From assembly GCA_018902545.1 (NCBI GenBank), contig JAHIQM010000016.1, positions 1-64,000 of the forward strand: a stretch of DNA of 64,000 nucleotides, in the 5' to 3' direction. The notes beneath the pieces are model-generated. The model made no database searches. It saw only the letters and a list, made by a program, of their open reading frames with translations, and was not told the origin of the DNA. Of the stretch, positions 1-64,000 are shown piece after piece. How positions within the stretch are numbered: position 1 is the stretch's first letter; the number at the start of each line of letters is the position of its first letter. Origin of the DNA: Pseudomonadota bacterium (GTDB taxonomy: Bacteria > Desulfobacterota > Desulfovibrionia > Desulfovibrionales > Desulfomicrobiaceae). The position numbers were made by a program, and so were the translations under genes.

Positions 1-237
1 AAGGCAGCGGCGAAAATGCTCGTCCTGCTCCAAGCCCTCGAACTCACGGACCTCTGGAAGCATCCGGGCCTCAACTTCGAAAAACTCCATGGCTTGATCG
101 AACCGGGCACGGGTCACCAGCTCTATTCCCTGCGCGTCACCGCCAGCGCCCGAGCCGTTACCTGCCTGCTTAGCGGACCGACTCTGGTGCTGGTGAGTCT
201 GCACGTCCAGCACGAAAAGGCGTACCGAAAGCGTTGA
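1..237 (+). CDS. C-terminal fragment of a RelE/HigB-like toxin-type protein (partial, cut by window start)
   Basis: The reading frame is open from base 1 and ends at a TGA at 235-237, so only the last 78 residues are seen and the true start lies outside the window. The visible part has the pattern of the RelE/ParE/HigB fold family: a helix (LVLLQALELTDLW), then HPGLNFEKLHGL, then a strand with YSLRVTASARAV and a final strand LVLVSLHVQHEKAYRKR. In that family the second half carries the RNA- or target-contacting basic residues. No antitoxin gene follows directly downstream, so the partner, if any, must lie upstream. The call rests on pattern only. It could also be a non-toxic relative of the same fold. 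Confidence 0.5.
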   Translation, partial: KAAAKMLVLLQALELTDLWKHPGLNFEKLHGLIEPGTGHQLYSLRVTASARAVTCLLSGPTLVLVSLHVQHEKAYRKR

Positions 238-489
238 CAGACAGGTGCACGTCGCGCCCACCCTTTTTCGGATATCCTTCAGAAACCGCCCGTCCGTTTC
301 TCTCGTCTCACCCAGTACGCCTGCCTCTACCGCCGCCGCGACAAGAATTCCCACCCACTGGCATTTGCGACTTTTTGCAGTGACATCTGTCGCGCGAAAT
401 GTGAAAAAGATTCAAGCAAACCACCAGCCGATCAGCACTTCTGACCACTCTGTTCCACTGATGCTACAGGGTACGATAAAGGAATTCCC

Positions 490-1617
490 ATGGAACCAAC
501 ACCATCAAGCCACTACACCGTGCCTTCCATATCCCTGCAGCGGGCATCGGCGGCCCTCGCCTCTCTCTTTGTCGGCGACTCGCTGGCGATGCCGGTGCAC
601 TGGTACTATAACACTGCCGATATCGAGCGTGCCTTTCCCGGCGGCATCAAGGAGTTCGAAGCTGCGCCGGAATTTCACCCCTCATCGATCATGTCGCTAC
701 ATTCCACCCAGCGCGGCGGACGGTCGGGGCACGGGGGACAGTCCGACTCCCAAGAGATCGTCGGCACAGTCATCCTCAAAGGCCGGCAGCACCTGTGGGG
801 TCAGGCCAACCGGCATTATCACCACGGCATGCAGGCGGGCGACAACACCCTCAATGCCCACTGTGCGCGTGTGCTCATGCGGTCCATCATTGCCGGCAAC
901 GACCACTACAGTCGCGACCACTTTCTGCAGTCCTACATCGAATTCATGACCGCCGACCCGCCCCGGCACCGGGACACCTACGCCGAATCATATCATCGCG
1001 GCTTCTTTGCCAACCTTGTCGCCGGAAAACCCCCGCATCAGTGCGGCGCCCGCACCCACGACACCCCGTCCATGGGCGGATTGGTCACCATCGGTCCGCT
1101 GGCCATAAGTGCCCTGCTGCGCGGGACTGCATTGAGCACGGTGCAGGCGACCTGCCGCGAGCATCTCTTTCTGACCCATCCGGACGAGGCATTGGGCCAT
1201 ATCTGTGATGGATATGTCGCGCTCATTGCAGGCCTGCTCCTGCGCCCGGCAGATAAGTCCCCTGACCGGCATCTGCTGGAGGCAGCCCACACAACCATGG
1301 GCATCGACCTTGCGCGCATGGTGGAACGCGCCCGCACAGACAGGGATATTGTCGGCGGCAAGTATTCCACCGCATGCTACATCAGTGATTCGTGGCCCAG
1401 CCTTTTGTACCTGGCGTACAAATACCGTAGTGACCTCAAGGCCGCCCTGCTGGCCAACACCAACCTGGGCGGCGAAAACGCCCATCGCGGCGCGGTGCTC
1501 GGAGGCATTGTCAGCCTGGCATGCGACAGCACAGCTCATGACTGGTTTGAGCGACTCGTGGACCATGAGGCCATTCAATCGGAAATAGCGGCTTTGCTTA
1601 ACCCCCCTTCTGCATGA
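490..1617 (+). CDS. ADP-ribosylglycohydrolase family protein
   Basis: The 375-residue product matches the DraG/ARH all-helical fold, whose members remove ADP-ribose from proteins or small molecules using paired metal ions. The N-terminal helix carries GDSLAMP (residues 29-35), as expected for the family. The C-terminal metal-binding region is represented by GGENAHRG (327-334) in place of the usual GGDTDT. The mid-protein site reads AGDNTLNAH where TDDT-type motifs are typical. It therefore belongs to a divergent branch and its metal set is probably altered. The start is preceded by AAGGAATT at a suitable distance. It appears to be monocistronic: about 250 bases of featureless sequence precede it and a repeat and a terminator-like hairpin follow. 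Confidence 0.8.
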   Translation: MEPTPSSHYTVPSISLQRASAALASLFVGDSLAMPVHWYYNTADIERAFPGGIKEFEAAPEFHPSSIMSLHSTQRGGRSGHGGQSDSQEIVGTVILKGRQHLWGQANRHYHHGMQAGDNTLNAHCARVLMRSIIAGNDHYSRDHFLQSYIEFMTADPPRHRDTYAESYHRGFFANLVAGKPPHQCGARTHDTPSMGGLVTIGPLAISALLRGTALSTVQATCREHLFLTHPDEALGHICDGYVALIAGLLLRPADKSPDRHLLEAAHTTMGIDLARMVERARTDRDIVGGKYSTACYISDSWPSLLYLAYKYRSDLKAALLANTNLGGENAHRGAVLGGIVSLACDSTAHDWFERLVDHEAIQSEIAALLNPPSA

Positions 1618-1638
1618 CCAGGCTTTGAGCCAGTCCTC

Positions 1639-1684
1639 CAAAAAGTCGTCATCCCCTTGAAGAAGGGGATCCATCCTTTTTAAC
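1639..1684. repeat. Dispersed intergenic repeat, copy 1
   Basis: This copy begins AAAAAGTCGTC, contains a small hairpin (CCCCTT gaag AAGGGG, about 1653-1668) and ends near TTTTTAACT. A second copy with nearly the same order of elements lies at 3024-3071. The two flank the alcohol dehydrogenase gene. Elements of this design, with an inner hairpin and a TTTTTAA tail, are common between genes in related genomes. Confidence 0.6.
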
Positions 1685-1703
1685 TGCCTGGATTCAAAAG
1701 ATG

Positions 1704-1730
1704 CCCTCCCCCGGCATGTCCGGGGGAGGG
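1704..1730 (-). terminator. Probable terminator of the yqhD-like gene
   Basis: A perfect 11-bp stem (CCCTCCCCCGG pairing with CCGGGGGAGGG) with a 5-base loop lies 15 bases past the stop codon of the minus-strand dehydrogenase. Read on the minus strand it is followed by a short T-rich stretch (ATCTTTTG). Confidence 0.6.
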
Positions 1731-1744
1731 GGATGGTGCGGATA

Positions 1745-2917
1745 TTACAGAACGGCTTCGAGAATCCGGCGCGAGACGTCCAGAGTCTGATCTCCGCGTT
1801 CTGACAGCGCGGTCATGCCGTGCTTTTCAAGATTGGCCATGATCTTGTCCAGGTCGGTTTCGGTCACGCCCAGATCTTTCAGTCGGGTGCCAACGCCGAG
1901 GGAGTTGAAGAACTCTTCGGTCTTGACGATGGCCGCTTCAATGCGTTCGTCATCGGAGCCTTCCACAATACCCCAGACGCGTTCACCATACTGGAGCAGC
2001 TTTTCCTTTTTCTGCTCTTTGCGGACGCGCATGGTGCCGGGAAGCACCACCGCGAGCGAACGCGCATGGGCCGAGCGGAACAAGGCGGTGAGCTCGTGGC
2101 CGATCATGTGAGTTGACCAGTCGGGAACGACTCCCACACCGATCAATCCCTGCAAGGCCAGAGTTGCGCACCACACCAGAGACGCCCGGGCGTCGTAATC
2201 CTGAGGTTTTGCCAGGGTTTCCGGACCGATCTCGATGAGGGTCTGGAGGATGGATTCGGCCATGCGGTCCTGCAACGGGGCAGCCTGGGGGTATGTGAGG
2301 TACTGTTCGAGGACGTGGACGAACGCATCGACGATACCGTTGGCAACCTGATTCTCCGGCAAGGTGAAGGTAAGCTCCGGATCAAGAATGGAGAAGACCG
2401 GAAACAGGGACGGATGCATGAACGGCAGCTTGTCCTCGCCATTGCTGATAACGGCAAAGCAATTCATTTCCGAACCTGTGGCTGGAAGGGTGACCACGGT
2501 TCCAAGCGGGATGGACCGCTCCACAGGCACAGCGCCAAACCCGAAGGTCAAGAGCTCTGCCTCTTTGCCAACGAAATTGTCCGCGCACGACGCAGAGGCA
2601 ATGAACTTGGTGCCGTCCATCACGGAGCCTCCGCCGACAGCAAGAAGGAAATCGACCTTTTTTTCGCGCACGATGGCCACGGCTTTCATCAGCGTCGAGA
2701 ACTCCGGATTGGCCTCAATGCCGCCGAATTCAAGTACGGTCCGGCCTGATTTTGCCACCACGTCCTTGACCCGGTCCAGAACGCCATTTCTTTTTGCGCT
2801 GCCGCCACCATAGGTGATGAGCACGGTCGCCTTCTCGGGAACCAGATTGTCCAGTTCCTGCAACTGCCCTTTGCCGAAGACGGCCTTGGTCGGATTGAAA
2901 AATGTAAAATTAAGCAT
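1745..2917 (-). CDS. yqhD: Iron-containing alcohol dehydrogenase, YqhD/BDH type
   Basis: This 390-residue enzyme belongs to the type III, metal-dependent alcohol dehydrogenases. YqhD-type members reduce a wide range of aldehydes with NADPH and help detoxify them. The nucleotide-binding region has GGGSVMD (95-101). The four metal ligands of the family are in place with the expected spacing: D197, H201, H270 and H284. The C-terminal half follows E. coli YqhD closely, for example QYGERVWGI and LDVSRRILEA. The start at 2917 is chosen because an AAGGAGTA ribosome site lies just upstream and the family N-terminus (MLNFTFFNPTK) begins there; the frame stays open further upstream but without family similarity. 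The gene stands alone, flanked by two copies of a short repeat. Confidence 0.92.
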   Translation of the reverse strand: MLNFTFFNPTKAVFGKGQLQELDNLVPEKATVLITYGGGSAKRNGVLDRVKDVVAKSGRTVLEFGGIEANPEFSTLMKAVAIVREKKVDFLLAVGGGSVMDGTKFIASASCADNFVGKEAELLTFGFGAVPVERSIPLGTVVTLPATGSEMNCFAVISNGEDKLPFMHPSLFPVFSILDPELTFTLPENQVANGIVDAFVHVLEQYLTYPQAAPLQDRMAESILQTLIEIGPETLAKPQDYDARASLVWCATLALQGLIGVGVVPDWSTHMIGHELTALFRSAHARSLAVVLPGTMRVRKEQKKEKLLQYGERVWGIVEGSDDERIEAAIVKTEEFFNSLGVGTRLKDLGVTETDLDKIMANLEKHGMTALSERGDQTLDVSRRILEAVL

Positions 2918-3252
2918 AGTTACTCCTTGTTTTTTCATAATCTCGTGAATAATCTCATGAACCCAAGAAGCGTACGCCTTAAAATCCGTTTTGGCAAAAC
3001 GCTTGCCTGATATGACGTCACTGCAAAAAGTCGTCGCCGCCCTTGAAGAAGGGGACCCATGCATTTTTAACTATTCGAAAAGAATGGATTTTCGCCTCGC
3101 AGAAATGACACTCAGGTTCTTTCGCGACTTATTGCTGTGGCGCCTGATATTGCAAATCCATCAAAACAAGTCGAACTAGTCCTGGGTGGCCACGATGTGG
3201 GCGTAGAACACTGCTTCCTAAGGAGAGCTGTCATGGACGAGGAGACCGCCTG
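2918..3252. other. Intergenic region with repeat copy 2 and the end of a lost reading frame
   Basis: These 335 bases hold the start region of the yqhD-like gene, the second copy of the dispersed repeat (3024-3071) and, on the plus strand, an open frame without a convincing start. That frame ends ...RRAVMDEETA and its TGA overlaps the ATG of the following MNT gene as TGATG. The frame may be the tail of a lost upstream partner gene or just a short coupling leader (AAGGAG then ATG for MDEETA). Confidence 0.45.
3024..3071. repeat. Dispersed intergenic repeat, copy 2
   Basis: It begins CAAAAAGTCGTC, has the core CCCTTGAAGAAGGGG and ends in ATTTTTAACT, the same order as the copy at 1639-1684. The hairpin arm differs by a few bases and the unit is two bases longer. 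The copies lie in the same orientation. Confidence 0.6.
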
Positions 3253-3555
3253 ATGCGTTTCGGACTGCCCGAACAGACCATACAGGAAATCCAGGGCGCT
3301 TTGGCCCTTTACCCAGAGGTGGAAGAGGCGATCCTTTACGGCTCCCGCGCCATGGGCACCTTCAAGCCCGGGTCGGACATCGACCTGACCCTGATCGGCG
3401 AAAACCTGACCCACAACCTCATGCTGGGCATCATGTTTGACCTGGACGATCTGCTCCTGCCCTGGATGATCGATCTGTCCATCTTCGACACCATCGACCA
3501 CCCCGGACTGCGCGAACACATCGACCGCGTGGGACAAACGCTCTACGAACGCTGA
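3253..3555 (+). CDS. MNT-type nucleotidyltransferase domain protein (orphan)
   Basis: The 100-residue product is a minimal nucleotidyltransferase. It has the glycine-serine loop GSRAMG (30-35) followed by SDIDL with acidic metal ligands D42 and D44, and ends with helix LREHIDRVGQTLYER. MNT proteins usually work with a HEPN partner as a toxin-antitoxin pair in which the MNT protein modifies and silences the HEPN RNase. No HEPN gene is visible on either side. However, the start codon overlaps an upstream stop (TGATG), as in such operons, so a partner may have been deleted. A decayed second copy of the 3' half lies at 5055-5191. Confidence 0.8.
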   Translation: MRFGLPEQTIQEIQGALALYPEVEEAILYGSRAMGTFKPGSDIDLTLIGENLTHNLMLGIMFDLDDLLLPWMIDLSIFDTIDHPGLREHIDRVGQTLYER

Positions 3556-3678
3556 GTCATTCTGCGCCTTGTTCACCCTATCTTCACTGATTTTATCGAA
3601 AAATACGCAACGCGCGGGGCGCGGGCAGTCCGGATAATTTTGACAAGTCCGACGAGCCTCGAACTGCCGCTGAACGTC

Positions 3679-5010
3679 TCAAATCTTCCAGGAAATCCAG
3701 ATCGCTACCGCGACAAGCTGAACGAGGGCCACAGGAACGCCCACGCGGGCAAAGGAGGTGAAGGTCACCGACTCACCGGCCTTGCGCGCCGCCGTGACCG
3801 CGATGATGTTCGGGACAGCCCCGATCATGGTTGCGTTGCCGCCCAGAGTGACCCCGAACAGCATGGCCAGCATGATGGCCTTCGCCTCGGGCGGGACCTC
3901 GCCCCCGGCAGTCAAATCGGCAGAGGCCAGAATGCCGACGTCTGCGAGGTAGACAGCGAGGGTCGGGACCATCACCGCGGCAAGGGGGATGTTCGGCATG
4001 ACGCTTGAGATCGCGCCCATGGTAAAGAGCAGCCACAGGACCGTGAACAGAACGTCGCGGCCGAGGACTCCCGAGAGCGCCTGCCCCACAGCGGTGAAAA
4101 CCCCGGAGCCCTCCATGGCCGCTGCGATCATGAACACGCAGTCGAAAAAGACGATGGTTTCCCAGTCGATGGAGCGGATGATCTGGCCGAAATGAGCCAG
4201 TCCCGTGAGTTGGGCGACCACCAGGGCCAGGGTGCCAGCGACAACGGCGGTGGCGACGGGGGATACGGGCATAGGCAGGTGCTGACCGAACAGGAAGGAC
4301 AGGATCGCCCCCAGAAGAATCAGGACGAGCAAGGCCAAAGCCTTCGGGTTCTCGATCCTGACCCGGGACGAGAATTCCCCTGGTCGCATCGGTTGGTGTG
4401 CAGCCCGCCAGACTGTGGGAAAAAGGACCGGGGCGCAGAGGAGCAGGGCGGCGATGGCGATAAGTCCGCCCGGCGCGGCCTCGCGCAGAAAGGTCATGTA
4501 GTTCATGCCCAGTGCGTTGCCCACGATGAAGGACGGGACGCCGCCGACAAGGGTCAGCAGCCCGGATGCGTTGGCCAGGAAGATGAGCAGACAGATCAGC
4601 GGCACCGCCGGCATGTGGAAGAGACGGCTGATCTCGATGCACAGCGGTATCAGGAGCAGGACCACTGTGGCGTTTGGAAACAAGGCGCACAGGGGCGTGA
4701 CGATGCCGAACAGGAGCAGCAGGAGTCTGCGCCCGTCACCCGCCGAAAGCCGGAAAAGCCCGGCGGCCAGCACTGGAAAAATGCCGGTCGGCTCAAGGCA
4801 GCGAATGAGGACCATGCTGCCTATGAAGAGGGAGTTGATGGGATGGACGGCCAGAATCCCGGCGCTGCTGACCTCCGGGGTCATGATGCCCGTAACCATG
4901 AGGATGCTGACGCCGAGCAAAGCGGCAAGGGTCATGTGAATCACGTTGGTGGTGATGCATATGACCAGTCCTGCGAACACGACCAGGCAGATAATGGCGT
5001 CGATGCCCAT
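3679..5010 (-). CDS. ArsB/NhaD/SLC13-superfamily membrane permease
   Basis: A 443-residue, strongly hydrophobic protein with about eleven membrane segments. The region WETIVFFDCVFMIAAAMEGSG and the near-C-terminal stretch with GGNATMIGAVPNIIAVTAA resemble the conserved helices and hairpin of ArsB and NhaD permeases. The substrate could be an anion, a dicarboxylate or sodium; the sequence does not decide. The ATG at 5010 is used because the hydrophobic N-terminus (MGIDAIICLV) begins there and GGAG lies upstream. The longer open frame reads through the decayed MNT copy and is not coding. The gene is convergent with the MNT gene and flanked by MNT sequence on both sides. Confidence 0.82.
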   Translation of the reverse strand: MGIDAIICLVVFAGLVICITTNVIHMTLAALLGVSILMVTGIMTPEVSSAGILAVHPINSLFIGSMVLIRCLEPTGIFPVLAAGLFRLSAGDGRRLLLLLFGIVTPLCALFPNATVVLLLIPLCIEISRLFHMPAVPLICLLIFLANASGLLTLVGGVPSFIVGNALGMNYMTFLREAAPGGLIAIAALLLCAPVLFPTVWRAAHQPMRPGEFSSRVRIENPKALALLVLILLGAILSFLFGQHLPMPVSPVATAVVAGTLALVVAQLTGLAHFGQIIRSIDWETIVFFDCVFMIAAAMEGSGVFTAVGQALSGVLGRDVLFTVLWLLFTMGAISSVMPNIPLAAVMVPTLAVYLADVGILASADLTAGGEVPPEAKAIMLAMLFGVTLGGNATMIGAVPNIIAVTAARKAGESVTFTSFARVGVPVALVQLVAVAIWISWKI

Positions 5011-5054
5011 GGAGGCGCTCCGTGTTTGTTGGGTCCGTAGATATCGGCCATACT

Positions 5055-5191
5055 CAAGGCTGGGCATCATGTCCGTCTGGACGATCTGCTCCTGCTCTGG
5101 ATGATCGACCTGTCCCTCTTCGACGATCCCGATCATTCCGGCTTGCGCGAGCACATAACGCGCGTGGGGCAGACGCTGTAAGAACGCTGAG
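5055..5191 (+). pseudogene. Decayed duplicate of the MNT nucleotidyltransferase gene end
   Basis: This stretch aligns with bases 3420-3556 of the intact MNT gene from the codons for LGIM to the stop region (shared blocks include GACGATCTGCTCCTG and GAACGCTGAG). It lacks the 5' half with the catalytic motif. One base is missing just after the LGIM codons, which shifts the frame, and TAC has become TAA near the end. Many substitutions suggest an old duplication. Confidence 0.75.
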
Positions 5192-5318
5192 TCTGCTTCC
5201 ACACGCCCGGTTACGAGCCCAGTTTTTGCCGCGAAATGAAACAAAGACTTTGCCCGGAAGCACTTGAGGCCCACCGGCAGTCTCTAGGCCTTTACGACCA
5301 TGTCCTCATTGGGTCATC

Positions 5319-5350
5319 GACCCCGGCCTCATGTGGCGAGATCCGGGGTC
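5319..5350 (-). terminator. Hairpin overlapping the stop of the giant gene, possible terminator
   Basis: An 8-bp perfect stem (GACCCCGG with CCGGGGTC) reaches into the stop codon of the 2512-residue gene. There is no T-run, so termination is only a guess. Confidence 0.3.
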
Positions 5351-8300
5351 ACGATCCATTTGAGGCAGGACTCCCCTTCGCGGCGGAGACTTCTTTCCAC
5401 TCGTAAGTGTATTCAAATTTTTGGGTGCCAATCCCTTGAACCGAAACCGACACCGTCCGCTTGTCGCCAGCCTTGCCCTCGTTCCACAACCAGGTGCGCT
5501 CAAAGGTTACGGCAGAATCGCTCTGCATCCAGTCGGGTTTTGCGTTTCCGACTCCAAACGTCCACGGTTTGACCACGGTTCCATCGGTCGTCTTTCCACT
5601 GACCTCCCAGTGGTTCTGGATGCCGATACCCACTCCAAAACTGTTCCCCCAATTTCCTGACTTGCTGCTGAAAACGCGTTGCGTCACCGGGATCACCAAC
5701 TGGCCACCCGGTTGGATCACTTCGGGCACGGACCACGAATAACGGGCGTGCAAGCGCTGAGGATTCTTCACATCCGTGGACCCATAGCCGCCAAGGCCGT
5801 AGGGTTTCGCAAGGAGAAGCTCGATCGCATCTTCCCCAAACGTAACCAGAACCTCTCCGCCTTCCACCGGCGCGGGAGTATCTCCGCGGACCTGCTTGCG
5901 CTCAACCAACACCCATGCAGAGGTCGGTTTTGGCGCTTGAGGAGCGGCTTCCCGCTGCGAATCACTCGAAGGGCCAGGTACTCCAATTTCAGAAGAGGAA
6001 TCCGGTGCCGAAGGATTCGCAAGGGCACCGGCATCTGCAGGAAGAGTCGCAGCTTCCGATTTCTCTGACCCATTCACTGCGGGCGTGCCCGCAGGTTTTG
6101 CGCCCGTGGTCACCGCCACATATTTTTCAAGCGTCTTGACCCGGTTCTCGATGGCCGGATCAGCATGGAGCTTCAGCCCTTCCTTGTATTTCTCAAGCGC
6201 CCCGGCATAGTCTTGCTCAACCTGCAACTTTTCGGCTTCCTGCCACAATTTGCGGGCGGCCTGCTCCCCTGCCGCTGATCCGGTCAAAGCGCCCTGGTCC
6301 GAAGCTGCCCCGGAGGGATCACTGCGCAGCATGTCGCGCCACTGCGCAAACTGCTGGTTGTCCGGCTGCAGGGCCAAGGCTTCATCAACCATCCGCGTGC
6401 CCCGTTCGATGTCGGCAGGCGAGCGCGTTTTGGTCTTGATCACGGTTTCAAGCGCGGGCACGATCTCGCGCAGACGCTTGTCGGCCGTGGCGGCTCGGAG
6501 CTGCAGTTCCATGGCCTCCTTGTATTCCGGTTCGAGTCCGTGGAATATATTGCCCCGGTTCAGGAATCCCTGCTCGAAGCGTTTCAGGGCTCCGGCATAG
6601 TCGTACCGTTTGACCATGTCCCCGGCTTCCCGCAACAGTGTAATCTGCACCTCTTTTTGGACCTGCCCTTTACGCGCCCAATCCTCGTTCTGCTTGAGTT
6701 CCCTTTCGGCGGTGGGAGCAATAACGGTCGAGGCCCGCCAGGCTGCCGCTATTTCCAGAGCCTTGCCGAACTCCTTTTTTTCGCTTGCGGAGCGGATCTC
6801 GTAGTTCTTCTGGTTGGCTTCCTGATTCCAGGCGTTGGAATGTGTTCTGAGCGCCTCCTCCATCTCGTGGACAGGCGGATAGTAACTGTTCAGATTCCTG
6901 GCGACGATGAGCTCCTTCTGCGCCTCGGCGTACCGTCTCTCCTCCATGAACTTCCTGGTCTTCTCCAGCTGCGCGTGAATCCTGTCCTTTTCATTGCGCA
7001 GCTTATCCGCCAGGGCCTTGGCCGCCGTGTTTTTAGGATCAAGCCGGGCCGCTTCCTCGGCGTCCTTGATGGCGCCGTCGTAATCGCCCTTGCGCGCCTT
7101 GGTCGGAGCGTTCTGCACCAGTTTTTGCGCTTCGCTGCCCGACTGCGCCTTCTGCTCACCCTGCTTGATGGCCTCCTGGGTCACGCTGGCGCTGTAACTG
7201 CCCTGCCCGACTCCCAGCTCCACGTCGTTGCGATCACGCAGGGTCACGGACAGTTCGCAGGTTCCGGCGGCATTGGCGGTGACGCGGGCCACGCTGGAGC
7301 TCGGGTTGCTGACGCGGCAAGGCCCGTTCTCGACCTTCCACTGGTATTTGACCGGGCCGCTGAGTGCCGCAGGCTGCAGGGCCACGGAAAATTCCACGAT
7401 CTGATCCACGGCGATGCCCTTGTCCACGGCCACAAGGCCCACCCCTTCCTTCCAGACCCGGGGCGGTGGCCCCTGCGCCTTGGGCGCGGAAACCGTGACC
7501 GCATACTTTTTGGCCGTGGCGGAAGCTCTGGCCTCGCCAAGATCCTCGCCGCTGAAAGGCACGCGGGCGTTGACCTGTATTTCGGCCGCCTTCTCATCCT
7601 TCAAGTAAAAGATGAACTCCCTGTTGTCCTTGGAGGTCGAAACGTGCTTGGCATTGCCGGGGGCGGGCATCCAGCGAAAATCGATGTCCTTGACCTCGGG
7701 CTTGACCGAAAGCCGGGCCTTGACCTCCTGGCCGACCATGGGCTGCCGCGGTTCCATGACCAGTTCCAGGGCGGGCTTTTGCACCTCGATCTCCAGCTGG
7801 TCGGCGGTGGCGATGGTGCCCGTCTTGTCCACGGCGGTGACCCACACGCCCACCTTTCCGGGGACTAAGAACACGGCGGTGGTCGACGCCGAAGGCCCTT
7901 CATGGGGAGTGAAAGCCACGTCGGGGTGCGGCTCGAACTGGTAGCGCACCTCGCCTTCGGGCTTATCCCCGCTCAGGGTGGCCTTGTAGGTCACCGGAGT
8001 GCCGACGATGACCGGCCCGGACGCGGGGGACACGCGGGTCAGAGTGAGCAGATATTTCTTTTCTTCCTTTTCCTCCTCGACCTGCGCGGGTTCAACGGCA
8101 GGAGCGTCCGCCGTGACCGGGCTCTGCTGCTCGCTCTCATGCAGGCTCAAGGACCGGATAATTCCCATGGCCGCAGCCTTCGCCGCCGTGACTTGGGCCA
8201 CGGCATTGTCCTTGCCGGAATTGTCCCAGCAGCTTCCTGCATAGACGCTGAAATTGGCAGTAATCATGCGCCGCTCGGCCTCATGCAGGACGATGGCGTA

Positions 8301-11300
8301 GCCGAAAGAATGAGCCGTTCCATCCAGATAGCCAGCCATGGGATTGCCAAAGCCGTTCTTGTACTTGACGGTGGTGGTGATCATGCGCCCCTTGTACGGG
8401 CCTATGGAGAAGGCCTGGATGCCCTCCTCGTCCGGATAGTGGCCGTTGCCCTCGACAAAACCGCGCAACTTCGCGTCGATTTCTTCAGGCTTGGGCACGA
8501 AGCTGCTCTCAAGCTTGGCGGTGATGGTGCCGTGCACGTTCTGGGGCCGACAGTCCTTGGATTTGGCAGAGATCTCCCGTTCCATCTTGGCCGCCCAGTA
8601 ACGGGCCTCGTTGTGCCCGACCTTCCAGCCTCCAACCAGACCCGACTTGAACCACGTACCGTCGGCGGACGATTGCGTCGCCGGGGCTGTTTTCTGAACG
8701 GCAGGATCTTCCTTGGGTGCCGGAATCTTCGCTTCTTCTGCAGGCGTCTTGTCCTGAGCCTCGCCCTCCTTCGCGCCCGAATCCTCCTGTTCTTCGTTTT
8801 CAGCTGTCTCCTCTTCAACACCCTGGGGCTCCTCCCAGGCGGGATCGACAACCTCGATGAATTCCGACTCTGCGGAGGCCTGACGACCCTTGGAGTCCGT
8901 AGCCGTGACCTTGAAGCGCAGCTTCTGGCCAGACAGCCCGCGCGCGGATTTGAGCATGCACGGCTTCACGCCGACCGTGTTGGCGCTCCAGCGGTCTACA
9001 GGCGCATTCCACTCGAACCATTCGTAGGAAAGATCGTCTCGCGGTTCGAGCACGCAAAGTTCGACATTGGTGGTGTCATCCACGGCAGCGGGATATTCCG
9101 CAATGACCACGGAGAGCGGAACCTCCTTGACCACCTTGATCTTGCGCCCGGTCTGTCCTTCATGAAGAATGACGTCGTCGAGGACCTGGGCCGCGTAGAG
9201 TACGACCTCCACGGTCTTGCCATTGAAAGGGCCGGTATCTAGAAGCAGCACCTTGTCGTCTCCCGCAAACTCGCCGTTCACGGACCACTGGTACGCAAGA
9301 GTCCCGCCACCCTTTTTGGGGAAGGAAACGCCTTCGAGTCGCACGGCGCTCCCGTGGGCGGCCTCCGAGACTTCCGGCGAGATGAACACGCGCAGTCCCG
9401 CGTCGGCTGAGTCCGGGGGGACGACGTCAAGCTTCAGGGACGACTCGATGTGTGTCTTGTTTTCCGTTCGCGCACTGACCATCACCGTCACTGTTCGACC
9501 CTCGTAACCCGTGCCGTCGAAGAGGAAGACATTTTCCACCGAAGCGCCGACCTGCAAACCGTCCACGTACCAGAAGTAACGCACGAACCCCTGCCCGCCG
9601 AGGCCGTATTCCACGGTCTCGGCAGTGATGGGCACGGCCTCTCCCGCCGCGAAGGACGCGACCGGAGAGGTCAGGCGCACCTTGGGCTTGGGCGCTTCCT
9701 CGGCGGAAAGGACTTTAACACGATGGATGGCGCGCACCCAGTCGGCCCCGGGGATGTCGACCAGGGCATGGACTTCCAGCGTCTTTTCGCCCGCACCGGA
9801 AGGAGTCCAGATCATGCGTGCCGTTTTCGCCCCGCTCAAGGTTTGCTCGTCGCCGCCCTTGGCGAATCTCCAGTCATAGCGCACCGAGGTGGCATCGCGA
9901 TCCAGCACCGCCGTGAACTCGGCGGGCACGCCCTCTTCAACGACCTCCGGACCGGCGATGCGCACCGCGGGGGGAACTCGCTTCTGCCGCAGGGAGTCCA
10001 GATAGGCCCGGTACTCATCGGTCATCTTCCGGCGTTCAGGGCTGCCTGAAGGATAGATATACGCTCCTGCCCGTGCCCGGATGGCCGGCTGCAAGGTCTT
10101 CTCGTCGGCCGCATTGCCGCCCACGATCTCCTCCACGGCCACGGTGGCCTCTCGAGCGGCCTTACGCGCATCTTCAAGATCTTTACGGTCGCTTTCCAGA
10201 GTGACCTCTATGGATCGGGGATCGCACAGCGGCTTGCGATCGAGAATGAAATAGGCCTTGAAGCGCTCGCGAAACTCCAGCAGGGCCGCATGGGTCTGCT
10301 TCCATTCCTTCCAATGGGCGACGACCTTCTCCAGCGCCTCTCGCTCCTTGCCAACGAGCTTTGAGAGTTCGTCACCGCAGCCCAGTTCGGCACCGATTTC
10401 CGAAAGCAGCTTCTCGCCCGTACCCTGGTCAAAAGCTTTGCGCTTTTGAAGTTCCTCGATGACCTCCGCGAAATACTGACGCGTAACGTTCTTCACCTCC
10501 CGGGCATACTCCTCCCAGAGCTTCTGGCCGTACAGGCTCGGGTTGCGGTATTTGCGAGGCCAGACCGGAGCGTCGCTCTGGCCGTCGGAAAGCTCCGGCT
10601 TGGCGAGCAGTTCGTGGTACATGGCGATGGTCGGATGGGTCCGCACCTGGGGCACCAGTATATTGGAAATGTGCGGCACCTTTTCTGGCAGGGTGAAGAT
10701 CTCGTTCTTGCCAACGTCGATTTTTTTTCCGTTGGGCAGGGTGTAGGTGATGCTCTCCAGCTCCCACATCCCGCCCTTCACGGGCTTGAACACCGCCCCA
10801 CCGTACAGGGCGTCGACCATTTCGTCGTATTGCCACTGCTGCCATTTGCCCACGTACCATTCCGAAGCCGCGAGCCCGACCCCGTAAAGGGCCTCGGGCA
10901 CGGCCAGGGTGGGAAATAGAAGGTAGACGAAACCCACGGCCACGCGCGTGTAGTTCTCCATCACTATGGCCTCGACAATATCGCCGCCGGGAACCCTGGA
11001 GCGGAAAATCTGCGCGCCGAGATTGGAGAACGACTCGTTCCAGTCCTTTCCGCTTTGGATGGCGGTCCAGTATGAGATTCCTTCCTGGCCAAGATTGAAC
11101 GATTTGAAGGCAAGATTGTCGCCGACCTTGCCGAGCACGGATGCGTTCAATCGGTCGTTGATCCTGCCCAGGGGGATGGGCACGGTGAGTTTGAATCTAC
11201 CCGTGTCCGAGCCGATGCGCAGTTCGGTGTTCAGGGCACGCAACCGGGCAACGGAGTTGTTGTCGAGATAGTCGATGAGGTTGTTGAAGGCGTCGACCCG

Positions 11301-12887
11301 CGCATTGGCGTTGTCGTAATAGGTGCCCAGGCGCTCCCAGACGATGCCCACGGCCATGTCAAAGGAGGCGGGCTTCTCGGCGGACATGTCCAGCAGTCGC
11401 TTCATCTTCTCGACTTCGGCAGAGGGAACCCTGAGCGCCGTGCGTTGGAGCGACTCGGCCAGGGCAATCATGGTCTCGTGGGCCTTGGGCGGATAATCCA
11501 CCCCTTTTTCCACGTAGGCCTTGTAGGTCTCTTCCAGATCGACAAGCAGCTTCGAGCGCTCTGCGTTCTTCTCCGCCTCGGCGAGCGCGTCGATGGCCTT
11601 GAGCCGGGCGTCGATCCCCCGGGAAATGTTCTCGCGCATGAACACGGTCGCCCGCTCCCCTACGGAGCGCAGCGCCCGGTCGAGCCCGGCAAAATCCGAA
11701 GGGGCGCCGATGACCTGCGCGCTGGCAGCCAGAATCCGCTTCAGGCGTTCCGCCGGGGTGAGCTGCACGTTCTGCTTGATGGACGTGACCTGCCGCGCCC
11801 AGGCGATTAGGGCCGTGTCGGCGGCGCGGCCGGTCATGATCCCGGCGCTGCGATCAACGTATTTGGCCAGCTTGATGAGCTTTTCGTGAAAGGCGAGCTG
11901 GGCGTGGATGGCGTCGGAGGTCATATGCCTGAGCATCTCCAGGCTGACGGCGGGCTCCATGTCCCGCGTGATGCGATCCGGGGGCTCGTCCATGAGCCGG
12001 GCGAGCTGATCCAGAGCCCCGTCTCTCATCTGCAGATTATTCTGCAGGTTGGCGAAGATGTAGACCCGCTCCATGGAGTCGGTCACGTCGCGGTAGACGA
12101 CCTGGCCGTTCTCGATGACGACTTCCTGTAAACGCCCACGCTTCAATGCGTCGATTTCGGCCCATTTGGCGGAGGCTTGAGTGATATATACGTCCAGAGT
12201 GGCCTGGCGATGGGCCGTTGCGTGAGCCTCCAGAGCGGCCATGTCCACGCCGAAAACCTCACGGATGGCACCATCGTAGAAATCGCGGAGCATGACCGCG
12301 CTTTCGACCTGTGAGGCGATCGTCGTCAGGTCGATGTCGCCTTCGAAGCGGCCGTCCCGATAATTCTCCGTGGCCCAGCCGCCCACGTCCATGCGGATCA
12401 GATAGGGAAAGTCGGGATTTGCGTCGAGGTAGCGTCGTACAGCGGTATCAAAGGCCGCATTGACGTGCCTCTTGCGGGCGTCCATGAGCATCCGCTCGGC
12501 CTGGCCAAAAGTCCCGTCCCAGGCTTTCAGGGCCTCGGGCAAAGCGTCCAGGGGAGAAATGGCCCTCGTCTTGGACAATTCCTCGGCTTTGCGGCGGATG
12601 AACTCTTCCTTGAAGCCGACCACATCACGCATGGACATGTGGTCCACGCCCAGATTCCTGAAAAAATCCAGGGGCGCGAGATTCCCGTTCTTCACGCTTT
12701 CAAGGCGGGACTCGAAGAGGTCGTAACTAGCTGAGGGAATGGACGAAGGCTTGCCGATAGGATTGACCTTGGCCCAGTACTCCTCGTCCGATTCCGCTCT
12801 GGCGATAGAAACCATGCTGCAAAAAATCAGCAAAAGCAGGATGAAGACGCCACAGGTTCTCTGCATGAACACAAAACGACCCGTCAT
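5349..12887 (-). CDS. Giant exported multidomain protein with Ig/PKD-like and TPR repeats (2512 aa)
   Basis: The start at 12887 follows a GGAGG site and gives a clean signal peptide (FILLLLIFCSMVSIARA), so the protein is exported. Approximate order: an all-alpha N-terminal region with a GDIDL motif near residue 183; a hydrophobic stretch near 650; several Ig/PKD-like domains from about 970 to 1350; an acidic, Glu/Pro-rich linker to about 1410; a domain of about 180 residues that I do not recognise (to about 1590); more Ig-like domains to about 1900; coiled-coil and TPR repeats from about 1910 to 2250, such as KGDYDGAIKDAEEAARLDP; and a beta-rich C-terminal domain. It is divergent from the 1259-residue gene and seems to share an N-terminal domain with it. 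TPR and Ig arrays suggest a scaffold in the periplasm or on the surface. No catalytic role can be assigned. Confidence 0.85.
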   Translation of the reverse strand: MTGRFVFMQRTCGVFILLLLIFCSMVSIARAESDEEYWAKVNPIGKPSSIPSASYDLFESRLESVKNGNLAPLDFFRNLGVDHMSMRDVVGFKEEFIRRKAEELSKTRAISPLDALPEALKAWDGTFGQAERMLMDARKRHVNAAFDTAVRRYLDANPDFPYLIRMDVGGWATENYRDGRFEGDIDLTTIASQVESAVMLRDFYDGAIREVFGVDMAALEAHATAHRQATLDVYITQASAKWAEIDALKRGRLQEVVIENGQVVYRDVTDSMERVYIFANLQNNLQMRDGALDQLARLMDEPPDRITRDMEPAVSLEMLRHMTSDAIHAQLAFHEKLIKLAKYVDRSAGIMTGRAADTALIAWARQVTSIKQNVQLTPAERLKRILAASAQVIGAPSDFAGLDRALRSVGERATVFMRENISRGIDARLKAIDALAEAEKNAERSKLLVDLEETYKAYVEKGVDYPPKAHETMIALAESLQRTALRVPSAEVEKMKRLLDMSAEKPASFDMAVGIVWERLGTYYDNANARVDAFNNLIDYLDNNSVARLRALNTELRIGSDTGRFKLTVPIPLGRINDRLNASVLGKVGDNLAFKSFNLGQEGISYWTAIQSGKDWNESFSNLGAQIFRSRVPGGDIVEAIVMENYTRVAVGFVYLLFPTLAVPEALYGVGLAASEWYVGKWQQWQYDEMVDALYGGAVFKPVKGGMWELESITYTLPNGKKIDVGKNEIFTLPEKVPHISNILVPQVRTHPTIAMYHELLAKPELSDGQSDAPVWPRKYRNPSLYGQKLWEEYAREVKNVTRQYFAEVIEELQKRKAFDQGTGEKLLSEIGAELGCGDELSKLVGKEREALEKVVAHWKEWKQTHAALLEFRERFKAYFILDRKPLCDPRSIEVTLESDRKDLEDARKAAREATVAVEEIVGGNAADEKTLQPAIRARAGAYIYPSGSPERRKMTDEYRAYLDSLRQKRVPPAVRIAGPEVVEEGVPAEFTAVLDRDATSVRYDWRFAKGGDEQTLSGAKTARMIWTPSGAGEKTLEVHALVDIPGADWVRAIHRVKVLSAEEAPKPKVRLTSPVASFAAGEAVPITAETVEYGLGGQGFVRYFWYVDGLQVGASVENVFLFDGTGYEGRTVTVMVSARTENKTHIESSLKLDVVPPDSADAGLRVFISPEVSEAAHGSAVRLEGVSFPKKGGGTLAYQWSVNGEFAGDDKVLLLDTGPFNGKTVEVVLYAAQVLDDVILHEGQTGRKIKVVKEVPLSVVIAEYPAAVDDTTNVELCVLEPRDDLSYEWFEWNAPVDRWSANTVGVKPCMLKSARGLSGQKLRFKVTATDSKGRQASAESEFIEVVDPAWEEPQGVEEETAENEEQEDSGAKEGEAQDKTPAEEAKIPAPKEDPAVQKTAPATQSSADGTWFKSGLVGGWKVGHNEARYWAAKMEREISAKSKDCRPQNVHGTITAKLESSFVPKPEEIDAKLRGFVEGNGHYPDEEGIQAFSIGPYKGRMITTTVKYKNGFGNPMAGYLDGTAHSFGYAIVLHEAERRMITANFSVYAGSCWDNSGKDNAVAQVTAAKAAAMGIIRSLSLHESEQQSPVTADAPAVEPAQVEEEKEEKKYLLTLTRVSPASGPVIVGTPVTYKATLSGDKPEGEVRYQFEPHPDVAFTPHEGPSASTTAVFLVPGKVGVWVTAVDKTGTIATADQLEIEVQKPALELVMEPRQPMVGQEVKARLSVKPEVKDIDFRWMPAPGNAKHVSTSKDNREFIFYLKDEKAAEIQVNARVPFSGEDLGEARASATAKKYAVTVSAPKAQGPPPRVWKEGVGLVAVDKGIAVDQIVEFSVALQPAALSGPVKYQWKVENGPCRVSNPSSSVARVTANAAGTCELSVTLRDRNDVELGVGQGSYSASVTQEAIKQGEQKAQSGSEAQKLVQNAPTKARKGDYDGAIKDAEEAARLDPKNTAAKALADKLRNEKDRIHAQLEKTRKFMEERRYAEAQKELIVARNLNSYYPPVHEMEEALRTHSNAWNQEANQKNYEIRSASEKKEFGKALEIAAAWRASTVIAPTAERELKQNEDWARKGQVQKEVQITLLREAGDMVKRYDYAGALKRFEQGFLNRGNIFHGLEPEYKEAMELQLRAATADKRLREIVPALETVIKTKTRSPADIERGTRMVDEALALQPDNQQFAQWRDMLRSDPSGAASDQGALTGSAAGEQAARKLWQEAEKLQVEQDYAGALEKYKEGLKLHADPAIENRVKTLEKYVAVTTGAKPAGTPAVNGSEKSEAATLPADAGALANPSAPDSSSEIGVPGPSSDSQREAAPQAPKPTSAWVLVERKQVRGDTPAPVEGGEVLVTFGEDAIELLLAKPYGLGGYGSTDVKNPQRLHARYSWSVPEVIQPGGQLVIPVTQRVFSSKSGNWGNSFGVGIGIQNHWEVSGKTTDGTVVKPWTFGVGNAKPDWMQSDSAVTFERTWLWNEGKAGDKRTVSVSVQGIGTQKFEYTYEWKEVSAAKGSPASNGS

Positions 12888-13117
12888 GAATCCTCCGGCA
12901 GTAAACGTTATTGTGACGCCCCTTCCTACTGTCCAAGCACCCAGCCGCAAGCGGTACAAAAATAGCGCCCGCACGCTCCTGCCAAGATACCCGCAAGGTC
13001 CGTATCGGGCAAGATATTGATCTGTTTCCAGGCGCGTTCGACAGCGCCGCAATTGCCATTTGAGCGAAATTTATCTACATTAATAACCTAAAATCATTCA
13101 CAGGGAGCCTATATCGC
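12888..13117. promoter_or_regulatory. Divergent promoter region between the two largest exported proteins
   Basis: These 230 bases separate two genes that start outward, so both promoters should lie here. On the plus strand a weak sigma-70-like pair is possible: TTGAGC near 13059 and an AT-rich TAACCT/TAAAAT about 17-24 bases later, followed by AGGGAG and the ATG at 13118. On the minus strand GGAGG precedes the ATG at 12887. No operator repeat was recognised. Confidence 0.35.
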
Positions 13118-16100
13118 ATGATTTCCCCAAAGCGCACCCCTTTGCAAGGCCGCGTTCACGCCGTCCTGGTGTTCCTTTGTTGCGCAGTGTTCACCGCTGC
13201 GATTCCGGTGCGAAGCGCGAACGCACCTGAAACGGCAACGACCAGTGCACCCGCCACCGTTTCGCAGGACGCGGACGCGGCCCTGCGCGGCCTGGCTGAA
13301 AAAAACGCTCTCACCGTGCGGGCGCTGATCGGCTACGGCCGCATGCCGGCCTCCGCCATGGCCCCCTTGAGCGGCCTGCGGGGGAAGGGCATCGATGTGC
13401 TTGGGGCTTCGCCGGAGCAGCTTGATGCCCTCATCGCGGAGCAAGGCGACACCCTGAGCGCTGCCGAAAAGCAGGCTCTGACGCAAGTTTCGCAGATCAT
13501 GCACGAGGCATCAAACGCGGTCTCGACGCCCGATCAGGCCGCTGCGTCCAATACAGGCGGCACGACAGACAACACGACGCCGGCTACAGATGATTCCGCG
13601 CCCGGTGCCCAGGACACCCAGGCCACGTCCGAACCCACGCAGGCTGATGCGGCGGCATCTTTCGTTCCCAGCCGCCCGGCCCCCGCCCCCCTGCCGCCCA
13701 TGCCCCTGCCCCCGGCCCTGCCCATGGTCGAACTCGGCGGCGCGCAGTACGCGGGCATGATCACCACGGCCAAGGAAGCCACCCGCACCCTCATGGGCGA
13801 GATGGGCGAAGCCGACGCCCAGCGCTTCGAAAACCGCTGGGCCGCGTATTACGACTTCCCTTCGGCCGAAATCAGCGACCATTTCCGGGCTCTCACACCG
13901 CTTATGTCCGAATTTTTGAATATCCGCGAAGCCATCGCCACGACTTCCGCCGCCTTTGACGATGCCTGGGGCGAGGCCATGCTCGCCGCCGAGTACGGTA
14001 GCGCCGAAGGGGCCGACGCGGCCCTGGCCCAGGCCGACATGCTCAAGGATTACCTGTCATCACTGGAAGCCCGGGGCAATCAGTTGGCCCAGGGCATCAA
14101 GGCTCTGGGTGAGGCCCCCAGCCCGGTGGCGGCCAAGGAAGAAGCCAAGGCCCGCCACAAATCCGCCATCGAAACCATAGCGGGCCTGTTCGTAGAGGCT
14201 CCGGCCCAGGAAGGGGTCTGGTACGGATCCTCGGAATACGGGGAGGAAGGCTGGATCAAGGGCATCAAGGGAGCCCCCATCCTCCTCGTGGTCTACGCCG
14301 TAGGCGACCCGGCCAACCCGCGCTACAGGGCCCTGTATCTGGACGCGGCGGACTACGACGAAAAGGAGGACCCTCATATCAACGTTTTCGGCATGAACGA
14401 CGGGGACACCCCTGACATGCCCGGCATGGGCCACGCCTTCGGCGAGAGCACCCTCCGCCACACGTACGAGCTAAAGGACGAAGATGACACATACGTGATC
14501 ACCATCGCCGCCGAGCGCCTGGCGGAAGGGATAGACTCCTTCGACTATCCCCCGCCCGTAGCTCTGGACACGGTGGAGGCGGCCTATGAGAAGATGCGGA
14601 GCAAGCAGGTCGAGGACCGCGCCCAGTTCGAAGCAACAGAGACAGGGCCGGCGGCGACACCGGAAGAAGCGCTCAAGCAGGGCGCGGAGCGCATCGGCAC
14701 GCACGTCGCCCTGTCCCTTTTCGAAAAGGCCGCCCTGTCCGAACTTCACGACGCGCGGCGCCATAATGAATGGACCCCGACCTTCGTACGTACGGCCCGT
14801 CAGTGGCTTAAGGAACGGTCCTTTTCCGAGAAGACCACCCTGGCCCAGGACCGCAAAGCCCTTTCGGCCATGTTCGCGAATCTCCTGGGTCCGCAAACAC
14901 CGTCGCAGGAGGAGCCAGCCATGATCGCCAAGGCTCCTGAGCAGGTCGAGGAACCCGCAGCGGACGACGCAGGCGAGGAAGCAGCCCTAGAGGAGGCCGA
15001 GCGCACCGCCAAAATCGAGCGTATCGAATTCCACAATCAGAACATGATCATCATCCAGCGCAACCTCGATCGCGACCGGGAGGATCTCGCCAAGGAGACT
15101 GATCCCGACCGGCGGGCGCAGCTGGAATTTCGCGTTATCACCGCCCTGTCGGATCTGCAGAGCGAGAAGGATCTTGTGGCTTCCATCCAGACCGGAGAAC
15201 TGGTGCGCACCCGCACCCCCTTCGATGACTACGCTCACGCGGGATTCATCGCCAACATACAGCAGAGCCAGCGCCAAATGGAGCGCTTCCAGCGCTCAAG
15301 CGACGCGCTTTTCAAGTTGGCCGGAATGCTCCCCGGCAGCGAAGGCAGCGAGGCCCGCGCTTTCGTGGAGCGCCAGTTGACTCCCGAGGCGCGGCTGAAC
15401 ATGGATCAGGCCGCCGTGAAGCGCATCGCCGAGGCCCTGGGCAAAAAGGTCGAGGGCCACTATCTGGGCGAGCAGGCCAAGAGCGATGAGGACGCGGCCT
15501 ACGCCACTCTGGGCCTTGAAGCAGCAGAAAACATCAAGAGCGCGGCGGATTCGAGCATGATGGTGCTGTCCCTGTTCGGCGGCCAGTACGTGGATGCGGC
15601 CTACCAGGCGGCCACCGGATACGTCGAGGGTGGGATGGAAGAAGCCGTGCTGCGCACGGCCAGCATGTTCGGCCCCACGGCGGGGGCGGCGGCCGAGGCC
15701 ATGCGCGGCTACCGCGAAGGCGGGGTGGAAGGCGCATTGAAGGGCGGAGTCATCTCCTTCGTCACGTCCAAGGGTCTGGAGTACGGAATGGGCAAGGTGC
15801 TGGGCAAAGCAAAGAACGTCGACGGCCCGGACGCGCCTGCCTCCAAAAAGGGTGCGGGCTCGCCGGACGCGCCCGCTGCCAAACCCGCCCCGGCAGGACA
15901 GCAGCAGGGCTTGGCCAAAATCCCCCCCGCATCCGACCAGCGCGCTCTGGAGCAATTCAACAAGGCACGTAAACAGGGCGAAAACCTGGCTGAGGATTTC
16001 CGCCAGGCCCAGAAGCGCTTGGCCGATGCCGGGTCCGCCGGAGCCCCTGCCGAGGAAATCATGCGCCTGCAGTCCGAGGTTCGCGAAAAGGTCGCCCAGG

Positions 16101-16897
16101 TCAACGGCAGCCCCCACGCCAAGAACTTCCTGAAATACAAAGGCGACGCCGGGTCGCAGCGAGCCTACAACGCCCACCTGCGGTCTGTGCACGCCGACGT
16201 CGAGGCCAAGTTCCACGCCAACATGCAGGCCAACGGCTGGAACCAGCCGCCTTTGAAGGAATTCCGCAACGCGGCCAGTTCGGGCTCGGTGGGCATGGAC
16301 TTCGACATCGGCTTGGATGCGCAGATGGCCAGATCCATCGCCCGAGACGGCAAGCCCGGCAAGATCAACGAATGGCAACAGGACGCACAGAAGGCCTGGA
16401 ACGAAGCCTACAAGACCTCCACAGGGCTCGACGCGGAACAGGCCTGGGAGACGATCACCACCCACGCCCACCCGGAAAGCTACAAGGACATGGCCTGGCT
16501 GGCCAAAAACAAGTCAGGGGTTTCCAAGGCCTGGGGCCAGCAGGCCGCGGATGTGACGCGCTACAAGTCCTGGCACATGATGAACGACGCAAGCCTCGAC
16601 AAGATGACCAAACTGCAGGAGATCAGTCGCGGCGCGGCCAAGGACATGCAGACCAAGCTGGGTCCCATCCTCGACCAGGTCAAGCCCACGGGCAAGAGCC
16701 TGAGCGCCTTCAACAAATCCCGCGAGCACTGGAACAAGGTCCGCCAGATCCTGACCGACTTCGGCGAGAACAACATCGACCCCATCACCGCCGACCGCCG
16801 CATCCGCGAATTGACCGGCGGCAAGAGCATCCCCGACGTTGTCGAGGACATGACCTACCTGCTAGAAGGGGCCGTCAAGTTCGGAAAGCGCTCGTAA
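13118..16897 (+). CDS. Large exported protein with TVRAL N-terminal module and DxD-like C-terminal domain (1259 aa)
   Basis: An AGGGAG site precedes the ATG and a signal peptide (VFLCCAVFTAAIPVRSANA) follows, so it is exported. Residues about 51-130 form the module also found at the start of two nearby proteins (TVRAL at 66-70, then GIDVLGA). A Ser/Thr/Pro-rich linker follows, then helical regions, a Glu/Ala-rich coiled-coil part, and a Gly/Ala-rich hydrophobic stretch near 810-900. A Pro/Ala linker leads to a C-terminal domain of roughly 330 residues. That domain has a nucleotidyltransferase-like pattern (SSGSVGMDFDIGLD) and a THAHPESYKD motif, with similar order in the N-terminus of the divergent giant protein. 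The layout (module, long stalk, hydrophobic part, separate C-terminal domain) resembles secreted effectors, but no family is recognised. Confidence 0.85.
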   Translation: MISPKRTPLQGRVHAVLVFLCCAVFTAAIPVRSANAPETATTSAPATVSQDADAALRGLAEKNALTVRALIGYGRMPASAMAPLSGLRGKGIDVLGASPEQLDALIAEQGDTLSAAEKQALTQVSQIMHEASNAVSTPDQAAASNTGGTTDNTTPATDDSAPGAQDTQATSEPTQADAAASFVPSRPAPAPLPPMPLPPALPMVELGGAQYAGMITTAKEATRTLMGEMGEADAQRFENRWAAYYDFPSAEISDHFRALTPLMSEFLNIREAIATTSAAFDDAWGEAMLAAEYGSAEGADAALAQADMLKDYLSSLEARGNQLAQGIKALGEAPSPVAAKEEAKARHKSAIETIAGLFVEAPAQEGVWYGSSEYGEEGWIKGIKGAPILLVVYAVGDPANPRYRALYLDAADYDEKEDPHINVFGMNDGDTPDMPGMGHAFGESTLRHTYELKDEDDTYVITIAAERLAEGIDSFDYPPPVALDTVEAAYEKMRSKQVEDRAQFEATETGPAATPEEALKQGAERIGTHVALSLFEKAALSELHDARRHNEWTPTFVRTARQWLKERSFSEKTTLAQDRKALSAMFANLLGPQTPSQEEPAMIAKAPEQVEEPAADDAGEEAALEEAERTAKIERIEFHNQNMIIIQRNLDRDREDLAKETDPDRRAQLEFRVITALSDLQSEKDLVASIQTGELVRTRTPFDDYAHAGFIANIQQSQRQMERFQRSSDALFKLAGMLPGSEGSEARAFVERQLTPEARLNMDQAAVKRIAEALGKKVEGHYLGEQAKSDEDAAYATLGLEAAENIKSAADSSMMVLSLFGGQYVDAAYQAATGYVEGGMEEAVLRTASMFGPTAGAAAEAMRGYREGGVEGALKGGVISFVTSKGLEYGMGKVLGKAKNVDGPDAPASKKGAGSPDAPAAKPAPAGQQQGLAKIPPASDQRALEQFNKARKQGENLAEDFRQAQKRLADAGSAGAPAEEIMRLQSEVREKVAQVNGSPHAKNFLKYKGDAGSQRAYNAHLRSVHADVEAKFHANMQANGWNQPPLKEFRNAASSGSVGMDFDIGLDAQMARSIARDGKPGKINEWQQDAQKAWNEAYKTSTGLDAEQAWETITTHAHPESYKDMAWLAKNKSGVSKAWGQQAADVTRYKSWHMMNDASLDKMTKLQEISRGAAKDMQTKLGPILDQVKPTGKSLSAFNKSREHWNKVRQILTDFGENNIDPITADRRIRELTGGKSIPDVVEDMTYLLEGAVKFGKRS

Positions 16898-16918
16898 AAC
16901 TACCGCGTTTACACTGTC

Positions 16919-16954
16919 AAAGGCCGGAAACCGCTATCGGTCTCCGGCCTTTTT
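16919..16954. terminator. Bidirectional terminator between convergent genes
   Basis: A strong stem (AAAGGCCGG with CCGGCCTTT, extended by AACC/GGT near the loop) is followed by T residues on the plus strand, and its leading A residues give T residues on the minus strand. It sits between the stop codons of the 1259-residue gene and the zinc-ribbon gene. Confidence 0.8.
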
Positions 16955-16958
16955 GTCG

Positions 16959-17567
16959 TCAAAAGCCAGCCAAACGAACCAGATCTTCATGATCCGGCTC
17001 CGGAGCGCGGCAGCGCGGGCAATGCCCTGCGCCTTGCGTGTAGAGGTCGCCGCAAGCCAGGCAGACCCGCTCGGCGCGGTCCAGCTCCACTTTTTCCGGC
17101 CAGTCCAGACCGGAAATCTTGAACACCCTGTCGCCGGGGGCGAAATACTCGTACAGGGGCTCGGTCAGGCGCAGGGTCAGCGCCTTGCCGCCCTGAGTAC
17201 GGATTATGGCCCTGGGACTGTAGGCGATGTCGTCCTGATTCCCGTCGCGGCGCACCCGCACCTGCTTCAGGAACAGCTCCTCCACTACCCCGACCCAGCT
17301 TTGCGTCGTCTGCTTCCGGGACCAGCCGGCCAGGAGAAAGGTCACTGTGCCAGCGAAGCCGAACGAATACAGCACGTCCTCGTTGACCTCGCCCATTTCC
17401 CACCAGATCAGCCCGAAGATCAGGGGCAGGATCAGGGCAAAAAAACCCCAGGCATAGATACGCGAGTGGCGGCCATAGGTTTGCACCCAGGCCCTTGTCT
17501 GCTCAGGGGTCAGCGGGCTCACGGCCGGGGAATTTTTCTTGGCCGATGCCCTTTTTTTTGTCGCCAT
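16959..17567 (-). CDS. Small membrane protein with C-terminal zinc ribbon (202 aa)
   Basis: The product has a basic N-terminus (MATKKRASAKK), two adjacent membrane segments (about residues 38-56 and 66-81), a soluble region, and near the C-terminus two CxxC pairs (CLAC and CPRC) that should hold one zinc ion. The topology would put both the N-terminus and the zinc ribbon in the cytoplasm. It is the last gene of the minus-strand series, 64 bases after the PD40 propeller gene and next to a terminator. It is the only member of the series with an obvious cytoplasmic domain apart from the ABC ATPase. I do not recognise the family. The ATG at 17567 is chosen because the frame further upstream overlaps the previous gene. 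Confidence 0.75.
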   Translation of the reverse strand: MATKKRASAKKNSPAVSPLTPEQTRAWVQTYGRHSRIYAWGFFALILPLIFGLIWWEMGEVNEDVLYSFGFAGTVTFLLAGWSRKQTTQSWVGVVEELFLKQVRVRRDGNQDDIAYSPRAIIRTQGGKALTLRLTEPLYEYFAPGDRVFKISGLDWPEKVELDRAERVCLACGDLYTQGAGHCPRCRAPEPDHEDLVRLAGF

Positions 17568-17631
17568 TTTCTTCTCATTTTCAAAGATGACAGTGGCCCG
17601 CTCCTGGCTGGGGAACGGACCACTTTCTTTT

Positions 17632-20295
17632 CTAGTCAAGGGGAATGCTCTCTCGCCGGAAGTGCGTCCCATCGATGGCCAGGTACTGCAGGGCACCCTC
17701 CACGAACACCGCGCGGGGCGGAATGATGTCGTGGACGCGGTCCTCGCCGCCAAACACTGCAATGTGCATCTTCTTGTCCTGATCACGGGTGAAATAGACC
17801 AGATGCCGCCCATCGGGGCTGAACTGCGGCGGCAACTCGTCGAAGATTTCCCGCACCTCCGGCCCGGCCTGGCCATCGAGATAGGCACGCCAGGATTTTT
17901 TCTGCCTCTCCAGCCATGCCACCCTGGTCCCGTCGGGGCTGAAGACGATCTGCCTGGGAGACCCCTGGCCCCGGCCAATCTCCTTACCGTCCACGACGAC
18001 CACGTACTCCTCGTCATTAAGCTCAAAGCCCGCGGCCCAGCGGCTGCCGTCAGGGCTGAAGATTGGGCTGAGTATACTTTTGAGAGTTCCGAAGCCATGG
18101 GAAAAAACCTGGCCGTCGACCACCAGAAAAGCCTCATCTCCCTTTTTTGCAGCATAGATATGCCGTTGGCCGTCGGGGCTGAAGGTGGCCGGATCCCAGA
18201 TATCGTCAAAGTCAGGTCCGATCTGCCCGTTGACAACCATGGACCTTACCGTGTCGTCCACATGGGCGACAAAGGCGTAGAAAGCGCCGTCCGGAGTCAC
18301 CGCGTACTTGTAGCCGTAACCCATGGTGGGCTTGAGTTCTTCGCCATCGCGGACAAGAAAGCGGTCTCCGCCCTCTTTTCCGGCGATGTAATAAAGTTCA
18401 GCGCGGTTCTGCGTGAACTGCGGAATGCCGTGAATGGCCGAATACTTCTGCCCCTCGGAACCGTCAGCGGTGACGACCATGGCGAACTCGGCGCCGGTCT
18501 GCTCGTCCCGGCCCCGCTCGATCCAGGCGCCTTTTCCGTTCCAGGCCACGGCTCCTTCCCACATGCGGTAGGGAGTCTGACGCACCTGCTTGCCGTCGAG
18601 ATAAACCCGGTACATACCGTCCACCTTGCCCGCCACCAGCACATGAGCCCCGTCGTCGCTCATCTCCAGAAACTCAAGGTCATCGAAGAGCTGACCGTCG
18701 GCTCCGTTGCAGACAGGGAGTTCCTTGTCCCCGAATTTAGCCTCGAAGCAGAAGGTTTCGGCCCCGGACGAGAATTGCATGGCGTATCCCGGTACATCAT
18801 CATACCATTTTCCGGGCACGCCGTTAACGACAACGCGCTTTTTGCCATCCTTCTCGCCATCGACCCAGGCCGCGTGGCGCATATCATCGGACAGCTTTAT
18901 GGCCCCCTCGTCCAGGGCGTACTGGGGCAGCTGGAAATCGAACTTGTCGGGCGCAGGAGCCGGCCCGGAAGTTCCTGTGGCAGTCAGGGATTCCTCCTGG
19001 CCCACGGCGTAAAGAGCCCCTTCATGCTCGTACACATCACCCGGCATGGCCGTCACGACCCAGCCGATGCGGTGCTGGCTGGTGCTGAGGGTGCCCAGTT
19101 CGTTGTCGCCGACATATTTTTTGACCCTGTAGGCCATGTACACGCCGATGGCTCGGGGCCCGACAGGGCGGCCGGTCGCGGGATCGATGCGGGGAGTCCA
19201 GCGCACCTCGCCGTCTCTGCTCTCCTCAAAACCGATGTCGGCGTCACCCACGGCGTCGTCATGCCGGTACACAGAGACCGACTTGCCGACCACGCGGTAG
19301 GAGACCCGGTCTGTAATCTCCTTTTCAGTCAAGGGGATCACGGGATTTTCGGGGGCTTCAACGCGGATAACCACAGGCGTATCCGGGGTGGCGAACCCGA
19401 GGACGAGATTGTATGTGGTATTGCCTTCCAGCACAGGACTGACGGTCATATACTCGGAAAGCTTGGCATAATAACGCTTCTCGCCTTCAAGGACAGCCGG
19501 AGTCCCGGGCAGTATGGCCTGCAAACGCCGCTGGAAATACGCATCGTCCTGCGGTCCGGCGACGGTCAGGCCCTCCGTCTGCAGTTTGACCCTGTACGTA
19601 CCCTGCACCTGGTCATTGATGGGAAACTCCACGCCATCCCCCGGCCCCGCATCATTCGGGGCAGCCGGAGGCAGGGTGCCCGTCGTATCCGTCTCCACCA
19701 CCATAGCAGGCGCAGCTTGAACAGGCGCGGCCTGAACAGGTTCGGCCTGGGCGGGTTCGGCCTGGGCGGGTTCAACCTGATTTGGCTCGGATGGAGTTGA
19801 TTCAGTTTGGACCGGCTCAGCCTGAGGCGACGCGGCAGGAATCGTCGGCGGTCCTTCCGCAGTCTGCGTCCAGCGCGAACCGCCGCTGCGCACCAGGGTC
19901 CCGGATGGCACGGACGCGCCCTCGGCAGCAGGCATCCACTGCAGATGCTCGCCCCATTCCATGAAGCCTGCCAGCTCGATCAGATCGGCCCGATACGGGG
20001 TCATGAGCGTGTCGTCCTGGGCGCCCCAGAGCTTGACCTGCTCCAGGTCGGCTCCAAGCAGATCAAGACCCGCATCCTGCCGCATCCTCTGGGCGAGACT
20101 CATGTATTTGTCCGGCAACTGGCCCCAGCCGCGCAGGGCGCGGACCGTGACCTTACCCTGCTGCTCCATCTGCAGGAGTCCGTCGGGGCCAGTAGCGATC
20201 TCTACGGTGGTGGCAAAGGCGTTGCCGTGAAAGATGCCCACAATTATAACGAACATCGATGCGGCCAGTAACTGCGCCATGAGAATTCGTCTCAT
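17632..20295 (-). CDS. Exported PD40/TolB-like beta-propeller protein with TVRAL module (887 aa)
   Basis: An AAGGAGGAAGG site precedes the start and a signal peptide ends near GNAFA. Residues about 36-116 carry the shared module (TVRAL at 50-54, then GLDLLGAD). A low-complexity linker rich in Pro, Ala, Glu and Gln follows (about 155-205), then a region of beta-rich domains, and a C-terminal propeller whose last blades carry four FSPDG motifs between about residues 700 and 830. Such PD40 repeats occur in TolB and in periplasmic propellers that bind partner proteins. It lies in the minus-strand series, 30 bases downstream of the 680-residue gene. A scaffold or binding role in the periplasm is likely; no catalytic residues are seen. 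Confidence 0.85.
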   Translation of the reverse strand: MRRILMAQLLAASMFVIIVGIFHGNAFATTVEIATGPDGLLQMEQQGKVTVRALRGWGQLPDKYMSLAQRMRQDAGLDLLGADLEQVKLWGAQDDTLMTPYRADLIELAGFMEWGEHLQWMPAAEGASVPSGTLVRSGGSRWTQTAEGPPTIPAASPQAEPVQTESTPSEPNQVEPAQAEPAQAEPVQAAPVQAAPAMVVETDTTGTLPPAAPNDAGPGDGVEFPINDQVQGTYRVKLQTEGLTVAGPQDDAYFQRRLQAILPGTPAVLEGEKRYYAKLSEYMTVSPVLEGNTTYNLVLGFATPDTPVVIRVEAPENPVIPLTEKEITDRVSYRVVGKSVSVYRHDDAVGDADIGFEESRDGEVRWTPRIDPATGRPVGPRAIGVYMAYRVKKYVGDNELGTLSTSQHRIGWVVTAMPGDVYEHEGALYAVGQEESLTATGTSGPAPAPDKFDFQLPQYALDEGAIKLSDDMRHAAWVDGEKDGKKRVVVNGVPGKWYDDVPGYAMQFSSGAETFCFEAKFGDKELPVCNGADGQLFDDLEFLEMSDDGAHVLVAGKVDGMYRVYLDGKQVRQTPYRMWEGAVAWNGKGAWIERGRDEQTGAEFAMVVTADGSEGQKYSAIHGIPQFTQNRAELYYIAGKEGGDRFLVRDGEELKPTMGYGYKYAVTPDGAFYAFVAHVDDTVRSMVVNGQIGPDFDDIWDPATFSPDGQRHIYAAKKGDEAFLVVDGQVFSHGFGTLKSILSPIFSPDGSRWAAGFELNDEEYVVVVDGKEIGRGQGSPRQIVFSPDGTRVAWLERQKKSWRAYLDGQAGPEVREIFDELPPQFSPDGRHLVYFTRDQDKKMHIAVFGGEDRVHDIIPPRAVFVEGALQYLAIDGTHFRRESIPLD
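19705..19825. repeat. 15-bp tandem repeats encoding a Pro/Ala/Glu/Gln linker
   Basis: Within the propeller gene, units such as ACAGGCGCGGCCTGA, ACAGGTTCGGCCTGG and GCGGGTTCGGCCTGG follow in register (15 bases, five codons). They encode EPAQA/AAPVQ-type pentapeptides. The array is a flexible spacer and is likely to vary in copy number between strains. Confidence 0.75.
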
Positions 20296-20325
20296 CCTTC
20301 CTCCTTAAAGACCAAAGATTACTCT

Positions 20326-20735
20326 TTATTTATAAAATACAAATTGTAAATCTGGCTTTATAGTGTAGCCAGGTATAAAATGCATCTCAATCCTGCTCAT
20401 ATTTTTTGGCATTAAATACACAATACTTCCTTCAAAAGTTTCTCCAGGCGCTAAAGTATGTGCCCCAAAAGTTTCAGGAAATGCATCACCTGGTTTTACA
20501 CCTGAGTAATTATCAAAATTTCTACGATGCCCAGATTTATCAACATACTGCAAATCATTCCTACCGAAACTGTCTTCTTCATCAGATATATTCTTAACTC
20601 TAACGGCTACAATTACATATTCTTCATCTTCTTTTTTGCTTTTTGTCCATTCTGTAGCCTTTGCAATAGCTGTTAACGATATCTCAAAAGTATCTGTTCG
20701 ACCAGATTGGCCAATATGAAGAAAATTCGCATCAT
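20326..20735. other. AT-rich 3' segment of the 680-residue gene
   Basis: About 400 bases stand out by low GC and A/T-rich codons against high-GC neighbours. The upstream edge, near 20705-20735, falls at the linker between the Ig-like domain and the C-terminal DUF4352-like domain. This fits acquisition of the domain from another source. Confidence 0.65.
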
Positions 20736-22368
20736 CCCCATTAAGGGGCGCTTCATCCTCAGACTCCTCGTTGACCGCCAAGACATCTACGCTTTTGACG
20801 GCTTCGACGGTTTGACCTTTGTCGTCCCGGATACGGAAAGTCAGATTTTTTTCGCCCGACTCAGCGGGTGCCTCCCAGTAGAACATGGCTCCCGTGGACA
20901 ATCCGTAGCCCCCCATTTCCACCGGCTGGTAGTCGGGGACTCCGCCAGTCAGGCTGACCTCGAAATGCGCGACCTCTCCGGGGGCAACCGAATCCGGTCC
21001 GCTGACTGTGGCCGGCCCCAGGGGAGGAGCCTCGGCGATCATGCGGTCGATCTGCGCGATCAACTCCTGCACCTGCCGAACCCTGTCCGCGAGCTCGGGA
21101 TGCTGGCCTAGAGCCTCCTGCAGCACGGCCAGAGCCTCCTCCACGTGCGTCCGGGCCAGATTCAGATTACGTCCCTGGCTGGCCAGCCGGTAACCGAACA
21201 TGTACGGGACCCGCGCTTGGGCGATGACCTGGTTGGCCGCCCTGCGCTCCTCGGCCTTGGCAACGATGCCTTTCAAATCCTGTATTTTCTCGAAAATGCC
21301 CTCGTTGGGAAAATTCTGTTCCATGGCGTACCGTTCGACCTTGGCCAGATAGTCGGCCGCCTTCGCAACATCGCCGGACTTGAGCAGTTCGTCGACCTTG
21401 AGCATGCCGCGTATCGCGTTCATGCGCAGCTCCATGTTCGCCCACTGCTCCTTCATTGCGGCATTGGCGCGGTCGTACTGGAGCATGATCATCTCCGTGA
21501 CCAGTTCCTTGACCTGCGAACTCGTCCAACTGACCACCAAGCCCGGCAAAAAGCCTCCTCCAAGGGCGGCGGTGGCGGCGGTGCCGGCCGTCTGGGCCGC
21601 AAAGCCGAAACCCGTGCCCGTGGCGGCGGCCGCCTTTTCCTCGGCGTCGTTCATGGCCCACAGGGCGGGCACGTCAAAGGCCAGGACAAACACACCGTCG
21701 ACAAAGGTGCCGATTACTCCTGGGTTCTTGACCAGGTAATCCTTGACCACCTCCTTGGTTCCCTTTTCGGACAAGAGTTTCCGAGCCGCCCGGAGCTGTT
21801 CGGGGGAGAGGCGCTTCAGTGCTGTCTTGAGATCGTTGGTCAGCTGCGCCGGAACCTTTCCTGTCGCGGTGATGGCTTCCTCGACCCGGTTCATGAGGCC
21901 GAGCGCCCTGACGCCTGCATCGTCCAGGGAGTCACCGCTGTAGGCCACGAGCTTTTTCAGCCCGTCGGGGCCGACATTGTGAAAAGCGCCGGAGGCGCTC
22001 TCATCCAGAGCGACGACAGCGAATTCGCGCAGTTTTTTACTCTGGATCATGTCCAGAAGTTCCTCGCGGTTGGAACCAGCCAGCTTGCCGAGCCTGTCCG
22101 CAAACTCCTTCAGTCCATCCGTGTTCCCCTTCCAGTACTCAAGCGCGGCGCGAATCTCCTCGCCGGTGCCCTTCGGAAGGGAATCGTATGTCAGACCGGC
22201 CTTGAGAAAAGACTTCATGACCGCCTTCAGGCTGTCGTCCACGACAACCTGCTCGGCCATCTCGGCCTGCGTGGGCTGCTTCAATTCGTCGGCAAGGGAC
22301 ACGCTGACCGAAGCAAACACCAGGCCCAGAAACAAAATGCCCGTCCATCGCAACGTCGACATGTTCAT
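20326..22368 (-). CDS. Exported protein with helical N-terminus, Ig-like domain and DUF4352-like C-terminus (680 aa)
   Basis: The ATG at 22368 overlaps the stop of the upstream Sel1 gene (ATGA), and the signal peptide (ILFLGLVFASVSVSLA) follows. Residues up to about 230 are helical, followed by a Gly/Ala-rich hydrophobic stretch (about 240-290) and a helical, TPR-like part. An Ig/PKD-like domain follows (about 460-535, beginning GPDSVAPGEVAHFEV) that resembles those of the giant protein. The last 135 residues look like a DUF4352/telokin-like beta sandwich (VIVAVRVKNISDEED, LAPGETFEGSIVYL). That final part is encoded by much more AT-rich DNA than the rest of the gene, suggesting a grafted domain. 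Function unknown. Confidence 0.8.
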   Translation of the reverse strand: MNMSTLRWTGILFLGLVFASVSVSLADELKQPTQAEMAEQVVVDDSLKAVMKSFLKAGLTYDSLPKGTGEEIRAALEYWKGNTDGLKEFADRLGKLAGSNREELLDMIQSKKLREFAVVALDESASGAFHNVGPDGLKKLVAYSGDSLDDAGVRALGLMNRVEEAITATGKVPAQLTNDLKTALKRLSPEQLRAARKLLSEKGTKEVVKDYLVKNPGVIGTFVDGVFVLAFDVPALWAMNDAEEKAAAATGTGFGFAAQTAGTAATAALGGGFLPGLVVSWTSSQVKELVTEMIMLQYDRANAAMKEQWANMELRMNAIRGMLKVDELLKSGDVAKAADYLAKVERYAMEQNFPNEGIFEKIQDLKGIVAKAEERRAANQVIAQARVPYMFGYRLASQGRNLNLARTHVEEALAVLQEALGQHPELADRVRQVQELIAQIDRMIAEAPPLGPATVSGPDSVAPGEVAHFEVSLTGGVPDYQPVEMGGYGLSTGAMFYWEAPAESGEKNLTFRIRDDKGQTVEAVKSVDVLAVNEESEDEAPLNGDDANFLHIGQSGRTDTFEISLTAIAKATEWTKSKKEDEEYVIVAVRVKNISDEEDSFGRNDLQYVDKSGHRRNFDNYSGVKPGDAFPETFGAHTLAPGETFEGSIVYLMPKNMSRIEMHFIPGYTIKPDLQFVFYK

Positions 22369-23075
22369 TTGAGCCCCCACTGCGCCAGTTGCGACCCGGC
22401 CTCTGCGGCCTTCAGGCGCAGTTGCACAGCCTTCTCCAGATCCTGTGGCACCCACAGGCCGGACTCGTATTCGTCGGCCAACAGCGCCATGGCATCGGCA
22501 TCCCCCGCCCCTGCGGCTTCCTCAAGCAGGGCCACGGACCGGATCGGATCCGGCGATCCGCCAGCGCCAGTCCTGACCGCAAGGGCCAGGCTGACCTTCG
22601 CCTTTGGATCACCACCTTCAGCCTGAGCGCCAAGTACCCTGATCATTTCGCCAAGGTCTTCGACCTTGCCCGTGCCATCGACACCGACAGCAGGGGATTG
22701 CTGGACAACGGACACATCTGAAACGTGCTGTTCGCCTGAGGGCAAACCTTCGTCCATGCGGCTGATCAGCTGTCCGATAACATCGCGTTGCGTTTCGCTG
22801 AGGCCAAGCTGACCCTCGTCTGCCTGCCTCAACCAGGAGGCAAGCTGCGCCCTGTCCGCGGAAATGAGGTCCAGGCCCAGGGCGCGGAACTCCATGGCCA
22901 TTCCCGCAGTCGATTCCGGGACCAGTTTCCAGGCCCACAGGGCCCTGACTGTAAGCTGCCCTTCGTCCCGCAGCCTGACAAGCTCGGGCGGCAATGTGTC
23001 GTAGGCCGGTTCGGAGGCAAGAGCCGGGAATGGGAGCAGCAGGAAAAATAACGCAATGGTGAGCCAACGTTTCAT
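22365..23075 (-). CDS. Exported Sel1-repeat protein with TVRAL module (236 aa)
   Basis: A signal peptide (ALFFLLLPFPALA) is followed by the shared module (about 27-109, TVRAL at 42-46, then GLDLISAD). The C-terminal half contains Sel1-type repeats (GAGDADAMALLADEYESG and LKAAEAGSQLAQWGL). Sel1 repeats form helical solenoids that bind other proteins. It is the shortest protein with the module and shows the module as an independent unit followed by a different partner domain. Its stop overlaps the next gene by the ATGA pattern, so the two are translationally coupled. A GGAG site lies ahead of the ATG. The 107-base gap upstream could hold a second promoter of the series. Confidence 0.82.
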   Translation of the reverse strand: MKRWLTIALFFLLLPFPALASEPAYDTLPPELVRLRDEGQLTVRALWAWKLVPESTAGMAMEFRALGLDLISADRAQLASWLRQADEGQLGLSETQRDVIGQLISRMDEGLPSGEQHVSDVSVVQQSPAVGVDGTGKVEDLGEMIRVLGAQAEGGDPKAKVSLALAVRTGAGGSPDPIRSVALLEEAAGAGDADAMALLADEYESGLWVPQDLEKAVQLRLKAAEAGSQLAQWGLK

Positions 23076-23182
23076 TATGTCTCCGAGTTCAGAGCGCTTA
23101 ATTCTCAGCGAAAACGACAGTCCTCATTTTCGACACAGTCGTAACATCAAGATCATCCCACCAGACCCTTTTTTCTGGTTGG

Positions 23183-24286
23183 TCATTTGCCAGCCAGGAT
23201 GCTGTCCACCACCCTTACCAGCGACGCCAAATCCATAAGCTCCGCGTCCAAGACTTCCCTGTCCGGCACGAGCCCCGCACCCGAACAGGAACCCCCGCCC
23301 GGAAGCAGGACGTCGCTATTGGTGTAGCGCAGCACCGAGCCGTCGGACAGGCGGGCATCGGTCTGGGAGCTGCATTTGCCGTAGGTGCGCTGGCCCACCA
23401 GCGTGGCCCGGCCGTGCTGGTGCAGGACTCCGGCGAAGATTTCGGCGGAACTTGCCGTGTCCGGACCGACGATGAGAGCCAGGGGCATGAGGTATTTCTC
23501 CCCGGACGAGGCGCGCACTTCGCGAATCTCCTCGCCGCGCCCCTGGATAGTGCCCAGAAGCGTGTCCGCAGACAGAAACATGCCCGCCATGTCAAAAGCC
23601 TCGTACAGGTCTCCGCCCGTCGCGTCGCGCAGGTCGATAATCAGGACCCCTCCGCGCGCCGCACCCTTTCGGGCCAGAAAATCGATGGTGGCCTGTAGTG
23701 CGGGCCTGGTCATCCCGGCGACGAATTCACGGATGCGCAGCACCTGCCGGTCGCCGGGAGGCACGGGCTCCACATCCAGGGGCTTGAAGGCCTCGCGCAC
23801 GACCCGGACGTCAAAGCTTTCCCCGCCGGGCCGGGCCAGCGTCAGGCGCACGACGGTGTCCTCTGCGCCCCTGAGCAGGGACGCCACAGCCTGAGCATCG
23901 CGGCCGGCCACGCTCTGGCCATCAACTTCAAGCAGCCTGGACCGATCGGGTATGCCCGCCATGTCCGCCGCACCGCCCCGGTAGACCGAGAGGTAAATCT
24001 CGCCGTCGCGCACAACCAGTTCTGCGCCGATGCCTATCCAGGCCTCGCGCCCGGACATGGGGGACTGATATTCCCGGGCCGGGAAATACCGCGCATACGG
24101 ATCGAACTGCTCCAGGAATGCCGGCAGTCCGGCCTCGTCCAGTGTCTCGAGGGCAGCATGGGCTGGGGGAACCAGCGCGTCGCTGAGCAGAATCCGGCGA
24201 ATCTCCTCCAGGGGCACGGACTGCGCCCCCGCAGGAACAGGCAAGGCCATCATCACGGCCACCATCCACAAGACCGCAATCCTCAC
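23183..24286 (-). CDS. Periplasmic S41-family (CtpA/Prc-like) protease with PDZ domain
   Basis: The 367-residue protein has a signal peptide (VAVMMALPVPAGAQS), a short helical N-terminal region, a PDZ domain (about 78-165, with IGIGAELVVRDG and LLEVDGQSVAG) and a C-terminal S41 catalytic domain. The catalytic serine S279 (in TASSAEIF) and lysine K304 (in TYGK) are 25 residues apart, the same spacing as the dyad of E. coli Prc. It should therefore be active and cut unfolded or C-terminally exposed periplasmic substrates. Its start overlaps the stop of the upstream lipoprotein gene by four bases. Its location suggests it processes or turns over one of the exported proteins of this region. Confidence 0.88.
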   Translation of the reverse strand: MRIAVLWMVAVMMALPVPAGAQSVPLEEIRRILLSDALVPPAHAALETLDEAGLPAFLEQFDPYARYFPAREYQSPMSGREAWIGIGAELVVRDGEIYLSVYRGGAADMAGIPDRSRLLEVDGQSVAGRDAQAVASLLRGAEDTVVRLTLARPGGESFDVRVVREAFKPLDVEPVPPGDRQVLRIREFVAGMTRPALQATIDFLARKGAARGGVLIIDLRDATGGDLYEAFDMAGMFLSADTLLGTIQGRGEEIREVRASSGEKYLMPLALIVGPDTASSAEIFAGVLHQHGRATLVGQRTYGKCSSQTDARLSDGSVLRYTNSDVLLPGGGSCSGAGLVPDREVLDAELMDLASLVRVVDSILAGK

Positions 24287-24825
24287 TGCGCCAGCTCCAT
24301 CTGCATCTTCATGAGCAGATCGTACTCCTTGCGCAGGGCGTCGCGCTGCTTTTCGAGCTGCTGGCGTCGCAGATCCATGTCCGCGTCGCCAAGGCCGCTG
24401 CCTTCAAGATCATCCAGGGACGACGCCTGCTTGTTCATTTTCCCTTTCAGGTCGGTGACCCGCTTCTGCAGGTCGGCCACACGCTGCTTGTCCGTGCCAT
24501 CCTTGGCGGCGAGGCTTTTGGTCCTTTTTTCCAGGGACGAGATTTCGGTCTGCATGGCCCGCACCAGCGCCTGGTCCTTGTCGAGCTGGGCCTGGGCCAC
24601 CGACTTCTGGACCTCCAGCTGGCCCTTTTCGGCATCGAGTTCACTCTGGGTGGCACGCAATTCTTCGAGCCGGGCCTCGCGCTCGGCCACGCGGTCCTTG
24701 TAACCGCCACCACCCAGCCCGGCGACGCCGCCGAAAAAACCGCCCGCGCGCGGATCATGCTGACCCGCGCAACCGCCTAGAAGCATCGCTGCAAACAGCA
24801 CCGGGATGAGAAACGCCGTCCTCAT
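24283..24825 (-). CDS. Coiled-coil lipoprotein (180 aa)
   Basis: The N-terminus ends in a lipobox LLGGC with the lipid-bearing cysteine at residue 19. A short Gly-rich stretch (GGFFGGVAGLGGGG) follows, then an almost continuous coiled coil to the C-terminus. The residue after Cys is Ala, which does not signal inner-membrane retention, so an outer-membrane location is likely. It overlaps both neighbours by four bases (ATGA-type coupling). Together with the next gene it takes the place of TagQ in Tag-type operons; the two lipoproteins may form a hetero-coiled-coil. Confidence 0.82.
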   Translation of the reverse strand: MRTAFLIPVLFAAMLLGGCAGQHDPRAGGFFGGVAGLGGGGYKDRVAEREARLEELRATQSELDAEKGQLEVQKSVAQAQLDKDQALVRAMQTEISSLEKRTKSLAAKDGTDKQRVADLQKRVTDLKGKMNKQASSLDDLEGSGLGDADMDLRRQQLEKQRDALRKEYDLLMKMQMELAQ

Positions 24826-25469
24826 ACGGATAGCCTCTGATCGATCTGGGCCAACTGGGTGCTGCCATCACGCAGCTTGTCCAGATTCTTCTGCAGTGTG
24901 TTCACTTCCTTCTCCAGACTCACGATGTACTGGTCGTCCGCCGGACGGGTCTTTTTCTCGTCGGCCAGGATCGCGGTCTGGACCTCAAGCTCCTTGGCCA
25001 GGGTGTCTTCGAGCTTCTTGCTGGCGTCGATCTTCTTCTGCAGCTCGTCGCTCTTGGCCACCAGCACCTTCTTGTCCACCGTGCCCTTGTCGTACTGCGC
25101 GCGCAGGGTTTTGGACTGCTTTTCCAGCGTGACCACGTCCTTGGAGAGTTGCGCGTTGTAGGCGAGGGCTGTCCTGTTGTACTCCTGCGTATTGGAGATT
25201 TCCGCGTCGAGGAACTCCTCCGTGCTGGCATAAGCCTGCTTGCGCTTGGCTATCTCGTTGCCGACCAGAAAGCCCAGACCCGCACCGGCCGCCGCTCCGA
25301 TGGCCGCACCGCGTCCGCCGCCAACGGCGTACCCGAGCAAGCCGCCCAGCACCGCGCCCACGCCCGTCCCTTCGGCCTGGGTGCGGTTCTTGTCAGACAT
25401 GGTCGCGCATCCGGGCAACAGGGCACAGACCAGCAGCACCACAGCGAGCACTTTCAAAACTTTTTTCAT
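24822..25469 (-). CDS. Glycine-zipper, coiled-coil lipoprotein (215 aa)
   Basis: The signal sequence ends in lipobox LLPGC (Cys21). A glycine-zipper membrane-inserting segment follows (GAVLGGLLGYAVGGG and GAAIGAAAGAGLGFLVG, about 38-70), then a long coiled coil to the end. Glycine zippers of this type occur in outer-membrane lipoproteins. The gene lies 24 bases after the SUMF gene and overlaps the next lipoprotein by four bases. By position it is the best TagQ analogue. It probably anchors a complex to the outer membrane with its coiled coil in the periplasm. Confidence 0.85.
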   Translation of the reverse strand: MKKVLKVLAVVLLVCALLPGCATMSDKNRTQAEGTGVGAVLGGLLGYAVGGGRGAAIGAAAGAGLGFLVGNEIAKRKQAYASTEEFLDAEISNTQEYNRTALAYNAQLSKDVVTLEKQSKTLRAQYDKGTVDKKVLVAKSDELQKKIDASKKLEDTLAKELEVQTAILADEKKTRPADDQYIVSLEKEVNTLQKNLDKLRDGSTQLAQIDQRLSV

Positions 25470-25493
25470 GACAACCTCCTAAAATTGTTCATT

Positions 25494-27197
25494 TTATGAA
25501 TCGGAAAATTCGGCAAATCCCTTGCGATATTCTTCCAGCCACACATCGGTGTCGGCCCGCCGCTGCTCCGCGAAGCTCTCGGCGTGGCCTTTAAGCAGCT
25601 TCATGACCAGACGTTCGCGTTTGGTCATCTCCCTGGCCTCAAGCTCCGTGAAGGCAAAGTCGATGTAGGCCTTCTCGTACTCGCCGAGGGTGCCGATCTT
25701 GTCCTTGTAGCCCAGCATCTGCTCGCCAAGCGCCGTCTCCAGCTCACCTATGGACTTCTGCACCGCCGCGACCTGCTCCTGGTAGCGCGACGATGTCTCG
25801 GCAAGTTCCTTGGCCAAGGCCAAGGTGTCCGTCAGGCGCTCCAGGCGAGAAAGATAGACCGACAGGTTGACCCCGTTGCGGGCCGCATCCTGGGCCAGAC
25901 TGCGCGCGCTCTCGCGCTGGGCCAGTTCGAGCCGTTCCCGTGCATTGTCCAGGGTGGACTGGACCGACCCCAGGGGCTCCTTCAGGGCCGGGTTATCCTT
26001 GATGAGACGCGCGATGATGGGGTCGGCCGCACCGATCTGGACCGAAGCCTGGCTGACCAGATTGTCCAGGGTGCGCCCCACGGGCATGGTCTTGCGCAGG
26101 TCGGCCTTGTAGGTCTCGTACTCTTTCTCGATGCGGGCGCGCTGGGCCGAGGTCACGACCACGTTGGCCCCGATGGCCAGACGCGCCCCGGTGTTGAAGG
26201 ATTTGCGCTCCTCAACCTTTTTTTCGTCCACGTTCCAGGCATAGACGTCGAGCTCCGCCCGAAGCGCGCTGCGCAGGTCCGCAGCCGGGGTGGAGACGCT
26301 CCCGCCGCGCACTGCCACGCCGCCGGGCTTGCCCTGCCAGATCTCCGGCCGAAACAGCCCGGAGGTCATCTCCTGAGCGTTGCCGATGAGATCGTGAAAC
26401 CCGCCCGCGTCGGGCTTGCGCAGCCCCACCGGCCGCAGCTGGTGCTTGGCGTTGCCAAGGTGCCAGGCAAACTCGTTGGCCTCGGCCGCCGGGAACGGCA
26501 GACCGTTGTCGAAGGTCCCGGCCTGGATGGATGCAAGACCGCCACGGGCGCAGTATTCCCATTCGTCCTCTGTGGGTAGCCGCAAGAATCCGGGAACCTC
26601 ATCCACGCGGGGCATGGCGGCCACACGCTCGGGATGGGCGGGGTCGAACAGCCACTGGTTGTAGCGGCGAATGAATTCGAGCACGTCTCCGTGGCTGACA
26701 TAGGCCAAGGGCAGCATCAGCGCGTCGCGCAGCTCCCGGCCCTGCAGGGTCGGCAGCTTCTGGTCCTCAGGGTCGCCGCTGGCGGCCAGAAGCGCGTCCA
26801 TGCCCATGACCGCGACATACTGGCCACGGGTGAGTTCATACTTGGCCATGACCAGCTCCCAAGCCTCATCCGTGCCGGATGGAAAGGAGCCGCTGATCTG
26901 GGTGCGCTGCAAGCCCTCGAAGATGCCACCGGCTGCGTCGCCGATCTGGATGATGCGGCTCTGGTCGCCCCAGAAACCGCTACCGGACACCGGGACCCGG
27001 CGGAAAACCATCTGGGCGTCGTCCGGCATGGGCAGGACCAGGTCGCCTTTGGCTGGCTTGGGATTGTACGGGGTTTGCGGCGGCGCTTCGGCCAGGGCCG
27101 TGTTCATCGGAACCGCGAGACCGCATGTCACCGCGAAAAGCAGGAAAAACATCATGGCCGAAATTCGCCGGCCCGGCCTCACGCCATCATTGTTCAC
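25494..27197 (-). CDS. Exported SUMF/FGE-fold protein, TagR-like, with coiled-coil tail (567 aa)
   Basis: A signal peptide (FFLLFAVTCGLAVPMNTALA) is followed by a formylglycine-generating-enzyme fold (about 55-275) with family landmarks TRGQYVAVMG, RLPTEDEWEYCARGG, GNAQEMTSG and AVRGGSVS. The paired cysteines near the C-terminal end of catalytic FGE are absent: the RGGS motif is followed by a Cys-free stretch. It is therefore probably a binding protein, as proposed for TagR and other non-catalytic members. The C-terminal half is a helical, coiled-coil region. Translation starts at GTG 27197, inside the end of the permease gene, behind GGAGG. Order and fold fit the TagR position. Confidence 0.85.
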   Translation of the reverse strand: MNNDGVRPGRRISAMMFFLLFAVTCGLAVPMNTALAEAPPQTPYNPKPAKGDLVLPMPDDAQMVFRRVPVSGSGFWGDQSRIIQIGDAAGGIFEGLQRTQISGSFPSGTDEAWELVMAKYELTRGQYVAVMGMDALLAASGDPEDQKLPTLQGRELRDALMLPLAYVSHGDVLEFIRRYNQWLFDPAHPERVAAMPRVDEVPGFLRLPTEDEWEYCARGGLASIQAGTFDNGLPFPAAEANEFAWHLGNAKHQLRPVGLRKPDAGGFHDLIGNAQEMTSGLFRPEIWQGKPGGVAVRGGSVSTPAADLRSALRAELDVYAWNVDEKKVEERKSFNTGARLAIGANVVVTSAQRARIEKEYETYKADLRKTMPVGRTLDNLVSQASVQIGAADPIIARLIKDNPALKEPLGSVQSTLDNARERLELAQRESARSLAQDAARNGVNLSVYLSRLERLTDTLALAKELAETSSRYQEQVAAVQKSIGELETALGEQMLGYKDKIGTLGEYEKAYIDFAFTELEAREMTKRERLVMKLLKGHAESFAEQRRADTDVWLEEYRKGFAEFSDS

Positions 27198-29016
27198 GAA
27201 TGACCTCCGCAGGATCGATGCATGTCGCCCGCCACGCGGCTGCCAGGGAGGCCAGGGCCGCCAGGGCGAGGGTTATCAGACAGAAAACCGGGACATACTG
27301 CCCCGGCAGAACGCAAAAAGCCTCGCCCGGGGCAAGCTCCGAGGCAAAGGCATGGTTGATGGTCCCGGCCAGGGCCGCGTAACCGCCGAATCCGGCCGCA
27401 AGGCCCAAGGCCGCGATCATGAGCCCCTGGGAAATGGGAAAGAAAAAGACATGCCTGCGTGCGAAGCCCAGGAGCCTCAGCACCCCCAGGTCCCGTCTGC
27501 GTCGCTCCACGGCCGCGTACAGGCTGGACACCAGCACGGCGGTACCGCCGAAAACTCCCAGCAGCGCGATGAGCCAGAAGAGGCGAGTAAGACCCCGGTC
27601 GAGAACCTGGATGCGCTCGATGGCCTCGACTTCGGCGATGACCTCGATGCCCTGGCCTTTGAGCCTGTGGTACAGTCCAGGCACATCGTCGATGCTGTGT
27701 GCATAGAGGCGAAAGCCGCGATACCCGCCGCGTGCCATCTCAAAGCGCCCGGCCTCACTCTCAAAGGCCACGGCGCGCTGCGTGGCTGTGCGCAGCACCC
27801 CCAAAAGCTCCACCGGGACCACAGGATGCGCGAGTGCGGTCCGGCCGACCGGATGAAGGTCGAATTCCAGGGCGGCCACACCCGCGCTGCGCACACTCAC
27901 CTTTTGTTGCAAAACTTCCTCCCGCGCCGAGGGCCACAGGACATCCCGGATTCCCAGGGGCAGCCTGCCCGTGTATCCGCCCCACGGCGTCTGCGGCAGG
28001 CTCAGAATTCCTGCCTGCTCCTCATCCACGGACAGCCCAATGAGCCGCAGCTCCTCCTCGCCAAACCTGATCTCGACATCGCTAACATAGGGCAGCAGCA
28101 CGCGGGTGTGTCCGCGCAGCTTCTGGTCGATGGCCCGCAGGTTCGAAGCGGTGATGGACGCGCCGGGGGAAAGAAGGTTGTAGGCCGCAAGGCCCGGCGG
28201 AGGCGAAAAGCCAAGCAGTTCCCCGGCGCCATCCTCCGTAATGTCCGCGATGCGGCCAAAGCCGGTGTTGATGACCAGCCCCGAGCGGGTGATGGGCGAA
28301 AGGGGCTCCGGCAAGAGGAGCACGGCCCCGTCGAAACTCGCGTACGGCTCGGGCGTATCGCCGGTCCAGCCCCGCGCAGGAGCCGCGTAGCCCTCCTTGT
28401 AGGCTTCCACGTCGACCACAAATGACAGGGGCGCGTAGATCCGGGGCAGGGATCCGGCCCTGGGATCGAGCACCGCCGCGACCAAAAGTGGCAGCTCCGC
28501 CGCTTCGGTGCGTCCGCCGCGTGAGCGGGTCACGCGGGCGAGAATCTCCTCCCCGGCCGCAACACCCAGACGGCGCGACGCCTCGGCCGTGAGCACCGCT
28601 TCGCCGTCCTCGGGCACGGTCCCGCCGTTCTCCAGCAGGAGCGGATCGCCCGCCGCCGTGGGGATGAGATCGAAGAGTTCGCCCTTGCCCGTGTCGGTGC
28701 GCACCACGCTGAGCACCGAGGACAGGGGCAGGATGGTCGGAGTCAGAAAGCCGATACCGGGCCAGGTGGACACGTCCTCAAACCATTCGGGCTTGAATTC
28801 GCGGGTCTGCGCGGGCCTGATTTCGCGAAACACCGGATCCTCGACCAGACGCTCGCGCAGGGTGTGGATGGTGCCGTGTTTCAGGCCGAGCAGGACAAGC
28901 AGGGGGGAGATCACCGCCGCCAGGGCGATGACGAGGCAAAGGGTCAGAATCCATTCGTGCCGCAGATGCAGAGCGGCAAGGCCGGGGATGAGCCGCAGAG
29001 GCCGAGCGCGCGTCAC
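27187..29016 (-). CDS. FtsX/MacB-type ABC permease, TagS-like (609 aa)
   Basis: The protein has one N-terminal membrane helix (LCLVIALAAVISPLLVLLGL), a large periplasmic domain of about 400 residues, and three C-terminal helices. That is the topology of FtsX-fold mechanotransmission permeases such as MacB and LolC/E. These do not move a substrate through the membrane but pass ATP-driven motion to the periplasmic domain. GTG 29016 is preferred because it overlaps the ATPase stop (GTGA) with GGGAG ahead; GTG 29043 is an alternative. It is coupled to the ATPase gene upstream and the SUMF gene downstream, which fits the TagS position. Confidence 0.88.
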   Translation of the reverse strand: MTRARPLRLIPGLAALHLRHEWILTLCLVIALAAVISPLLVLLGLKHGTIHTLRERLVEDPVFREIRPAQTREFKPEWFEDVSTWPGIGFLTPTILPLSSVLSVVRTDTGKGELFDLIPTAAGDPLLLENGGTVPEDGEAVLTAEASRRLGVAAGEEILARVTRSRGGRTEAAELPLLVAAVLDPRAGSLPRIYAPLSFVVDVEAYKEGYAAPARGWTGDTPEPYASFDGAVLLLPEPLSPITRSGLVINTGFGRIADITEDGAGELLGFSPPPGLAAYNLLSPGASITASNLRAIDQKLRGHTRVLLPYVSDVEIRFGEEELRLIGLSVDEEQAGILSLPQTPWGGYTGRLPLGIRDVLWPSAREEVLQQKVSVRSAGVAALEFDLHPVGRTALAHPVVPVELLGVLRTATQRAVAFESEAGRFEMARGGYRGFRLYAHSIDDVPGLYHRLKGQGIEVIAEVEAIERIQVLDRGLTRLFWLIALLGVFGGTAVLVSSLYAAVERRRRDLGVLRLLGFARRHVFFFPISQGLMIAALGLAAGFGGYAALAGTINHAFASELAPGEAFCVLPGQYVPVFCLITLALAALASLAAAWRATCIDPAEVIREQ

Positions 29017-29771
29017 GACCCGCTCCCATTGACCGGCCGGCACAGCGAGCTGGTGACCTGTTCGGAGACCTGGTGCGTGTCAAAGGTGTAGGCCACGTCG
29101 GCGCGGTCCATGACCAGGTCCACGTCATGGGTCACCACCACCACGGCCACGGCTTCGTCGCGGGCCAGGCGGTGCATGTCGTCCATGATGGCCCGCGCCC
29201 GCGCCTTGTCCACGGCCGCCGTGGGCTCATCGGCCAGCACCAGGCGCGGCTGGTGGGCCAGGGCGCGCAGGATGGCCACCCGCTGCCGCTGCCCGATGGA
29301 CAGGGCCACGGGCATGCGGTCCAGACAACCGGCGACTCCGAGACGAGCGGCCAGCGCCTCGACCCGGGAAGCGGGAATGTCGCCGCCCTTGATGCGCGCG
29401 GGCAGGCAGATGTTCTGCCGCACGCTCAGAAAAGGCAGCAGGCCGCCGGTCTGCAGGACGTAGCCGAAGAGATCGCGGCGCAGGGCGGACAGGGCATCTT
29501 CGTCGTCCCGGGCCCACAGGGCCGCGACATCGCAAGGGCCTTCCGATTGCGAGGAAGTGATCTCAAACCGCCCGACCCGAGTTGGGGCCATGACCAGAGC
29601 GACCATGTCCAGCAGCGTGCTCTTGCCGCAACCGCTCTCGCCGATGACGGCGACCATCTGCCCGGGCCGGACCGCGAAATGCGGCACGTGCAGTTCAAAG
29701 ACGCTCTCGTTCTGGGAACGCGTCTTGACGAGCCCTTCCAGGCTGACCATGGGCGCGGTCGCTTCAGCCAT
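29013..29771 (-). CDS. ABC transporter ATPase, TagT/LolD-like (252 aa)
   Basis: All ATPase motifs are present: Walker A GESGCGKS (44-51), signature LSIGQRQR, Walker B LVLADEP and the switch histidine in VVVTHD. The signature has IGQ instead of the usual SGG/SGGE, which is tolerated in this subgroup. It belongs to the MacB/LolD-like ATPases that pair with FtsX-fold permeases, and the permease gene overlaps its stop by four bases. It would energise the periplasmic complex from the cytoplasm. A long, divergent insert between Walker A and the signature (about 65-105) distinguishes it from housekeeping LolD. Confidence 0.88.
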   Translation of the reverse strand: MAEATAPMVSLEGLVKTRSQNESVFELHVPHFAVRPGQMVAVIGESGCGKSTLLDMVALVMAPTRVGRFEITSSQSEGPCDVAALWARDDEDALSALRRDLFGYVLQTGGLLPFLSVRQNICLPARIKGGDIPASRVEALAARLGVAGCLDRMPVALSIGQRQRVAILRALAHQPRLVLADEPTAAVDKARARAIMDDMHRLARDEAVAVVVVTHDVDLVMDRADVAYTFDTHQVSEQVTSSLCRPVNGSGS

Positions 29772-29784
29772 GCCTCTTCCCCGC

Positions 29785-31893
29785 CTAGGGCAGATAGTCG
29801 ATGTGCAGGGGGTAAACCAGATCCTGGTCCGGGTCCGTATCGTTCAGACGGAACCACGCATCGACCTGCTCATTGATGGTGCGGTACTGGTCAAGCTTGG
29901 CCAGGACGCTCCACTCCAGCTGCGAGCGCTGCTCCGCCGTCATGCTCGCGAACATGTCATCGGTCAGGGACAGGATGTCGCTCTTGTAGGGCAGGCTCTG
30001 GATGAAGGCCGGGAGCAGACCCGATTCGGCCAGGGTCGCCGCACCGCCAATCTCGTCAGGGCGCTTCATGGCCTGGCCGGAGACGCTTTGCAGGGCCTCG
30101 AAGAACTGCCCCTGGGTGACCTGGGCACGCATGAGCGCCTGCACGACCTGATCCAGGGACTGGGCCAGGGACGACAGCTGCTCGCGGGTGACCAGGACGC
30201 GCACTTCCAGGGACCGGTCAGCGGGGTTGATCAAGTCGCGGTCCAGGGTCCAGGCCACGATATCCTTGGGAGGGGTTGCTTCCTTGCCCACGTATTCGAT
30301 GAGCGCGGCCTCCCAGAGCTTGTCGAACTCTTCAAGCGGAGCCGCTCCGACTGCGTCGGTGCTGGCGGAACCACCCATGGCCTCGTTGAGCTTTGCGTTG
30401 ATGCGGCTGGTCAGATGTTCGGCCAGATCACGGTACTGCTGCTCTTCGAAGGCGTTGACCGCCATTATGGCAGAACTCTCGGCGTTGCCGCGCACGCGGG
30501 AGAGGTGGGAAAACTGGGCCTGGGTCTGGGGATGATCCTCGGCTGCGCGGGGGTCCTGCAAGTGGATGGCGAAGAGATGCACCTGGGCGTCGTCGTATTC
30601 ACGGCGCAGGTCGGTCTCGTCCTTGCCCGAGGTGTTCTGCGCGTGCCCCTTGGGGTGCGAACTGGCGTCACCGATGAGGATGACGAAACGCAGCGCCCCG
30701 TCGCGCCACTGGGAGCGCAGGGCCACGTCCACACCGGCAAAGGCTTCCTCGGCATAGTCCACGCTGCCGACGGCAGTGGCTCCGCCCTCCTTTTCCAGCA
30801 GTTCGACAAGCGCTTCGCCGGAGACCAGCTCCGGGGTGAGGTTGCGGGTCACGTATTCGAGCTGCGGCGCGACCTCCAGGGAGTCGCGGTAGGCCACCAG
30901 ACCAAAGCGGAAACGGTCGGCCGTCTCGGCGCTGAATTTCCTGGTCATCCCGGCCACGGCCTCACGGGTCATGTCAATGAAGGGCTGCATGCTGCGGGTG
31001 GTGTCGATGACGAAAACCACATCGGTTTTCACGTCGCGCATGGCTGCGCCTCCGGCGGAGCGTCCCACCTGGGCCTGCTCCAGATAGTCGGGGCTTGAGA
31101 GGGTGTCGGCGCCCCGGCTGCCCGGCACGGCGGCCGCGAGTTGCAGAAGGCGGACGTCATCGCCGTCGATCCTGGTCTGCGACCACTGCAGGATGGGCAG
31201 CACGTAGAAGCTGCGGGTGATGTCCACAAAACGCTGCGGCTCCATGCTGACCACGCTGTCAGGAATATTGCCGCCGTTTATGGCATCGTAGAGGCCCTTG
31301 GCCTTGCCAGCCATGTCCATGTCATCGACCACGGCCTCCAGGGCGGCGCGATCGCTGAACATGAGCACGGGGCTGCGACCTTCCAGGGGGTTGCCGGGGT
31401 GGGTGTAGGAGACAAGCAGGGCCTGACGCCATTCGAGCACATCCTTGGCCTGCATCCAGCCCTCGGGTTCGGTCTTGGAACGGCCGACCTGATACCAGCC
31501 GCGCGGGTCCGAAGGCAGGCTCAGATCGAGGCCCTGGCGGTCAAAGACATACATGGGCTTAAAAGCGGGAACGTTGGCCTGAACCACCGACTCCTCGTTG
31601 ACCGAGGCTTCGCGATACATTGAGGCGAAGGGGCGCGGCAGGATGCGCAGCGGAAGTTGCGTCGCGGTTTCAAGACAGGCGGTTCCGGGCTGGCAGACAA
31701 TCCCGTCATCGGGCGGCGCAGCGCCATCGGCATGCCCGGCCGTTCCTTCCAAAGCGGAAAGGTCAGCTGGAGCGTGACCCTGTGTGCCTTCGAGATCCGC
31801 AAGCTGCGCATGTCCGTATCCGGCAAAAGCCGTCAGGCACAGGACCATGCCCAGAGTGAAAATCCTCCGCGCGGACGCAAGATAACCAAACAT
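29785..31893 (-). CDS. Exported VWA-domain protein resembling the periplasmic part of PpkA (702 aa)
   Basis: AGGAGG precedes the start and a signal peptide (TLGMVLCLTAFAGYGHA) follows. Residues about 82-155 look like an SH3-like domain (RGWYQVGRS, GWMQAKDVLEW). Residues about 288-490 are a von Willebrand A domain whose metal site reads DTTRS (D297, T299, S301). A helical region completes the protein. The SH3-like plus VWA order and the DTTRSM sequence recall the periplasmic half of the type VI secretion kinase PpkA, but no kinase or membrane helix is present. It is the first gene of the minus-strand series and is followed directly by the ATPase, permease and SUMF genes, the same neighbours PpkA has. 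It probably binds a ligand or partner in the periplasm. Confidence 0.85.
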   Translation of the reverse strand: MFGYLASARRIFTLGMVLCLTAFAGYGHAQLADLEGTQGHAPADLSALEGTAGHADGAAPPDDGIVCQPGTACLETATQLPLRILPRPFASMYREASVNEESVVQANVPAFKPMYVFDRQGLDLSLPSDPRGWYQVGRSKTEPEGWMQAKDVLEWRQALLVSYTHPGNPLEGRSPVLMFSDRAALEAVVDDMDMAGKAKGLYDAINGGNIPDSVVSMEPQRFVDITRSFYVLPILQWSQTRIDGDDVRLLQLAAAVPGSRGADTLSSPDYLEQAQVGRSAGGAAMRDVKTDVVFVIDTTRSMQPFIDMTREAVAGMTRKFSAETADRFRFGLVAYRDSLEVAPQLEYVTRNLTPELVSGEALVELLEKEGGATAVGSVDYAEEAFAGVDVALRSQWRDGALRFVILIGDASSHPKGHAQNTSGKDETDLRREYDDAQVHLFAIHLQDPRAAEDHPQTQAQFSHLSRVRGNAESSAIMAVNAFEEQQYRDLAEHLTSRINAKLNEAMGGSASTDAVGAAPLEEFDKLWEAALIEYVGKEATPPKDIVAWTLDRDLINPADRSLEVRVLVTREQLSSLAQSLDQVVQALMRAQVTQGQFFEALQSVSGQAMKRPDEIGGAATLAESGLLPAFIQSLPYKSDILSLTDDMFASMTAEQRSQLEWSVLAKLDQYRTINEQVDAWFRLNDTDPDQDLVYPLHIDYLP

Positions 31894-32182
31894 GACGCCT
31901 CCTGACTTCGAGGGTTGAACGTATCCCTATTGCTATGAACGGCCATACAAAAAAACATCACTCTTTATGTAAAATATACCGAACAATAATGCAAACTTAT
32001 AATAAGCAATCCGACGCGGTAGGGACAAATTAGGTACTCATATTCAGCAGGGTATACTCGGAAAAATATCCATCCTTTATTTCAAGGTGTTGAAAAGTGA
32101 GCCGCGCTGAACACAGCTACAGTGCAGGTGACACCAATGGGACAACGTCCTGGGCTGCCCTGTGACAAGACGAACTCCCGCC
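31894..32182. promoter_or_regulatory. AT-rich intergenic region upstream of the Tag-like operon
   Basis: These 289 bases separate the first gene of the accessory operon from the end of the ybbP-like gene. Bases about 31930-32085 are strikingly AT-rich (for example TTATAATAAG, GTAAAATATACC). Read on the minus strand several TATATT/TTATAA-like hexamers are possible -10 elements, but no clear -35 with correct spacing was identified. It most likely holds the operon promoter. Confidence 0.4.
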
Positions 32183-34716
32183 TCACTCGTTGCGCAGAAA
32201 CGGGGCGGCCTTGCGGCCCAGCACACGCCAGGTTCCAAGCAGGCCCATGACCAGCGACACCGTGACTCCGACCAGCACGGTCAGAAGGCCCATCGCCAGA
32301 TCCGGACTGAAGTGCATTTTCAGAAGACCCTGGACCACGCCCCAGGCTGTCAGCGTGCCCAGTGCCAGGCTGCCCAGGCCCGTGAACAGTCCGGCCAGAG
32401 AGAATTCGGCCACCAGGATGGCCAGGATGTCGCGCCGGGTCGCGCCGCAGACCTTGTAGATGACGCTGTCGTAGATGCGGCGGTGCTGGTCCGCCGAGAA
32501 GGCCCCGGCCAGGACGAGAAAGCCCACCAGCAAGGCGACGCCGGCCATGACCTGGAAGATGCGCACCGTGCGGCCAAGAATCAGGGCCGCGTTGTCGAGC
32601 ACCTCGCGGATGGTGACCACGGCCACCTCCGGGAAGGCCTGCGTGGTGCTGGCGTAAAGCGAATCCTCTTCGTCCACGCCATACGCCGCGCCGAGCCAGG
32701 TCTGCGGGGCGCTGTCGAGGGTTCCCGGGGAGAAGATGATGGCAAACTGCATGGCCAGGGTCTGCCAGTTGACCTCGCGGATACTGGCGATGGTCCCGGT
32801 CAGGTTGCGGCCGAGCACATTGATGGTCAGGGTGTCGCCCAGGTCCACCCCGAATCCCTTGGCCAGGTCCGAGGTCAGGGAGATGAGCGGCGGCCCGGAA
32901 TAGTCCTCGTCCCACCACTGCCCACGCACCAGGGTGCTGCCCTGCGGAAAATCCTTGCTGTAGGACAGCCCCCGGTCCCCGCGCACGGCCCAGGCCACGT
33001 CTTCGGCCACGGTGGCGTTCTCCACGGGCGTGTCCGCGATGCGCACGATGCGCCCCCGGATCATGGGCCGCAGATCAAGGCGCGACACTCCGGGAGTCTG
33101 CTCCACCAACGTCCGGAACGCGCCGACCTGATCGGGTCGGATGTCCATGAAGAAGAAGGTGGGAGCTTCTTCCGCCAACTCCGCAGTCAGCGCTCTGGTC
33201 AGGCTGGAGTTGACCATGACCACGGCCACCAGGGCAGTCAGACCGAATCCCAGGGCAAAGACCAGGCTCACGCCCGGCGAGCCAGGACGGTGGATGTTGG
33301 CCACGCCGATGCGCGCACTCGGCCAAGGGAGTTGCGGGGCCTTGCCCGCCAGCCAGCGGATGACCTGGGCCAGTCCCTTGAACAGCACGAAAGCCACGAG
33401 GGTGCCGCCCACGAACCAGGACGCGAGTTTGGCATTGCCAGCGAACCAGAAGACCATCACCGCCAGCACGGCAAAGGCTGCGGCCGTAGGCAGGAGCGCC
33501 TGACGCGGAACGCGGGCCATGTCCGCCGAGATATAGCCCCTGAAAATCCCCGAAGGCCGGATCGTGACCGCGCGAAAAAGGGGCGGCATGGAAAAGGCGA
33601 GAGTCGTGACCAGCCCGAACAGGGCGGCCTGGATCAGGGGTGCGACGTAAATCCCGCTGCGGATATGGATGGGCAGCACGTCGGAAAAAAATCGCCCAAC
33701 CAGTAAGGGCACGAGGCTCCCGGCCAGCAGCCCGGCGCAGGCCCCGACAAAGCCCAGGAACAGAACCTGCGCCAGATAGGATACAAAAAGCACCTTGCTC
33801 GACCCGCCCATGCATTTCATGGCCGCCATGTGGTTGAGCCGCCCGCCCAGATAGCCGCGCACCCCGCCGGCGATACCGAGGCCCCCGACCAAGAGCGCCC
33901 CCAGGCCGACCAGGGTCAGGTCCACGCTCAGGCGCTCCAGCACGTTGCGGATGCGCGGGGCCGCATGCACGTAATCCCGCACCCGCCAGCCCGAATCGGG
34001 ATATGCGGCGCGAATCTGCGCGACGACCTGCCCGGCATCCGCGCCCCCGTGGCGCAGCAGGTATTCCACGCGAAACAGGCTGCCCGGCTGGGTCAGACCG
34101 GTTTGGTCAAAGGCCTCGGCGGAGACCATGAGCCGGGGTCCAAGACTGAAAAACTCGACCACGCGGTCCGGCTCGCGCTCGATGACCCCGCGCAGGGCCA
34201 AGCGCACGTCGCCCACCGCCAACTCGTCGCCAACGGCAAGACCAAGCCGGGTCAAGAGCCCCCGGTCGGCCACGGCTCCGGGCAGACCGTCCCTGACGGC
34301 GAGCAGCTCCTGCAACTCTCCTCCCCCTTCCAGCTCCAGGCGGCCGTACAGGGGGTACAGGCTGTCCACGCCCTTGAGCTCGATCAGTACGGACCGAGGG
34401 GCGGCGCCCGCGTCGCGGACGACACGGGCCATGGTTCGTGTGCCGAGGGTCCGGCTCACTTCGCCCAGGCCGCCGAGATACGCGGCCTCCTCCTCGCTCA
34501 GGGCTCGCGAGGTGAGGCTTACGCTCACGTCACCGCCAAGAATGGCCTTGGCGTCGCGGGCCAGCCCCGCCTCCAGGGCCTGCCCGAGGGAGCCCACGGC
34601 GCTGATGGCCAGGACTCCCAGAAACAGGCAACCCAGGAATACGCCGAAGCCGCGCAGGCCGCCGCGCAACTCCCGGCGGCACAGGGTCAGGGCGAGGCGC
34701 AGATCACGGATGTCCA

Positions 34717-34720
<4 letters not shown>
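32183..34720 (-). CDS. ybbP: YbbP-like FtsX-family ABC permease with two FtsX domains (845 aa)
   Basis: Ten hydrophobic segments can be counted: one at the N-terminus, several grouped in the middle, and three at the C-terminus. Large periplasmic domains lie between them, giving the duplicated FtsX layout of E. coli YbbP. The gene starts at ATG 34720, overlapping the ATPase stop (ATGA); ATG 34717 has better spacing to GGAGG and is an alternative. The E. coli homologue works with the ATPase YbbA and is thought to act on envelope lipids or hydrophobic compounds together with TesA. The same trio is present here with tesA divergent, so the assignment is strengthened by context. Confidence 0.88.
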
Positions 34721-35389
<669 letters not shown>

Positions 35390-35391
<2 letters not shown>

Positions 35392-36091
35392 GTCATCAGT
35401 CCTTTTATGGGGTATCACCTGGGCCGCAGCCCTGATCATTATCTGCCCGGCCCGCGGAGCCTGCGCGGGGACCGAGACGCATATTCTGGCCTTTGGGGAC
35501 AGCCTGACCGCAGGCTATAACCTGCCCCCCTCCAAGTCTTTCGCCGCCCAACTGGAGCAGCGTTTGCTGGACCAGCGCCTGCCGGACCAGGGCCGCCGGG
35601 TCCGTGTGACCAACGCCGGCCTGTCCGGGGACACCACCAGCGGCGGCCGGGCCCGTCTGGGCTGGTCATTGCAGGACAAACCGGATCTGGTCATCCTGGA
35701 ACTCGGGGCCAACGACGGCCTACGCGGCCTGGACCCCGTCACCATGCGCGAAAATCTCGAAGCCATGATTAAGGAATGCCAGCAGGCCGGAGCCAGGATC
35801 ATACTGGCCGGAATGCGTGCCCCGGTCAATTGGGGAGAAACGTATCGGCAGGAGTTCGAACGGGTTTTTCCGGAGTTGGCCGAAAAACATGGGTTACCCC
35901 TGTACCCTTTTTTTCTCGATGGGGTTATAGGTAATTCAGCCCTGCTCCTGGATGACGGACTGCATCCAAATGCCGACGGAGTCGGGCGCATCGTGGACGG
36001 CATCCTGCCTCTTGTGCTGGAGCAAATGAACGAACTGGACGGCCGGAAGCAGCCCATGACCGGAACCGGGAACAAGCAGGAGAATTCATGA
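35390..36091 (+). CDS. tesA: TesA-type GDSL esterase/lysophospholipase (233 aa)
   Basis: An exported SGNH hydrolase. After a signal peptide (ITWAAALIIICPARGACA), block I reads FGDSLTAGYNLPP with the nucleophilic serine. The oxyanion-hole block III reads GANDGL and block V DGLHPN carries the catalytic Asp and His. TesA hydrolyses acyl thioesters, lysophospholipids and esters in the periplasm. A GGGAG ribosome site lies inside the start of the divergent ybbA gene. The stop overlaps the next gene by four bases, so tesA heads a plus-strand operon with two genes of envelope type. Confidence 0.92.
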
Positions 36092-36801
36092 CCAGTCTGC
36101 CTTTCGTGCTGCTGGGCGTCCTTATCGGTGCCTGGTTCTTGTCCTCCAAGATCATGCGCATCACCGTCGGCGCCCTGTCATCCCCCCGGGAACGCATGAC
36201 CCTGCGCTCCCACGTCCCCTCGGACCAGGACCTTCGCCAGCCCCTGCGCCAGACCGAAGACTGGGCCCGTGAACACGGATTCGAGGATGATGTCATGTTC
36301 GATTTCGAAATCGCCTCCAAGGAAAACACCCTCTTTTGCCGGACCTGGAAAAATGCCGGAGAGAAAACCTATCTCGTTTTTTATTACGGGATGGGAAAGC
36401 ATTTCATGGAGCTGGTCACCATTTACGATGACAAGACCGGCGTGACCACAACCAACGCCCCGGACGCCCACACCCTGCCCGCGGTTCCGGGAGCTTTCAT
36501 CCAGAGCTTTCCGGAGACCGAACTGACCAGCATGCTCGGGCTGCACCTGCAGGGCCGCACCACCCTGGAGCGGCGCACCGGCCTCACCCCCCAGGAACGC
36601 CAGGAGAGCACCATGGATCTCATCGCCAAGGCCCTCAAGCGCCAGGCCACCTACGTCATGTCCATCCCCGGATGGCAGTGGAAGGGGCTGTGGTGGATCA
36701 CCGTGCGCAAGAAGAAAATGGTCGGCAAGGATGTGGGCTGGCAGCTGGACCAGCTCGGCGTTTACGAGCCCAGCGCCACGCCGCCGGAGATGCTGCAATG
36801 A
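36088..36801 (+). CDS. Membrane-anchored protein of unknown function (237 aa)
   Basis: One N-terminal membrane segment (PFVLLGVLIGAWFL) is followed by a soluble domain with mixed strands and helices (MFDFEIASKEN, KTYLVFYYGMGKHFMELVTIY) and a basic C-terminal part with WQWKGLWWITVRKKK. I do not recognise a family. The start overlaps the tesA stop and the stop overlaps the next start, so it is translationally coupled on both sides. Context suggests a role linked to TesA/YbbAP or to the solute-binding protein that follows. Confidence 0.75.
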   Translation: MTSLPFVLLGVLIGAWFLSSKIMRITVGALSSPRERMTLRSHVPSDQDLRQPLRQTEDWAREHGFEDDVMFDFEIASKENTLFCRTWKNAGEKTYLVFYYGMGKHFMELVTIYDDKTGVTTTNAPDAHTLPAVPGAFIQSFPETELTSMLGLHLQGRTTLERRTGLTPQERQESTMDLIAKALKRQATYVMSIPGWQWKGLWWITVRKKKMVGKDVGWQLDQLGVYEPSATPPEMLQ

Positions 36802-37586
36802 AAGCCCGCCTCGGGCCGGGGCTAGTCCTTGGCCTGCTGCTGGTGCTGCTTGCGCCGATTTTTGTCTGGGCGCTGGATTCAGCGGAGCCGGACATAAAGG
36901 TGGCCTACCTGGAACGACCGCCCTATTACTGGACGGACAACGGCCAGCCCAGGGGATTTTTGCTTGAACTGACGCAACGGATTTTCCGCCTGGCCGGAAT
37001 CAGGACAGCCTACGCGCCCGCCCCTCCCAACCGCATCATCGCGGACCTGCGCGAAGACCGCGAGCCCATCTGCTCCATCGGATGGTTCCGAAATCCCGAA
37101 CGGGAGCGCTACGCCAGATTCAGCCTGCCCATCTACAGGGACAAGCAGCTGGTAATTTTGACCACCAAAGACCGGGCCGCAAATTTCAGAAACCATGATC
37201 GCCTGCAGGATGTCTTTAGCGACCCGTCCCTGGTATTGGCACAGGTTGCATCCTTTTCCTTCGGCGAGACAGTGGACGGCCTGCTCGAAAAAACTCCCGC
37301 CCGAAGCCTGACCGTGTCCTCGGGCCAAAGCGTTCTGCCCCGACTCATTCTGGAAGGACGGGTGGCGTACATGCTCGTGGCTCCAGAAGAGGTGCCGACG
37401 CTGCTGCAATCCGCCAACGTCGATCCCGGACTCTTTGTCCAGCTGACCATGCGGGACACCCCCGCAGGCAATCTGCGCCATCTCATTTTCAGTGCGCGGG
37501 TGTCCGAGGATATGCTCAGAAAGGTCAATGCCGCCATCAAGGTCCTGACCGATCAGGAAGCCCTTTTGTCCCCGGAGCAGCCCTGA
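36798..37586 (+). CDS. Periplasmic solute-binding protein, family 3 type (262 aa)
   Basis: The ATG at 36798 overlaps the preceding stop (ATGA) and gives a signal peptide (VLGLLLVLLAPIFVWA). The mature part begins like amino-acid-binding proteins (IKVAYLERPPYYWTDNGQPRG, then LELTQRIF) and keeps the two-lobe pattern, with YARFSLPIYRDKQLVIL at the hinge. Known members bind amino acids or related small molecules. No transporter permease or ATPase of the amino-acid type lies nearby, so it may be a stand-alone sensor-type binding protein. Confidence 0.8.
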   Translation: MKARLGPGLVLGLLLVLLAPIFVWALDSAEPDIKVAYLERPPYYWTDNGQPRGFLLELTQRIFRLAGIRTAYAPAPPNRIIADLREDREPICSIGWFRNPERERYARFSLPIYRDKQLVILTTKDRAANFRNHDRLQDVFSDPSLVLAQVASFSFGETVDGLLEKTPARSLTVSSGQSVLPRLILEGRVAYMLVAPEEVPTLLQSANVDPGLFVQLTMRDTPAGNLRHLIFSARVSEDMLRKVNAAIKVLTDQEALLSPEQP

Positions 37587-37588
37587 AC

Positions 37589-38293
37589 ATGACCCTGGAA
37601 CCTCTGGACTACAACCCGTCAAGGGAGCCGCATCTGGTCGTTCTGCACGAAGACCGGGACATGGTCGTGGTTAACAAGCCCGGCGGCCTGCTGTCCGTGC
37701 CAGGCCGCACCCCGGACCTGTTCGATTCGGTGCTCTCACGGGTGCGCGAAACCCACCCCCATGCCCAGGCCGTCCACCGCCTGGACCTCGGCACCTCCGG
37801 CGTGCTGGTCGTGGCCACCCGGCGCAAGGCCGAAGCTGCGCTGCGCGTGCAGTTTCAGGAGCGCCTGACCCGCAAGGTCTATCTGGCTAAAGTCGGCGGC
37901 GTGATGGCCGAAGACGCAGGACAGGTGGATCTGCCGCTCATCTGCGATTGGCCCAACCGCCCCCGGCAGATGGTCTGCCAGACCACCGGCAAACCGGCTC
38001 TGACAGACTTTCTTGTCCTTGAACGCGCCGAAGAGAGCACCCTGGTCCTCCTGCGCCCGCACACCGGCCGATCCCACCAGCTTCGCGTGCACATGGCCAG
38101 CCTTGGCCACCCCATCCTCGGCGACAACCTCTACGGCAACGCCAGGCAGGGCGACGCCTTGCTCCTGCACGCCAGTCAGCTGGGCCTCTATCACCCCTTC
38201 AGCGGGGAATGGACCGTGTTCCACGCCCCCTGCGACTTTGCCCCGCACGTCCTTCCGGTTGCGCTTGACCCCACTGAACCCGTGATGCCCTGA
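37589..38293 (+). CDS. rluA: RluA-type pseudouridine synthase
   Basis: The 234-residue enzyme has the catalytic motif HRLDLGTSG with the nucleophile-type aspartate at D66, close to D64 of E. coli RluA. RluA-specific landmarks are present: CDWPNRPRQMVC, GKPALTDF and TGRSHQLRVHM followed by GHPILGDNLYG. RluA converts uridines to pseudouridine in 23S rRNA (position 746) and in some tRNAs (position 32). There is no S4 domain, as expected for RluA. It follows the solute-binding protein by two bases and is probably in the same transcript as tesA. Confidence 0.92.
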   Translation: MTLEPLDYNPSREPHLVVLHEDRDMVVVNKPGGLLSVPGRTPDLFDSVLSRVRETHPHAQAVHRLDLGTSGVLVVATRRKAEAALRVQFQERLTRKVYLAKVGGVMAEDAGQVDLPLICDWPNRPRQMVCQTTGKPALTDFLVLERAEESTLVLLRPHTGRSHQLRVHMASLGHPILGDNLYGNARQGDALLLHASQLGLYHPFSGEWTVFHAPCDFAPHVLPVALDPTEPVMP

Positions 38294-38542
38294 GACGATT
38301 CACGCCCCTGTCTGATCCGCCCCAAACGCCCCTTATCGTCGCCATTCCCGCGCAGGTGACCTGCACCTTCGACGAGCCGTTGTGCCTCATAGTGACGATT
38401 GGTTCGTAATGCGGGAATGACTTTTAACGGTGTCTCGCAACGCGCAAAATTCCATAATGATCAATAAAATCGATGCACAGCTGAGCTTTCAATCCAAAAT
38501 AACGATTTGACCATAAGCCCGCCTCAGGTCAGATAGTTCCCC
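38294..38542. other. Intergenic region with a degenerate inverted repeat
   Basis: These 249 bases contain arms CATTCCCGC (near 38342) and GCGGGAATG (near 38412) about 60 bases apart, flanked by CGTCGC and ACTTTTAACGG. This looks like an old member of the GTCATTCCCGC-type dispersed repeats found elsewhere in the window. Downstream, the AT-rich 38440-38500 stretch may carry the promoter of the MauE-like gene. No open frame was found. Confidence 0.4.
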
Positions 38543-39046
38543 ATGATCCCAATTTGCTGGAAATCCTGGTCCTACGCCTTTGTGCGGATCGGACTGGCCA
38601 TGTCCTTTCTCGTGGCCGGAGTCATCAAGATCCTGGACCCCATGACCTTTGCCATGACCATCAACGCTTTTGGCATCCTGCCAGGGCCGCTGGTCCTGCC
38701 CGTGGCCTTTTTGCTGCCGGTGCTTGAGATCCTCGGCGCGGTGGCACTCATTTTCGACATCCGGGGCAGCCTTGGCCTTATCACCCTCATGATTCTCATG
38801 TTCATCGTGGTGCTCGGCTACGGGCTGCACATGGGCCTTGATATCGACTGCGGCTGCTACGGCCCGGGAGATCCCGAGGGTGAAGCCTTTGCCGGAATCC
38901 GTTCGGCGCTGTGGCGGGACCTGATCATGCTTGGATGCGCCACCCTGCTCTATGTCTGGCGGAAGATGCTTGGCGTTCGCCCGAACACGTTTGCCGGTAA
39001 ATATCAGTCCATCAAAACCTTTATTTTCAAGGATGAAACCGCATGA
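38543..39046 (+). CDS. MauE/DoxX-like membrane protein (167 aa)
   Basis: Four membrane segments and a conserved CGCYG motif after the third segment (DIDCGCYGPGD) place it with MauE/DoxX-type proteins. Some of these take part in moving thiols or building disulfides in partner proteins. The cysteine pair lies at the periplasmic face by the predicted topology. It overlaps the exported rhodanese gene by four bases. The two probably form a small membrane-plus-periplasm sulfur-handling unit, which would fit a sulfur-metabolising anaerobe; the exact reaction is unknown. Confidence 0.75.
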   Translation: MIPICWKSWSYAFVRIGLAMSFLVAGVIKILDPMTFAMTINAFGILPGPLVLPVAFLLPVLEILGAVALIFDIRGSLGLITLMILMFIVVLGYGLHMGLDIDCGCYGPGDPEGEAFAGIRSALWRDLIMLGCATLLYVWRKMLGVRPNTFAGKYQSIKTFIFKDETA

Positions 39047-39567
39047 AAAAGACGATTGCCCTTTTGGTGACCATGGCCTGCGTACTGCTGGCCAGCCCCT
39101 CCTTCGCCCTTTTTGAAAACAAGTTCGAGGCCGAAGTGAGCACGGAAACCGTCGCCGTGAAACTGCACCGCGACACCATTTCCGGAGGCTATGAACTGAT
39201 CGCCACGGGCGAACTCAAGAAGATGATCGACGAAGGCAAGGACATGATCATCATCGACACCATGCCCTACGAGGACAGCTACAAGAAGGAACACGTCCCC
39301 GGTGCCCTGCAGTTCCTCTTTCCCATTCCCGACATGCCGGAATGGAATGACGCTGAAACAGCGGGCAAAACCCAGGCCGACTTCGAAGCCATGCTCGGCC
39401 CCGACAAGGACAAGACCATCGTCATCTACTGCGGTTTCGTAAAGTGCACGCGCAGCCACAACGGCGCAGTGTGGGCCAAGAAGCTCGGCTACACCAACGT
39501 CTACCGCCACCCCGGCGGCATCTTCGCCTGGAAGGGCGCTGGATTTCCCATCGGAAAAATCAAGTAA
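39043..39567 (+). CDS. Exported rhodanese-domain protein (174 aa)
   Basis: A signal peptide (IALLVTMACVLLASPSFA) precedes a single rhodanese domain with IIIDTMPYEDSYKKEHVPGA and the active-site loop YCGFVKCTRSH. The loop holds two cysteines; the second is in the usual catalytic position. Rhodaneses carry sulfane sulfur as a cysteine persulfide and pass it on. The start overlaps the MauE-like gene (ATGA) and a strong terminator follows, which closes a two-gene operon. Confidence 0.85.
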   Translation: MKKTIALLVTMACVLLASPSFALFENKFEAEVSTETVAVKLHRDTISGGYELIATGELKKMIDEGKDMIIIDTMPYEDSYKKEHVPGALQFLFPIPDMPEWNDAETAGKTQADFEAMLGPDKDKTIVIYCGFVKCTRSHNGAVWAKKLGYTNVYRHPGGIFAWKGAGFPIGKIK

Positions 39568-39604
39568 GCATCACTTTCCCCTGGCAACACGTCCCTATCA
39601 GCAA

Positions 39605-39646
39605 CAAAGCCCCTGATCTCATCGTGGATCAGGGGCTTTGTTTTTT
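39605..39646 (+). terminator. Rho-independent terminator of the MauE-rhodanese operon
   Basis: A perfect 14-bp stem (CAAAGCCCCTGATC with GATCAGGGGCTTTG), an 8-base loop and six T residues lie 38 bases after the rhodanese stop. Confidence 0.95.
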
Positions 39647-39688
39647 CTCGGAGTCTTTTTTTCAATACTTTAAAATTATGGCAGCTTC

Positions 39689-40114
39689 TTACGCCCAGGG
39701 ATTGAACAGGCTAAGCCCGACATCCTTGAAATCGGAAGTATTCCGGGTCACGAGCACCATATCATGCCGCAAAGCCGTGGCCGCGATAAGCGAATCCATC
39801 ACACTCATGGGTTCGCCCTTCTGCTTCCGCGCGGCTGCCATTTTCCCCCACACGACAAAGACCTTCGCATCAAGGGGAATGATGCGCCCGTTGAACTGCC
39901 CGACCAATTCCTCGCTTAGCCAAACTTCCAGTTCGGTCCGGCGGTTCGACGCTGCAAGATTGCTGATCCCGCACTGAATTTCGCCGATGGTCACCGCACT
40001 CAGATGCGCATTGTCCATCTCAAAGGAATTCAGCCATTCTATAACCCTCGGCTCCGGTCTTGGCTTGACAAATTCTGAGATGACGCAGGTATCGAGAAGG
40101 TAGCGTTGGCTCAC
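39689..40114 (-). CDS. vapC: VapC/FitB-type PIN-domain toxin (141 aa)
   Basis: A PIN-domain RNase with conserved acidic residues in the expected places: D8 (LLDTCVISE), E14, the Glu of GEIQCG, the Asp of SVMDSLIAATA and the Asp of TRNTSDF. These bind the metal ion used to cut RNA, often tRNA. The C-terminus (GLSLFNPW) is typical of the FitB/VapC group. The start overlaps the stop of the antitoxin gene by four bases. Confidence 0.9.
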   Translation of the reverse strand: MSQRYLLDTCVISEFVKPRPEPRVIEWLNSFEMDNAHLSAVTIGEIQCGISNLAASNRRTELEVWLSEELVGQFNGRIIPLDAKVFVVWGKMAAARKQKGEPMSVMDSLIAATALRHDMVLVTRNTSDFKDVGLSLFNPWA

Positions 40115-40362
40115 AGGTCAATCTCACGCAGGTCGTTTCGCTGATCCCTTTCAATGCAGAGTTCGCTGCTTCTTAAAGGTGAGACCATCAGAAAATCGCC
40201 CAGACGTTTTTTTGGAGCCGTCAGCTTCTTGTAGCCTGCGATGGGCATCACCACGACAACTTCAACCCCATGGCGCGTAATAACTTGCGGACCTTCCGAC
40301 ATGGCACGATCGATCAATTCGGAAAACTTGTTCTTTGCTTCCTGCAGTTGCCAAGAAATCAT
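40111..40362 (-). CDS. Phd/YefM-family antitoxin (83 aa)
   Basis: The N-terminus (WQLQEAKNKFSELIDRAM, then PQVITRHGVEVVVVM) is the DNA-binding dimer domain of Phd/YefM antitoxins. The C-terminal 25 residues (LRSSELCIERDQRNDLREI) would wrap around the toxin. It precedes and is coupled to the PIN-domain toxin gene, the classical order. Such antitoxins repress their own promoter, which should lie just upstream (40363-40440). No direct match for an operator was identified. Confidence 0.88.
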   Translation of the reverse strand: MISWQLQEAKNKFSELIDRAMSEGPQVITRHGVEVVVVMPIAGYKKLTAPKKRLGDFLMVSPLRSSELCIERDQRNDLREIDL

Positions 40363-40440
40363 AGCGCCCCCTAAAACCTGTCTAGACTGTCCAGATTATA
40401 TGGCGAAAACCAGGGAAGCGCAAGCACCCAGCACTGACAC

Positions 40441-42447
40441 CTATCCCACTACGTCATATCGGCTGAAAACCAATGAATAAAAAGCCTTGCCCTTGGTTCG
40501 CGAGCGAAGTTCCGTGGAAAAGCCGAACAGCTGGCGCATGGGGGCCATGGCCGTGATGCCGGATTCGATATCCGAGGTGCGCACATCGAGGATACGCGCG
40601 TTCTTGGCCCCGAGCAGGTTCACGCAGTCGCCCACGTAGTCCTGGGGCATACGCAACTCCACGCTCATGATCGGCTCAAGCAGCACCGGCGAGGCCTTGG
40701 ACAGGGCCTCCTTCATGGCCTCCAGCGCCGCCATGCGCACCCCAAGGTCAGTCAGGCCGTCCTCGAACGGGGCGATCTCAAGCAGAAAGGCTTCCACATC
40801 CGCCACCAGACAGCCTTGCAGCATTCCTGCCTGCAGGGCGTCTTCCATGGCCCTGAGCGCGATGTCCGTCTGGACCGTAGCCGGAAGGGCCGTCACGCAT
40901 CGGTTGCCGAGCCCCCGCTTGGCGGGACGGACCGAAACGCGGACCAGAGCGCGGTGCGTCTGATCCCCGATGAGCTTGCGACAGGAACCCTCGGCCTCAG
41001 CCTCAGCGGCAATGGTCTCGCGGAAAATGACCTGCGGGTTGCCGTAACGGAAACTCACCCCGCTTTCGCGGCGCAACCGCTCCAATACGACCTCCAGATG
41101 CAGCTCGCCCAGCCCGGCCACGATGAGCTGATCCGTGTCTTCGTCAGTGAACGATTGCAGGGTCGGATCTTCGATACAATATCTTTGAAGCAATGCTTGA
41201 AGTTTATCCGTGTCACTGGCGCTGCCCGGGACCAGGGCGACGTTCAGGACCGGCTGGATGATGTCGATATTCTCCAGACGCAGGGACTGTTTGCCAGAAA
41301 AAAGCGTGTCCCCGGTGATGCATTCCTTGAGGCCCGTGGCCAGGATAATCTCTCCGGCCCTCGCCTCGGGGATGGGCTCGTGTCGGTTGGCGTGCACGGT
41401 GTAGACTTTGTGAATCTTCTCAAAGCGCTCCAGCCGGGAATTGTACACCGCGCTGTTTTCCCCGATGTGTCCGTTGTAGACGCGCACAAAAATTTTCTTG
41501 TGCGCGCCCTCAAAAAGCACCTTGAAGACAAATCCCACGAACTGGTCTTCGCGAACCTTTTCCGACTCCATGCGTCGCAGCACATGGGCATGGGAATGGG
41601 ACTCCACCGGTGAGGGCAAAAAATGCGCGATACCGTTCATGAGCGGCTGCACGCCGATGTTCTTGAGCGCGCTGCCGCAATAGACCGGCACGGCCTGGCC
41701 CGTCAGGGTCGCCTTGCGCAGGGCCGCTCGCAGCTCGGCCTCGCCGATGCTCTCGTCGGCCAGATAGCGCTCCATGATCAGATCGTCGAAATCGGCCACG
41801 GTCTCGATCAGCTCCCTGCGCCGGATCGCAAGCATCTCGCGGTCTGCGGCCTCCGGGTCGGATTCCAGGACCGTCGAACCCTGGTCGGCGGGATCGAAAA
41901 CAAGGGTCTTGCAGCGCAAAAGATGCAGCACCCCGCCCTCGATGCTCACGGACGGCACCGTCACCGGCAGCGGCCTGACCCCCAGGCGGGCCTGGATGTC
42001 ACGCGTCACGCGCCAGAAATCCGCGCCCGGCCGGTCGGTCTTGTTGATGAAGACCAGCCGGGGCAGCCCGTACTTGCTTGCCTGCCGCCACACCGTCTCA
42101 CTCTGGGACTCGATGCCGTTGACCCCGCAGAAAACGACCACCGCGCCGTCGCAGACCCGCAGCGCGCGCTCCACCTCGACGTTGAAATCAACGTGCCCAG
42201 GAGTGTCGATGATGTTGACCTGACTGCCTTCCCAGTGAATCGACGTGCAGGCCGAGGTGATGGTGATGCCTCTCTTCTGCTCTTCCTCAAGGTAATCCAT
42301 GGTCGCGTTGCCGTCATGGACCTCGCCAAGCTTGTGGATCTTGTGCGCGTAGAAAAGCAGGCGCTCGGTGAGCGTGGTCTTGCCCGCGTCGATGTGAGCG
42401 ATGATGCCGATGTTGCGGATGGAGGAATCGATGTCGTGTTTCTTCAT
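40441..42447 (-). CDS. Elongation factor G paralogue (668 aa)
   Basis: A translational GTPase with G1 AHIDAGKTT (17-25), switch I region RGITITSACTS, G3 DTPGHVDF and G4 NKTD, followed by domains II to V with the EF-G order (GELHLEVVLERL; LLEPIMSVELRMPQDYVGD). It is a little shorter than canonical EF-G and lies outside the rpsL-rpsG context, next to a toxin-antitoxin pair. It is therefore most likely a second copy (EF-G2-like) rather than the main factor. It could act in translocation, ribosome recycling or ribosome protection. No strong ribosome site is visible ahead of the ATG. Confidence 0.85.
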   Translation of the reverse strand: MKKHDIDSSIRNIGIIAHIDAGKTTLTERLLFYAHKIHKLGEVHDGNATMDYLEEEQKRGITITSACTSIHWEGSQVNIIDTPGHVDFNVEVERALRVCDGAVVVFCGVNGIESQSETVWRQASKYGLPRLVFINKTDRPGADFWRVTRDIQARLGVRPLPVTVPSVSIEGGVLHLLRCKTLVFDPADQGSTVLESDPEAADREMLAIRRRELIETVADFDDLIMERYLADESIGEAELRAALRKATLTGQAVPVYCGSALKNIGVQPLMNGIAHFLPSPVESHSHAHVLRRMESEKVREDQFVGFVFKVLFEGAHKKIFVRVYNGHIGENSAVYNSRLERFEKIHKVYTVHANRHEPIPEARAGEIILATGLKECITGDTLFSGKQSLRLENIDIIQPVLNVALVPGSASDTDKLQALLQRYCIEDPTLQSFTDEDTDQLIVAGLGELHLEVVLERLRRESGVSFRYGNPQVIFRETIAAEAEAEGSCRKLIGDQTHRALVRVSVRPAKRGLGNRCVTALPATVQTDIALRAMEDALQAGMLQGCLVADVEAFLLEIAPFEDGLTDLGVRMAALEAMKEALSKASPVLLEPIMSVELRMPQDYVGDCVNLLGAKNARILDVRTSDIESGITAMAPMRQLFGFSTELRSRTKGKAFYSLVFSRYDVVG

Positions 42448-42464
42448 AAATTCAACCGGATTGG

Positions 42465-43178
42465 TCAGGAGAAGGTGGAAGTACGGTAACGGAACGTGTC
42501 GGGAGTGATGACATCCCAGACCCAGCAGCCAAGCAGCCGCTTGGCCATGACCACGGGCGCGCAGTCGGGCTCACCCCCGTAACAGATGTAGGGGCGGCCC
42601 TGCACCGCAACCTCGGCGGTGACGGCCTTGTAAGCCTGCACATACCCGCTATCGGGAAGGCGGATCTCCACCCCGTACGCGGCCGGATCGGGGCGCAGCG
42701 TGCGTGGATAGGCGAGAGCCGCCCCGGCCAGATCCACGCAGATCCCCTGCCCACTCGCCGCGAGCAGCTTCAGCACAGGTTCCGGATCGGCCGTGAAGAC
42801 CTGATCCACGGACAGAAAATCGCAGCCGAACAGGAGCGGGTCAGTCACGGGCCCGGAAACGTGCACGACCAGGGTACCGACCTTGGCCACCAGGGCCTGG
42901 ACCATGGCCGAAAAAAGGGCCGGCAAGGGAAAACGGCGCAGATCCGCCGCGAAAAATGCCCATTCAAGCCGCTCGCAGCGTACGCTCTGCTCCACATGAC
43001 CCAGACGCCTGGCCTGCATGACCGGCTCGACGCCGTCCTGGGCCAGGGCATAGGCAAAGCTTACGGCATTCTTGATCACCGATCTTTGTACCGCCGGACA
43101 GCGCTCGTACGCCTCGCCGAAAGCATCGTCGTCAATGTCCGGGACAAGGCCGTTCTCGGCCAGCAAATCTTCGATCAC
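42465..43178 (-). CDS. Conserved protein of unknown function (237 aa)
   Basis: The frame starts at GTG 43178 behind AGGAG and ends 17 bases before the EF-G-like gene, so the two may be cotranscribed. The protein has a helical N-terminal part and an alpha/beta part with hydrophobic strands (VGTLVVHVSGPV, ICVDLAGAALAYP) and a Cys-containing stretch (YICYGGEPDCAPVVMAKRLLGCWVW). No signal peptide or membrane helix is evident. I do not recognise a family. The leucine-operon terminator separates it from leuB, so its function need not concern leucine. Confidence 0.7.
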   Translation of the reverse strand: MIEDLLAENGLVPDIDDDAFGEAYERCPAVQRSVIKNAVSFAYALAQDGVEPVMQARRLGHVEQSVRCERLEWAFFAADLRRFPLPALFSAMVQALVAKVGTLVVHVSGPVTDPLLFGCDFLSVDQVFTADPEPVLKLLAASGQGICVDLAGAALAYPRTLRPDPAAYGVEIRLPDSGYVQAYKAVTAEVAVQGRPYICYGGEPDCAPVVMAKRLLGCWVWDVITPDTFRYRTSTFS

Positions 43179-43193
43179 CTCGCGCTCCTGGAG

Positions 43194-43226
43194 AAAAAAA
43201 TGGGCAGGTCATGCATGACCTGCCCA
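43194..43226 (-). terminator. Rho-independent terminator of the leucine operon
   Basis: A perfect palindrome (13-bp arms, TGGGCAGGTCATG and its complement, 43201-43226) is followed on the minus strand by seven T residues (43200-43194). It lies about 50 bases after the leuB stop. Confidence 0.9.
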
Positions 43227-43273
43227 GTGTCCCATATTTCAAGGCGTTGTACAACAGGTGCGCCAGGCAAAGT

Positions 43274-44347
43274 TCAGATGGCCCCTGCCACCAGTGCGCC
43301 CATTTCCGCGCAGCCGACCTTGCGGCCTTCTCCAACATAGATGTCGCCGGTGCGGTAACCCTGGGCCAAAACGCTCTTGACCGCCGCGTCGATGGACTCG
43401 GCCTCGGCCTCCAGGCCGAAGGCGAAGCGCAGCATCATGGACACGGACAGGATGGTCGCCAAGGGGTTTGCGATGTCGCGGCCCGCGATGTCCGGGGCCG
43501 AGCCGTGGATGGGCTCGAACAGGGCCGGTCCTCCCGATCCCATGGATGCCGAGGGCAGCATGCCGATGGAGCCGGTGATGATGGACGCCTCGTCGGAGAG
43601 AATGTCGCCGAAAAGGTTCTCGGTCACGATGACGTCAAACTGCGAAGGGTCGCGGATGAGCTGCATGGCCGCGTTGTCCACGTACATGTGCGAGAGCTCG
43701 ACATCCGGATATTCAGCCGCCGTGCGGATGGCCACCTCGCGCCACAGGCGCGACACGTCCAGCACATTGGCCTTGTCCACGGAGCACAGCTTCCCCCCGC
43801 GCTTGCGCGCGATCTCGCTGGCCACGCGCACGATGCGCTCGATCTCGGACTCGGAGTAGATCATGGTGTTGAAGGCTGCCCGCTCTCCGTTGACCACGGT
43901 CTCGCCGCGCGGCTCCCCAAAATAAGCCCCGCCCGTAAGTTCGCGCACGACCATGATATCAAGGCCCTGCTTGATGATGTCCGGACGCAGATACGACGCC
44001 CCCGCCAGCTCAGGAAAAAGCACGGCCGGGCGCAGGTTCGAAAAAAGGCCCAGGGCCTTGCGGATGCCGAGCAGCCCCTTTTCAGGGCGGATGGCCGGGT
44101 CGATCTCGTCCCATTTGGGGCCGCCCACCGCACCCAGCAGCACCGCGTCCGCAGCCTTGCAGGCGGCCACGGTGGCATCGGGCAGAGGATTGCCCACGGC
44201 GTCGATGGCTGCGCCGCCGATGAGCGCCGTCTCGGTCTGAACGGTGTGTCCAAACTTCGCCGCCACCTTCTCCAGCACCTTCACGGCCTGGGTCACTATC
44301 TCAGGGCCTATGCCGTCGCCGGGCATGAGGCAGATTTTCATTTGCAT
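43274..44347 (-). CDS. leuB: 3-isopropylmalate dehydrogenase
   Basis: The 357-residue enzyme oxidises and decarboxylates 3-isopropylmalate with NAD in the third step of leucine synthesis. It starts with the family signature [12 protein letters not shown], and has the substrate-binding [19 protein letters not shown] region and the metal/NAD-binding segment [14 protein letters not shown]. The start at 44347 (MQMKIC) follows GGAG at good distance; MKIC at 44341 is an alternative. It is the last gene of the leuA-leuC-leuD-leuB series and a strong terminator follows. Confidence 0.97.
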
Positions 44348-44490
44348 GAGAAAACTCCAACTCTTTCTAAGATATTTAAGGCATGCCTCCGGCGGGCGGG
44401 ACTCGTCCCTCGGGGGCGCGCCCCCTGCACCCCATTCAGGGGGGTGGGGGGCGAAGCCTCGCGCGTTTGGCAAGGGTATGCCTCAGGAAT
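44348..44490. other. Intergenic GC-rich segment between leuD and leuB
   Basis: The 143 bases include the palindrome GGGGGCGCGCCCCC (about 44413-44426) and G/C runs, flanked by two similar blocks (GGCATGCCTC near 44379 and GGTATGCCTCA near 44475). It looks like a small intergenic repeat insertion within the leucine operon. No gene or T-run is present. Confidence 0.4.
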
Positions 44491-44985
44491 TTATTGCGCC
44501 ACCTTGCGCTTCACGTACTCCACCAGACCGCCGCCGGAGAGCATTTCCATCATGAACGGGGCCACGGGGATGAAACCGATGGTCTCGCCCGAAGTCAGGT
44601 TCTTGATCGTGCCTGCGGCCACGTCGATCTCAAGCTCGTTTCCTTCCTTGATGCGCTCGATGTCGTCGCCAAGCTCCAGGAGCAGAAGGCCCATGTTGAA
44701 GGCGTTGCGGTAGAAGATGCGCGCGTAGCTCTTGGCCAGCACCACGGGGATGCCCGCGCCGATGATGGCCAGAGGGGCGTGCTCACGCGACGAGCCGCAG
44801 CCAAAATTCTCTCCGGCCACCAGGATGTCCCCGGGGGTGACGCGCTTGACCCAGCCTTCCTCCAAACCCTCGAAGCAGTTCTTGCCCAGTTCAGCCGTGT
44901 CGGCCGTGATCAGAAAGCGGGCCGGGATGATGGCGTCAGTGTCTATATGATCACCCACCACGTGGGTTTTGCCTTTGAATTTCAT
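44491..44985 (-). CDS. leuD: 3-isopropylmalate dehydratase small subunit
   Basis: A 164-residue swivel domain with [15 protein letters not shown] near the N-terminus and the substrate-binding loop [10 protein letters not shown]. It forms a heterodimer with LeuC to isomerise 2- to 3-isopropylmalate. It is of the short type found in archaea and many anaerobes. AAGGAGG precedes the ATG and leuC lies 10 bases upstream. Confidence 0.97.
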
Positions 44986-44995
44986 GTTTCCTCCT

Positions 44996-46258
44996 TTAGC
45001 CGAGCGCGCCCGGATGCGTGATGGAACCGGTCACGGCCGTGGCCGCGGCGACAGCCGGGTTGGCCAGGTAGACTTCGGATTTCAGGCTGCCCATGCGGCC
45101 CTTGAAATTACGGTTGGTGGTAGCCAGGCAACGCTCGCCGCCAGCCAGGATGCCCATGTGCCCGCCCAGGCACGGCCCGCAGGTCGGCGGACTGATGATC
45201 GCCCCGGCATCGAGGAAGATGCGCAGCAGGCCTTCGTCCAGGGCCATGGAGTAGGCACCGGGAGAGGCCGGGATGACTATGAAGCGCACCCCTTTGGCGA
45301 CCTTGCGGCCCTTGATGATTTTCGCGGCTTCGCGCAGATCGCTGATGCGACCGTTGGTGCAGGAGCCGAGTACGACCTGATCGACGCGGACATCGCTGAC
45401 CTCTTCCACCGGCCTCACATTGTCCGGCAGGTGCGGGCAGGCGATCTGGGGCGAGAAGGACGACACGTCAAAGGTCATCTCCTTCCAGTAGTGCGCCCCG
45501 GGATCGGCGGCGATAGGCTCGTCGCCGTTGCGGCCGTGGGCGCGGCAATAGGCCAGGGTCTTCGCATCAGCCGCAAAGAGCCCGACCTTGCCGCCAGCCT
45601 CGATGGCCATGTTGGCCATGGTCATACGCGCCTCCACGGACAAGCCGTCGATGACCTCGCCGCCGAACTCCAGGGCCTTGTACAATGCCCCGGCCACCCC
45701 GGTCTGGCCGATGGTGTAGAGGATGAGATCCTTGCCGCCGACATGCTCGGGCAGCGTGCCCGTGAAGTTGACGCGGATGGTCTCCGGCACCTTGAACCAG
45801 GTCTCGCCCAGAGCCATGGCTGCGGCGATGTCCGTGCTGCCGAGGCCTGTGGCGAAGGCGCCGAGCCCCCCGTAAGTGCATGTATGGCTGTCCGCGCCGA
45901 CAATGATATCGCCGGGGCCGACCAGGCCATATTCGGGCAGGATGGCGTGCTCGACGCCGACATTACCGCCCTCGTAGTAATGGGTGATGTCCATTTCGCG
46001 AGCGAAGTCGCGCACGACCTTGACCTGCTCGGCCGAGTCGATGTCCTTGTTGGGAGTGAAGTGATCGCAGACCAGGGCAACCTTGTCCTTGTCGAAGACC
46101 TGCTTCACGCCCATGCCCCGGATGGACTTGATGGCGAGCGGCGCGGTGATATCGTTGGCCAGGACCAGGGACACGCGGCACTGGACAATCTGTCCGTCCG
46201 CAGTGATGGGCTGGTCCGTATGCCGTTGCAGTAATTTCTGGGCTAAAGTCTGGCGCAT
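44996..46258 (-). CDS. leuC: 3-isopropylmalate dehydratase large subunit
   Basis: The 420-residue aconitase-fold subunit carries the cysteines for the 4Fe-4S cluster in GSCTNGR and TCGPCLGGH. The active-site segment [15 protein letters not shown] is present. The length fits the homoaconitase-like short class that pairs with a separate small subunit, which is encoded next. Its start lies inside the end of leuA (16-base overlap) behind AGGAGG, so translation is coupled. The cluster makes it oxygen sensitive, consistent with an anaerobe. Confidence 0.97.
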
Positions 46259-47775
46259 ATGGTGTCCTCCTGTCTTTTGGCCAGGCGGTTCAGGGCGTTC
46301 AGATACGCCTTGGCGCTGGCTACGATGATGTCCGCGTCGGATGCGCGGCCCACCGATGTTTTTCCGTTTTCTTCAAGTTTGACGGTCACCTCGCCCTGGG
46401 CGTCGGTGCCGCCGGTAATGGCGTTGACGGCGTAGCGGACCAGCTTGGGACTACGCCCCACGACCTTGCTGATGGTGTTGAAGACCGCATCGATGGGGCC
46501 GGTACCGAAATCCGAGAGTATCCGTTCTTCGCCGTCCACGTACATTTTGACGACCGCGTTGGGGATGGCCATGTTGCCGCTCAAAGCGCTCAGGTACTCC
46601 AGGCGGTATTTGTCCGGGATGCGGAAAATCTCATCGAGGACCACGGCTTCAAGGTCCTCCACGAAAATCTCCTTCTTGCGGTCGGCCAGCTTCTTCATGG
46701 CGGTGAAGACAATACCCAGCTGCTCCTCGTCGAGGCGGTAGCCCAGGTCTTTCAAACGCTTGTCAAAGGCGGCGCGGCCCGAATGCTTGCCAAGGACCAT
46801 GTCCTCTTCCTGACGCCCCACGGATTCCGGAGTCATGATCTCGTAGGTCAGGCGGTTTTTCAGCACCCCGTCCTGATGAATGCCGGATTCATGGGCAAAG
46901 GCATTGGCACCGATAATCGATTTGTAGGGGGGTATAGGCTGCCCAATGATCAAAGACAAGAGCCTGGTCGAGGGGAAAATCTGCTCCTTCTTGATGTTTG
47001 TGGTCAGCTGATAGAACTCCTTGCGCACGTCCATGGACATGACCACCTCTTCCAGGGCCGCGTTGCCTGCCCTCTCGCCGATGCCGCTTAAAGTCACCTC
47101 GGCCTGACGTGCCCCGGCCTTCAAGGCCGCCAGGGTGTTGGCCGTGGCCAGGCCCAGGTCGTTGTGGCAGTGTACGGAAAAGACGGCCTTGTGGCTGCCC
47201 TTCACGTTCTCCCGCAGATATTTGATCAGCTCCGCAAATTCCTGGGGCTGGGTGTAGCCCACGGTGTCAGGCACGTTGATGGTCGTGGCCCCGGCGGCGA
47301 TGACGCGCTCAAAGACCTGCGCCAGAAAGGCCCAGTCGGAGCGCGAGGCGTCCTCGGCCGAGAACTCAACGTTAGAGGTCTTGGACACCGCGTATTTGAC
47401 CGCAGCCTCGGCCATGTCGAGGACCTCATGGCGTTCCTTGCGCAGCTTATACTTCATGTGGATGTCGGAGGTGGCCAGGAAGGTGTGGATACGGGCCTGC
47501 GGATTAACCCGCACGGCCTCCCAGGCGCGGTCGATATCGGAGGGCAACGCCCGGCACAGTCCGGCCACCTGGCAGTCCTGCACGGCCGCGGCGATGTCGC
47601 GCACAGCCTCGAAATCGCCCTGGCTGGCGGCGGGAAAACCGGCCTCGATAATGTCGACACCAAGTATTTCAAGCTGCCGGGCCAGACGGACCTTCTCGTT
47701 GCGGTTCATGGTTGCGCCGGGAGACTGCTCGCCGTCACGCAGGGTCGTGTCGAAAATGAAAATTCTTTCTGACAT
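46243..47775 (-). CDS. leuA: 2-isopropylmalate synthase
   Basis: The 510-residue enzyme condenses acetyl-CoA with 2-oxoisovalerate, the committed step of leucine synthesis. The catalytic TIM barrel begins FDTTLRDGEQSPGATM and contains the metal-binding HCHNDLGLA. A C-terminal regulatory domain (about 390-500) should bind leucine for feedback inhibition; it includes GTGPIDAVFN. AAAGGAG precedes the ATG. It is the first leu gene, 122 bases after pssA; no peptide leader or T-box was recognised in that gap. Confidence 0.97.
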   Translation of the reverse strand: MSERIFIFDTTLRDGEQSPGATMNRNEKVRLARQLEILGVDIIEAGFPAASQGDFEAVRDIAAAVQDCQVAGLCRALPSDIDRAWEAVRVNPQARIHTFLATSDIHMKYKLRKERHEVLDMAEAAVKYAVSKTSNVEFSAEDASRSDWAFLAQVFERVIAAGATTINVPDTVGYTQPQEFAELIKYLRENVKGSHKAVFSVHCHNDLGLATANTLAALKAGARQAEVTLSGIGERAGNAALEEVVMSMDVRKEFYQLTTNIKKEQIFPSTRLLSLIIGQPIPPYKSIIGANAFAHESGIHQDGVLKNRLTYEIMTPESVGRQEEDMVLGKHSGRAAFDKRLKDLGYRLDEEQLGIVFTAMKKLADRKKEIFVEDLEAVVLDEIFRIPDKYRLEYLSALSGNMAIPNAVVKMYVDGEERILSDFGTGPIDAVFNTISKVVGRSPKLVRYAVNAITGGTDAQGEVTVKLEENGKTSVGRASDADIIVASAKAYLNALNRLAKRQEDTICARL

Positions 47776-47897
47776 GATGCTCTCCTTTGATGGATGATGT
47801 ATAATCGATTAGTGATGATTGTCGCGACTTATCCTGGCTGTGTGTACGCCGGGAGGCCGTTTCCTGCAAACGATGCTGAGGGGGTTACGTGTGTCCT

Positions 47898-48656
47898 TTA
47901 CGAGATCTTTTGAGAAGACTCTCGTAGGAAGGATTTCCCGCGTAGGGGTAGAAAGAAGTAGGTGTAGATAAGACCGGAAATGATGTAGCCAATGAAAAAG
48001 AGGAAGCTCAGCAGCTTGGGCTCGGAGGCGACCAGCACGAAAATGAGCAGGGCCGTCACCGTGGCGCTGAAACGATGGGCACGGATGACCTCGGCATCCT
48101 TGAAGGATGCGTAGCGGACATTACTGACCATGAGGATGGATACCAGGAAAGCCAGGGTCAGCGTGATGCCGGGCAGCAGGCCGATCATGGAATCGGGGAT
48201 GTAGGAAGAGAACAGCACAAAGGTGGCCAGCGTGCAGGCCGCCGCAGGAATGGGCAGCCCGATGAAGAACTTCTTGCTGATCTTGCCAGTCTGAATGTTG
48301 AAGCGGGCGAGCCTCAGCGACCCGCAGGCCATGATCAGAAAGGAGGCCATGATGCCCAGGCGGCCGAAATCGTGGGTATGCCACTGGTAGATCATCACCG
48401 CAGGAGCCACACCAAAGGCGATCAGGTCGACCAGCGAATCCAGCTGAACGCCAAAATCGGAGGAGGTGTTGGTCAACCGGGCCAGTTTCCCGTCCAGGCC
48501 GTCGAAGACGCAACTGACGATAATGGCCACGGCCGCCATCTCAAAACGTCCGTCAATGGACCACAGAATACCCAGAAAACCGGCCAGAAGACTGGCCATG
48601 GTCATCATGTTGGGGAGCAGATAGTATCCCCGATGTTTGGGCTTGGCGTGTTCCAT
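47898..48656 (-). CDS. pssA: CDP-diacylglycerol-serine O-phosphatidyltransferase
   Basis: An integral membrane enzyme (252 residues, about seven helices) with the CDP-alcohol phosphotransferase motif: DGLDGKLAR, then DFGVQLDSLVD. It makes phosphatidylserine from CDP-diacylglycerol and serine. It lies 27 bases after psd, which encodes the next enzyme, so together they supply phosphatidylethanolamine. The family subtype is the membrane form (PssA of Bacillus type), not the phospholipase-D-like E. coli form. AGGA lies ahead of the ATG. Confidence 0.95.
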   Translation of the reverse strand: MEHAKPKHRGYYLLPNMMTMASLLAGFLGILWSIDGRFEMAAVAIIVSCVFDGLDGKLARLTNTSSDFGVQLDSLVDLIAFGVAPAVMIYQWHTHDFGRLGIMASFLIMACGSLRLARFNIQTGKISKKFFIGLPIPAAACTLATFVLFSSYIPDSMIGLLPGITLTLAFLVSILMVSNVRYASFKDAEVIRAHRFSATVTALLIFVLVASEPKLLSFLFFIGYIISGLIYTYFFLPLRGKSFLRESSQKIS

Positions 48657-48683
48657 TATTTTCCTGAAGGGGTGCGTTCTTCG

Positions 48684-49325
48684 TTATTTCTTGCGGGCCA
48701 GCACAGTCTGTCCTGCAAAAACCTTTTCGCCAGTGCGAACACTAGATTCATAGTCACTAGGAATGTAAAGGTCAACTCTGGATCCGAACTTGATCAGTCC
48801 GAAACGCTGGCCCCGGGCCAGGGTGTCACCCTCTTCTCCCCAGCAGATGATGCGCCGCGCGATGAGCCCGGCAATCTGAACCATGGTCCAGGTCCGGCCC
48901 CCCTCGTCCTCGATCAACAGCGTGTTGCGCTCGTTGTCCGTGGAAGCCTTGTCAAAGGAGGCGTTCACGAACTTGCCACCGAAATAGGCGATGCGCGCGA
49001 TGCGTCCGGCCACGGGCATGCGGTTCACGTGCACGTTGAAGACGTTCATGAACACGCATATCGCCGTGCGGTCCTCGCCGGTGAGGGGATCGCGCATGGT
49101 CTCGACCTTGATGACCTTGCCGTCGGCCGGAGATACGGCCACGCCCGGCTCCTGAGGAACCACACGCTCCGGATCGCGAAAGAAATTGAGCACGAGAAAA
49201 AGGATCACGAGCAGAAGAGTCGCCATGATCCAGCAGTTGAGCAGGGCGAAGGTCACGGTGGCCATGGCGGTGAAAAAGACAAAGGGCAGACCTTCAAGGG
49301 AGAGGCCGATAGAGGGCTTGTGCAT
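48684..49325 (-). CDS. psd: Phosphatidylserine decarboxylase proenzyme
   Basis: The 213-residue proenzyme has an N-terminal hydrophobic region with two helices, the segment FRDPERVVP, SPADGKV, NVFNVHVNRMP and the self-cleavage site IKFGSRVDL. Cleavage between Gly and Ser creates the pyruvoyl group needed to decarboxylate phosphatidylserine. The length fits the short, archaeal-type class common in anaerobes. The ATG at 49325 follows AGGAG; the frame further upstream lacks a ribosome site. Confidence 0.95.
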   Translation of the reverse strand: MHKPSIGLSLEGLPFVFFTAMATVTFALLNCWIMATLLLVILFLVLNFFRDPERVVPQEPGVAVSPADGKVIKVETMRDPLTGEDRTAICVFMNVFNVHVNRMPVAGRIARIAYFGGKFVNASFDKASTDNERNTLLIEDEGGRTWTMVQIAGLIARRIICWGEEGDTLARGQRFGLIKFGSRVDLYIPSDYESSVRTGEKVFAGQTVLARKK

Positions 49326-49402
49326 GAAAACTCCTGGTCGATTATTGGGCAAAGGCCTGCCTACCCGCCGGGGCGCAGACTTTCAAGCCATATTTTCCGG
49401 GC

Positions 49403-50677
49403 TCATTTCCCCGGCCTTGGGCCCGCGTACATTTTTTTCCATTCGTCGAGAAAGAGAATCGCCGTCTCCAGGCGATCGAGACTTCCCTCCCGGCCGCGCA
49501 CGGCCCACACCAGATCTTCGAAGCTCACCGTTGGCGGAAGGCCAAGCCGGGCGAGCAAGGCTTCCACGTCTTCCCGCAAGCGCGGATCCATTTGGGCCCG
49601 CCAATCTTCAGGAGCAACCTCCCTGGGCTGCATGAGCGCGGACGCGTGCTGCAGCAGGGTCTGCATGCGGTGCGCATACGTGTGCTCGGCCAGGACCCTG
49701 GCCCGACCCCTGGCCGCGACCTCGGCCCGGGCCTCGGGGTCTGTGCGGTAAAACTCGATGCCCTGGAGCAGTCCGGCCATGTCGGAAAAGAGGGCCAGCT
49801 CCCCTTCGGCAAAAAGCTCTGGCAGAAGGCCGCGCCGGTCCACAAGCTGAAAAGCCCCGCAGGCCGCCAGCTCGAAGGTGCGCGGATTGACAAAATCCCC
49901 GTCACCGACCAGCGCTCCGGGTCTGACGGAAGAATGCAGGTTCACGTTGATGGTCGTGGCGTTGAAGATGCGCACCACCTCCTCGGTGCCGATGCGCTCC
50001 CCGCCGCGTTGCAGATACGGGGCAAGGATCGCCTCTCCGTCCCAGTCATTACCCCAGATGCGCAGGTCGTATCCGCAGAGCTGCCGGAAAGCCAGTCGGC
50101 GGTTGGGATAGCCCGCGCCCACAAAGGAAATTTCGCTGCCGTACTTGCGCCGCTCAACCGAAGTCATCTCCAGGGGGCGATGCACACTCGGGTCCGCGGC
50201 CAGAGGCAGATACACGGAATTCGGCTGTCCGATTTCGCGGAGCTGGTCCGCGAAATCCCCCTTCTGGATGACCGCGAACAGGTCGTAAAGGGGGGCGAAG
50301 GCCTTCCAGTACGGAAAGACCTCGCGGTCCTCCACGAACCACATGGCCGTGGGCACCTTGTCGCGCCGCAGGCGCTTCAAAGCCTGCCGGGACAGGGGCG
50401 CCTGGGCCATGGCCAGGACCAGGTCCGGGCAAAAGGTCTCGACTTTGGCCAGGATGGCCTGGGACACGACCTGCAAAAAGCTGTTTTCCAGATAATCGAG
50501 GCGATCCGTGCCGACACGCAATGTTTTCAGGGCCGAGAAAGCCCCGAAGAAATCCGGCGCCTCGAAATATTCCACCATGTGCCCAAGTTCCCGCAGCGCG
50601 TTGCCGCAGTAACGTCCGATGGGCAGGGAGCCGCCGTACAGGGGCAGCACAATCAGAATCCGCCGCGTTTCAGTCAT
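49403..50677 (-). CDS. CgeB-type glycosyltransferase (424 aa)
   Basis: A GT-B-type protein with an N-terminal Rossmann domain (RRILIVLPLYGGSLPIGRY, then GNALRELGH) and a C-terminal domain containing VNPRTFELAACGAFQLVDRR, the hallmark of the CgeB/spore-maturation-like glycosyltransferases. In flagellated deltaproteobacteria such enzymes often modify flagellin or surface glycans. The start lies within the end of the GT9 gene (8-base overlap), so both are coupled. A 77-base gap separates it from psd. Confidence 0.82.
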   Translation of the reverse strand: MTETRRILIVLPLYGGSLPIGRYCGNALRELGHMVEYFEAPDFFGAFSALKTLRVGTDRLDYLENSFLQVVSQAILAKVETFCPDLVLAMAQAPLSRQALKRLRRDKVPTAMWFVEDREVFPYWKAFAPLYDLFAVIQKGDFADQLREIGQPNSVYLPLAADPSVHRPLEMTSVERRKYGSEISFVGAGYPNRRLAFRQLCGYDLRIWGNDWDGEAILAPYLQRGGERIGTEEVVRIFNATTINVNLHSSVRPGALVGDGDFVNPRTFELAACGAFQLVDRRGLLPELFAEGELALFSDMAGLLQGIEFYRTDPEARAEVAARGRARVLAEHTYAHRMQTLLQHASALMQPREVAPEDWRAQMDPRLREDVEALLARLGLPPTVSFEDLVWAVRGREGSLDRLETAILFLDEWKKMYAGPRPGK

Positions 50678-51941
50678 GGGCCCGTCCTCGCAATGTTTGG
50701 GGCAGCATCCAGTCCCGCTCCCGCATCCAGGTTTCTTCCGTCAAACATACTGCACTTCCCGGCATGGGCACCCCGGCATAGGCGGCGGCCATGGCCCGAA
50801 AGGCACTGCGCCGTGCAGCCGCCGGATCGGTCCCGGCCACGGCGGTGAACGTAAGGCCCAACGCGTCGAAACCGCTCTCCATGACCAGGCATCCGGGGGC
50901 CAGCGCCCTCCCCGTGTGGCCACTGACATGGCGCAGCACGGAAGGATCCGAGAACACCTGGCGACAGGCGGTGTCATGCGGGCAGGGGGCGGTTTCCAGA
51001 CACGGCGCGCAGCTCCTCGCGGCCTGAAGCACGAGATGCCCCCGGCCATAGGGGCCGGTCTCGTGGCACCATGCCGAGGACAGGAAGAAAGCCAGCACCG
51101 GCACGCCCAAGTCGGCGGCCAGATGCATGGTCCCCGTGTCCGGCGAGACAAGCAGATCAAGCCCGCCCACGACATCGTGCAGTTCGCGCCATCCGGTACG
51201 GCCCACGAGGTCGCGGACCTCTCCCCTGAGTTTGGCGGGCAGCAAGGCGGCAAGCTCCCTGGCCGCGCGCCGCTCTGTGCCCGAACCGAGCAGATGGATG
51301 GGGCCGCGTCCGACGCGTCCCAGCGCCGCGACGACAAGCGGGGCAAGTACCTGGGCCGGGAGGGAGCGGCGGGCGTTCTGACCGGCCATGACCACTCCAA
51401 TCCCGCCACCGCGCGGGATCGCGTCGGGCCCGGCGGAATTGACACGCTCCGGCGACACCGGCTGGTCGGCATAAAGTCCCCAGACGTCAACCAGATTGAG
51501 GCCGGTCAAGCTGCGGTCCCTGGTCCAGCGCATGACCTGTCCGGGCCAGGAATCGATAAGCCGCTGTCCCCGTAGCGAGCGGTAGCCGCGCACCCTTGAA
51601 GGTTCGAACATCCCCGAGAGGGCGAAACTGAGCCCGGAAAAATTGAGATTATAGACGCGGTGGAAATCAAGGCCAGCAATGTCGCCCAGGTCTTCGTACA
51701 CCCGGGCCAGTATGTCGGGACCGTGAGCCCCGTGGGCGGCAATGCCGTGGACCCGCACCCCGGGGTAGACGATATGGGCCAGGGCCGTAAGCGAGCGGTC
51801 CACCAGCAGGTGCGTTTCGCCGCATTCCTGCAGGGAGCGCAGCAAACGCTTGGTCTGGATCAGATCGCCGAACCTGGCCAACTGAATGACCAAAAACCTG
51901 AGCGGCGAGTGGGAGCGCGCCGGAACATCTTCGCAATTCAT
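50670..51941 (-). CDS. Glycosyltransferase family 9 (heptosyltransferase-like) protein (423 aa)
   Basis: The N-terminal FLVIQLARFGDLIQTKRLL and the C-terminal donor-binding segment LLVSPDTGTMHLAADLGVP are characteristic of GT9 enzymes, which transfer heptose or related sugars from ADP-activated donors to lipopolysaccharide core or surface glycans. A Cys-rich stretch (CAPCLETAPCPHDTACRQ) follows the donor site, seen in some GT9 proteins of this phylum. It is divergent from the siroheme gene and coupled to the CgeB-type enzyme. Confidence 0.88.
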   Translation of the reverse strand: MNCEDVPARSHSPLRFLVIQLARFGDLIQTKRLLRSLQECGETHLLVDRSLTALAHIVYPGVRVHGIAAHGAHGPDILARVYEDLGDIAGLDFHRVYNLNFSGLSFALSGMFEPSRVRGYRSLRGQRLIDSWPGQVMRWTRDRSLTGLNLVDVWGLYADQPVSPERVNSAGPDAIPRGGGIGVVMAGQNARRSLPAQVLAPLVVAALGRVGRGPIHLLGSGTERRAARELAALLPAKLRGEVRDLVGRTGWRELHDVVGGLDLLVSPDTGTMHLAADLGVPVLAFFLSSAWCHETGPYGRGHLVLQAARSCAPCLETAPCPHDTACRQVFSDPSVLRHVSGHTGRALAPGCLVMESGFDALGLTFTAVAGTDPAAARRSAFRAMAAAYAGVPMPGSAVCLTEETWMRERDWMLPQTLRGRAHD

Positions 51942-52064
51942 GCCCTTTCATCCGGCAAAATGCTCAAAAAGTCCAGAACTCCCCGAATTTTCAGGCCCTA
52001 TCGCCCGGAGAAATCAGGCGGGGCCGTCTTGGACAAGCGGGGCCTGCTCTGCTAGACGGCAGCA

Positions 52065-52754
52065 ATGCGCTACTATCCCCTGCTCCTCGACCTGAACGGC
52101 ATGGACTGCCTGGTGATCGGCGCGGGCGAAGTCGGCCTGCGCAAGATAAGGGGGCTGCTGCAATGCGCCCCGAAGCTGGTCACGGCCATCGATCCCGCCC
52201 TGCCCGGGCCCGAACTGGCCGCGCTCCTTGCAACGCAGGACAACTTCTCGTATGAACAGCGGCCTTTTGCCGATACGGACCTGGACCGGGCGCAGATTGT
52301 ATTTGCCTGCACCTCGAACCGGACGGTTAACGCCGCCATTGGCCAAGCCTGCATGCTGCGAAGGGTCCTGTGCAACATGACCGATGCGCCCGAGCTCGGC
52401 AATTTCGTGCTTCCAGCCAGCATCAGCCGGGGCGATCTGACCATTTCCATCTCCACCAGCGGGGCCAGCCCCGCCCTGGCCAGAGTCATCCGCCAGGACC
52501 TGGAGACGCGCTACGGGCCGGAGTATGAAACCTTGACCCGGCTTCTGGCTGGCATCAGGGCGGACTTGCTGGCCCTTGGGCACAGCAGCGACGAGAACAG
52601 AGAAATTTTCCGCCGGCTGGCGGCATCACCCCTGCCGGAACTGATCAAGAACAATGATCGGCACGCCTGCCTGGAACTCATCCGGGCCGTGCTCCCCACT
52701 GACTTGCACCCACGAATCGGAGAATGGTGTGATGACTGCTGCCCGACTGTTTGA
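52065..52754 (+). CDS. Precorrin-2 dehydrogenase/sirohydrochlorin ferrochelatase-type protein (CysG N-terminal domain)
   Basis: The 229-residue protein has a Rossmann nucleotide-binding loop GAGEVG (19-24), the segment NMTDAPELGNFVLPASISRGDL and SISTSGASPALARVIR, the typical landmarks of CysG-N/Met8p. It oxidises precorrin-2 with NAD to sirohydrochlorin and in some cases inserts iron. Siroheme is needed by dissimilatory sulfite reductase, and in sulfate reducers the same intermediate feeds an alternative heme pathway. No methyltransferase (CysG-C) part is fused. It overlaps the CcsA-like gene by 23 bases and precedes hemA. Confidence 0.93.
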   Translation: MRYYPLLLDLNGMDCLVIGAGEVGLRKIRGLLQCAPKLVTAIDPALPGPELAALLATQDNFSYEQRPFADTDLDRAQIVFACTSNRTVNAAIGQACMLRRVLCNMTDAPELGNFVLPASISRGDLTISISTSGASPALARVIRQDLETRYGPEYETLTRLLAGIRADLLALGHSSDENREIFRRLAASPLPELIKNNDRHACLELIRAVLPTDLHPRIGEWCDDCCPTV

Positions 52755-53559
52755 ACTGATCATTGCGCTCCTGTACCTGACCGGGTCCGTCTCCTACCCG
52801 CTGGGCCTGGTGCTGCGCCGCGCATTTTTAAAACGGATCGCCGCCTGGACCTCGGCGACGGCCTTCGGTCTGCACACCGTGGATCTGGGCCTGCGCTCCC
52901 TGGAACTGGGAGCAGCCAACCTCCAGCACGGCCAGTTCTACATGAGCCTTATGGCCTGGTTACTGGTGCTCATCTTCTTCGTCCTGTGGTGGAAGCTCAA
53001 GCACGACTTTCTGTCCATGATCACCGCCCCCCTGGCGCTGATTCTCTTTTCCTCTTCCCTGGCCGTGCGCACCCAGGTGCTGGCCGTACCGGAGCATTTC
53101 AGCGCCCTGTGGTTCAGCTTGCACGTCGGGACCATCTTCGTCTCCCTGGCGCTTATCGCCATGGCCTTCGGGGCGGGTTTGGCCTATCTGCACCTGGAGC
53201 GCCTCATCAAGACCAAGGCCAAATTGCCCGGTTTCTCCAAGGAACTGCCCTCTCTGCAAACTTTCGACAAAGCCAACCACTGGGCCGTGAGCATAGGCTT
53301 TCCCCTGTACAGCATAAGCCTGCTGGCCGGATTTCTGTGGGCGTCCTTCACCTGGAAGAAAGTTATCAGCTGGGATCCCAAAGAACTCATTTCCATCGTC
53401 ATCTGGATTATTTTCGCTCTGCTTTTTCACCAACGCATGGTTTTGGGCTGGCAAGGACGTAAACCGGCCAAGACCGCTATCGTCCTTTTTATCCTCTGCA
53501 TGGTCTCCCTGGTCGGAGTCAACTTTCTGTTGCCCACGCACCACAGTTTTCGGCCTTAA
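52732..53559 (+). CDS. CcsA/HemX-type cytochrome c assembly membrane protein (275 aa)
   Basis: Eight hydrophobic segments and the tryptophan-rich signature SWDPKE (213-218) assign it to the heme-handling CcsA/ResC/HemX family; histidines at 131 and 233 are candidate heme ligands. HemX-type genes next to hemA occur in many bacteria and may tune GluTR levels. Full CcsA proteins present heme for attachment to cytochromes c. The start ATG 52732 lies inside the preceding gene; GTG 52729 is an alternative. The hemA start is only 24 bases after its stop. Confidence 0.88.
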   Translation: MTAARLFELIIALLYLTGSVSYPLGLVLRRAFLKRIAAWTSATAFGLHTVDLGLRSLELGAANLQHGQFYMSLMAWLLVLIFFVLWWKLKHDFLSMITAPLALILFSSSLAVRTQVLAVPEHFSALWFSLHVGTIFVSLALIAMAFGAGLAYLHLERLIKTKAKLPGFSKELPSLQTFDKANHWAVSIGFPLYSISLLAGFLWASFTWKKVISWDPKELISIVIWIIFALLFHQRMVLGWQGRKPAKTAIVLFILCMVSLVGVNFLLPTHHSFRP

Positions 53560-53583
53560 TTTTTACACAGACGTCATCACTCA

Positions 53584-54909
53584 ATGAATCAGGAAATCTA
53601 TCTAGTTGGTTTGAATCACAAGACCGCCGGTGTCGACATCCGGGAGCGCTACGCGCTGTCCGATTGCGATCCCTCCGCCACCGGACTTGTCAGCGAAGCA
53701 GGCGACGTGTGCGAGGCCATGATCCTTTCGACCTGCAACCGCGTCGAATTTCTGGTCGTCGGTTCGGAAGTCGCGGATATGCGGGCAAAAATCCTGCGTT
53801 TCTGGGCCGACCAGTGCGGCCAACCGTTGGCCGACCTCCAGAATCACACCTACTGCCATGCCGGTGACAAGGCCGTGAACCACCTCTTCACCGTGGCCTC
53901 AAGCCTTGACTCCATGATCCTCGGCGAACCCCAGATCCTGGGCCAGCTCAAGACCGCCTACCGCAACGCGGTGGAAAAGGGCGCGGCCAAGGTCATCGTC
54001 AACCGCCTGCTGCACAAGGCCTTTTCCGTGGCCAAGCGGGTGCGCACGGAAACGGCCATCGCCTCCAGCGCAGTGTCCATCAGCTACGCGGCGGTGGAAC
54101 TGGCACGCAAGATCTTCACCGACCTGTCCAACCAACGCGCCCTCTTGATTGGTGCCGGGGAAATGGCCGAACTGGCGGCCACGCACCTCTTGTCCGCCGG
54201 CGTGCGCGACATCACCGTGGTCAACCGCACCCTGGCCAAGGGCGAAGAACTGGCCAGACAATTCAAGGGCCGCGCCATGCCTTTCGAGGACCTTCATCAG
54301 GCGCTCCTTGATACGGACATCGTGATCAGTTCCACGGGGTCACCCACAGCCATTATCCGCGCCCGGGACATGAAGGACGTACTGCGCCAGCGCCGTCACA
54401 AGCCCATCTTCTTCATCGACATCGCCGTGCCTCGGGACATCGACCCCGACATCAACGGGCTGGACAACGTCTACCTGTACGACATCGACGATCTTAAAGA
54501 AGTGGTTGAAGAAAATCTGGCTGGCAGAATGCAGGAAGCGCAGAAAGCCCGAAGCATCGTGGGCGAAGAGGTAGGCGCCTTCATGCGCTGGCGGGATGGA
54601 CTGGCCCTGCAGCCGACCATCGTGGCCCTGCTGGACCAGGGAGAAGGCATCGCACGCAGGGAGCTCAGAAAGTCCATCAAGCAGCTTGGACCCAATCCGG
54701 ACCCGCAGACAGTGGCCATCATGGAGCGACTGGCCAGATCGCTGTGCCACAAAATCTACCACGAACCCATCAGCTACCTCAAACGCCGCTCCATGGAAGA
54801 AGGGTCAGCCCAGCGTTTCATTCACAACGCCCGCCGGATGTTCAACCTGGATGACGAATCCATCCCTGAAGACGCCCACCTGGACCGCAAAGCCCCAGGC
54901 GGCAAATAA
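53584..54909 (+). CDS. hemA: Glutamyl-tRNA reductase
   Basis: The 441-residue enzyme reduces Glu-tRNA to glutamate-1-semialdehyde, the first step of C5-type tetrapyrrole synthesis. The catalytic cysteine is C51 in LSTCNRVEF. The regions SSLDSMILGEPQILGQ and GAGEMAEL (NADPH domain) and a C-terminal helical dimerisation domain are present. It sits between a CcsA/HemX-like gene and a small unknown gene. No obvious Shine-Dalgarno sequence precedes the ATG, which is unusual for this window. Confidence 0.97.
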   Translation: MNQEIYLVGLNHKTAGVDIRERYALSDCDPSATGLVSEAGDVCEAMILSTCNRVEFLVVGSEVADMRAKILRFWADQCGQPLADLQNHTYCHAGDKAVNHLFTVASSLDSMILGEPQILGQLKTAYRNAVEKGAAKVIVNRLLHKAFSVAKRVRTETAIASSAVSISYAAVELARKIFTDLSNQRALLIGAGEMAELAATHLLSAGVRDITVVNRTLAKGEELARQFKGRAMPFEDLHQALLDTDIVISSTGSPTAIIRARDMKDVLRQRRHKPIFFIDIAVPRDIDPDINGLDNVYLYDIDDLKEVVEENLAGRMQEAQKARSIVGEEVGAFMRWRDGLALQPTIVALLDQGEGIARRELRKSIKQLGPNPDPQTVAIMERLARSLCHKIYHEPISYLKRRSMEEGSAQRFIHNARRMFNLDDESIPEDAHLDRKAPGGK

Positions 54910-54920
54910 CGGAGAGCCCC

Positions 54921-55253
54921 ATGCGCACCTTTGTCATCGACGAAATCACCCCGGAAGACATGGAAAAGCTCGAAAGCTGGCTCAAGGAGCAGGAGCTTAT
55001 GAGCATCGAGCACCTTTACCACTTCCACCTGCCGCCGACGCTTCTCTCGCCCATGCAACAGGAACACGCCCCTGAATGCGGCCCGTTTTACATGGCCGTC
55101 GAAACAGGCCGGGACTGGGTCCGGCTGGAACTGCTGGTCCGGGCCAAACGCATCCTGCGCTGCGCCTGCATCGCTTACGCCACGCCAGAGCAGCAGGAAT
55201 ACATGATCTCCTATCTGGAAAACCTGCTCAAAGACCTGCACATCCCCGTCTGA
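54921..55253 (+). CDS. Conserved small protein of unknown function (110 aa)
   Basis: A soluble, single-domain protein with an acidic N-terminus (FVIDEITPEDMEKLESWLKE), a His/Pro stretch (YHFHLPPTLLSP) and two cysteines (RCACIAY). GGAGAG precedes the ATG, and the gene is 11 bases after hemA and 7 bases before tilS, so it belongs to the same transcript. I do not recognise a characterised family. Confidence 0.8.
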   Translation: MRTFVIDEITPEDMEKLESWLKEQELMSIEHLYHFHLPPTLLSPMQQEHAPECGPFYMAVETGRDWVRLELLVRAKRILRCACIAYATPEQQEYMISYLENLLKDLHIPV

Positions 55254-55260
55254 CCCCGTC

Positions 55261-56265
55261 ATGCGACTTCAGGACCTCCCCCGGCACCTCGCCCGGCGCT
55301 GTCTGGGCATACCACGCTTCTGCAGGGATAGCCTGGGGGTGGAACTGCGCGGCGCACGGCTCGTGGTCGCCTACTCCGCGGGTCTTGATTCCACGGCCCT
55401 CCTGCATCTCTTGCATCTCCTGCGCCCGCGCCTGAACCTGACCCTTGTCGCGGCTCATGCCCACCATGGGCTGCGGCCCGAGTCGGACCAGGAACTGCGG
55501 CACGCCCGGGAAATCTGCGCCCACCTGGACATGATCTGCGAGACAGCACACCTGGATGTGCCTGCCCTGCAGGCCGCCTCCGGCCGGGGGCTGGAGGAAT
55601 GCGCACGACAGGCCCGCTACGGGTTTCTGGAATCCGTGCGCCAGCAGCACCAGGCGGACTGGATCGTCACCGCCCATCATGGCGACGACCTGGCCGAAGA
55701 CATCATCATGCGCCTGATGCGCGGCGCGGGTTGGCCGGGCCTGGGGGGCATGACCGGCGCTGATCCCACCCGCTGCCTCCTGCGGCCCCTGCTTGATTGG
55801 GAGAAGAGCGAGCTGCGCGCCTTTCTGGAAAATACAGGGACAACCTGGCTCGAAGACGCGTCCAACACTTCCCCGGACCGCACCCGCAACCGAGTCCGCC
55901 TTGACATCCTGCCGCTGCTGCGTCGCGAGAACCCTTCCTTTTCGAGAACAGCCCAGCAACTGTGGGAACTTGCCCGGATCGACGGGGAATACTGGAACCA
56001 AAACCTGCCTCCACTCTCCCCTCCCCTCAGGGAACACTTCCTTGGCACAAGTGAACTCAATGTCCACCAGGCAAAGCGACTGCGCCTCTACAAGGCCGTC
56101 CTTGACGCCATGGGTCCGGGCCAAGTTCTGACAAGCCACCTTTTGCTCCTCGACAGAGCCTGGGTGCGCAAAAATTGTGGCCGGACCACGCAGTTCCCCG
56201 GCGACAAGGTCGCTTGCGTTGAAGCGGGAGGCATTCGTTTCCGCTTTCAACTCCGCTCCGGATAA
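55261..56265 (+). CDS. tilS: tRNA(Ile)-lysidine synthase
   Basis: The PP-loop reads SAGLDS (39-44), a variant of the common SGGxDS. Downstream landmarks include HAHHGLRPES, THAHHGDDLAED-like AHHGDDLAED, the LLRPLLDW segment and RTRNRVRLDILP. TilS modifies C34 of the AUA-decoding tRNA-Ile to lysidine with ATP and lysine and is normally essential. At 334 residues it is near the shorter end of the family, with the C-terminal domain reduced. The stop codon lies inside a strong hairpin. Confidence 0.93.
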   Translation: MRLQDLPRHLARRCLGIPRFCRDSLGVELRGARLVVAYSAGLDSTALLHLLHLLRPRLNLTLVAAHAHHGLRPESDQELRHAREICAHLDMICETAHLDVPALQAASGRGLEECARQARYGFLESVRQQHQADWIVTAHHGDDLAEDIIMRLMRGAGWPGLGGMTGADPTRCLLRPLLDWEKSELRAFLENTGTTWLEDASNTSPDRTRNRVRLDILPLLRRENPSFSRTAQQLWELARIDGEYWNQNLPPLSPPLREHFLGTSELNVHQAKRLRLYKAVLDAMGPGQVLTSHLLLLDRAWVRKNCGRTTQFPGDKVACVEAGGIRFRFQLRSG

Positions 56266-56291
56266 AATCCGGAAATTCCGGATTTTATCCG
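56259..56291 (+). terminator. Perfect hairpin that includes the tilS stop codon
   Basis: Fourteen-base arms (CGGATAAAATCCGG and CCGGATTTTATCCG) pair perfectly around a 5-base loop. The TAA of tilS at 56263-56265 lies in the first arm. There is no T-run after the stem. It may still end the hem-tilS transcript or protect its 3' end; a protein-binding palindrome is also possible. Confidence 0.5.
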
Positions 56292-56489
56292 CGCCGCGGC
56301 CTCAATCGTCCTCACGTTGCACCAGTTCACTGATCAAAATTCATAATCATCCCGAACTGTTTTCGCTTCAGCAAGAAATGAACTCACAATTCACCCACTT
56401 TGTCTGAAAATGCGGGAAACCATGAAGCCTTCGCGGCGCACATACCCAGTCAAGTATGTAGAATTCGTAACAGGATAACTACTTATTTG

Positions 56490-56508
56490 TTGGCGTGAAA
56501 ATTGCTTT
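56490..56508 (+). promoter_or_regulatory. Sigma-54 type (-24/-12) promoter for the PilZ gene
   Basis: The sequence TTGGCGTGAAAATTGCTTT matches the RpoN consensus: GG and GC are separated by exactly ten bases, with TTGGC at -24 and TTGCTTT at -12. Transcription would start near 56517, about 50 bases before the PilZ ATG. An upstream enhancer site for an activator is expected within about 150 bases but was not identified. Confidence 0.75.
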
Positions 56509-56568
56509 GTCGGCAGAACAAGACAGGCGGACCGGGATCATCGGTGTCGCCGCGAGGAAGAGGTGCGT

Positions 56569-56916
56569 ATGAGATTAGTAAAGAGGACGGACAACCGGGA
56601 AAAAGACCGCATTCCGCATGAGGCGTTCATTCGCTATTGCGCTGGAGAGCGCGGAGAGTGCCGCATTGCCCGAATGGTCAATTACAGCAGCACGGGCATG
56701 TATCTTGAGCTTGACTACCCGCCGCCCAAGCTTGGGGCCAATCTGCTCATCGAGGTGCTGGATCAGGAGGCCGCGATACAGGATCCGATGATCGAGTACC
56801 AGAATTCCAAGACCTGCTATTACGCCAAGGTCATCTGGAAAAAAAACCTGTCCCATTCCAACGCGGAATACGGTGTCGGCCTGCGCTACCTGTTCAGCGC
56901 CGAGCATGAAGGCTGA
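56569..56916 (+). CDS. PilZ-domain protein (115 aa)
   Basis: A single PilZ domain, expected to bind cyclic di-GMP. The motif NYSSTGMYLE matches the (D/N)xSxxG element, and basic residues RTDNREKDR near the N-terminus take the place of the RxxxR element. The C-terminal strand region ends YGVGLRYLF. GTG 56563 in the same frame is a possible alternative start; AGGAAG suits either. The gene has its own sigma-54-type promoter, which suggests coordinate control with flagellar or pilus genes. It is convergent with the thioredoxin reductase gene. Confidence 0.85.
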   Translation: MRLVKRTDNREKDRIPHEAFIRYCAGERGECRIARMVNYSSTGMYLELDYPPPKLGANLLIEVLDQEAAIQDPMIEYQNSKTCYYAKVIWKKNLSHSNAEYGVGLRYLFSAEHEG

Positions 56917-56922
56917 AGTTTC

Positions 56923-56940
56923 GGGCCCCTTGCGGGGCCC
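56923..56940. terminator. Short GC-rich hairpin between convergent genes
   Basis: GGGCCCC and GGGGCCC form a 7-bp stem with loop TTGC just after the PilZ stop and just before the thioredoxin reductase stop on the other strand. No T-run follows on either strand, so efficiency is uncertain. Confidence 0.5.
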
Positions 56941-56943
56941 TGT

Positions 56944-58578
56944 TCAGGCCTTGCGCGCAGCCGATTCCGCCTTGCGCCTGGTCTGGTCCTCGAAAACAGC
57001 CATGGCCGCCGACGCTCCCTCGCTGACCGCCGTGACGATCTGCTGCACCCCGCCGGTGATGTCTCCGGCCGCATAGATGCGCGGGATACTGGTGCGCCCC
57101 AGCCGATCCACTCGGATATATCCGCCTGGCTCCTGAGCCAGCCCAAGATGTGACACGGCCTGCACGTTGGGCACTATACCGATGGCCAGGAAAACCCCGT
57201 CCACGGGGACACGCTCTGTTTCACCGGTCTTGATATGCCTGACGGTTATGAACGTGAGCGTCTCTTTTCCGCCGATCTCCTCGACAACGCTGTTCCAATG
57301 CACGGGAATCTCCTCCCTGAGCACTGAATCGACAAGATGCTGTTCGGCCCGAAAGCTGTCGCGGCGGTGCACGATGAATACGTCCACGCCCAGATTCTTC
57401 AGATGCAGAGCGTCGGTCAGGGCGGTGTTTCCGCCGCCGACCACGGCGACCTTCTTGCCTTTGAACATAAATCCATCGCACGACGCGCAAAAGGATACGC
57501 CCTTGCTCATGAAGCGATCTTCACCGGGCACGCCGAGCTTTTTCCACGACGCACCCGCCGCATAGATGACGGAATCCGCCACATATACCTGATCCTGGGT
57601 CAAAACCTCCAGATTCCTGCCGACCTTGATCTCCTCGACTGTCTGGCCGGTGATGACGTCCACATACTGTTTGGCCTGCTCGTGGATCATGTCCATGAGC
57701 ATCTTGCCGCCGATATTGATGAAGCCGGGATAGTTCTCCACCTCAGGGGTGATGCTGACCAGTCCGCCGACAATGCCCTTTTCCAGGACCACGGCGTCAA
57801 GCCCGGCCCGCTTGGCGTAGATGCCCGCAGTCAGTCCGGCGGGGCCTGAACCGATGATGACCAGATCGTGGTGGATCACGTCTTTGTCGGCTCTCCCCTC
57901 TTCCTGCGCCATGTCCTTGGCGGCCGTGAGGGTCAACAGCTGCAGGACGAAAGCCAGCTCCGACTCCATGCCCACAGTGCTCAGCTTTTCATCATAGACC
58001 GTGTGCGGGATGGAGCCCACGGAATATTCCTGCGCGTAGTCGGGGTTTTCCCCGGTCTCGACGCACTCGACGCTGACCAGTTTCGGCTTCTCCACCGCCG
58101 CCTTGATGGCGTTGACGCACTGGCCGGGACAATACGGACAGGTCGGACTGACAAACACTTTCACGACCCGTGGCTCCTGAAGTTCCTGTAACAGCTCCCT
58201 GCTGCGCTCAGACAAAAAGCTGTTGCCCGTTGAGACCATCATCAGGGCATGCAAAAAGGCTTGCCCCTCCTCTCCGGCCGGAGCTCCGGTAAAGCGAATG
58301 GAGTATTTTTCGGGAGCGATGAGCAGAGTCGGAAAACGCGTCACCGCGAAGCTGTCGCTGGCCTTGGCGTCATCCGAATGCAGGCTGAGCGTGACCTTGT
58401 CGGTGAGACGGACCAGATCCTTCATGAGATTATGCGCGAAGTCGGCGTAGGCGTCGTTTTGCCCCGCCTTCACGAAAAGGTGCACGGGCACCACTTCCTT
58501 GAAATCCTTGAAATAGGGGGCAAGGGCCTTGCGTTGATCCTCAGGCAGGAACCACTCGGTGTTTTTGGATTTGGCCAT
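56944..58578 (-). CDS. Thioredoxin reductase with N-terminal tandem thioredoxin folds (AhpF-like, 544 aa)
   Basis: Residues 1-220 form two thioredoxin-like folds, the second with redox site CPYC (147-150) in SPTCPYCPGQC. From about 236 the flavoprotein part follows: FAD loop GSGPAG (243-248), redox site CASC (364-367, where ordinary TrxR has CATC), NADP loop VVGGGNTA (379-386), and FAD motif IYAAGDITGG. This is the layout of AhpF and related NAD(P)H-dependent oxidoreductases. No ahpC lies alongside, so it may reduce other thiols or a peroxidase elsewhere. GGAGG precedes the ATG at 58578. It is probably active in anaerobic redox defence. Confidence 0.9.
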   Translation of the reverse strand: MAKSKNTEWFLPEDQRKALAPYFKDFKEVVPVHLFVKAGQNDAYADFAHNLMKDLVRLTDKVTLSLHSDDAKASDSFAVTRFPTLLIAPEKYSIRFTGAPAGEEGQAFLHALMMVSTGNSFLSERSRELLQELQEPRVVKVFVSPTCPYCPGQCVNAIKAAVEKPKLVSVECVETGENPDYAQEYSVGSIPHTVYDEKLSTVGMESELAFVLQLLTLTAAKDMAQEEGRADKDVIHHDLVIIGSGPAGLTAGIYAKRAGLDAVVLEKGIVGGLVSITPEVENYPGFINIGGKMLMDMIHEQAKQYVDVITGQTVEEIKVGRNLEVLTQDQVYVADSVIYAAGASWKKLGVPGEDRFMSKGVSFCASCDGFMFKGKKVAVVGGGNTALTDALHLKNLGVDVFIVHRRDSFRAEQHLVDSVLREEIPVHWNSVVEEIGGKETLTFITVRHIKTGETERVPVDGVFLAIGIVPNVQAVSHLGLAQEPGGYIRVDRLGRTSIPRIYAAGDITGGVQQIVTAVSEGASAAMAVFEDQTRRKAESAARKA

Positions 58579-58682
58579 AATGGACCTCCGTGATTTGGTC
58601 GAAGAAGATTCAGAGTTTTTAGTAGCCAGCACAATACAGGCTCGGCATCCCGAATATCAGGAATAAAGTGATCCGTCAGCGC

Positions 58683-59774
58683 TCAGGCCAACAAAACTTT
58701 CTCTAACGCATGAAACGTTTTTGCCAAGGTGAATTGTGACTCGACCCTCTGTCTCCCGTTTTGGCCCATGCGGACCCGCAAGGCGGGGTCCTGTGCCAGC
58801 TTTTCCAGCGCGTCCGCAAAGGCGACAACATCGCGCGGTGGGACGAGAAGGCCTGCCCCCCCGTGTTCAACGACCTCGGGAATATTGCTTGCCTCAAAGG
58901 CCACGACCGGAAGGCGCATGCTCATGGCTTCGGAGAGCACATAACCAAATCCTTCCCAAAGAGAAGGCAGGGCGAAAATATCTATGGACGCATAGAACTG
59001 CTTCATCTCCTCGACAAAACCGAGAAAACGAAAACAATCCTCGAGGCCAAGGCTTGCGACCCGTGCCCGCAATTCCTGTTCCAGTTCGCCTGTACCAGCC
59101 AGCAGGACGGTCACATCAAGTCCTCGCTGCCTGAGCAGTGCCGTTGCATCTATCAGATACTGATGACCTTTCTGCTCGGTCAGTCTCCCCGCGCAACCGA
59201 TAACCACGCTTCCGTGGGATCTGAGGACCAAAGGGTGACCGGGCAAGGCGTCAAAGGCAGGCAGGTCGATACCGTTGTACACAACAAAGGTCCGACTGGG
59301 TGCCATCAAATTCGTGTTCGCGGACAGCACCATGCGACGAGTGTGTTCGGAGTTGCAGAGCAATTTCGTCAACACGCGCCGGAAAAGAAAGCGGTTCAGC
59401 AGGGAGTCGCGGGTCGGCAAGGCCAGCCCACGCCGGAAAATGACGTCCCCCACTCCAGCCAAGCGCGCAGCGATGCCGCCGCACTTGAGATCCGAAGGCA
59501 AGGCCAGGATGACGCTTTGCACCGCGTTTTTCCGGAAAAATGCAACGAGTCGCGACAATACGGCGGGATTCAAAAAGCTCAGATTTCCAACAGGGATACG
59601 CAGTAGATTGATGTGTGAATGCGCAGAAAGCCGGTCCCCGAGTACTGAGGACGAGTGGGTTACGGCGCAAACTCTCCAACCGCGTTCAGCCAGAAGCAGG
59701 GCGTGCGTTAAAAACCACTGTTCCCCTCCGCCCCAGGCACGGTTCGAATTGAACAGGCAGATGGAGCGATTCAT
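58683..59774 (-). CDS. Glycosyltransferase family 4-type protein (363 aa)
   Basis: A GT-B enzyme with N-terminal FNSNRAWGGGEQWFLTHALL, the donor-binding segment IGCAGRLTEQKGHQYLIDA and the EX7E-type C-terminal motif in PSLWEGFGYVLSEAMSM. Such enzymes add hexoses to lipopolysaccharide or other surface glycans using nucleotide sugars. The ATG at 59774 is where family similarity begins; it overlaps the stop of a possible 44-residue reading frame. Sugar specificity cannot be read from the sequence. Confidence 0.88.
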   Translation of the reverse strand: MNRSICLFNSNRAWGGGEQWFLTHALLLAERGWRVCAVTHSSSVLGDRLSAHSHINLLRIPVGNLSFLNPAVLSRLVAFFRKNAVQSVILALPSDLKCGGIAARLAGVGDVIFRRGLALPTRDSLLNRFLFRRVLTKLLCNSEHTRRMVLSANTNLMAPSRTFVVYNGIDLPAFDALPGHPLVLRSHGSVVIGCAGRLTEQKGHQYLIDATALLRQRGLDVTVLLAGTGELEQELRARVASLGLEDCFRFLGFVEEMKQFYASIDIFALPSLWEGFGYVLSEAMSMRLPVVAFEASNIPEVVEHGGAGLLVPPRDVVAFADALEKLAQDPALRVRMGQNGRQRVESQFTLAKTFHALEKVLLA

Positions 59775-59905
59775 GACCGGCAGACGTTCAGGAGCGATGC
59801 GCGGGCGACTGCCGCCGTGTTGACGCGGATCAATCCGGCCCGACCGGCAACCGGACCGAGGATACTCATTGTCTCGGCAAGACGGCTGACAAAGCGCTCC
59901 CGCAT
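59771..59905 (-). CDS. Possible small protein (44 aa)
   Basis: An ATG-started frame encodes MRERFVSRLAETMSILGPV followed by a basic, small-residue tail. Its stop overlaps the glycosyltransferase start as ATGA, which supports translational coupling. It begins 6 bases after the aminotransferase stop. The ribosome site (GGGAG, 13 bases ahead) is poorly placed and no family is recognised, so it may be only a spacer. Confidence 0.3.
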   Translation of the reverse strand: MRERFVSRLAETMSILGPVAGRAGLIRVNTAAVARASLLNVCRS

Positions 59906-59910
59906 GACGT

Positions 59911-60864
59911 TCACGATGCTCCCGCCAGCGGCTGGGCATGGGCCTTGCGGTCCGCCACCAGCAGCTCGCGCAGGCGCAGGCTGACCTGACCGGGGAGGCC
60001 GTCGCCAACGGTGCGCCCGTTGTAGAGGACCACGCCCACCGCATCGATGCTCGTGCCCAGGAGGATGATCTCGCGGCACTCGTAAAGCTCGGACTCGGGC
60101 ACGGGGCGGGTGGCGACCTGCATGAACCCGGCCGCCAAGCCCATGGCCCGCTTCAGGGTGGTGCCCATGAGGGCGTTCTTGAGCTCGGGCACAACGAAAA
60201 TTCCATCCCTGTCCACCAGCACCGCGTTCTCCGTGGACCCTTCGGCCAGAAAACCTTCGGCGTCAAAGCACAGGGGATAGTCCGCGCCCCGCTCCACTGC
60301 GTCCTTTTTCATCAGTACGTTGGGCAGATAATTCACGCTTTTGATCTGCGACATCCAGCCCTGCTTGGCCGGAATTATCGTGCGCAGGGCGCTGACTCCG
60401 ACGGACCAGAAGGATTCGGGCTTGCTGACGAATCGCTTGGCCACGATGTAGAGGCTCGGCTGCGGGCATTCGCGGGTATCCAGGGTGAAGCCGCCGGGCC
60501 CGCGTCCCACAAAGACCATGACATTGCCCTCAGCAGCTCCGCTGACAACGCAGACCTGCCGGATCAGGGCGTCCAATTCGTCCGGACCGAGGGGCAAGGG
60601 AAGCCCGATGGCTCCGGCGGAACGCTCCAGACGGCGCAAATGCTCGTCCAACTGGTAGATGGCCCCGTCCTCGAAGCGCAAGGCTTCGAACACCCCGTCT
60701 CCCCGGTGCACGAGATGGTCATCGAGGGGGATGAGCATGAGGCGCGGGTTGGTGAAAATCGCACCCAGGCGATGATCGTAAAAAGCCAGGAAATTCTCCT
60801 CGCCGGGGCGCGGGAGAGCCAGCAAACGTTCCCAAAAGAACTGCTCATTTCCAATTTCGACCAT
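59911..60864 (-). CDS. Class IV (PLP) aminotransferase, branched-chain or aminodeoxychorismate lyase-like (317 aa)
   Basis: The fold-type IV signature is present: HRGDGVFEALR near the N-terminus, the PLP lysine region with QIKSVNYLPNVLMKKDA, and ECREIILLGTSIDAVGVV at the cofactor phosphate end. The lysine in QIKSVNYLP is the expected Schiff-base residue. Close relatives are branched-chain amino acid aminotransferase (IlvE), D-amino acid transaminase and PabC; the sequence does not settle which. The start at 60864 follows GGAGGGG. It is separated from asd by about 110 bases. Confidence 0.85.
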   Translation of the reverse strand: MVEIGNEQFFWERLLALPRPGEENFLAFYDHRLGAIFTNPRLMLIPLDDHLVHRGDGVFEALRFEDGAIYQLDEHLRRLERSAGAIGLPLPLGPDELDALIRQVCVVSGAAEGNVMVFVGRGPGGFTLDTRECPQPSLYIVAKRFVSKPESFWSVGVSALRTIIPAKQGWMSQIKSVNYLPNVLMKKDAVERGADYPLCFDAEGFLAEGSTENAVLVDRDGIFVVPELKNALMGTTLKRAMGLAAGFMQVATRPVPESELYECREIILLGTSIDAVGVVLYNGRTVGDGLPGQVSLRLRELLVADRKAHAQPLAGAS

Positions 60865-60975
60865 TTTCCCCTCCATGGCAGGCAATATCAATGGTTCCGA
60901 CGCCCGCATCTCGCAAAACACGCCCCAATCCGTTTCCGGCTCGGGGCGTGCGACCAGACAGGAAACGTGCGTTCG

Positions 60976-62001
<1,026 letters not shown>

Positions 62002-62019
62002 CATCGCCTCCAAAATATG

Positions 62020-62904
62020 TTACTTCACCCTGTCCCGACGCGAGAAATCCTTCCAGATATCCAGGCAGGTGTCAGCTTTGTTAAGAGTGTAGAGATGCAC
62101 TCCAGGGGCACCCCGGTCAAGCAGATTTCGGATCTGATTCTTGGCGTAGCCAAGCCCCAGTCCCCGCACTCCGCTCTCGCCATAAACCTCGTGCACGTGC
62201 TCAAGATCACGCATGTACCCTGCGGGCACCGACGCGCCGCAAAAGGACAGCATGCGCTTCAGGGCGGCGAGGTTCTGCACCGGGAGAATGCCGGGGACGA
62301 TGGGCACCTTGATGCCCGCCGTCCTGGCCCGGTCCACAAAGTTGAAATAGACGTCGTTGTCAAAAAAGAGCTGGGTGATGATGAAGTCGGCACCGCAGGC
62401 GACCTTGTGCCGCAGATGCTCCAGATCATCATCAAAGCCCTGGGCCTCGGGGTGCGTCTCCGGATACCCGGCCACCCCGATGGACAGATCGAAATTTCCC
62501 CGGATGAAAGACACCAGGTCGCTGCCATGCTGAAACTCTTCGCTGTCCGGGGTGAAGGAGGTTTCGCCGCGCGGCGGGTCTCCGCGCAGGGCAAGCACGT
62601 TCTCGACTCCGGCCTGGGCGAGGCCGGACAGAAAGGACGAAAGGCGCTCCCTGTCGGCTCCGACGCAGGTCAGGTGCGCCAGGGGTTCAAGACCGTATTC
62701 CTGCTTCATGCGGGCCACGATCTCCAGCGTGTTATGCTGGGTGCCTCCTCCCGCGCCATAGGTCACGGAACAGAACAGAGGGGCCAGCTCCCGGAGCTGG
62801 CGGACAACATCAAAAAAACCGGGCCACTGCGCCCGGTCTTTGGGGGGAAAGAACTCCAGCGACAGGAACGGTTCCTGCCGCTGGAGCAACTCGGCTATGC
62901 GCAC
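62020..62904 (-). CDS. metF: 5,10-methylenetetrahydrofolate reductase
   Basis: The 294-residue TIM-barrel flavoprotein has SLEFFPPKD, SVTYGAGGGTQ, LTCVGADR, ALRGDPPRG and the C-terminal FVDRARTAGIKVPIVPGI landmarks. It makes 5-methyltetrahydrofolate for methionine synthesis and, in acetogenic or sulfate-reducing anaerobes, for one-carbon metabolism. It starts at GTG 62904 behind GGGAG. No MetV-type zinc partner lies alongside. Confidence 0.95.
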   Translation of the reverse strand: MRIAELLQRQEPFLSLEFFPPKDRAQWPGFFDVVRQLRELAPLFCSVTYGAGGGTQHNTLEIVARMKQEYGLEPLAHLTCVGADRERLSSFLSGLAQAGVENVLALRGDPPRGETSFTPDSEEFQHGSDLVSFIRGNFDLSIGVAGYPETHPEAQGFDDDLEHLRHKVACGADFIITQLFFDNDVYFNFVDRARTAGIKVPIVPGILPVQNLAALKRMLSFCGASVPAGYMRDLEHVHEVYGESGVRGLGLGYAKNQIRNLLDRGAPGVHLYTLNKADTCLDIWKDFSRRDRVK

Positions 62905-62954
62905 GAAAAACTCCCGGACTTGAGCTGATTGTTGAAAAATTCAAAATTCACAGG

Positions 62955-63071
62955 CCGCTCAAAAATGGTGAGATGCAAGGAAGCGAAAAAATCCAGGACG
63001 CGCAGTGTATTGCGCATACATAAGCGGTCTGGATTTTTTCGCTGACGCAGCAGATCGCCATTTTTGGGCGG
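62955..63071. repeat. Long inverted-repeat element between pilC and metF
   Basis: Outer arms (CCGCTCAAAAATGGTGA at 62955-62971 and TCGCCATTTTTGGGCGG at 63055-63071) pair with two mismatches. Inner arms (AGCGAAAAAATCCAG at 62982-62996 and CTGGATTTTTTCGCT at 63029-63043) pair perfectly. The outer arm ends five bases before the pilC stop. It may be a dispersed non-coding element that also ends pilC transcription. Confidence 0.75.
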
Positions 63072-63075
63072 TCTG

Positions 63076-64000
63076 TTAGGCTACGGTGTCGGCGATGGAG
63101 AAGATGGGCAGGTACATGCTGATGACCAGTCCACCCACGACCACACCCAGGAAAACGATCATGATCGGCTCGATGAGCGAGGTCAGGGCATCGACAGCCA
63201 CATCGACCTCGTCGTCGTAGAAATCGGCGATCTTGGTGAGCATGGAATCCAGCGCACCCGTCGTCTCGCCGATGGCGATCATGTGGATGACCATGGGCGG
63301 AAAAACGCCCGTGTCTTCCAGGGGCTCGGCCAGGCTCTGGCCCTCGGCGATGGACTTCTTGGCTTCGAGCACGCCCTTTTCAACGGTCTTGTTGCCCGAT
63401 GTACGCGAAACGATGTCGAGGGCGTTCAGAATCGGCACGCCGCTTGAGACCATGGTTGCCAGCGTCCGGCTGAACTTGGCCACGGCGGCCTTGCGCAGCA
63501 GGGGGCCAAACACGGGCAGGAACAGGACCCAGCGGTCGACAAGCATCTGCCCCTTTTCCCATTTGTAGAAGAACTTGAACCCAACGATAAAGGCAATGAT
63601 GCCGCCCACCAGCAACATGAAATTGTGGATGACGAAATTACTCATGTTGATGACTATCTGGGTCGGCAGGGGAAGTGCGCCGCCGGATTCCCGGAACATC
63701 TGTTCGAACGTCGGAATGACAAAAATAAGGATAACCGCGATGACCGCCACGGCCACGGTCACGACCACGCCGGGGTAGATCATGGCGCCCTTGATCTTGG
63801 CTTTGAGCTTGGCGGCCTTCTCGATGTATTCGGCCAGGCGCAGGAGAACCTGATCCAGGATACCGCCGGTCTCACCGGCGTTGACCATGTTCGAGTAGAG
63901 GGCATCAAAGACGTCGGGATGCTTTTTGAGGGCCTCAAAAAGAGAACTGCCGCCCTCGATGTCGTTTCTCACCGCGTAAAGCTTGCGGCGGAGCTTCGGA
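63076..64000 (-). CDS. pilC: Type IV pilus/type II secretion inner-membrane platform protein PilC (partial at 5' end)
   Basis: At least 307 residues of the C-terminal part are visible and the frame is open to the window edge, so the N-terminus lies outside. Two T2SSF domains can be traced: GETGGILDQVLLRLAEYIEK, then membrane helix VVVTVAVAVIAVILIFVIP, FSRTLATMVSSGVPIL, GETTGALDSMLTKIADFYD and a final helix IMIVFLGVVVGGLVISMYLP. PilC anchors the pilus assembly ATPase. The partner genes (pilB, pilT) are not in view. It is divergent from no gene here and ends next to a large inverted repeat. Confidence 0.93.
   Translation of the reverse strand, partial: PKLRRKLYAVRNDIEGGSSLFEALKKHPDVFDALYSNMVNAGETGGILDQVLLRLAEYIEKAAKLKAKIKGAMIYPGVVVTVAVAVIAVILIFVIPTFEQMFRESGGALPLPTQIVINMSNFVIHNFMLLVGGIIAFIVGFKFFYKWEKGQMLVDRWVLFLPVFGPLLRKAAVAKFSRTLATMVSSGVPILNALDIVSRTSGNKTVEKGVLEAKKSIAEGQSLAEPLEDTGVFPPMVIHMIAIGETTGALDSMLTKIADFYDDEVDVAVDALTSLIEPIMIVFLGVVVGGLVISMYLPIFSIADTVA

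Follow-up and report, generated by a model that had tools for sequence, protein, structure and literature searches.

The 64,000-nucleotide stretch of DNA analysed here (the window) carries a minus-strand cassette of seven genes, of the form we call type A, beside genes for exported proteins (Table 1). Open reading frames were called mechanically, and some start positions lie too far upstream. From the VWA gene to the S41 gene, neighbours overlap by at most 31 bp or are separated by gaps of at most 24 bp, so that they look like one operon. The sequence-only reading had placed VWA/tagT/tagS/tagR/tagQ-type genes at 24283-31893, with a kinase-free VWA protein and with an S41 protease and exported proteins after the module. 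ORFs and Pfam matches recovered all of these genes as placed, and the array does continue into both the protease and the exported proteins; the domain scan found no kinase domain in the VWA protein or in any of the ten cassette and neighbour proteins scanned. By hydropathy, the array products have signal-like N-termini or lipoboxes, save the ATPase and the permease.

Table 1. Positions of the cassette genes, exported neighbours and TVRAL domains in the window.
Feature	Position	Strand	Remarks
VWA protein, periplasmic	29785-31893	minus	PF00092, 28.9 bits (cut-off 23.8)
TagT-type ABC ATPase	29013-29771	minus	PF00005
TagS-type FtsX permease	27187-29043	minus	PF02687
TagR-type SUMF/FGE-fold protein	25494-27197	minus	PF03781
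Glycine-zipper lipoprotein, TagQ-like	24822-25469	minus	PF13488; lipobox LPGC
Second lipoprotein, coiled-coil	24283-24825	minus	lipobox LGGC
Exported S41 (C-terminal-processing type) protease	23183-24286	minus	PF03572 + PDZ
Exported protein, TVRAL + Sel1 repeat	22365-23075	minus	
TVRAL domain of Sel1 protein	22731-23006	minus	
Exported protein, C-terminal DUF4352	20326-22455	minus	no TVRAL found
Exported protein, TVRAL + PD40-type beta-propeller	17632-20295	minus	
TVRAL domain of PD40 protein	19930-20202	minus	model m5e2c44117665
Large exported 1259-aa protein, TVRAL near N-terminus	13118-16897	plus	no Pfam match
TVRAL domain of 1259-aa protein	13259-13531	plus	
Exported PKD-domain protein, 2567 aa	5349-13052	minus	

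The VWA protein, related to the VWA portion of PpkA, has a signal peptide and no further transmembrane-like segment by hydropathy, and it matched no PDB sequence. Its MIDAS motif (D-x-[ST]-x-S) is intact in 53/53 ungapped rows (54 ORFs, one gapped there); in the ATPase alignment, the Walker A and B residues are intact in 52/52 and the signature Gln in 51/52. The permease has four transmembrane-like segments and a periplasmic loop of about 440 aa. In the SUMF protein hydropathy indicates a signal peptide, and the C-terminal extension is long. BLAST searches in either direction link type A SUMF proteins to the TagR-position proteins of Tistrella and Enterobacter. In profile searches the glycine-zipper lipoprotein matched glycine-zipper families and PF05433 (24.4 bits, barely above the cut-off of 24.2); a resemblance of TagQ to the Rickettsia 17-kDa antigen is noted in PMC3608642. 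Where the module stands in a T6SS or Srf context, proteins with 28-34% identity to the second lipoprotein are encoded downstream of it.

The seven-gene cassette forms a lineage of its own, and in the window's sublineage TVRAL proteins (described below) are associated with it. In a VWA tree of 118 rows, obtained by a quick search that flagged long branches, the 52 type A rows are the sole occupants of one side of a branch with SH-aLRT 100, and SrfABC-linked, T6SS-linked and solitary forms lie on the other. The branch was recovered (100/100) in a thinned tree from which seven long rows had been dropped (two type A, and one the T6SS row L136), the remaining rows being reduced to 57 (25 type A and 32 others). 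Both trees are unrooted and so are compatible with either history suggested earlier, a module older than type VI secretion or one that escaped from it. T6SS-context modules are represented by L136 and L100 in the full tree and by L100 alone in the thinned one, with no P. aeruginosa Tag proteins. The split between type A and the other Tag forms is weak in the ATPase tree (SH-aLRT 43), so the separation of type A rests on the VWA trees. The type A permease is about 200 residues longer than the T6SS and Srf forms. Of the 52 type A loci, 42 hold all seven genes and six others are truncated by contig or stretch ends, so that the co-occurrence of the genes is not chance; the type assignment leaves out several genomes with weaker or broken VWA matches. 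Omitted from both the 118-row tree and the S41 locus count were L079, L088 and L089 (VWA <500 aa) and, as presumed repeats, L055, L060 and L062, of which L055 repeats L039 and the other two repeat no row. The S41 gene is present in five of these six loci (L079, L088, L055, L060 and L062) and not in L089, where no cassette gene follows a VWA fragment at the contig start.

Among the counted type A loci with room for it, the S41 gene follows the lipoprotein genes in 42/46; L065, L072, L083 and L092 have the room but gave no S41 match, and in L072 the VWA and ATPase genes alone are visible. Ser279, Lys304 and Gln308 are kept in 42/42, from which the protease is predicted to be catalytically intact. 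It scores 149.1 bits against TIGR00225, under the cut-off of 218.6.

The ATPase tree sets 42 Tag-type ATPases opposite 31 other ABC ATPases (30 distinct) with SH-aLRT 98, the outgroup being the 31 best LolD-profile matches from three genomes. Against the NCBIfam LolD model the window ATPase scores 118.6 bits, under the cut-off of 307.75. The N- and C-terminal parts of the permease can be aligned to TagS-type permeases from other genomes (E values down to 1.6e-38) on either side of an insert of about 200 aa. In VIA comparisons the permease model was closest to LolE (Z 23.0, rmsd 7.6, 373 aligned), with MacB at Z 21.2 (rmsd 8.0, 363 aligned), and as modelled the permease has the type VII ABC fold of the LolE/MacB superfamily. 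An ordinary LolCDE or MacAB pair was rejected on the ATPase tree, despite the same-superfamily permease fold. The outcome that the sequence-only reading had named as counting against it, an ATPase and permease belonging with LolCDE or MacB only, was not observed, the ATPase grouping with the Tag-type enzymes.

TssC/VipB (PF05943) and IcmF/TssM (PF06761) have no match anywhere in this 99.8%-complete genome, and neither has srfB (PF07520), for which genome G042 was positive. The whole-genome T6SS search covered TssC and IcmF, and BLAST within the window (E 1e-5) covered a wider set: no ORF matched Tistrella ClpV/TssH, Fha/TagH, TssJ, TssK, TssL, TssM, TagF, PppA, PpkA kinase or VgrG, nor TssC, in agreement with the earlier claim that pppA, fha, icmF, vgrG and clpV are missing from the window. 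A complete T6SS elsewhere in the same genome without its own tag genes had been named as a counter-case; with TssC and IcmF absent genome-wide, it does not arise. The proposed survey of relatives for T6SS core genes likewise upheld a free-standing module: VipB is absent from 10 of the 15 related genomes with a full-length permease, three of the ten being single-contig, and the module shows no association with VipB (Fisher p 0.30). The other five carry VipB on another contig; IcmF was tested in four of them and found in G013 and G001 and not in G037 and G047. G013 and G001, of the same genus as the window, have a T6SS with VipB and IcmF on a different contig from the module. The G013 T6SS and its surroundings, about 40 kb, held PppA-like and weak PpkA-like matches and no VWA, TagT, TagS or TagR match, and a trans role of the module in the T6SS of G013 and G001 is possible. 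As a general role, T6SS relic or trans regulator was rejected on the absence of TssC and IcmF here, the relatives with no VipB match and the lack of module-VipB association. A 'TssL' label in L083 was not counted as T6SS, since the single ORF concerned also matches the profile of the glycine-zipper lipoprotein.

The sequence-only reading had missed that the exported neighbours have a common domain, present on the S41 protease in relatives. This domain of about 90 residues, TVRAL, is new here and, as far as sequence comparison goes, apparently uncatalogued. Thirty members searched against Pfam, which includes models of effector-associated domains (EADs), gave nothing convincing (best E 0.0035, to an unrelated family), nor did PDB sequences (best E 0.0045, a designed repeat protein). 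Foldseek returned no significant match for the TVRAL model (best E 2.9) and VIA nothing convincing (best Z 3.5, rmsd 5.2, 76 aligned); this does not establish a new fold, and with no significant match the function is not readable from the fold. Many exported proteins carry TVRAL N-terminally and others C-terminally (residues 875-946 of 963 and 548-627 of 634 in L146/L152), the carriers being varied propeller, ankyrin and Sel1 proteins. Fusion of TVRAL to the C-terminus of S41 occurs in L042, L043, L044 and L073 and, in fragments at contig ends, in G058 and G070; in L209 a TVRAL-propeller protein is encoded between VWA and ATPase.

When 101 related genomes were searched, TVRAL was found in 15/15 with a full-length permease (Fisher p 4.6e-16, uncorrected for kinship) and in two more whose contigs break off inside the S41 gene. 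In three single-contig genomes the distance from TVRAL to the permease is at most 23 kb for 11 of the 12 copies; one of the five copies in G015 lies about 987 kb away. Among the wider type A genomes TVRAL occurs in 15/38. It was not found in the other 23, including five Sedimenticola, Halomonas cerina, Succinivibrionaceae and four Desulfovibrio/Avidesulfovibrio, so TVRAL does not belong to type A in general. In other type A sublineages the flanking proteins share different segments, in L099 together with a trypsin-like protease. One of 369 sampled Gammaproteobacteria has TVRAL, and that genome carries type A; at most 14 first-look candidates were scored per genome, so this negative is weaker than among the related genomes. 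BLAST relatives of the PKD protein lie near type A modules in L056, L057, L068, L071, L082 and L150, and its membership in the system is uncertain.

Several explanations of these findings were weighed. A sorting or surface-assembly machine, in which the ABC pair together with the VWA, SUMF and lipoproteins would move or anchor, at the outer membrane or surface, those proteins that bear TVRAL as a sorting tag, with S41 as the processing peptidase, is rather unlikely, if still a serious candidate. Type IX substrates carry a C-terminal domain as sorting tag, and the terminal position of TVRAL on exported proteins, the permease fold nearest LolE/MacB and a weak match of the SUMF protein to the type IX ring lipoprotein GldK (19 residues, E 3e-4) fit this account. 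A cleaved sorting signal would, however, be an odd thing to find on the protease itself, which bears TVRAL in several genomes; the ten proteins scanned included no recognised outer-membrane channel or beta-barrel, and the 23 type A genomes with no TVRAL match also speak against it. Less probable is an extracytoplasmic conflict or immunity system, with the protease and repeat proteins as effectors released upon envelope attack and TVRAL as an analogue of the EADs of vWA-MoxR systems, where PMC7159879 describes small adaptor-like domains laid out similarly on neighbours and a protease. The variety of TVRAL carriers and the other segments shared in other sublineages agree with such a system, whereas TVRAL proteins are exported, TVRAL has no convincing Pfam match and no MoxR match was found in the ten proteins scanned. 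The TVRAL proteins scanned showed no recognisable toxin domain, and PADLOC hits were confined to the ATPase (mads_3, E 2.3e-27, followed by generic ATPase families) and the coiled-coil lipoproteins, with none for the other seven proteins.

It is improbable that the cassette is a Lol-like transporter for its two lipoproteins, with the S41 and TVRAL genes as ordinary neighbours. LolE is the best match of the permease model and two lipoprotein genes follow the permease; the ATPase, however, stands apart from the 31 LolD-profile-best ATPases, VWA and SUMF proteins have no known place in Lol, and the S41/TVRAL linkage is consistent. The genome also has other LolD-like ATPases (best C13:73299, 272.3 bits, below the curated 307.75). 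That the module regulates a T6SS in trans, or is left over from a lost one, we regard as very improbable: VipB on other contigs in five module genomes, two of them with IcmF, and the lack of module genes around the G013 T6SS would suit it, against which stand the ten module genomes with no VipB match, the intact cassette residues and the separate type A lineage.

The reading we tentatively prefer, as possible but short of probable, is that of a free-standing, kinase-free relative of TagQRST-PpkA, namely an envelope sensor whose output would be periplasmic proteolysis via TVRAL adaptors. It draws on the regular place of the S41 gene and its kept catalytic residues, the S41-TVRAL fusions, the co-occurrence and clustering of TVRAL with the permease and the signal-like N-termini or lipoboxes of the products; the type A genomes and loci with no TVRAL or S41 match, the distant G015 copy and the weak split in the ATPase tree weigh against it. 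By analogy with P. aeruginosa, where outer-membrane damage is sensed via TagQRST-PpkA (PMC11881912), the lipoproteins and SUMF protein would monitor the outer membrane or periplasm. ATP hydrolysis by the type VII-fold ABC pair may move its own periplasmic domain and thereby set the VWA protein, and the state of the complex would switch on or place the S41 protease instead of a cytoplasmic kinase. A lipoprotein perhaps activates the protease, as the outer-membrane lipoprotein LbcA, called spiral-shaped in a paper title, activates CtpA (PMC8764530, PMC11021448); CtpA-LbcA is also an exported S41-PDZ protease encoded next to lipoproteins, but the lipoproteins here are of coiled-coil and glycine-zipper type and are linked to an ABC-VWA complex. 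TVRAL domains could be plug-in adaptors through which exported propeller, Sel1 and ankyrin proteins reach the protease or complex, whether as substrates, as effectors or as scaffolds, and the output would stay outside the cytoplasm. A bolder proposal, a new kind of kinase-free trans-envelope signalling in which an ATP-driven VWA-SUMF-lipoprotein sensor controls a protease relay in the periplasm whose wiring is an exported, homotypic TVRAL adaptor, with other shared domains in other sublineages, is conceivable on present sequence evidence, though on balance doubtful.

The P. aeruginosa H1-T6SS threonine phosphorylation pathway has relatives of the VWA, ATPase, permease and SUMF genes, arranged alike, and, in TagQ, a lipoprotein that the glycine-zipper one resembles, as judged with the Tistrella plasmid L136 instead of the P. 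aeruginosa proteins. The cassette here differs in having neither kinase nor T6SS, in its separate exported VWA protein (as also in Tistrella), and in having a longer permease, an S41 protease and TVRAL proteins instead. Type VII ABC systems (LolCDE, MacAB, FtsEX, YbbAP) share the permease fold and four-TM plan, but the ATPase lineage is distinct from the 31 tested and the partners here are VWA, SUMF and protease. Tag/PpkA genes beside srfABC and without T6SS were already reported in 2013 from host-associated Deltaproteobacteria (PMC3608642), a precedent that the sequence-only reading had also missed. Such clusters, found also on Enterobacter and Klebsiella plasmids (L133, L134), have a Tag-type module without T6SS, as here, but differ in their srfA/B/C linkage, a permease of about 400-450 aa, their position on the opposite side of the VWA tree and the lack of a TVRAL match in the nine Srf-type genomes searched. 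Among the matches listed for TagQRST, PpkA and SrfABC, that paper was the sole one recognised on Tag genes outside T6SS, and our literature search found none combining at least four of S41 peptidase, von Willebrand factor, FtsX, lipoprotein and SUMF1.

At this locus, a Tag module is joined to a secreted protease and exported TVRAL proteins, without T6SS or kinase. TagQRST-PpkA has been studied as part of T6SS, and as its input a 2025 paper proposes an unknown signal freed by outer-membrane damage (PMC11881912). Our findings suggest for the module the role of a general sensor of the cell envelope whose outputs are exchangeable; if so, its input can be studied in T6SS-free species with the protease as readout. 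TVRAL offers a handle, its carriers being predicted clients or effectors, and the protease fusion makes this prediction testable. If the signalling proposal is true, the T6SS pathway would be one of several outputs grafted on one ancient envelope sensor.

The seven cassette genes of the window lie in a genome of 3.7 Mb (22 contigs, 99.8% complete) and are tightly packed from VWA to S41 protease, with gaps of at most 24 bp and overlaps of up to 31 bp (see table). Gene coordinates and a domain scan confirmed the Tag-type genes where the sequence-only reading had placed them, and bore out its descriptions of a VWA protein in which no kinase domain was found and of an S41 protease and exported proteins downstream on the minus strand. 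No TM-like segment beyond the N-terminal one was found in the VWA protein. Judged by hydropathy only, all products except the ATPase and the permease possess a signal-like hydrophobic N-terminus or a lipobox. The closest named locus is that of a Desulfomicrobium sp. (L055), with 79% VWA identity. The trio upstream of the module resembles the YbbAP-TesA lipid hydrolase complex as outlined in PMC12646458, and such neighbours also adjoin the module in loci L035-L038. The PD40 protein matches the NCBIfam model TmcD (electron transfer complex subunit) with 66 bits, below the 440-bit cut-off.

Features of the module in the window and of flanking genes in comparison loci
Feature	Locus	Coordinates	Strand	Remarks
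VWA, ABC ATPase, FtsX permease, SUMF, glycine-zipper lipoprotein, coiled-coil lipoprotein, S41 protease	window	31893 down to 23183	minus	in this order
Sel1-repeat protein	window		minus	3' of S41, 107 bp away
DUF4352 protein	window		minus	after Sel1-repeat protein
PD40-propeller protein	window	17632-20295	minus	after DUF4352 protein
YbbP-like permease, YbbA-like ATPase, TesA-like esterase	window	32183-36091		upstream of module; named from gene order and size
Mostly ankyrin proteins, signal-like N-termini	L095 (Succinivibrio-type)	18570-22064		after module
Mostly ankyrin proteins, signal-like N-termini	L096 (Succinivibrio-type)	18807-21972		after module
Trypsin-like protease; small protein (signal-like N-terminus)	L099	191-1420; 10146-10826		on either side of module

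The ATPase, permease and SUMF proteins were tied by BLAST to the TagT-, TagS- and TagR-position genes of a Tistrella plasmid T6SS locus (L136) and of Srf loci. In the ATPase tree, one branch (SH-aLRT 98) separates 42 Tag-type ATPases, 22 from modules of the window's form (type A) and 20 from others, from 31 other ABC ATPases, namely the 30 best LolD-profile matches from three genomes and the window's YbbA-like ATPase, a duplicate of one of them; the window's ATPase is of Tag type and does not group with the LolD-profile ATPases. Among the Tag-type ATPases, those of type A separate from the rest, though support for this split is low (43 and 64). Alignment with TagS-type permeases of other genomes covers ~220 residues at the N-terminus and ~180 at the C-terminus of the permease, which are separated by an insert of ~200 residues. 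A type VII fold is seen in the permease model (pLDDT 87), for which VIA returned LolE as the best match (Z 23.0, rmsd 7.6, 373 aligned) and MacB with Z 21.2 (rmsd 8.0, 363 aligned).

The sequence-only reading had described the module as free of T6SS genes and suggested that it could be a free-standing envelope sensor or assembly machine. No window ORF was labelled in BLAST by eleven T6SS-related queries, i.e. ten Tistrella T6SS-locus proteins (including PppA and the kinase) and TssC, and searches of the whole genome for VipB/TssC, IcmF and SrfB gave 0 matches. Among 101 related genomes, a near-full-length permease was present in 15 and VipB in 21, and the five with both carry them on separate contigs; across the 101 genomes, permease and VipB are not associated (Fisher p 0.30). 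Neither VipB nor IcmF was found in three single-contig genomes with the module (G009, G015, G029). The free-standing Tag-type module is therefore supported, and the earlier interpretation holds only in part. The module may act in trans on T6SS in G013, a genome of the same genus with both: about 40 kb around its T6SS yielded PppA-like and weak PpkA-like matches and no VWA, TagT, TagS or TagR match.

To place the module among its relatives, genome contigs were searched with a VWA-alignment profile, which gave 447 relatives; 78 loci were kept from the best 80, which weights the sample towards type A. Among plasmids, a search with VWA gave 127 records, of which five were examined; related genomes, together with 369 genomes drawn from the class to which Halomonas cerina belongs, contributed further loci. 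Klebsiella accounts for 114 of the 127 plasmid records, and the one examined (L134) is the srfABC-linked form. The module occurs with SrfABC, with T6SS (only L136 and L100 here), as a gammaproteobacterial VWA-TagT-TagS set without a SUMF label, and as type A. In the VWA tree of 118 rows, 52 rows (42 with S41, 10 without), by which type A is defined here, stand alone across a branch of length 1.2 (SH-aLRT 100), the remaining 66 comprising 34 Srf, 2 T6SS and 30 neither; a careful tree of 57 rows, long rows dropped, gave the same split (100/100). Permeases are mostly 610-660 aa in type A and mostly 395-450 aa in the others, a few merged ORFs being longer. Type A ranges over Thermodesulfobacteriota, Gammaproteobacteria, a Zoogloeaceae MAG and an Azospirillum plasmid. 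In the gammaproteobacterial set (L119, L195, L197, L199, L206, L207 and others), VWA, TagT and TagS are joined by a TM protein whose C-terminal part is Sel1-like; SUMF, Srf and T6SS labels are absent and most other neighbours are variable.

The S41 protease belongs to the type A cassette. All seven genes are present in 42 of 52 type A loci, while in six the S41 position is cut or beyond the locus end (L041, L063, L069, L078, L090, L209) and in four (L065, L072, L083, L092) S41 was not found despite room. L041 continues on another contig of its genome (L151), where S41 is present. Six more type A loci were not counted here; S41 is present in five of them, and the sixth (L089) has only a VWA fragment. 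Ser279, Lys304 and Gln308 of S41 are kept in 42/42, and the VWA MIDAS residues in 53/53 ungapped rows.

Three proteins of the window, the Sel1-repeat and PD40 proteins and one of 1259 aa encoded on the opposite strand, have in common a domain of ~90 residues, named TVRAL after its motif. A profile seeded from these three found 31 copies in the ORFs of 138 sequences, all in type A loci. TVRAL is fused to the S41 C-terminus in L042, L043, L044 and L073, lies at the C-terminus of other proteins in L146/L152, and in L209 belongs to a TVRAL-NHL-propeller gene between the VWA and ATPase genes. Among the proteins that carry it are PD40, NHL and PQQ propellers and proteins with ankyrin, Sel1, DUF4440 or (below cut-off) Big_2 domains, and many carriers have no Pfam match. 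The domain itself found no convincing match in Pfam or PDB sequences; its model (pLDDT 84, pTM 0.75), helical save for short terminal strands, gave no significant match in a structural search. Desulfopila aestuarii has two type A modules (L057, L059), one followed, in the DNA examined, by a TVRAL-Sel1 gene and the other by a relative of the window's 2567-aa PKD protein.

TVRAL occurs in 17 of the 101 relatives, i.e. all 15 with the permease plus G058 and G070, in both of which the contig breaks off within an S41-TVRAL gene (15/0/2/84; Fisher p 4.6e-16, kinship ignored). The same 10 of 16 genomes in the window's genus have permease and TVRAL, and six have neither. In the three single-contig genomes, the copies situated no more than 23 kb from the permease number 4/4, 4/5 and 3/3; the remaining one is ~987 kb off. 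Among 48 genomes chosen by locus, TVRAL was found in 15/38 type A and 0/10 Srf/T6SS-type (9 Srf, 1 T6SS), and the 369-genome draw held one TVRAL genome, that of L209. TVRAL is therefore a feature of the window's sublineage and not of all type A; no match was found in Halomonas cerina (type A) or two MAGs (L063, L069), though these belong to that sublineage.

Other sublineages show shared segments of their own. The proteins flanking the module in L095 and L096 share an N-terminal region unlike TVRAL, and the L099 protease and small protein have a ~140-residue segment in common (28.8% identity, E 4e-11); most of the 16 loci examined yielded no such segment. The T6SS, Srf and gammaproteobacterial forms have, ahead of VWA, a gene whose product ends, after a TM-like stretch, in a part that is related between forms (28-42% identity with its Tistrella counterpart, BLAST E 1e-5 to 4e-11) and Sel1-like by eye. 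What precedes this part differs: in Tistrella it is a kinase, in Srf forms a different region, and in the gammaproteobacterial set there is little. The window's Sel1 protein has TVRAL in place of the TM stretch and kinase and may correspond to this protein; Sel1 repeats are generic.

The free-standing state of the Tag module is not wholly new in print; Tag/PpkA genes beside srfABC without T6SS were described in host-associated Deltaproteobacteria in 2013 (PMC3608642). Within the literature and Pfam searches made, three features appear new: the S41 lineage, its enlarged permease and the TVRAL domain. The type A layout resembles that of effector-associated domains as outlined in PMC7159879; unlike those, type A parts are exported. 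TagQRST-PpkA signals damage to the outer membrane (PMC11881912), and the S41 protease CtpA has an outer-membrane lipoprotein as its activator (PMC8764530, PMC11021448). By analogy with these two systems, we infer that type A would form a sensor complex spanning the envelope, in which the permease would be driven by ATP and the VWA protein would act as the switch, while the S41 protease and the TVRAL clients would constitute the output side.
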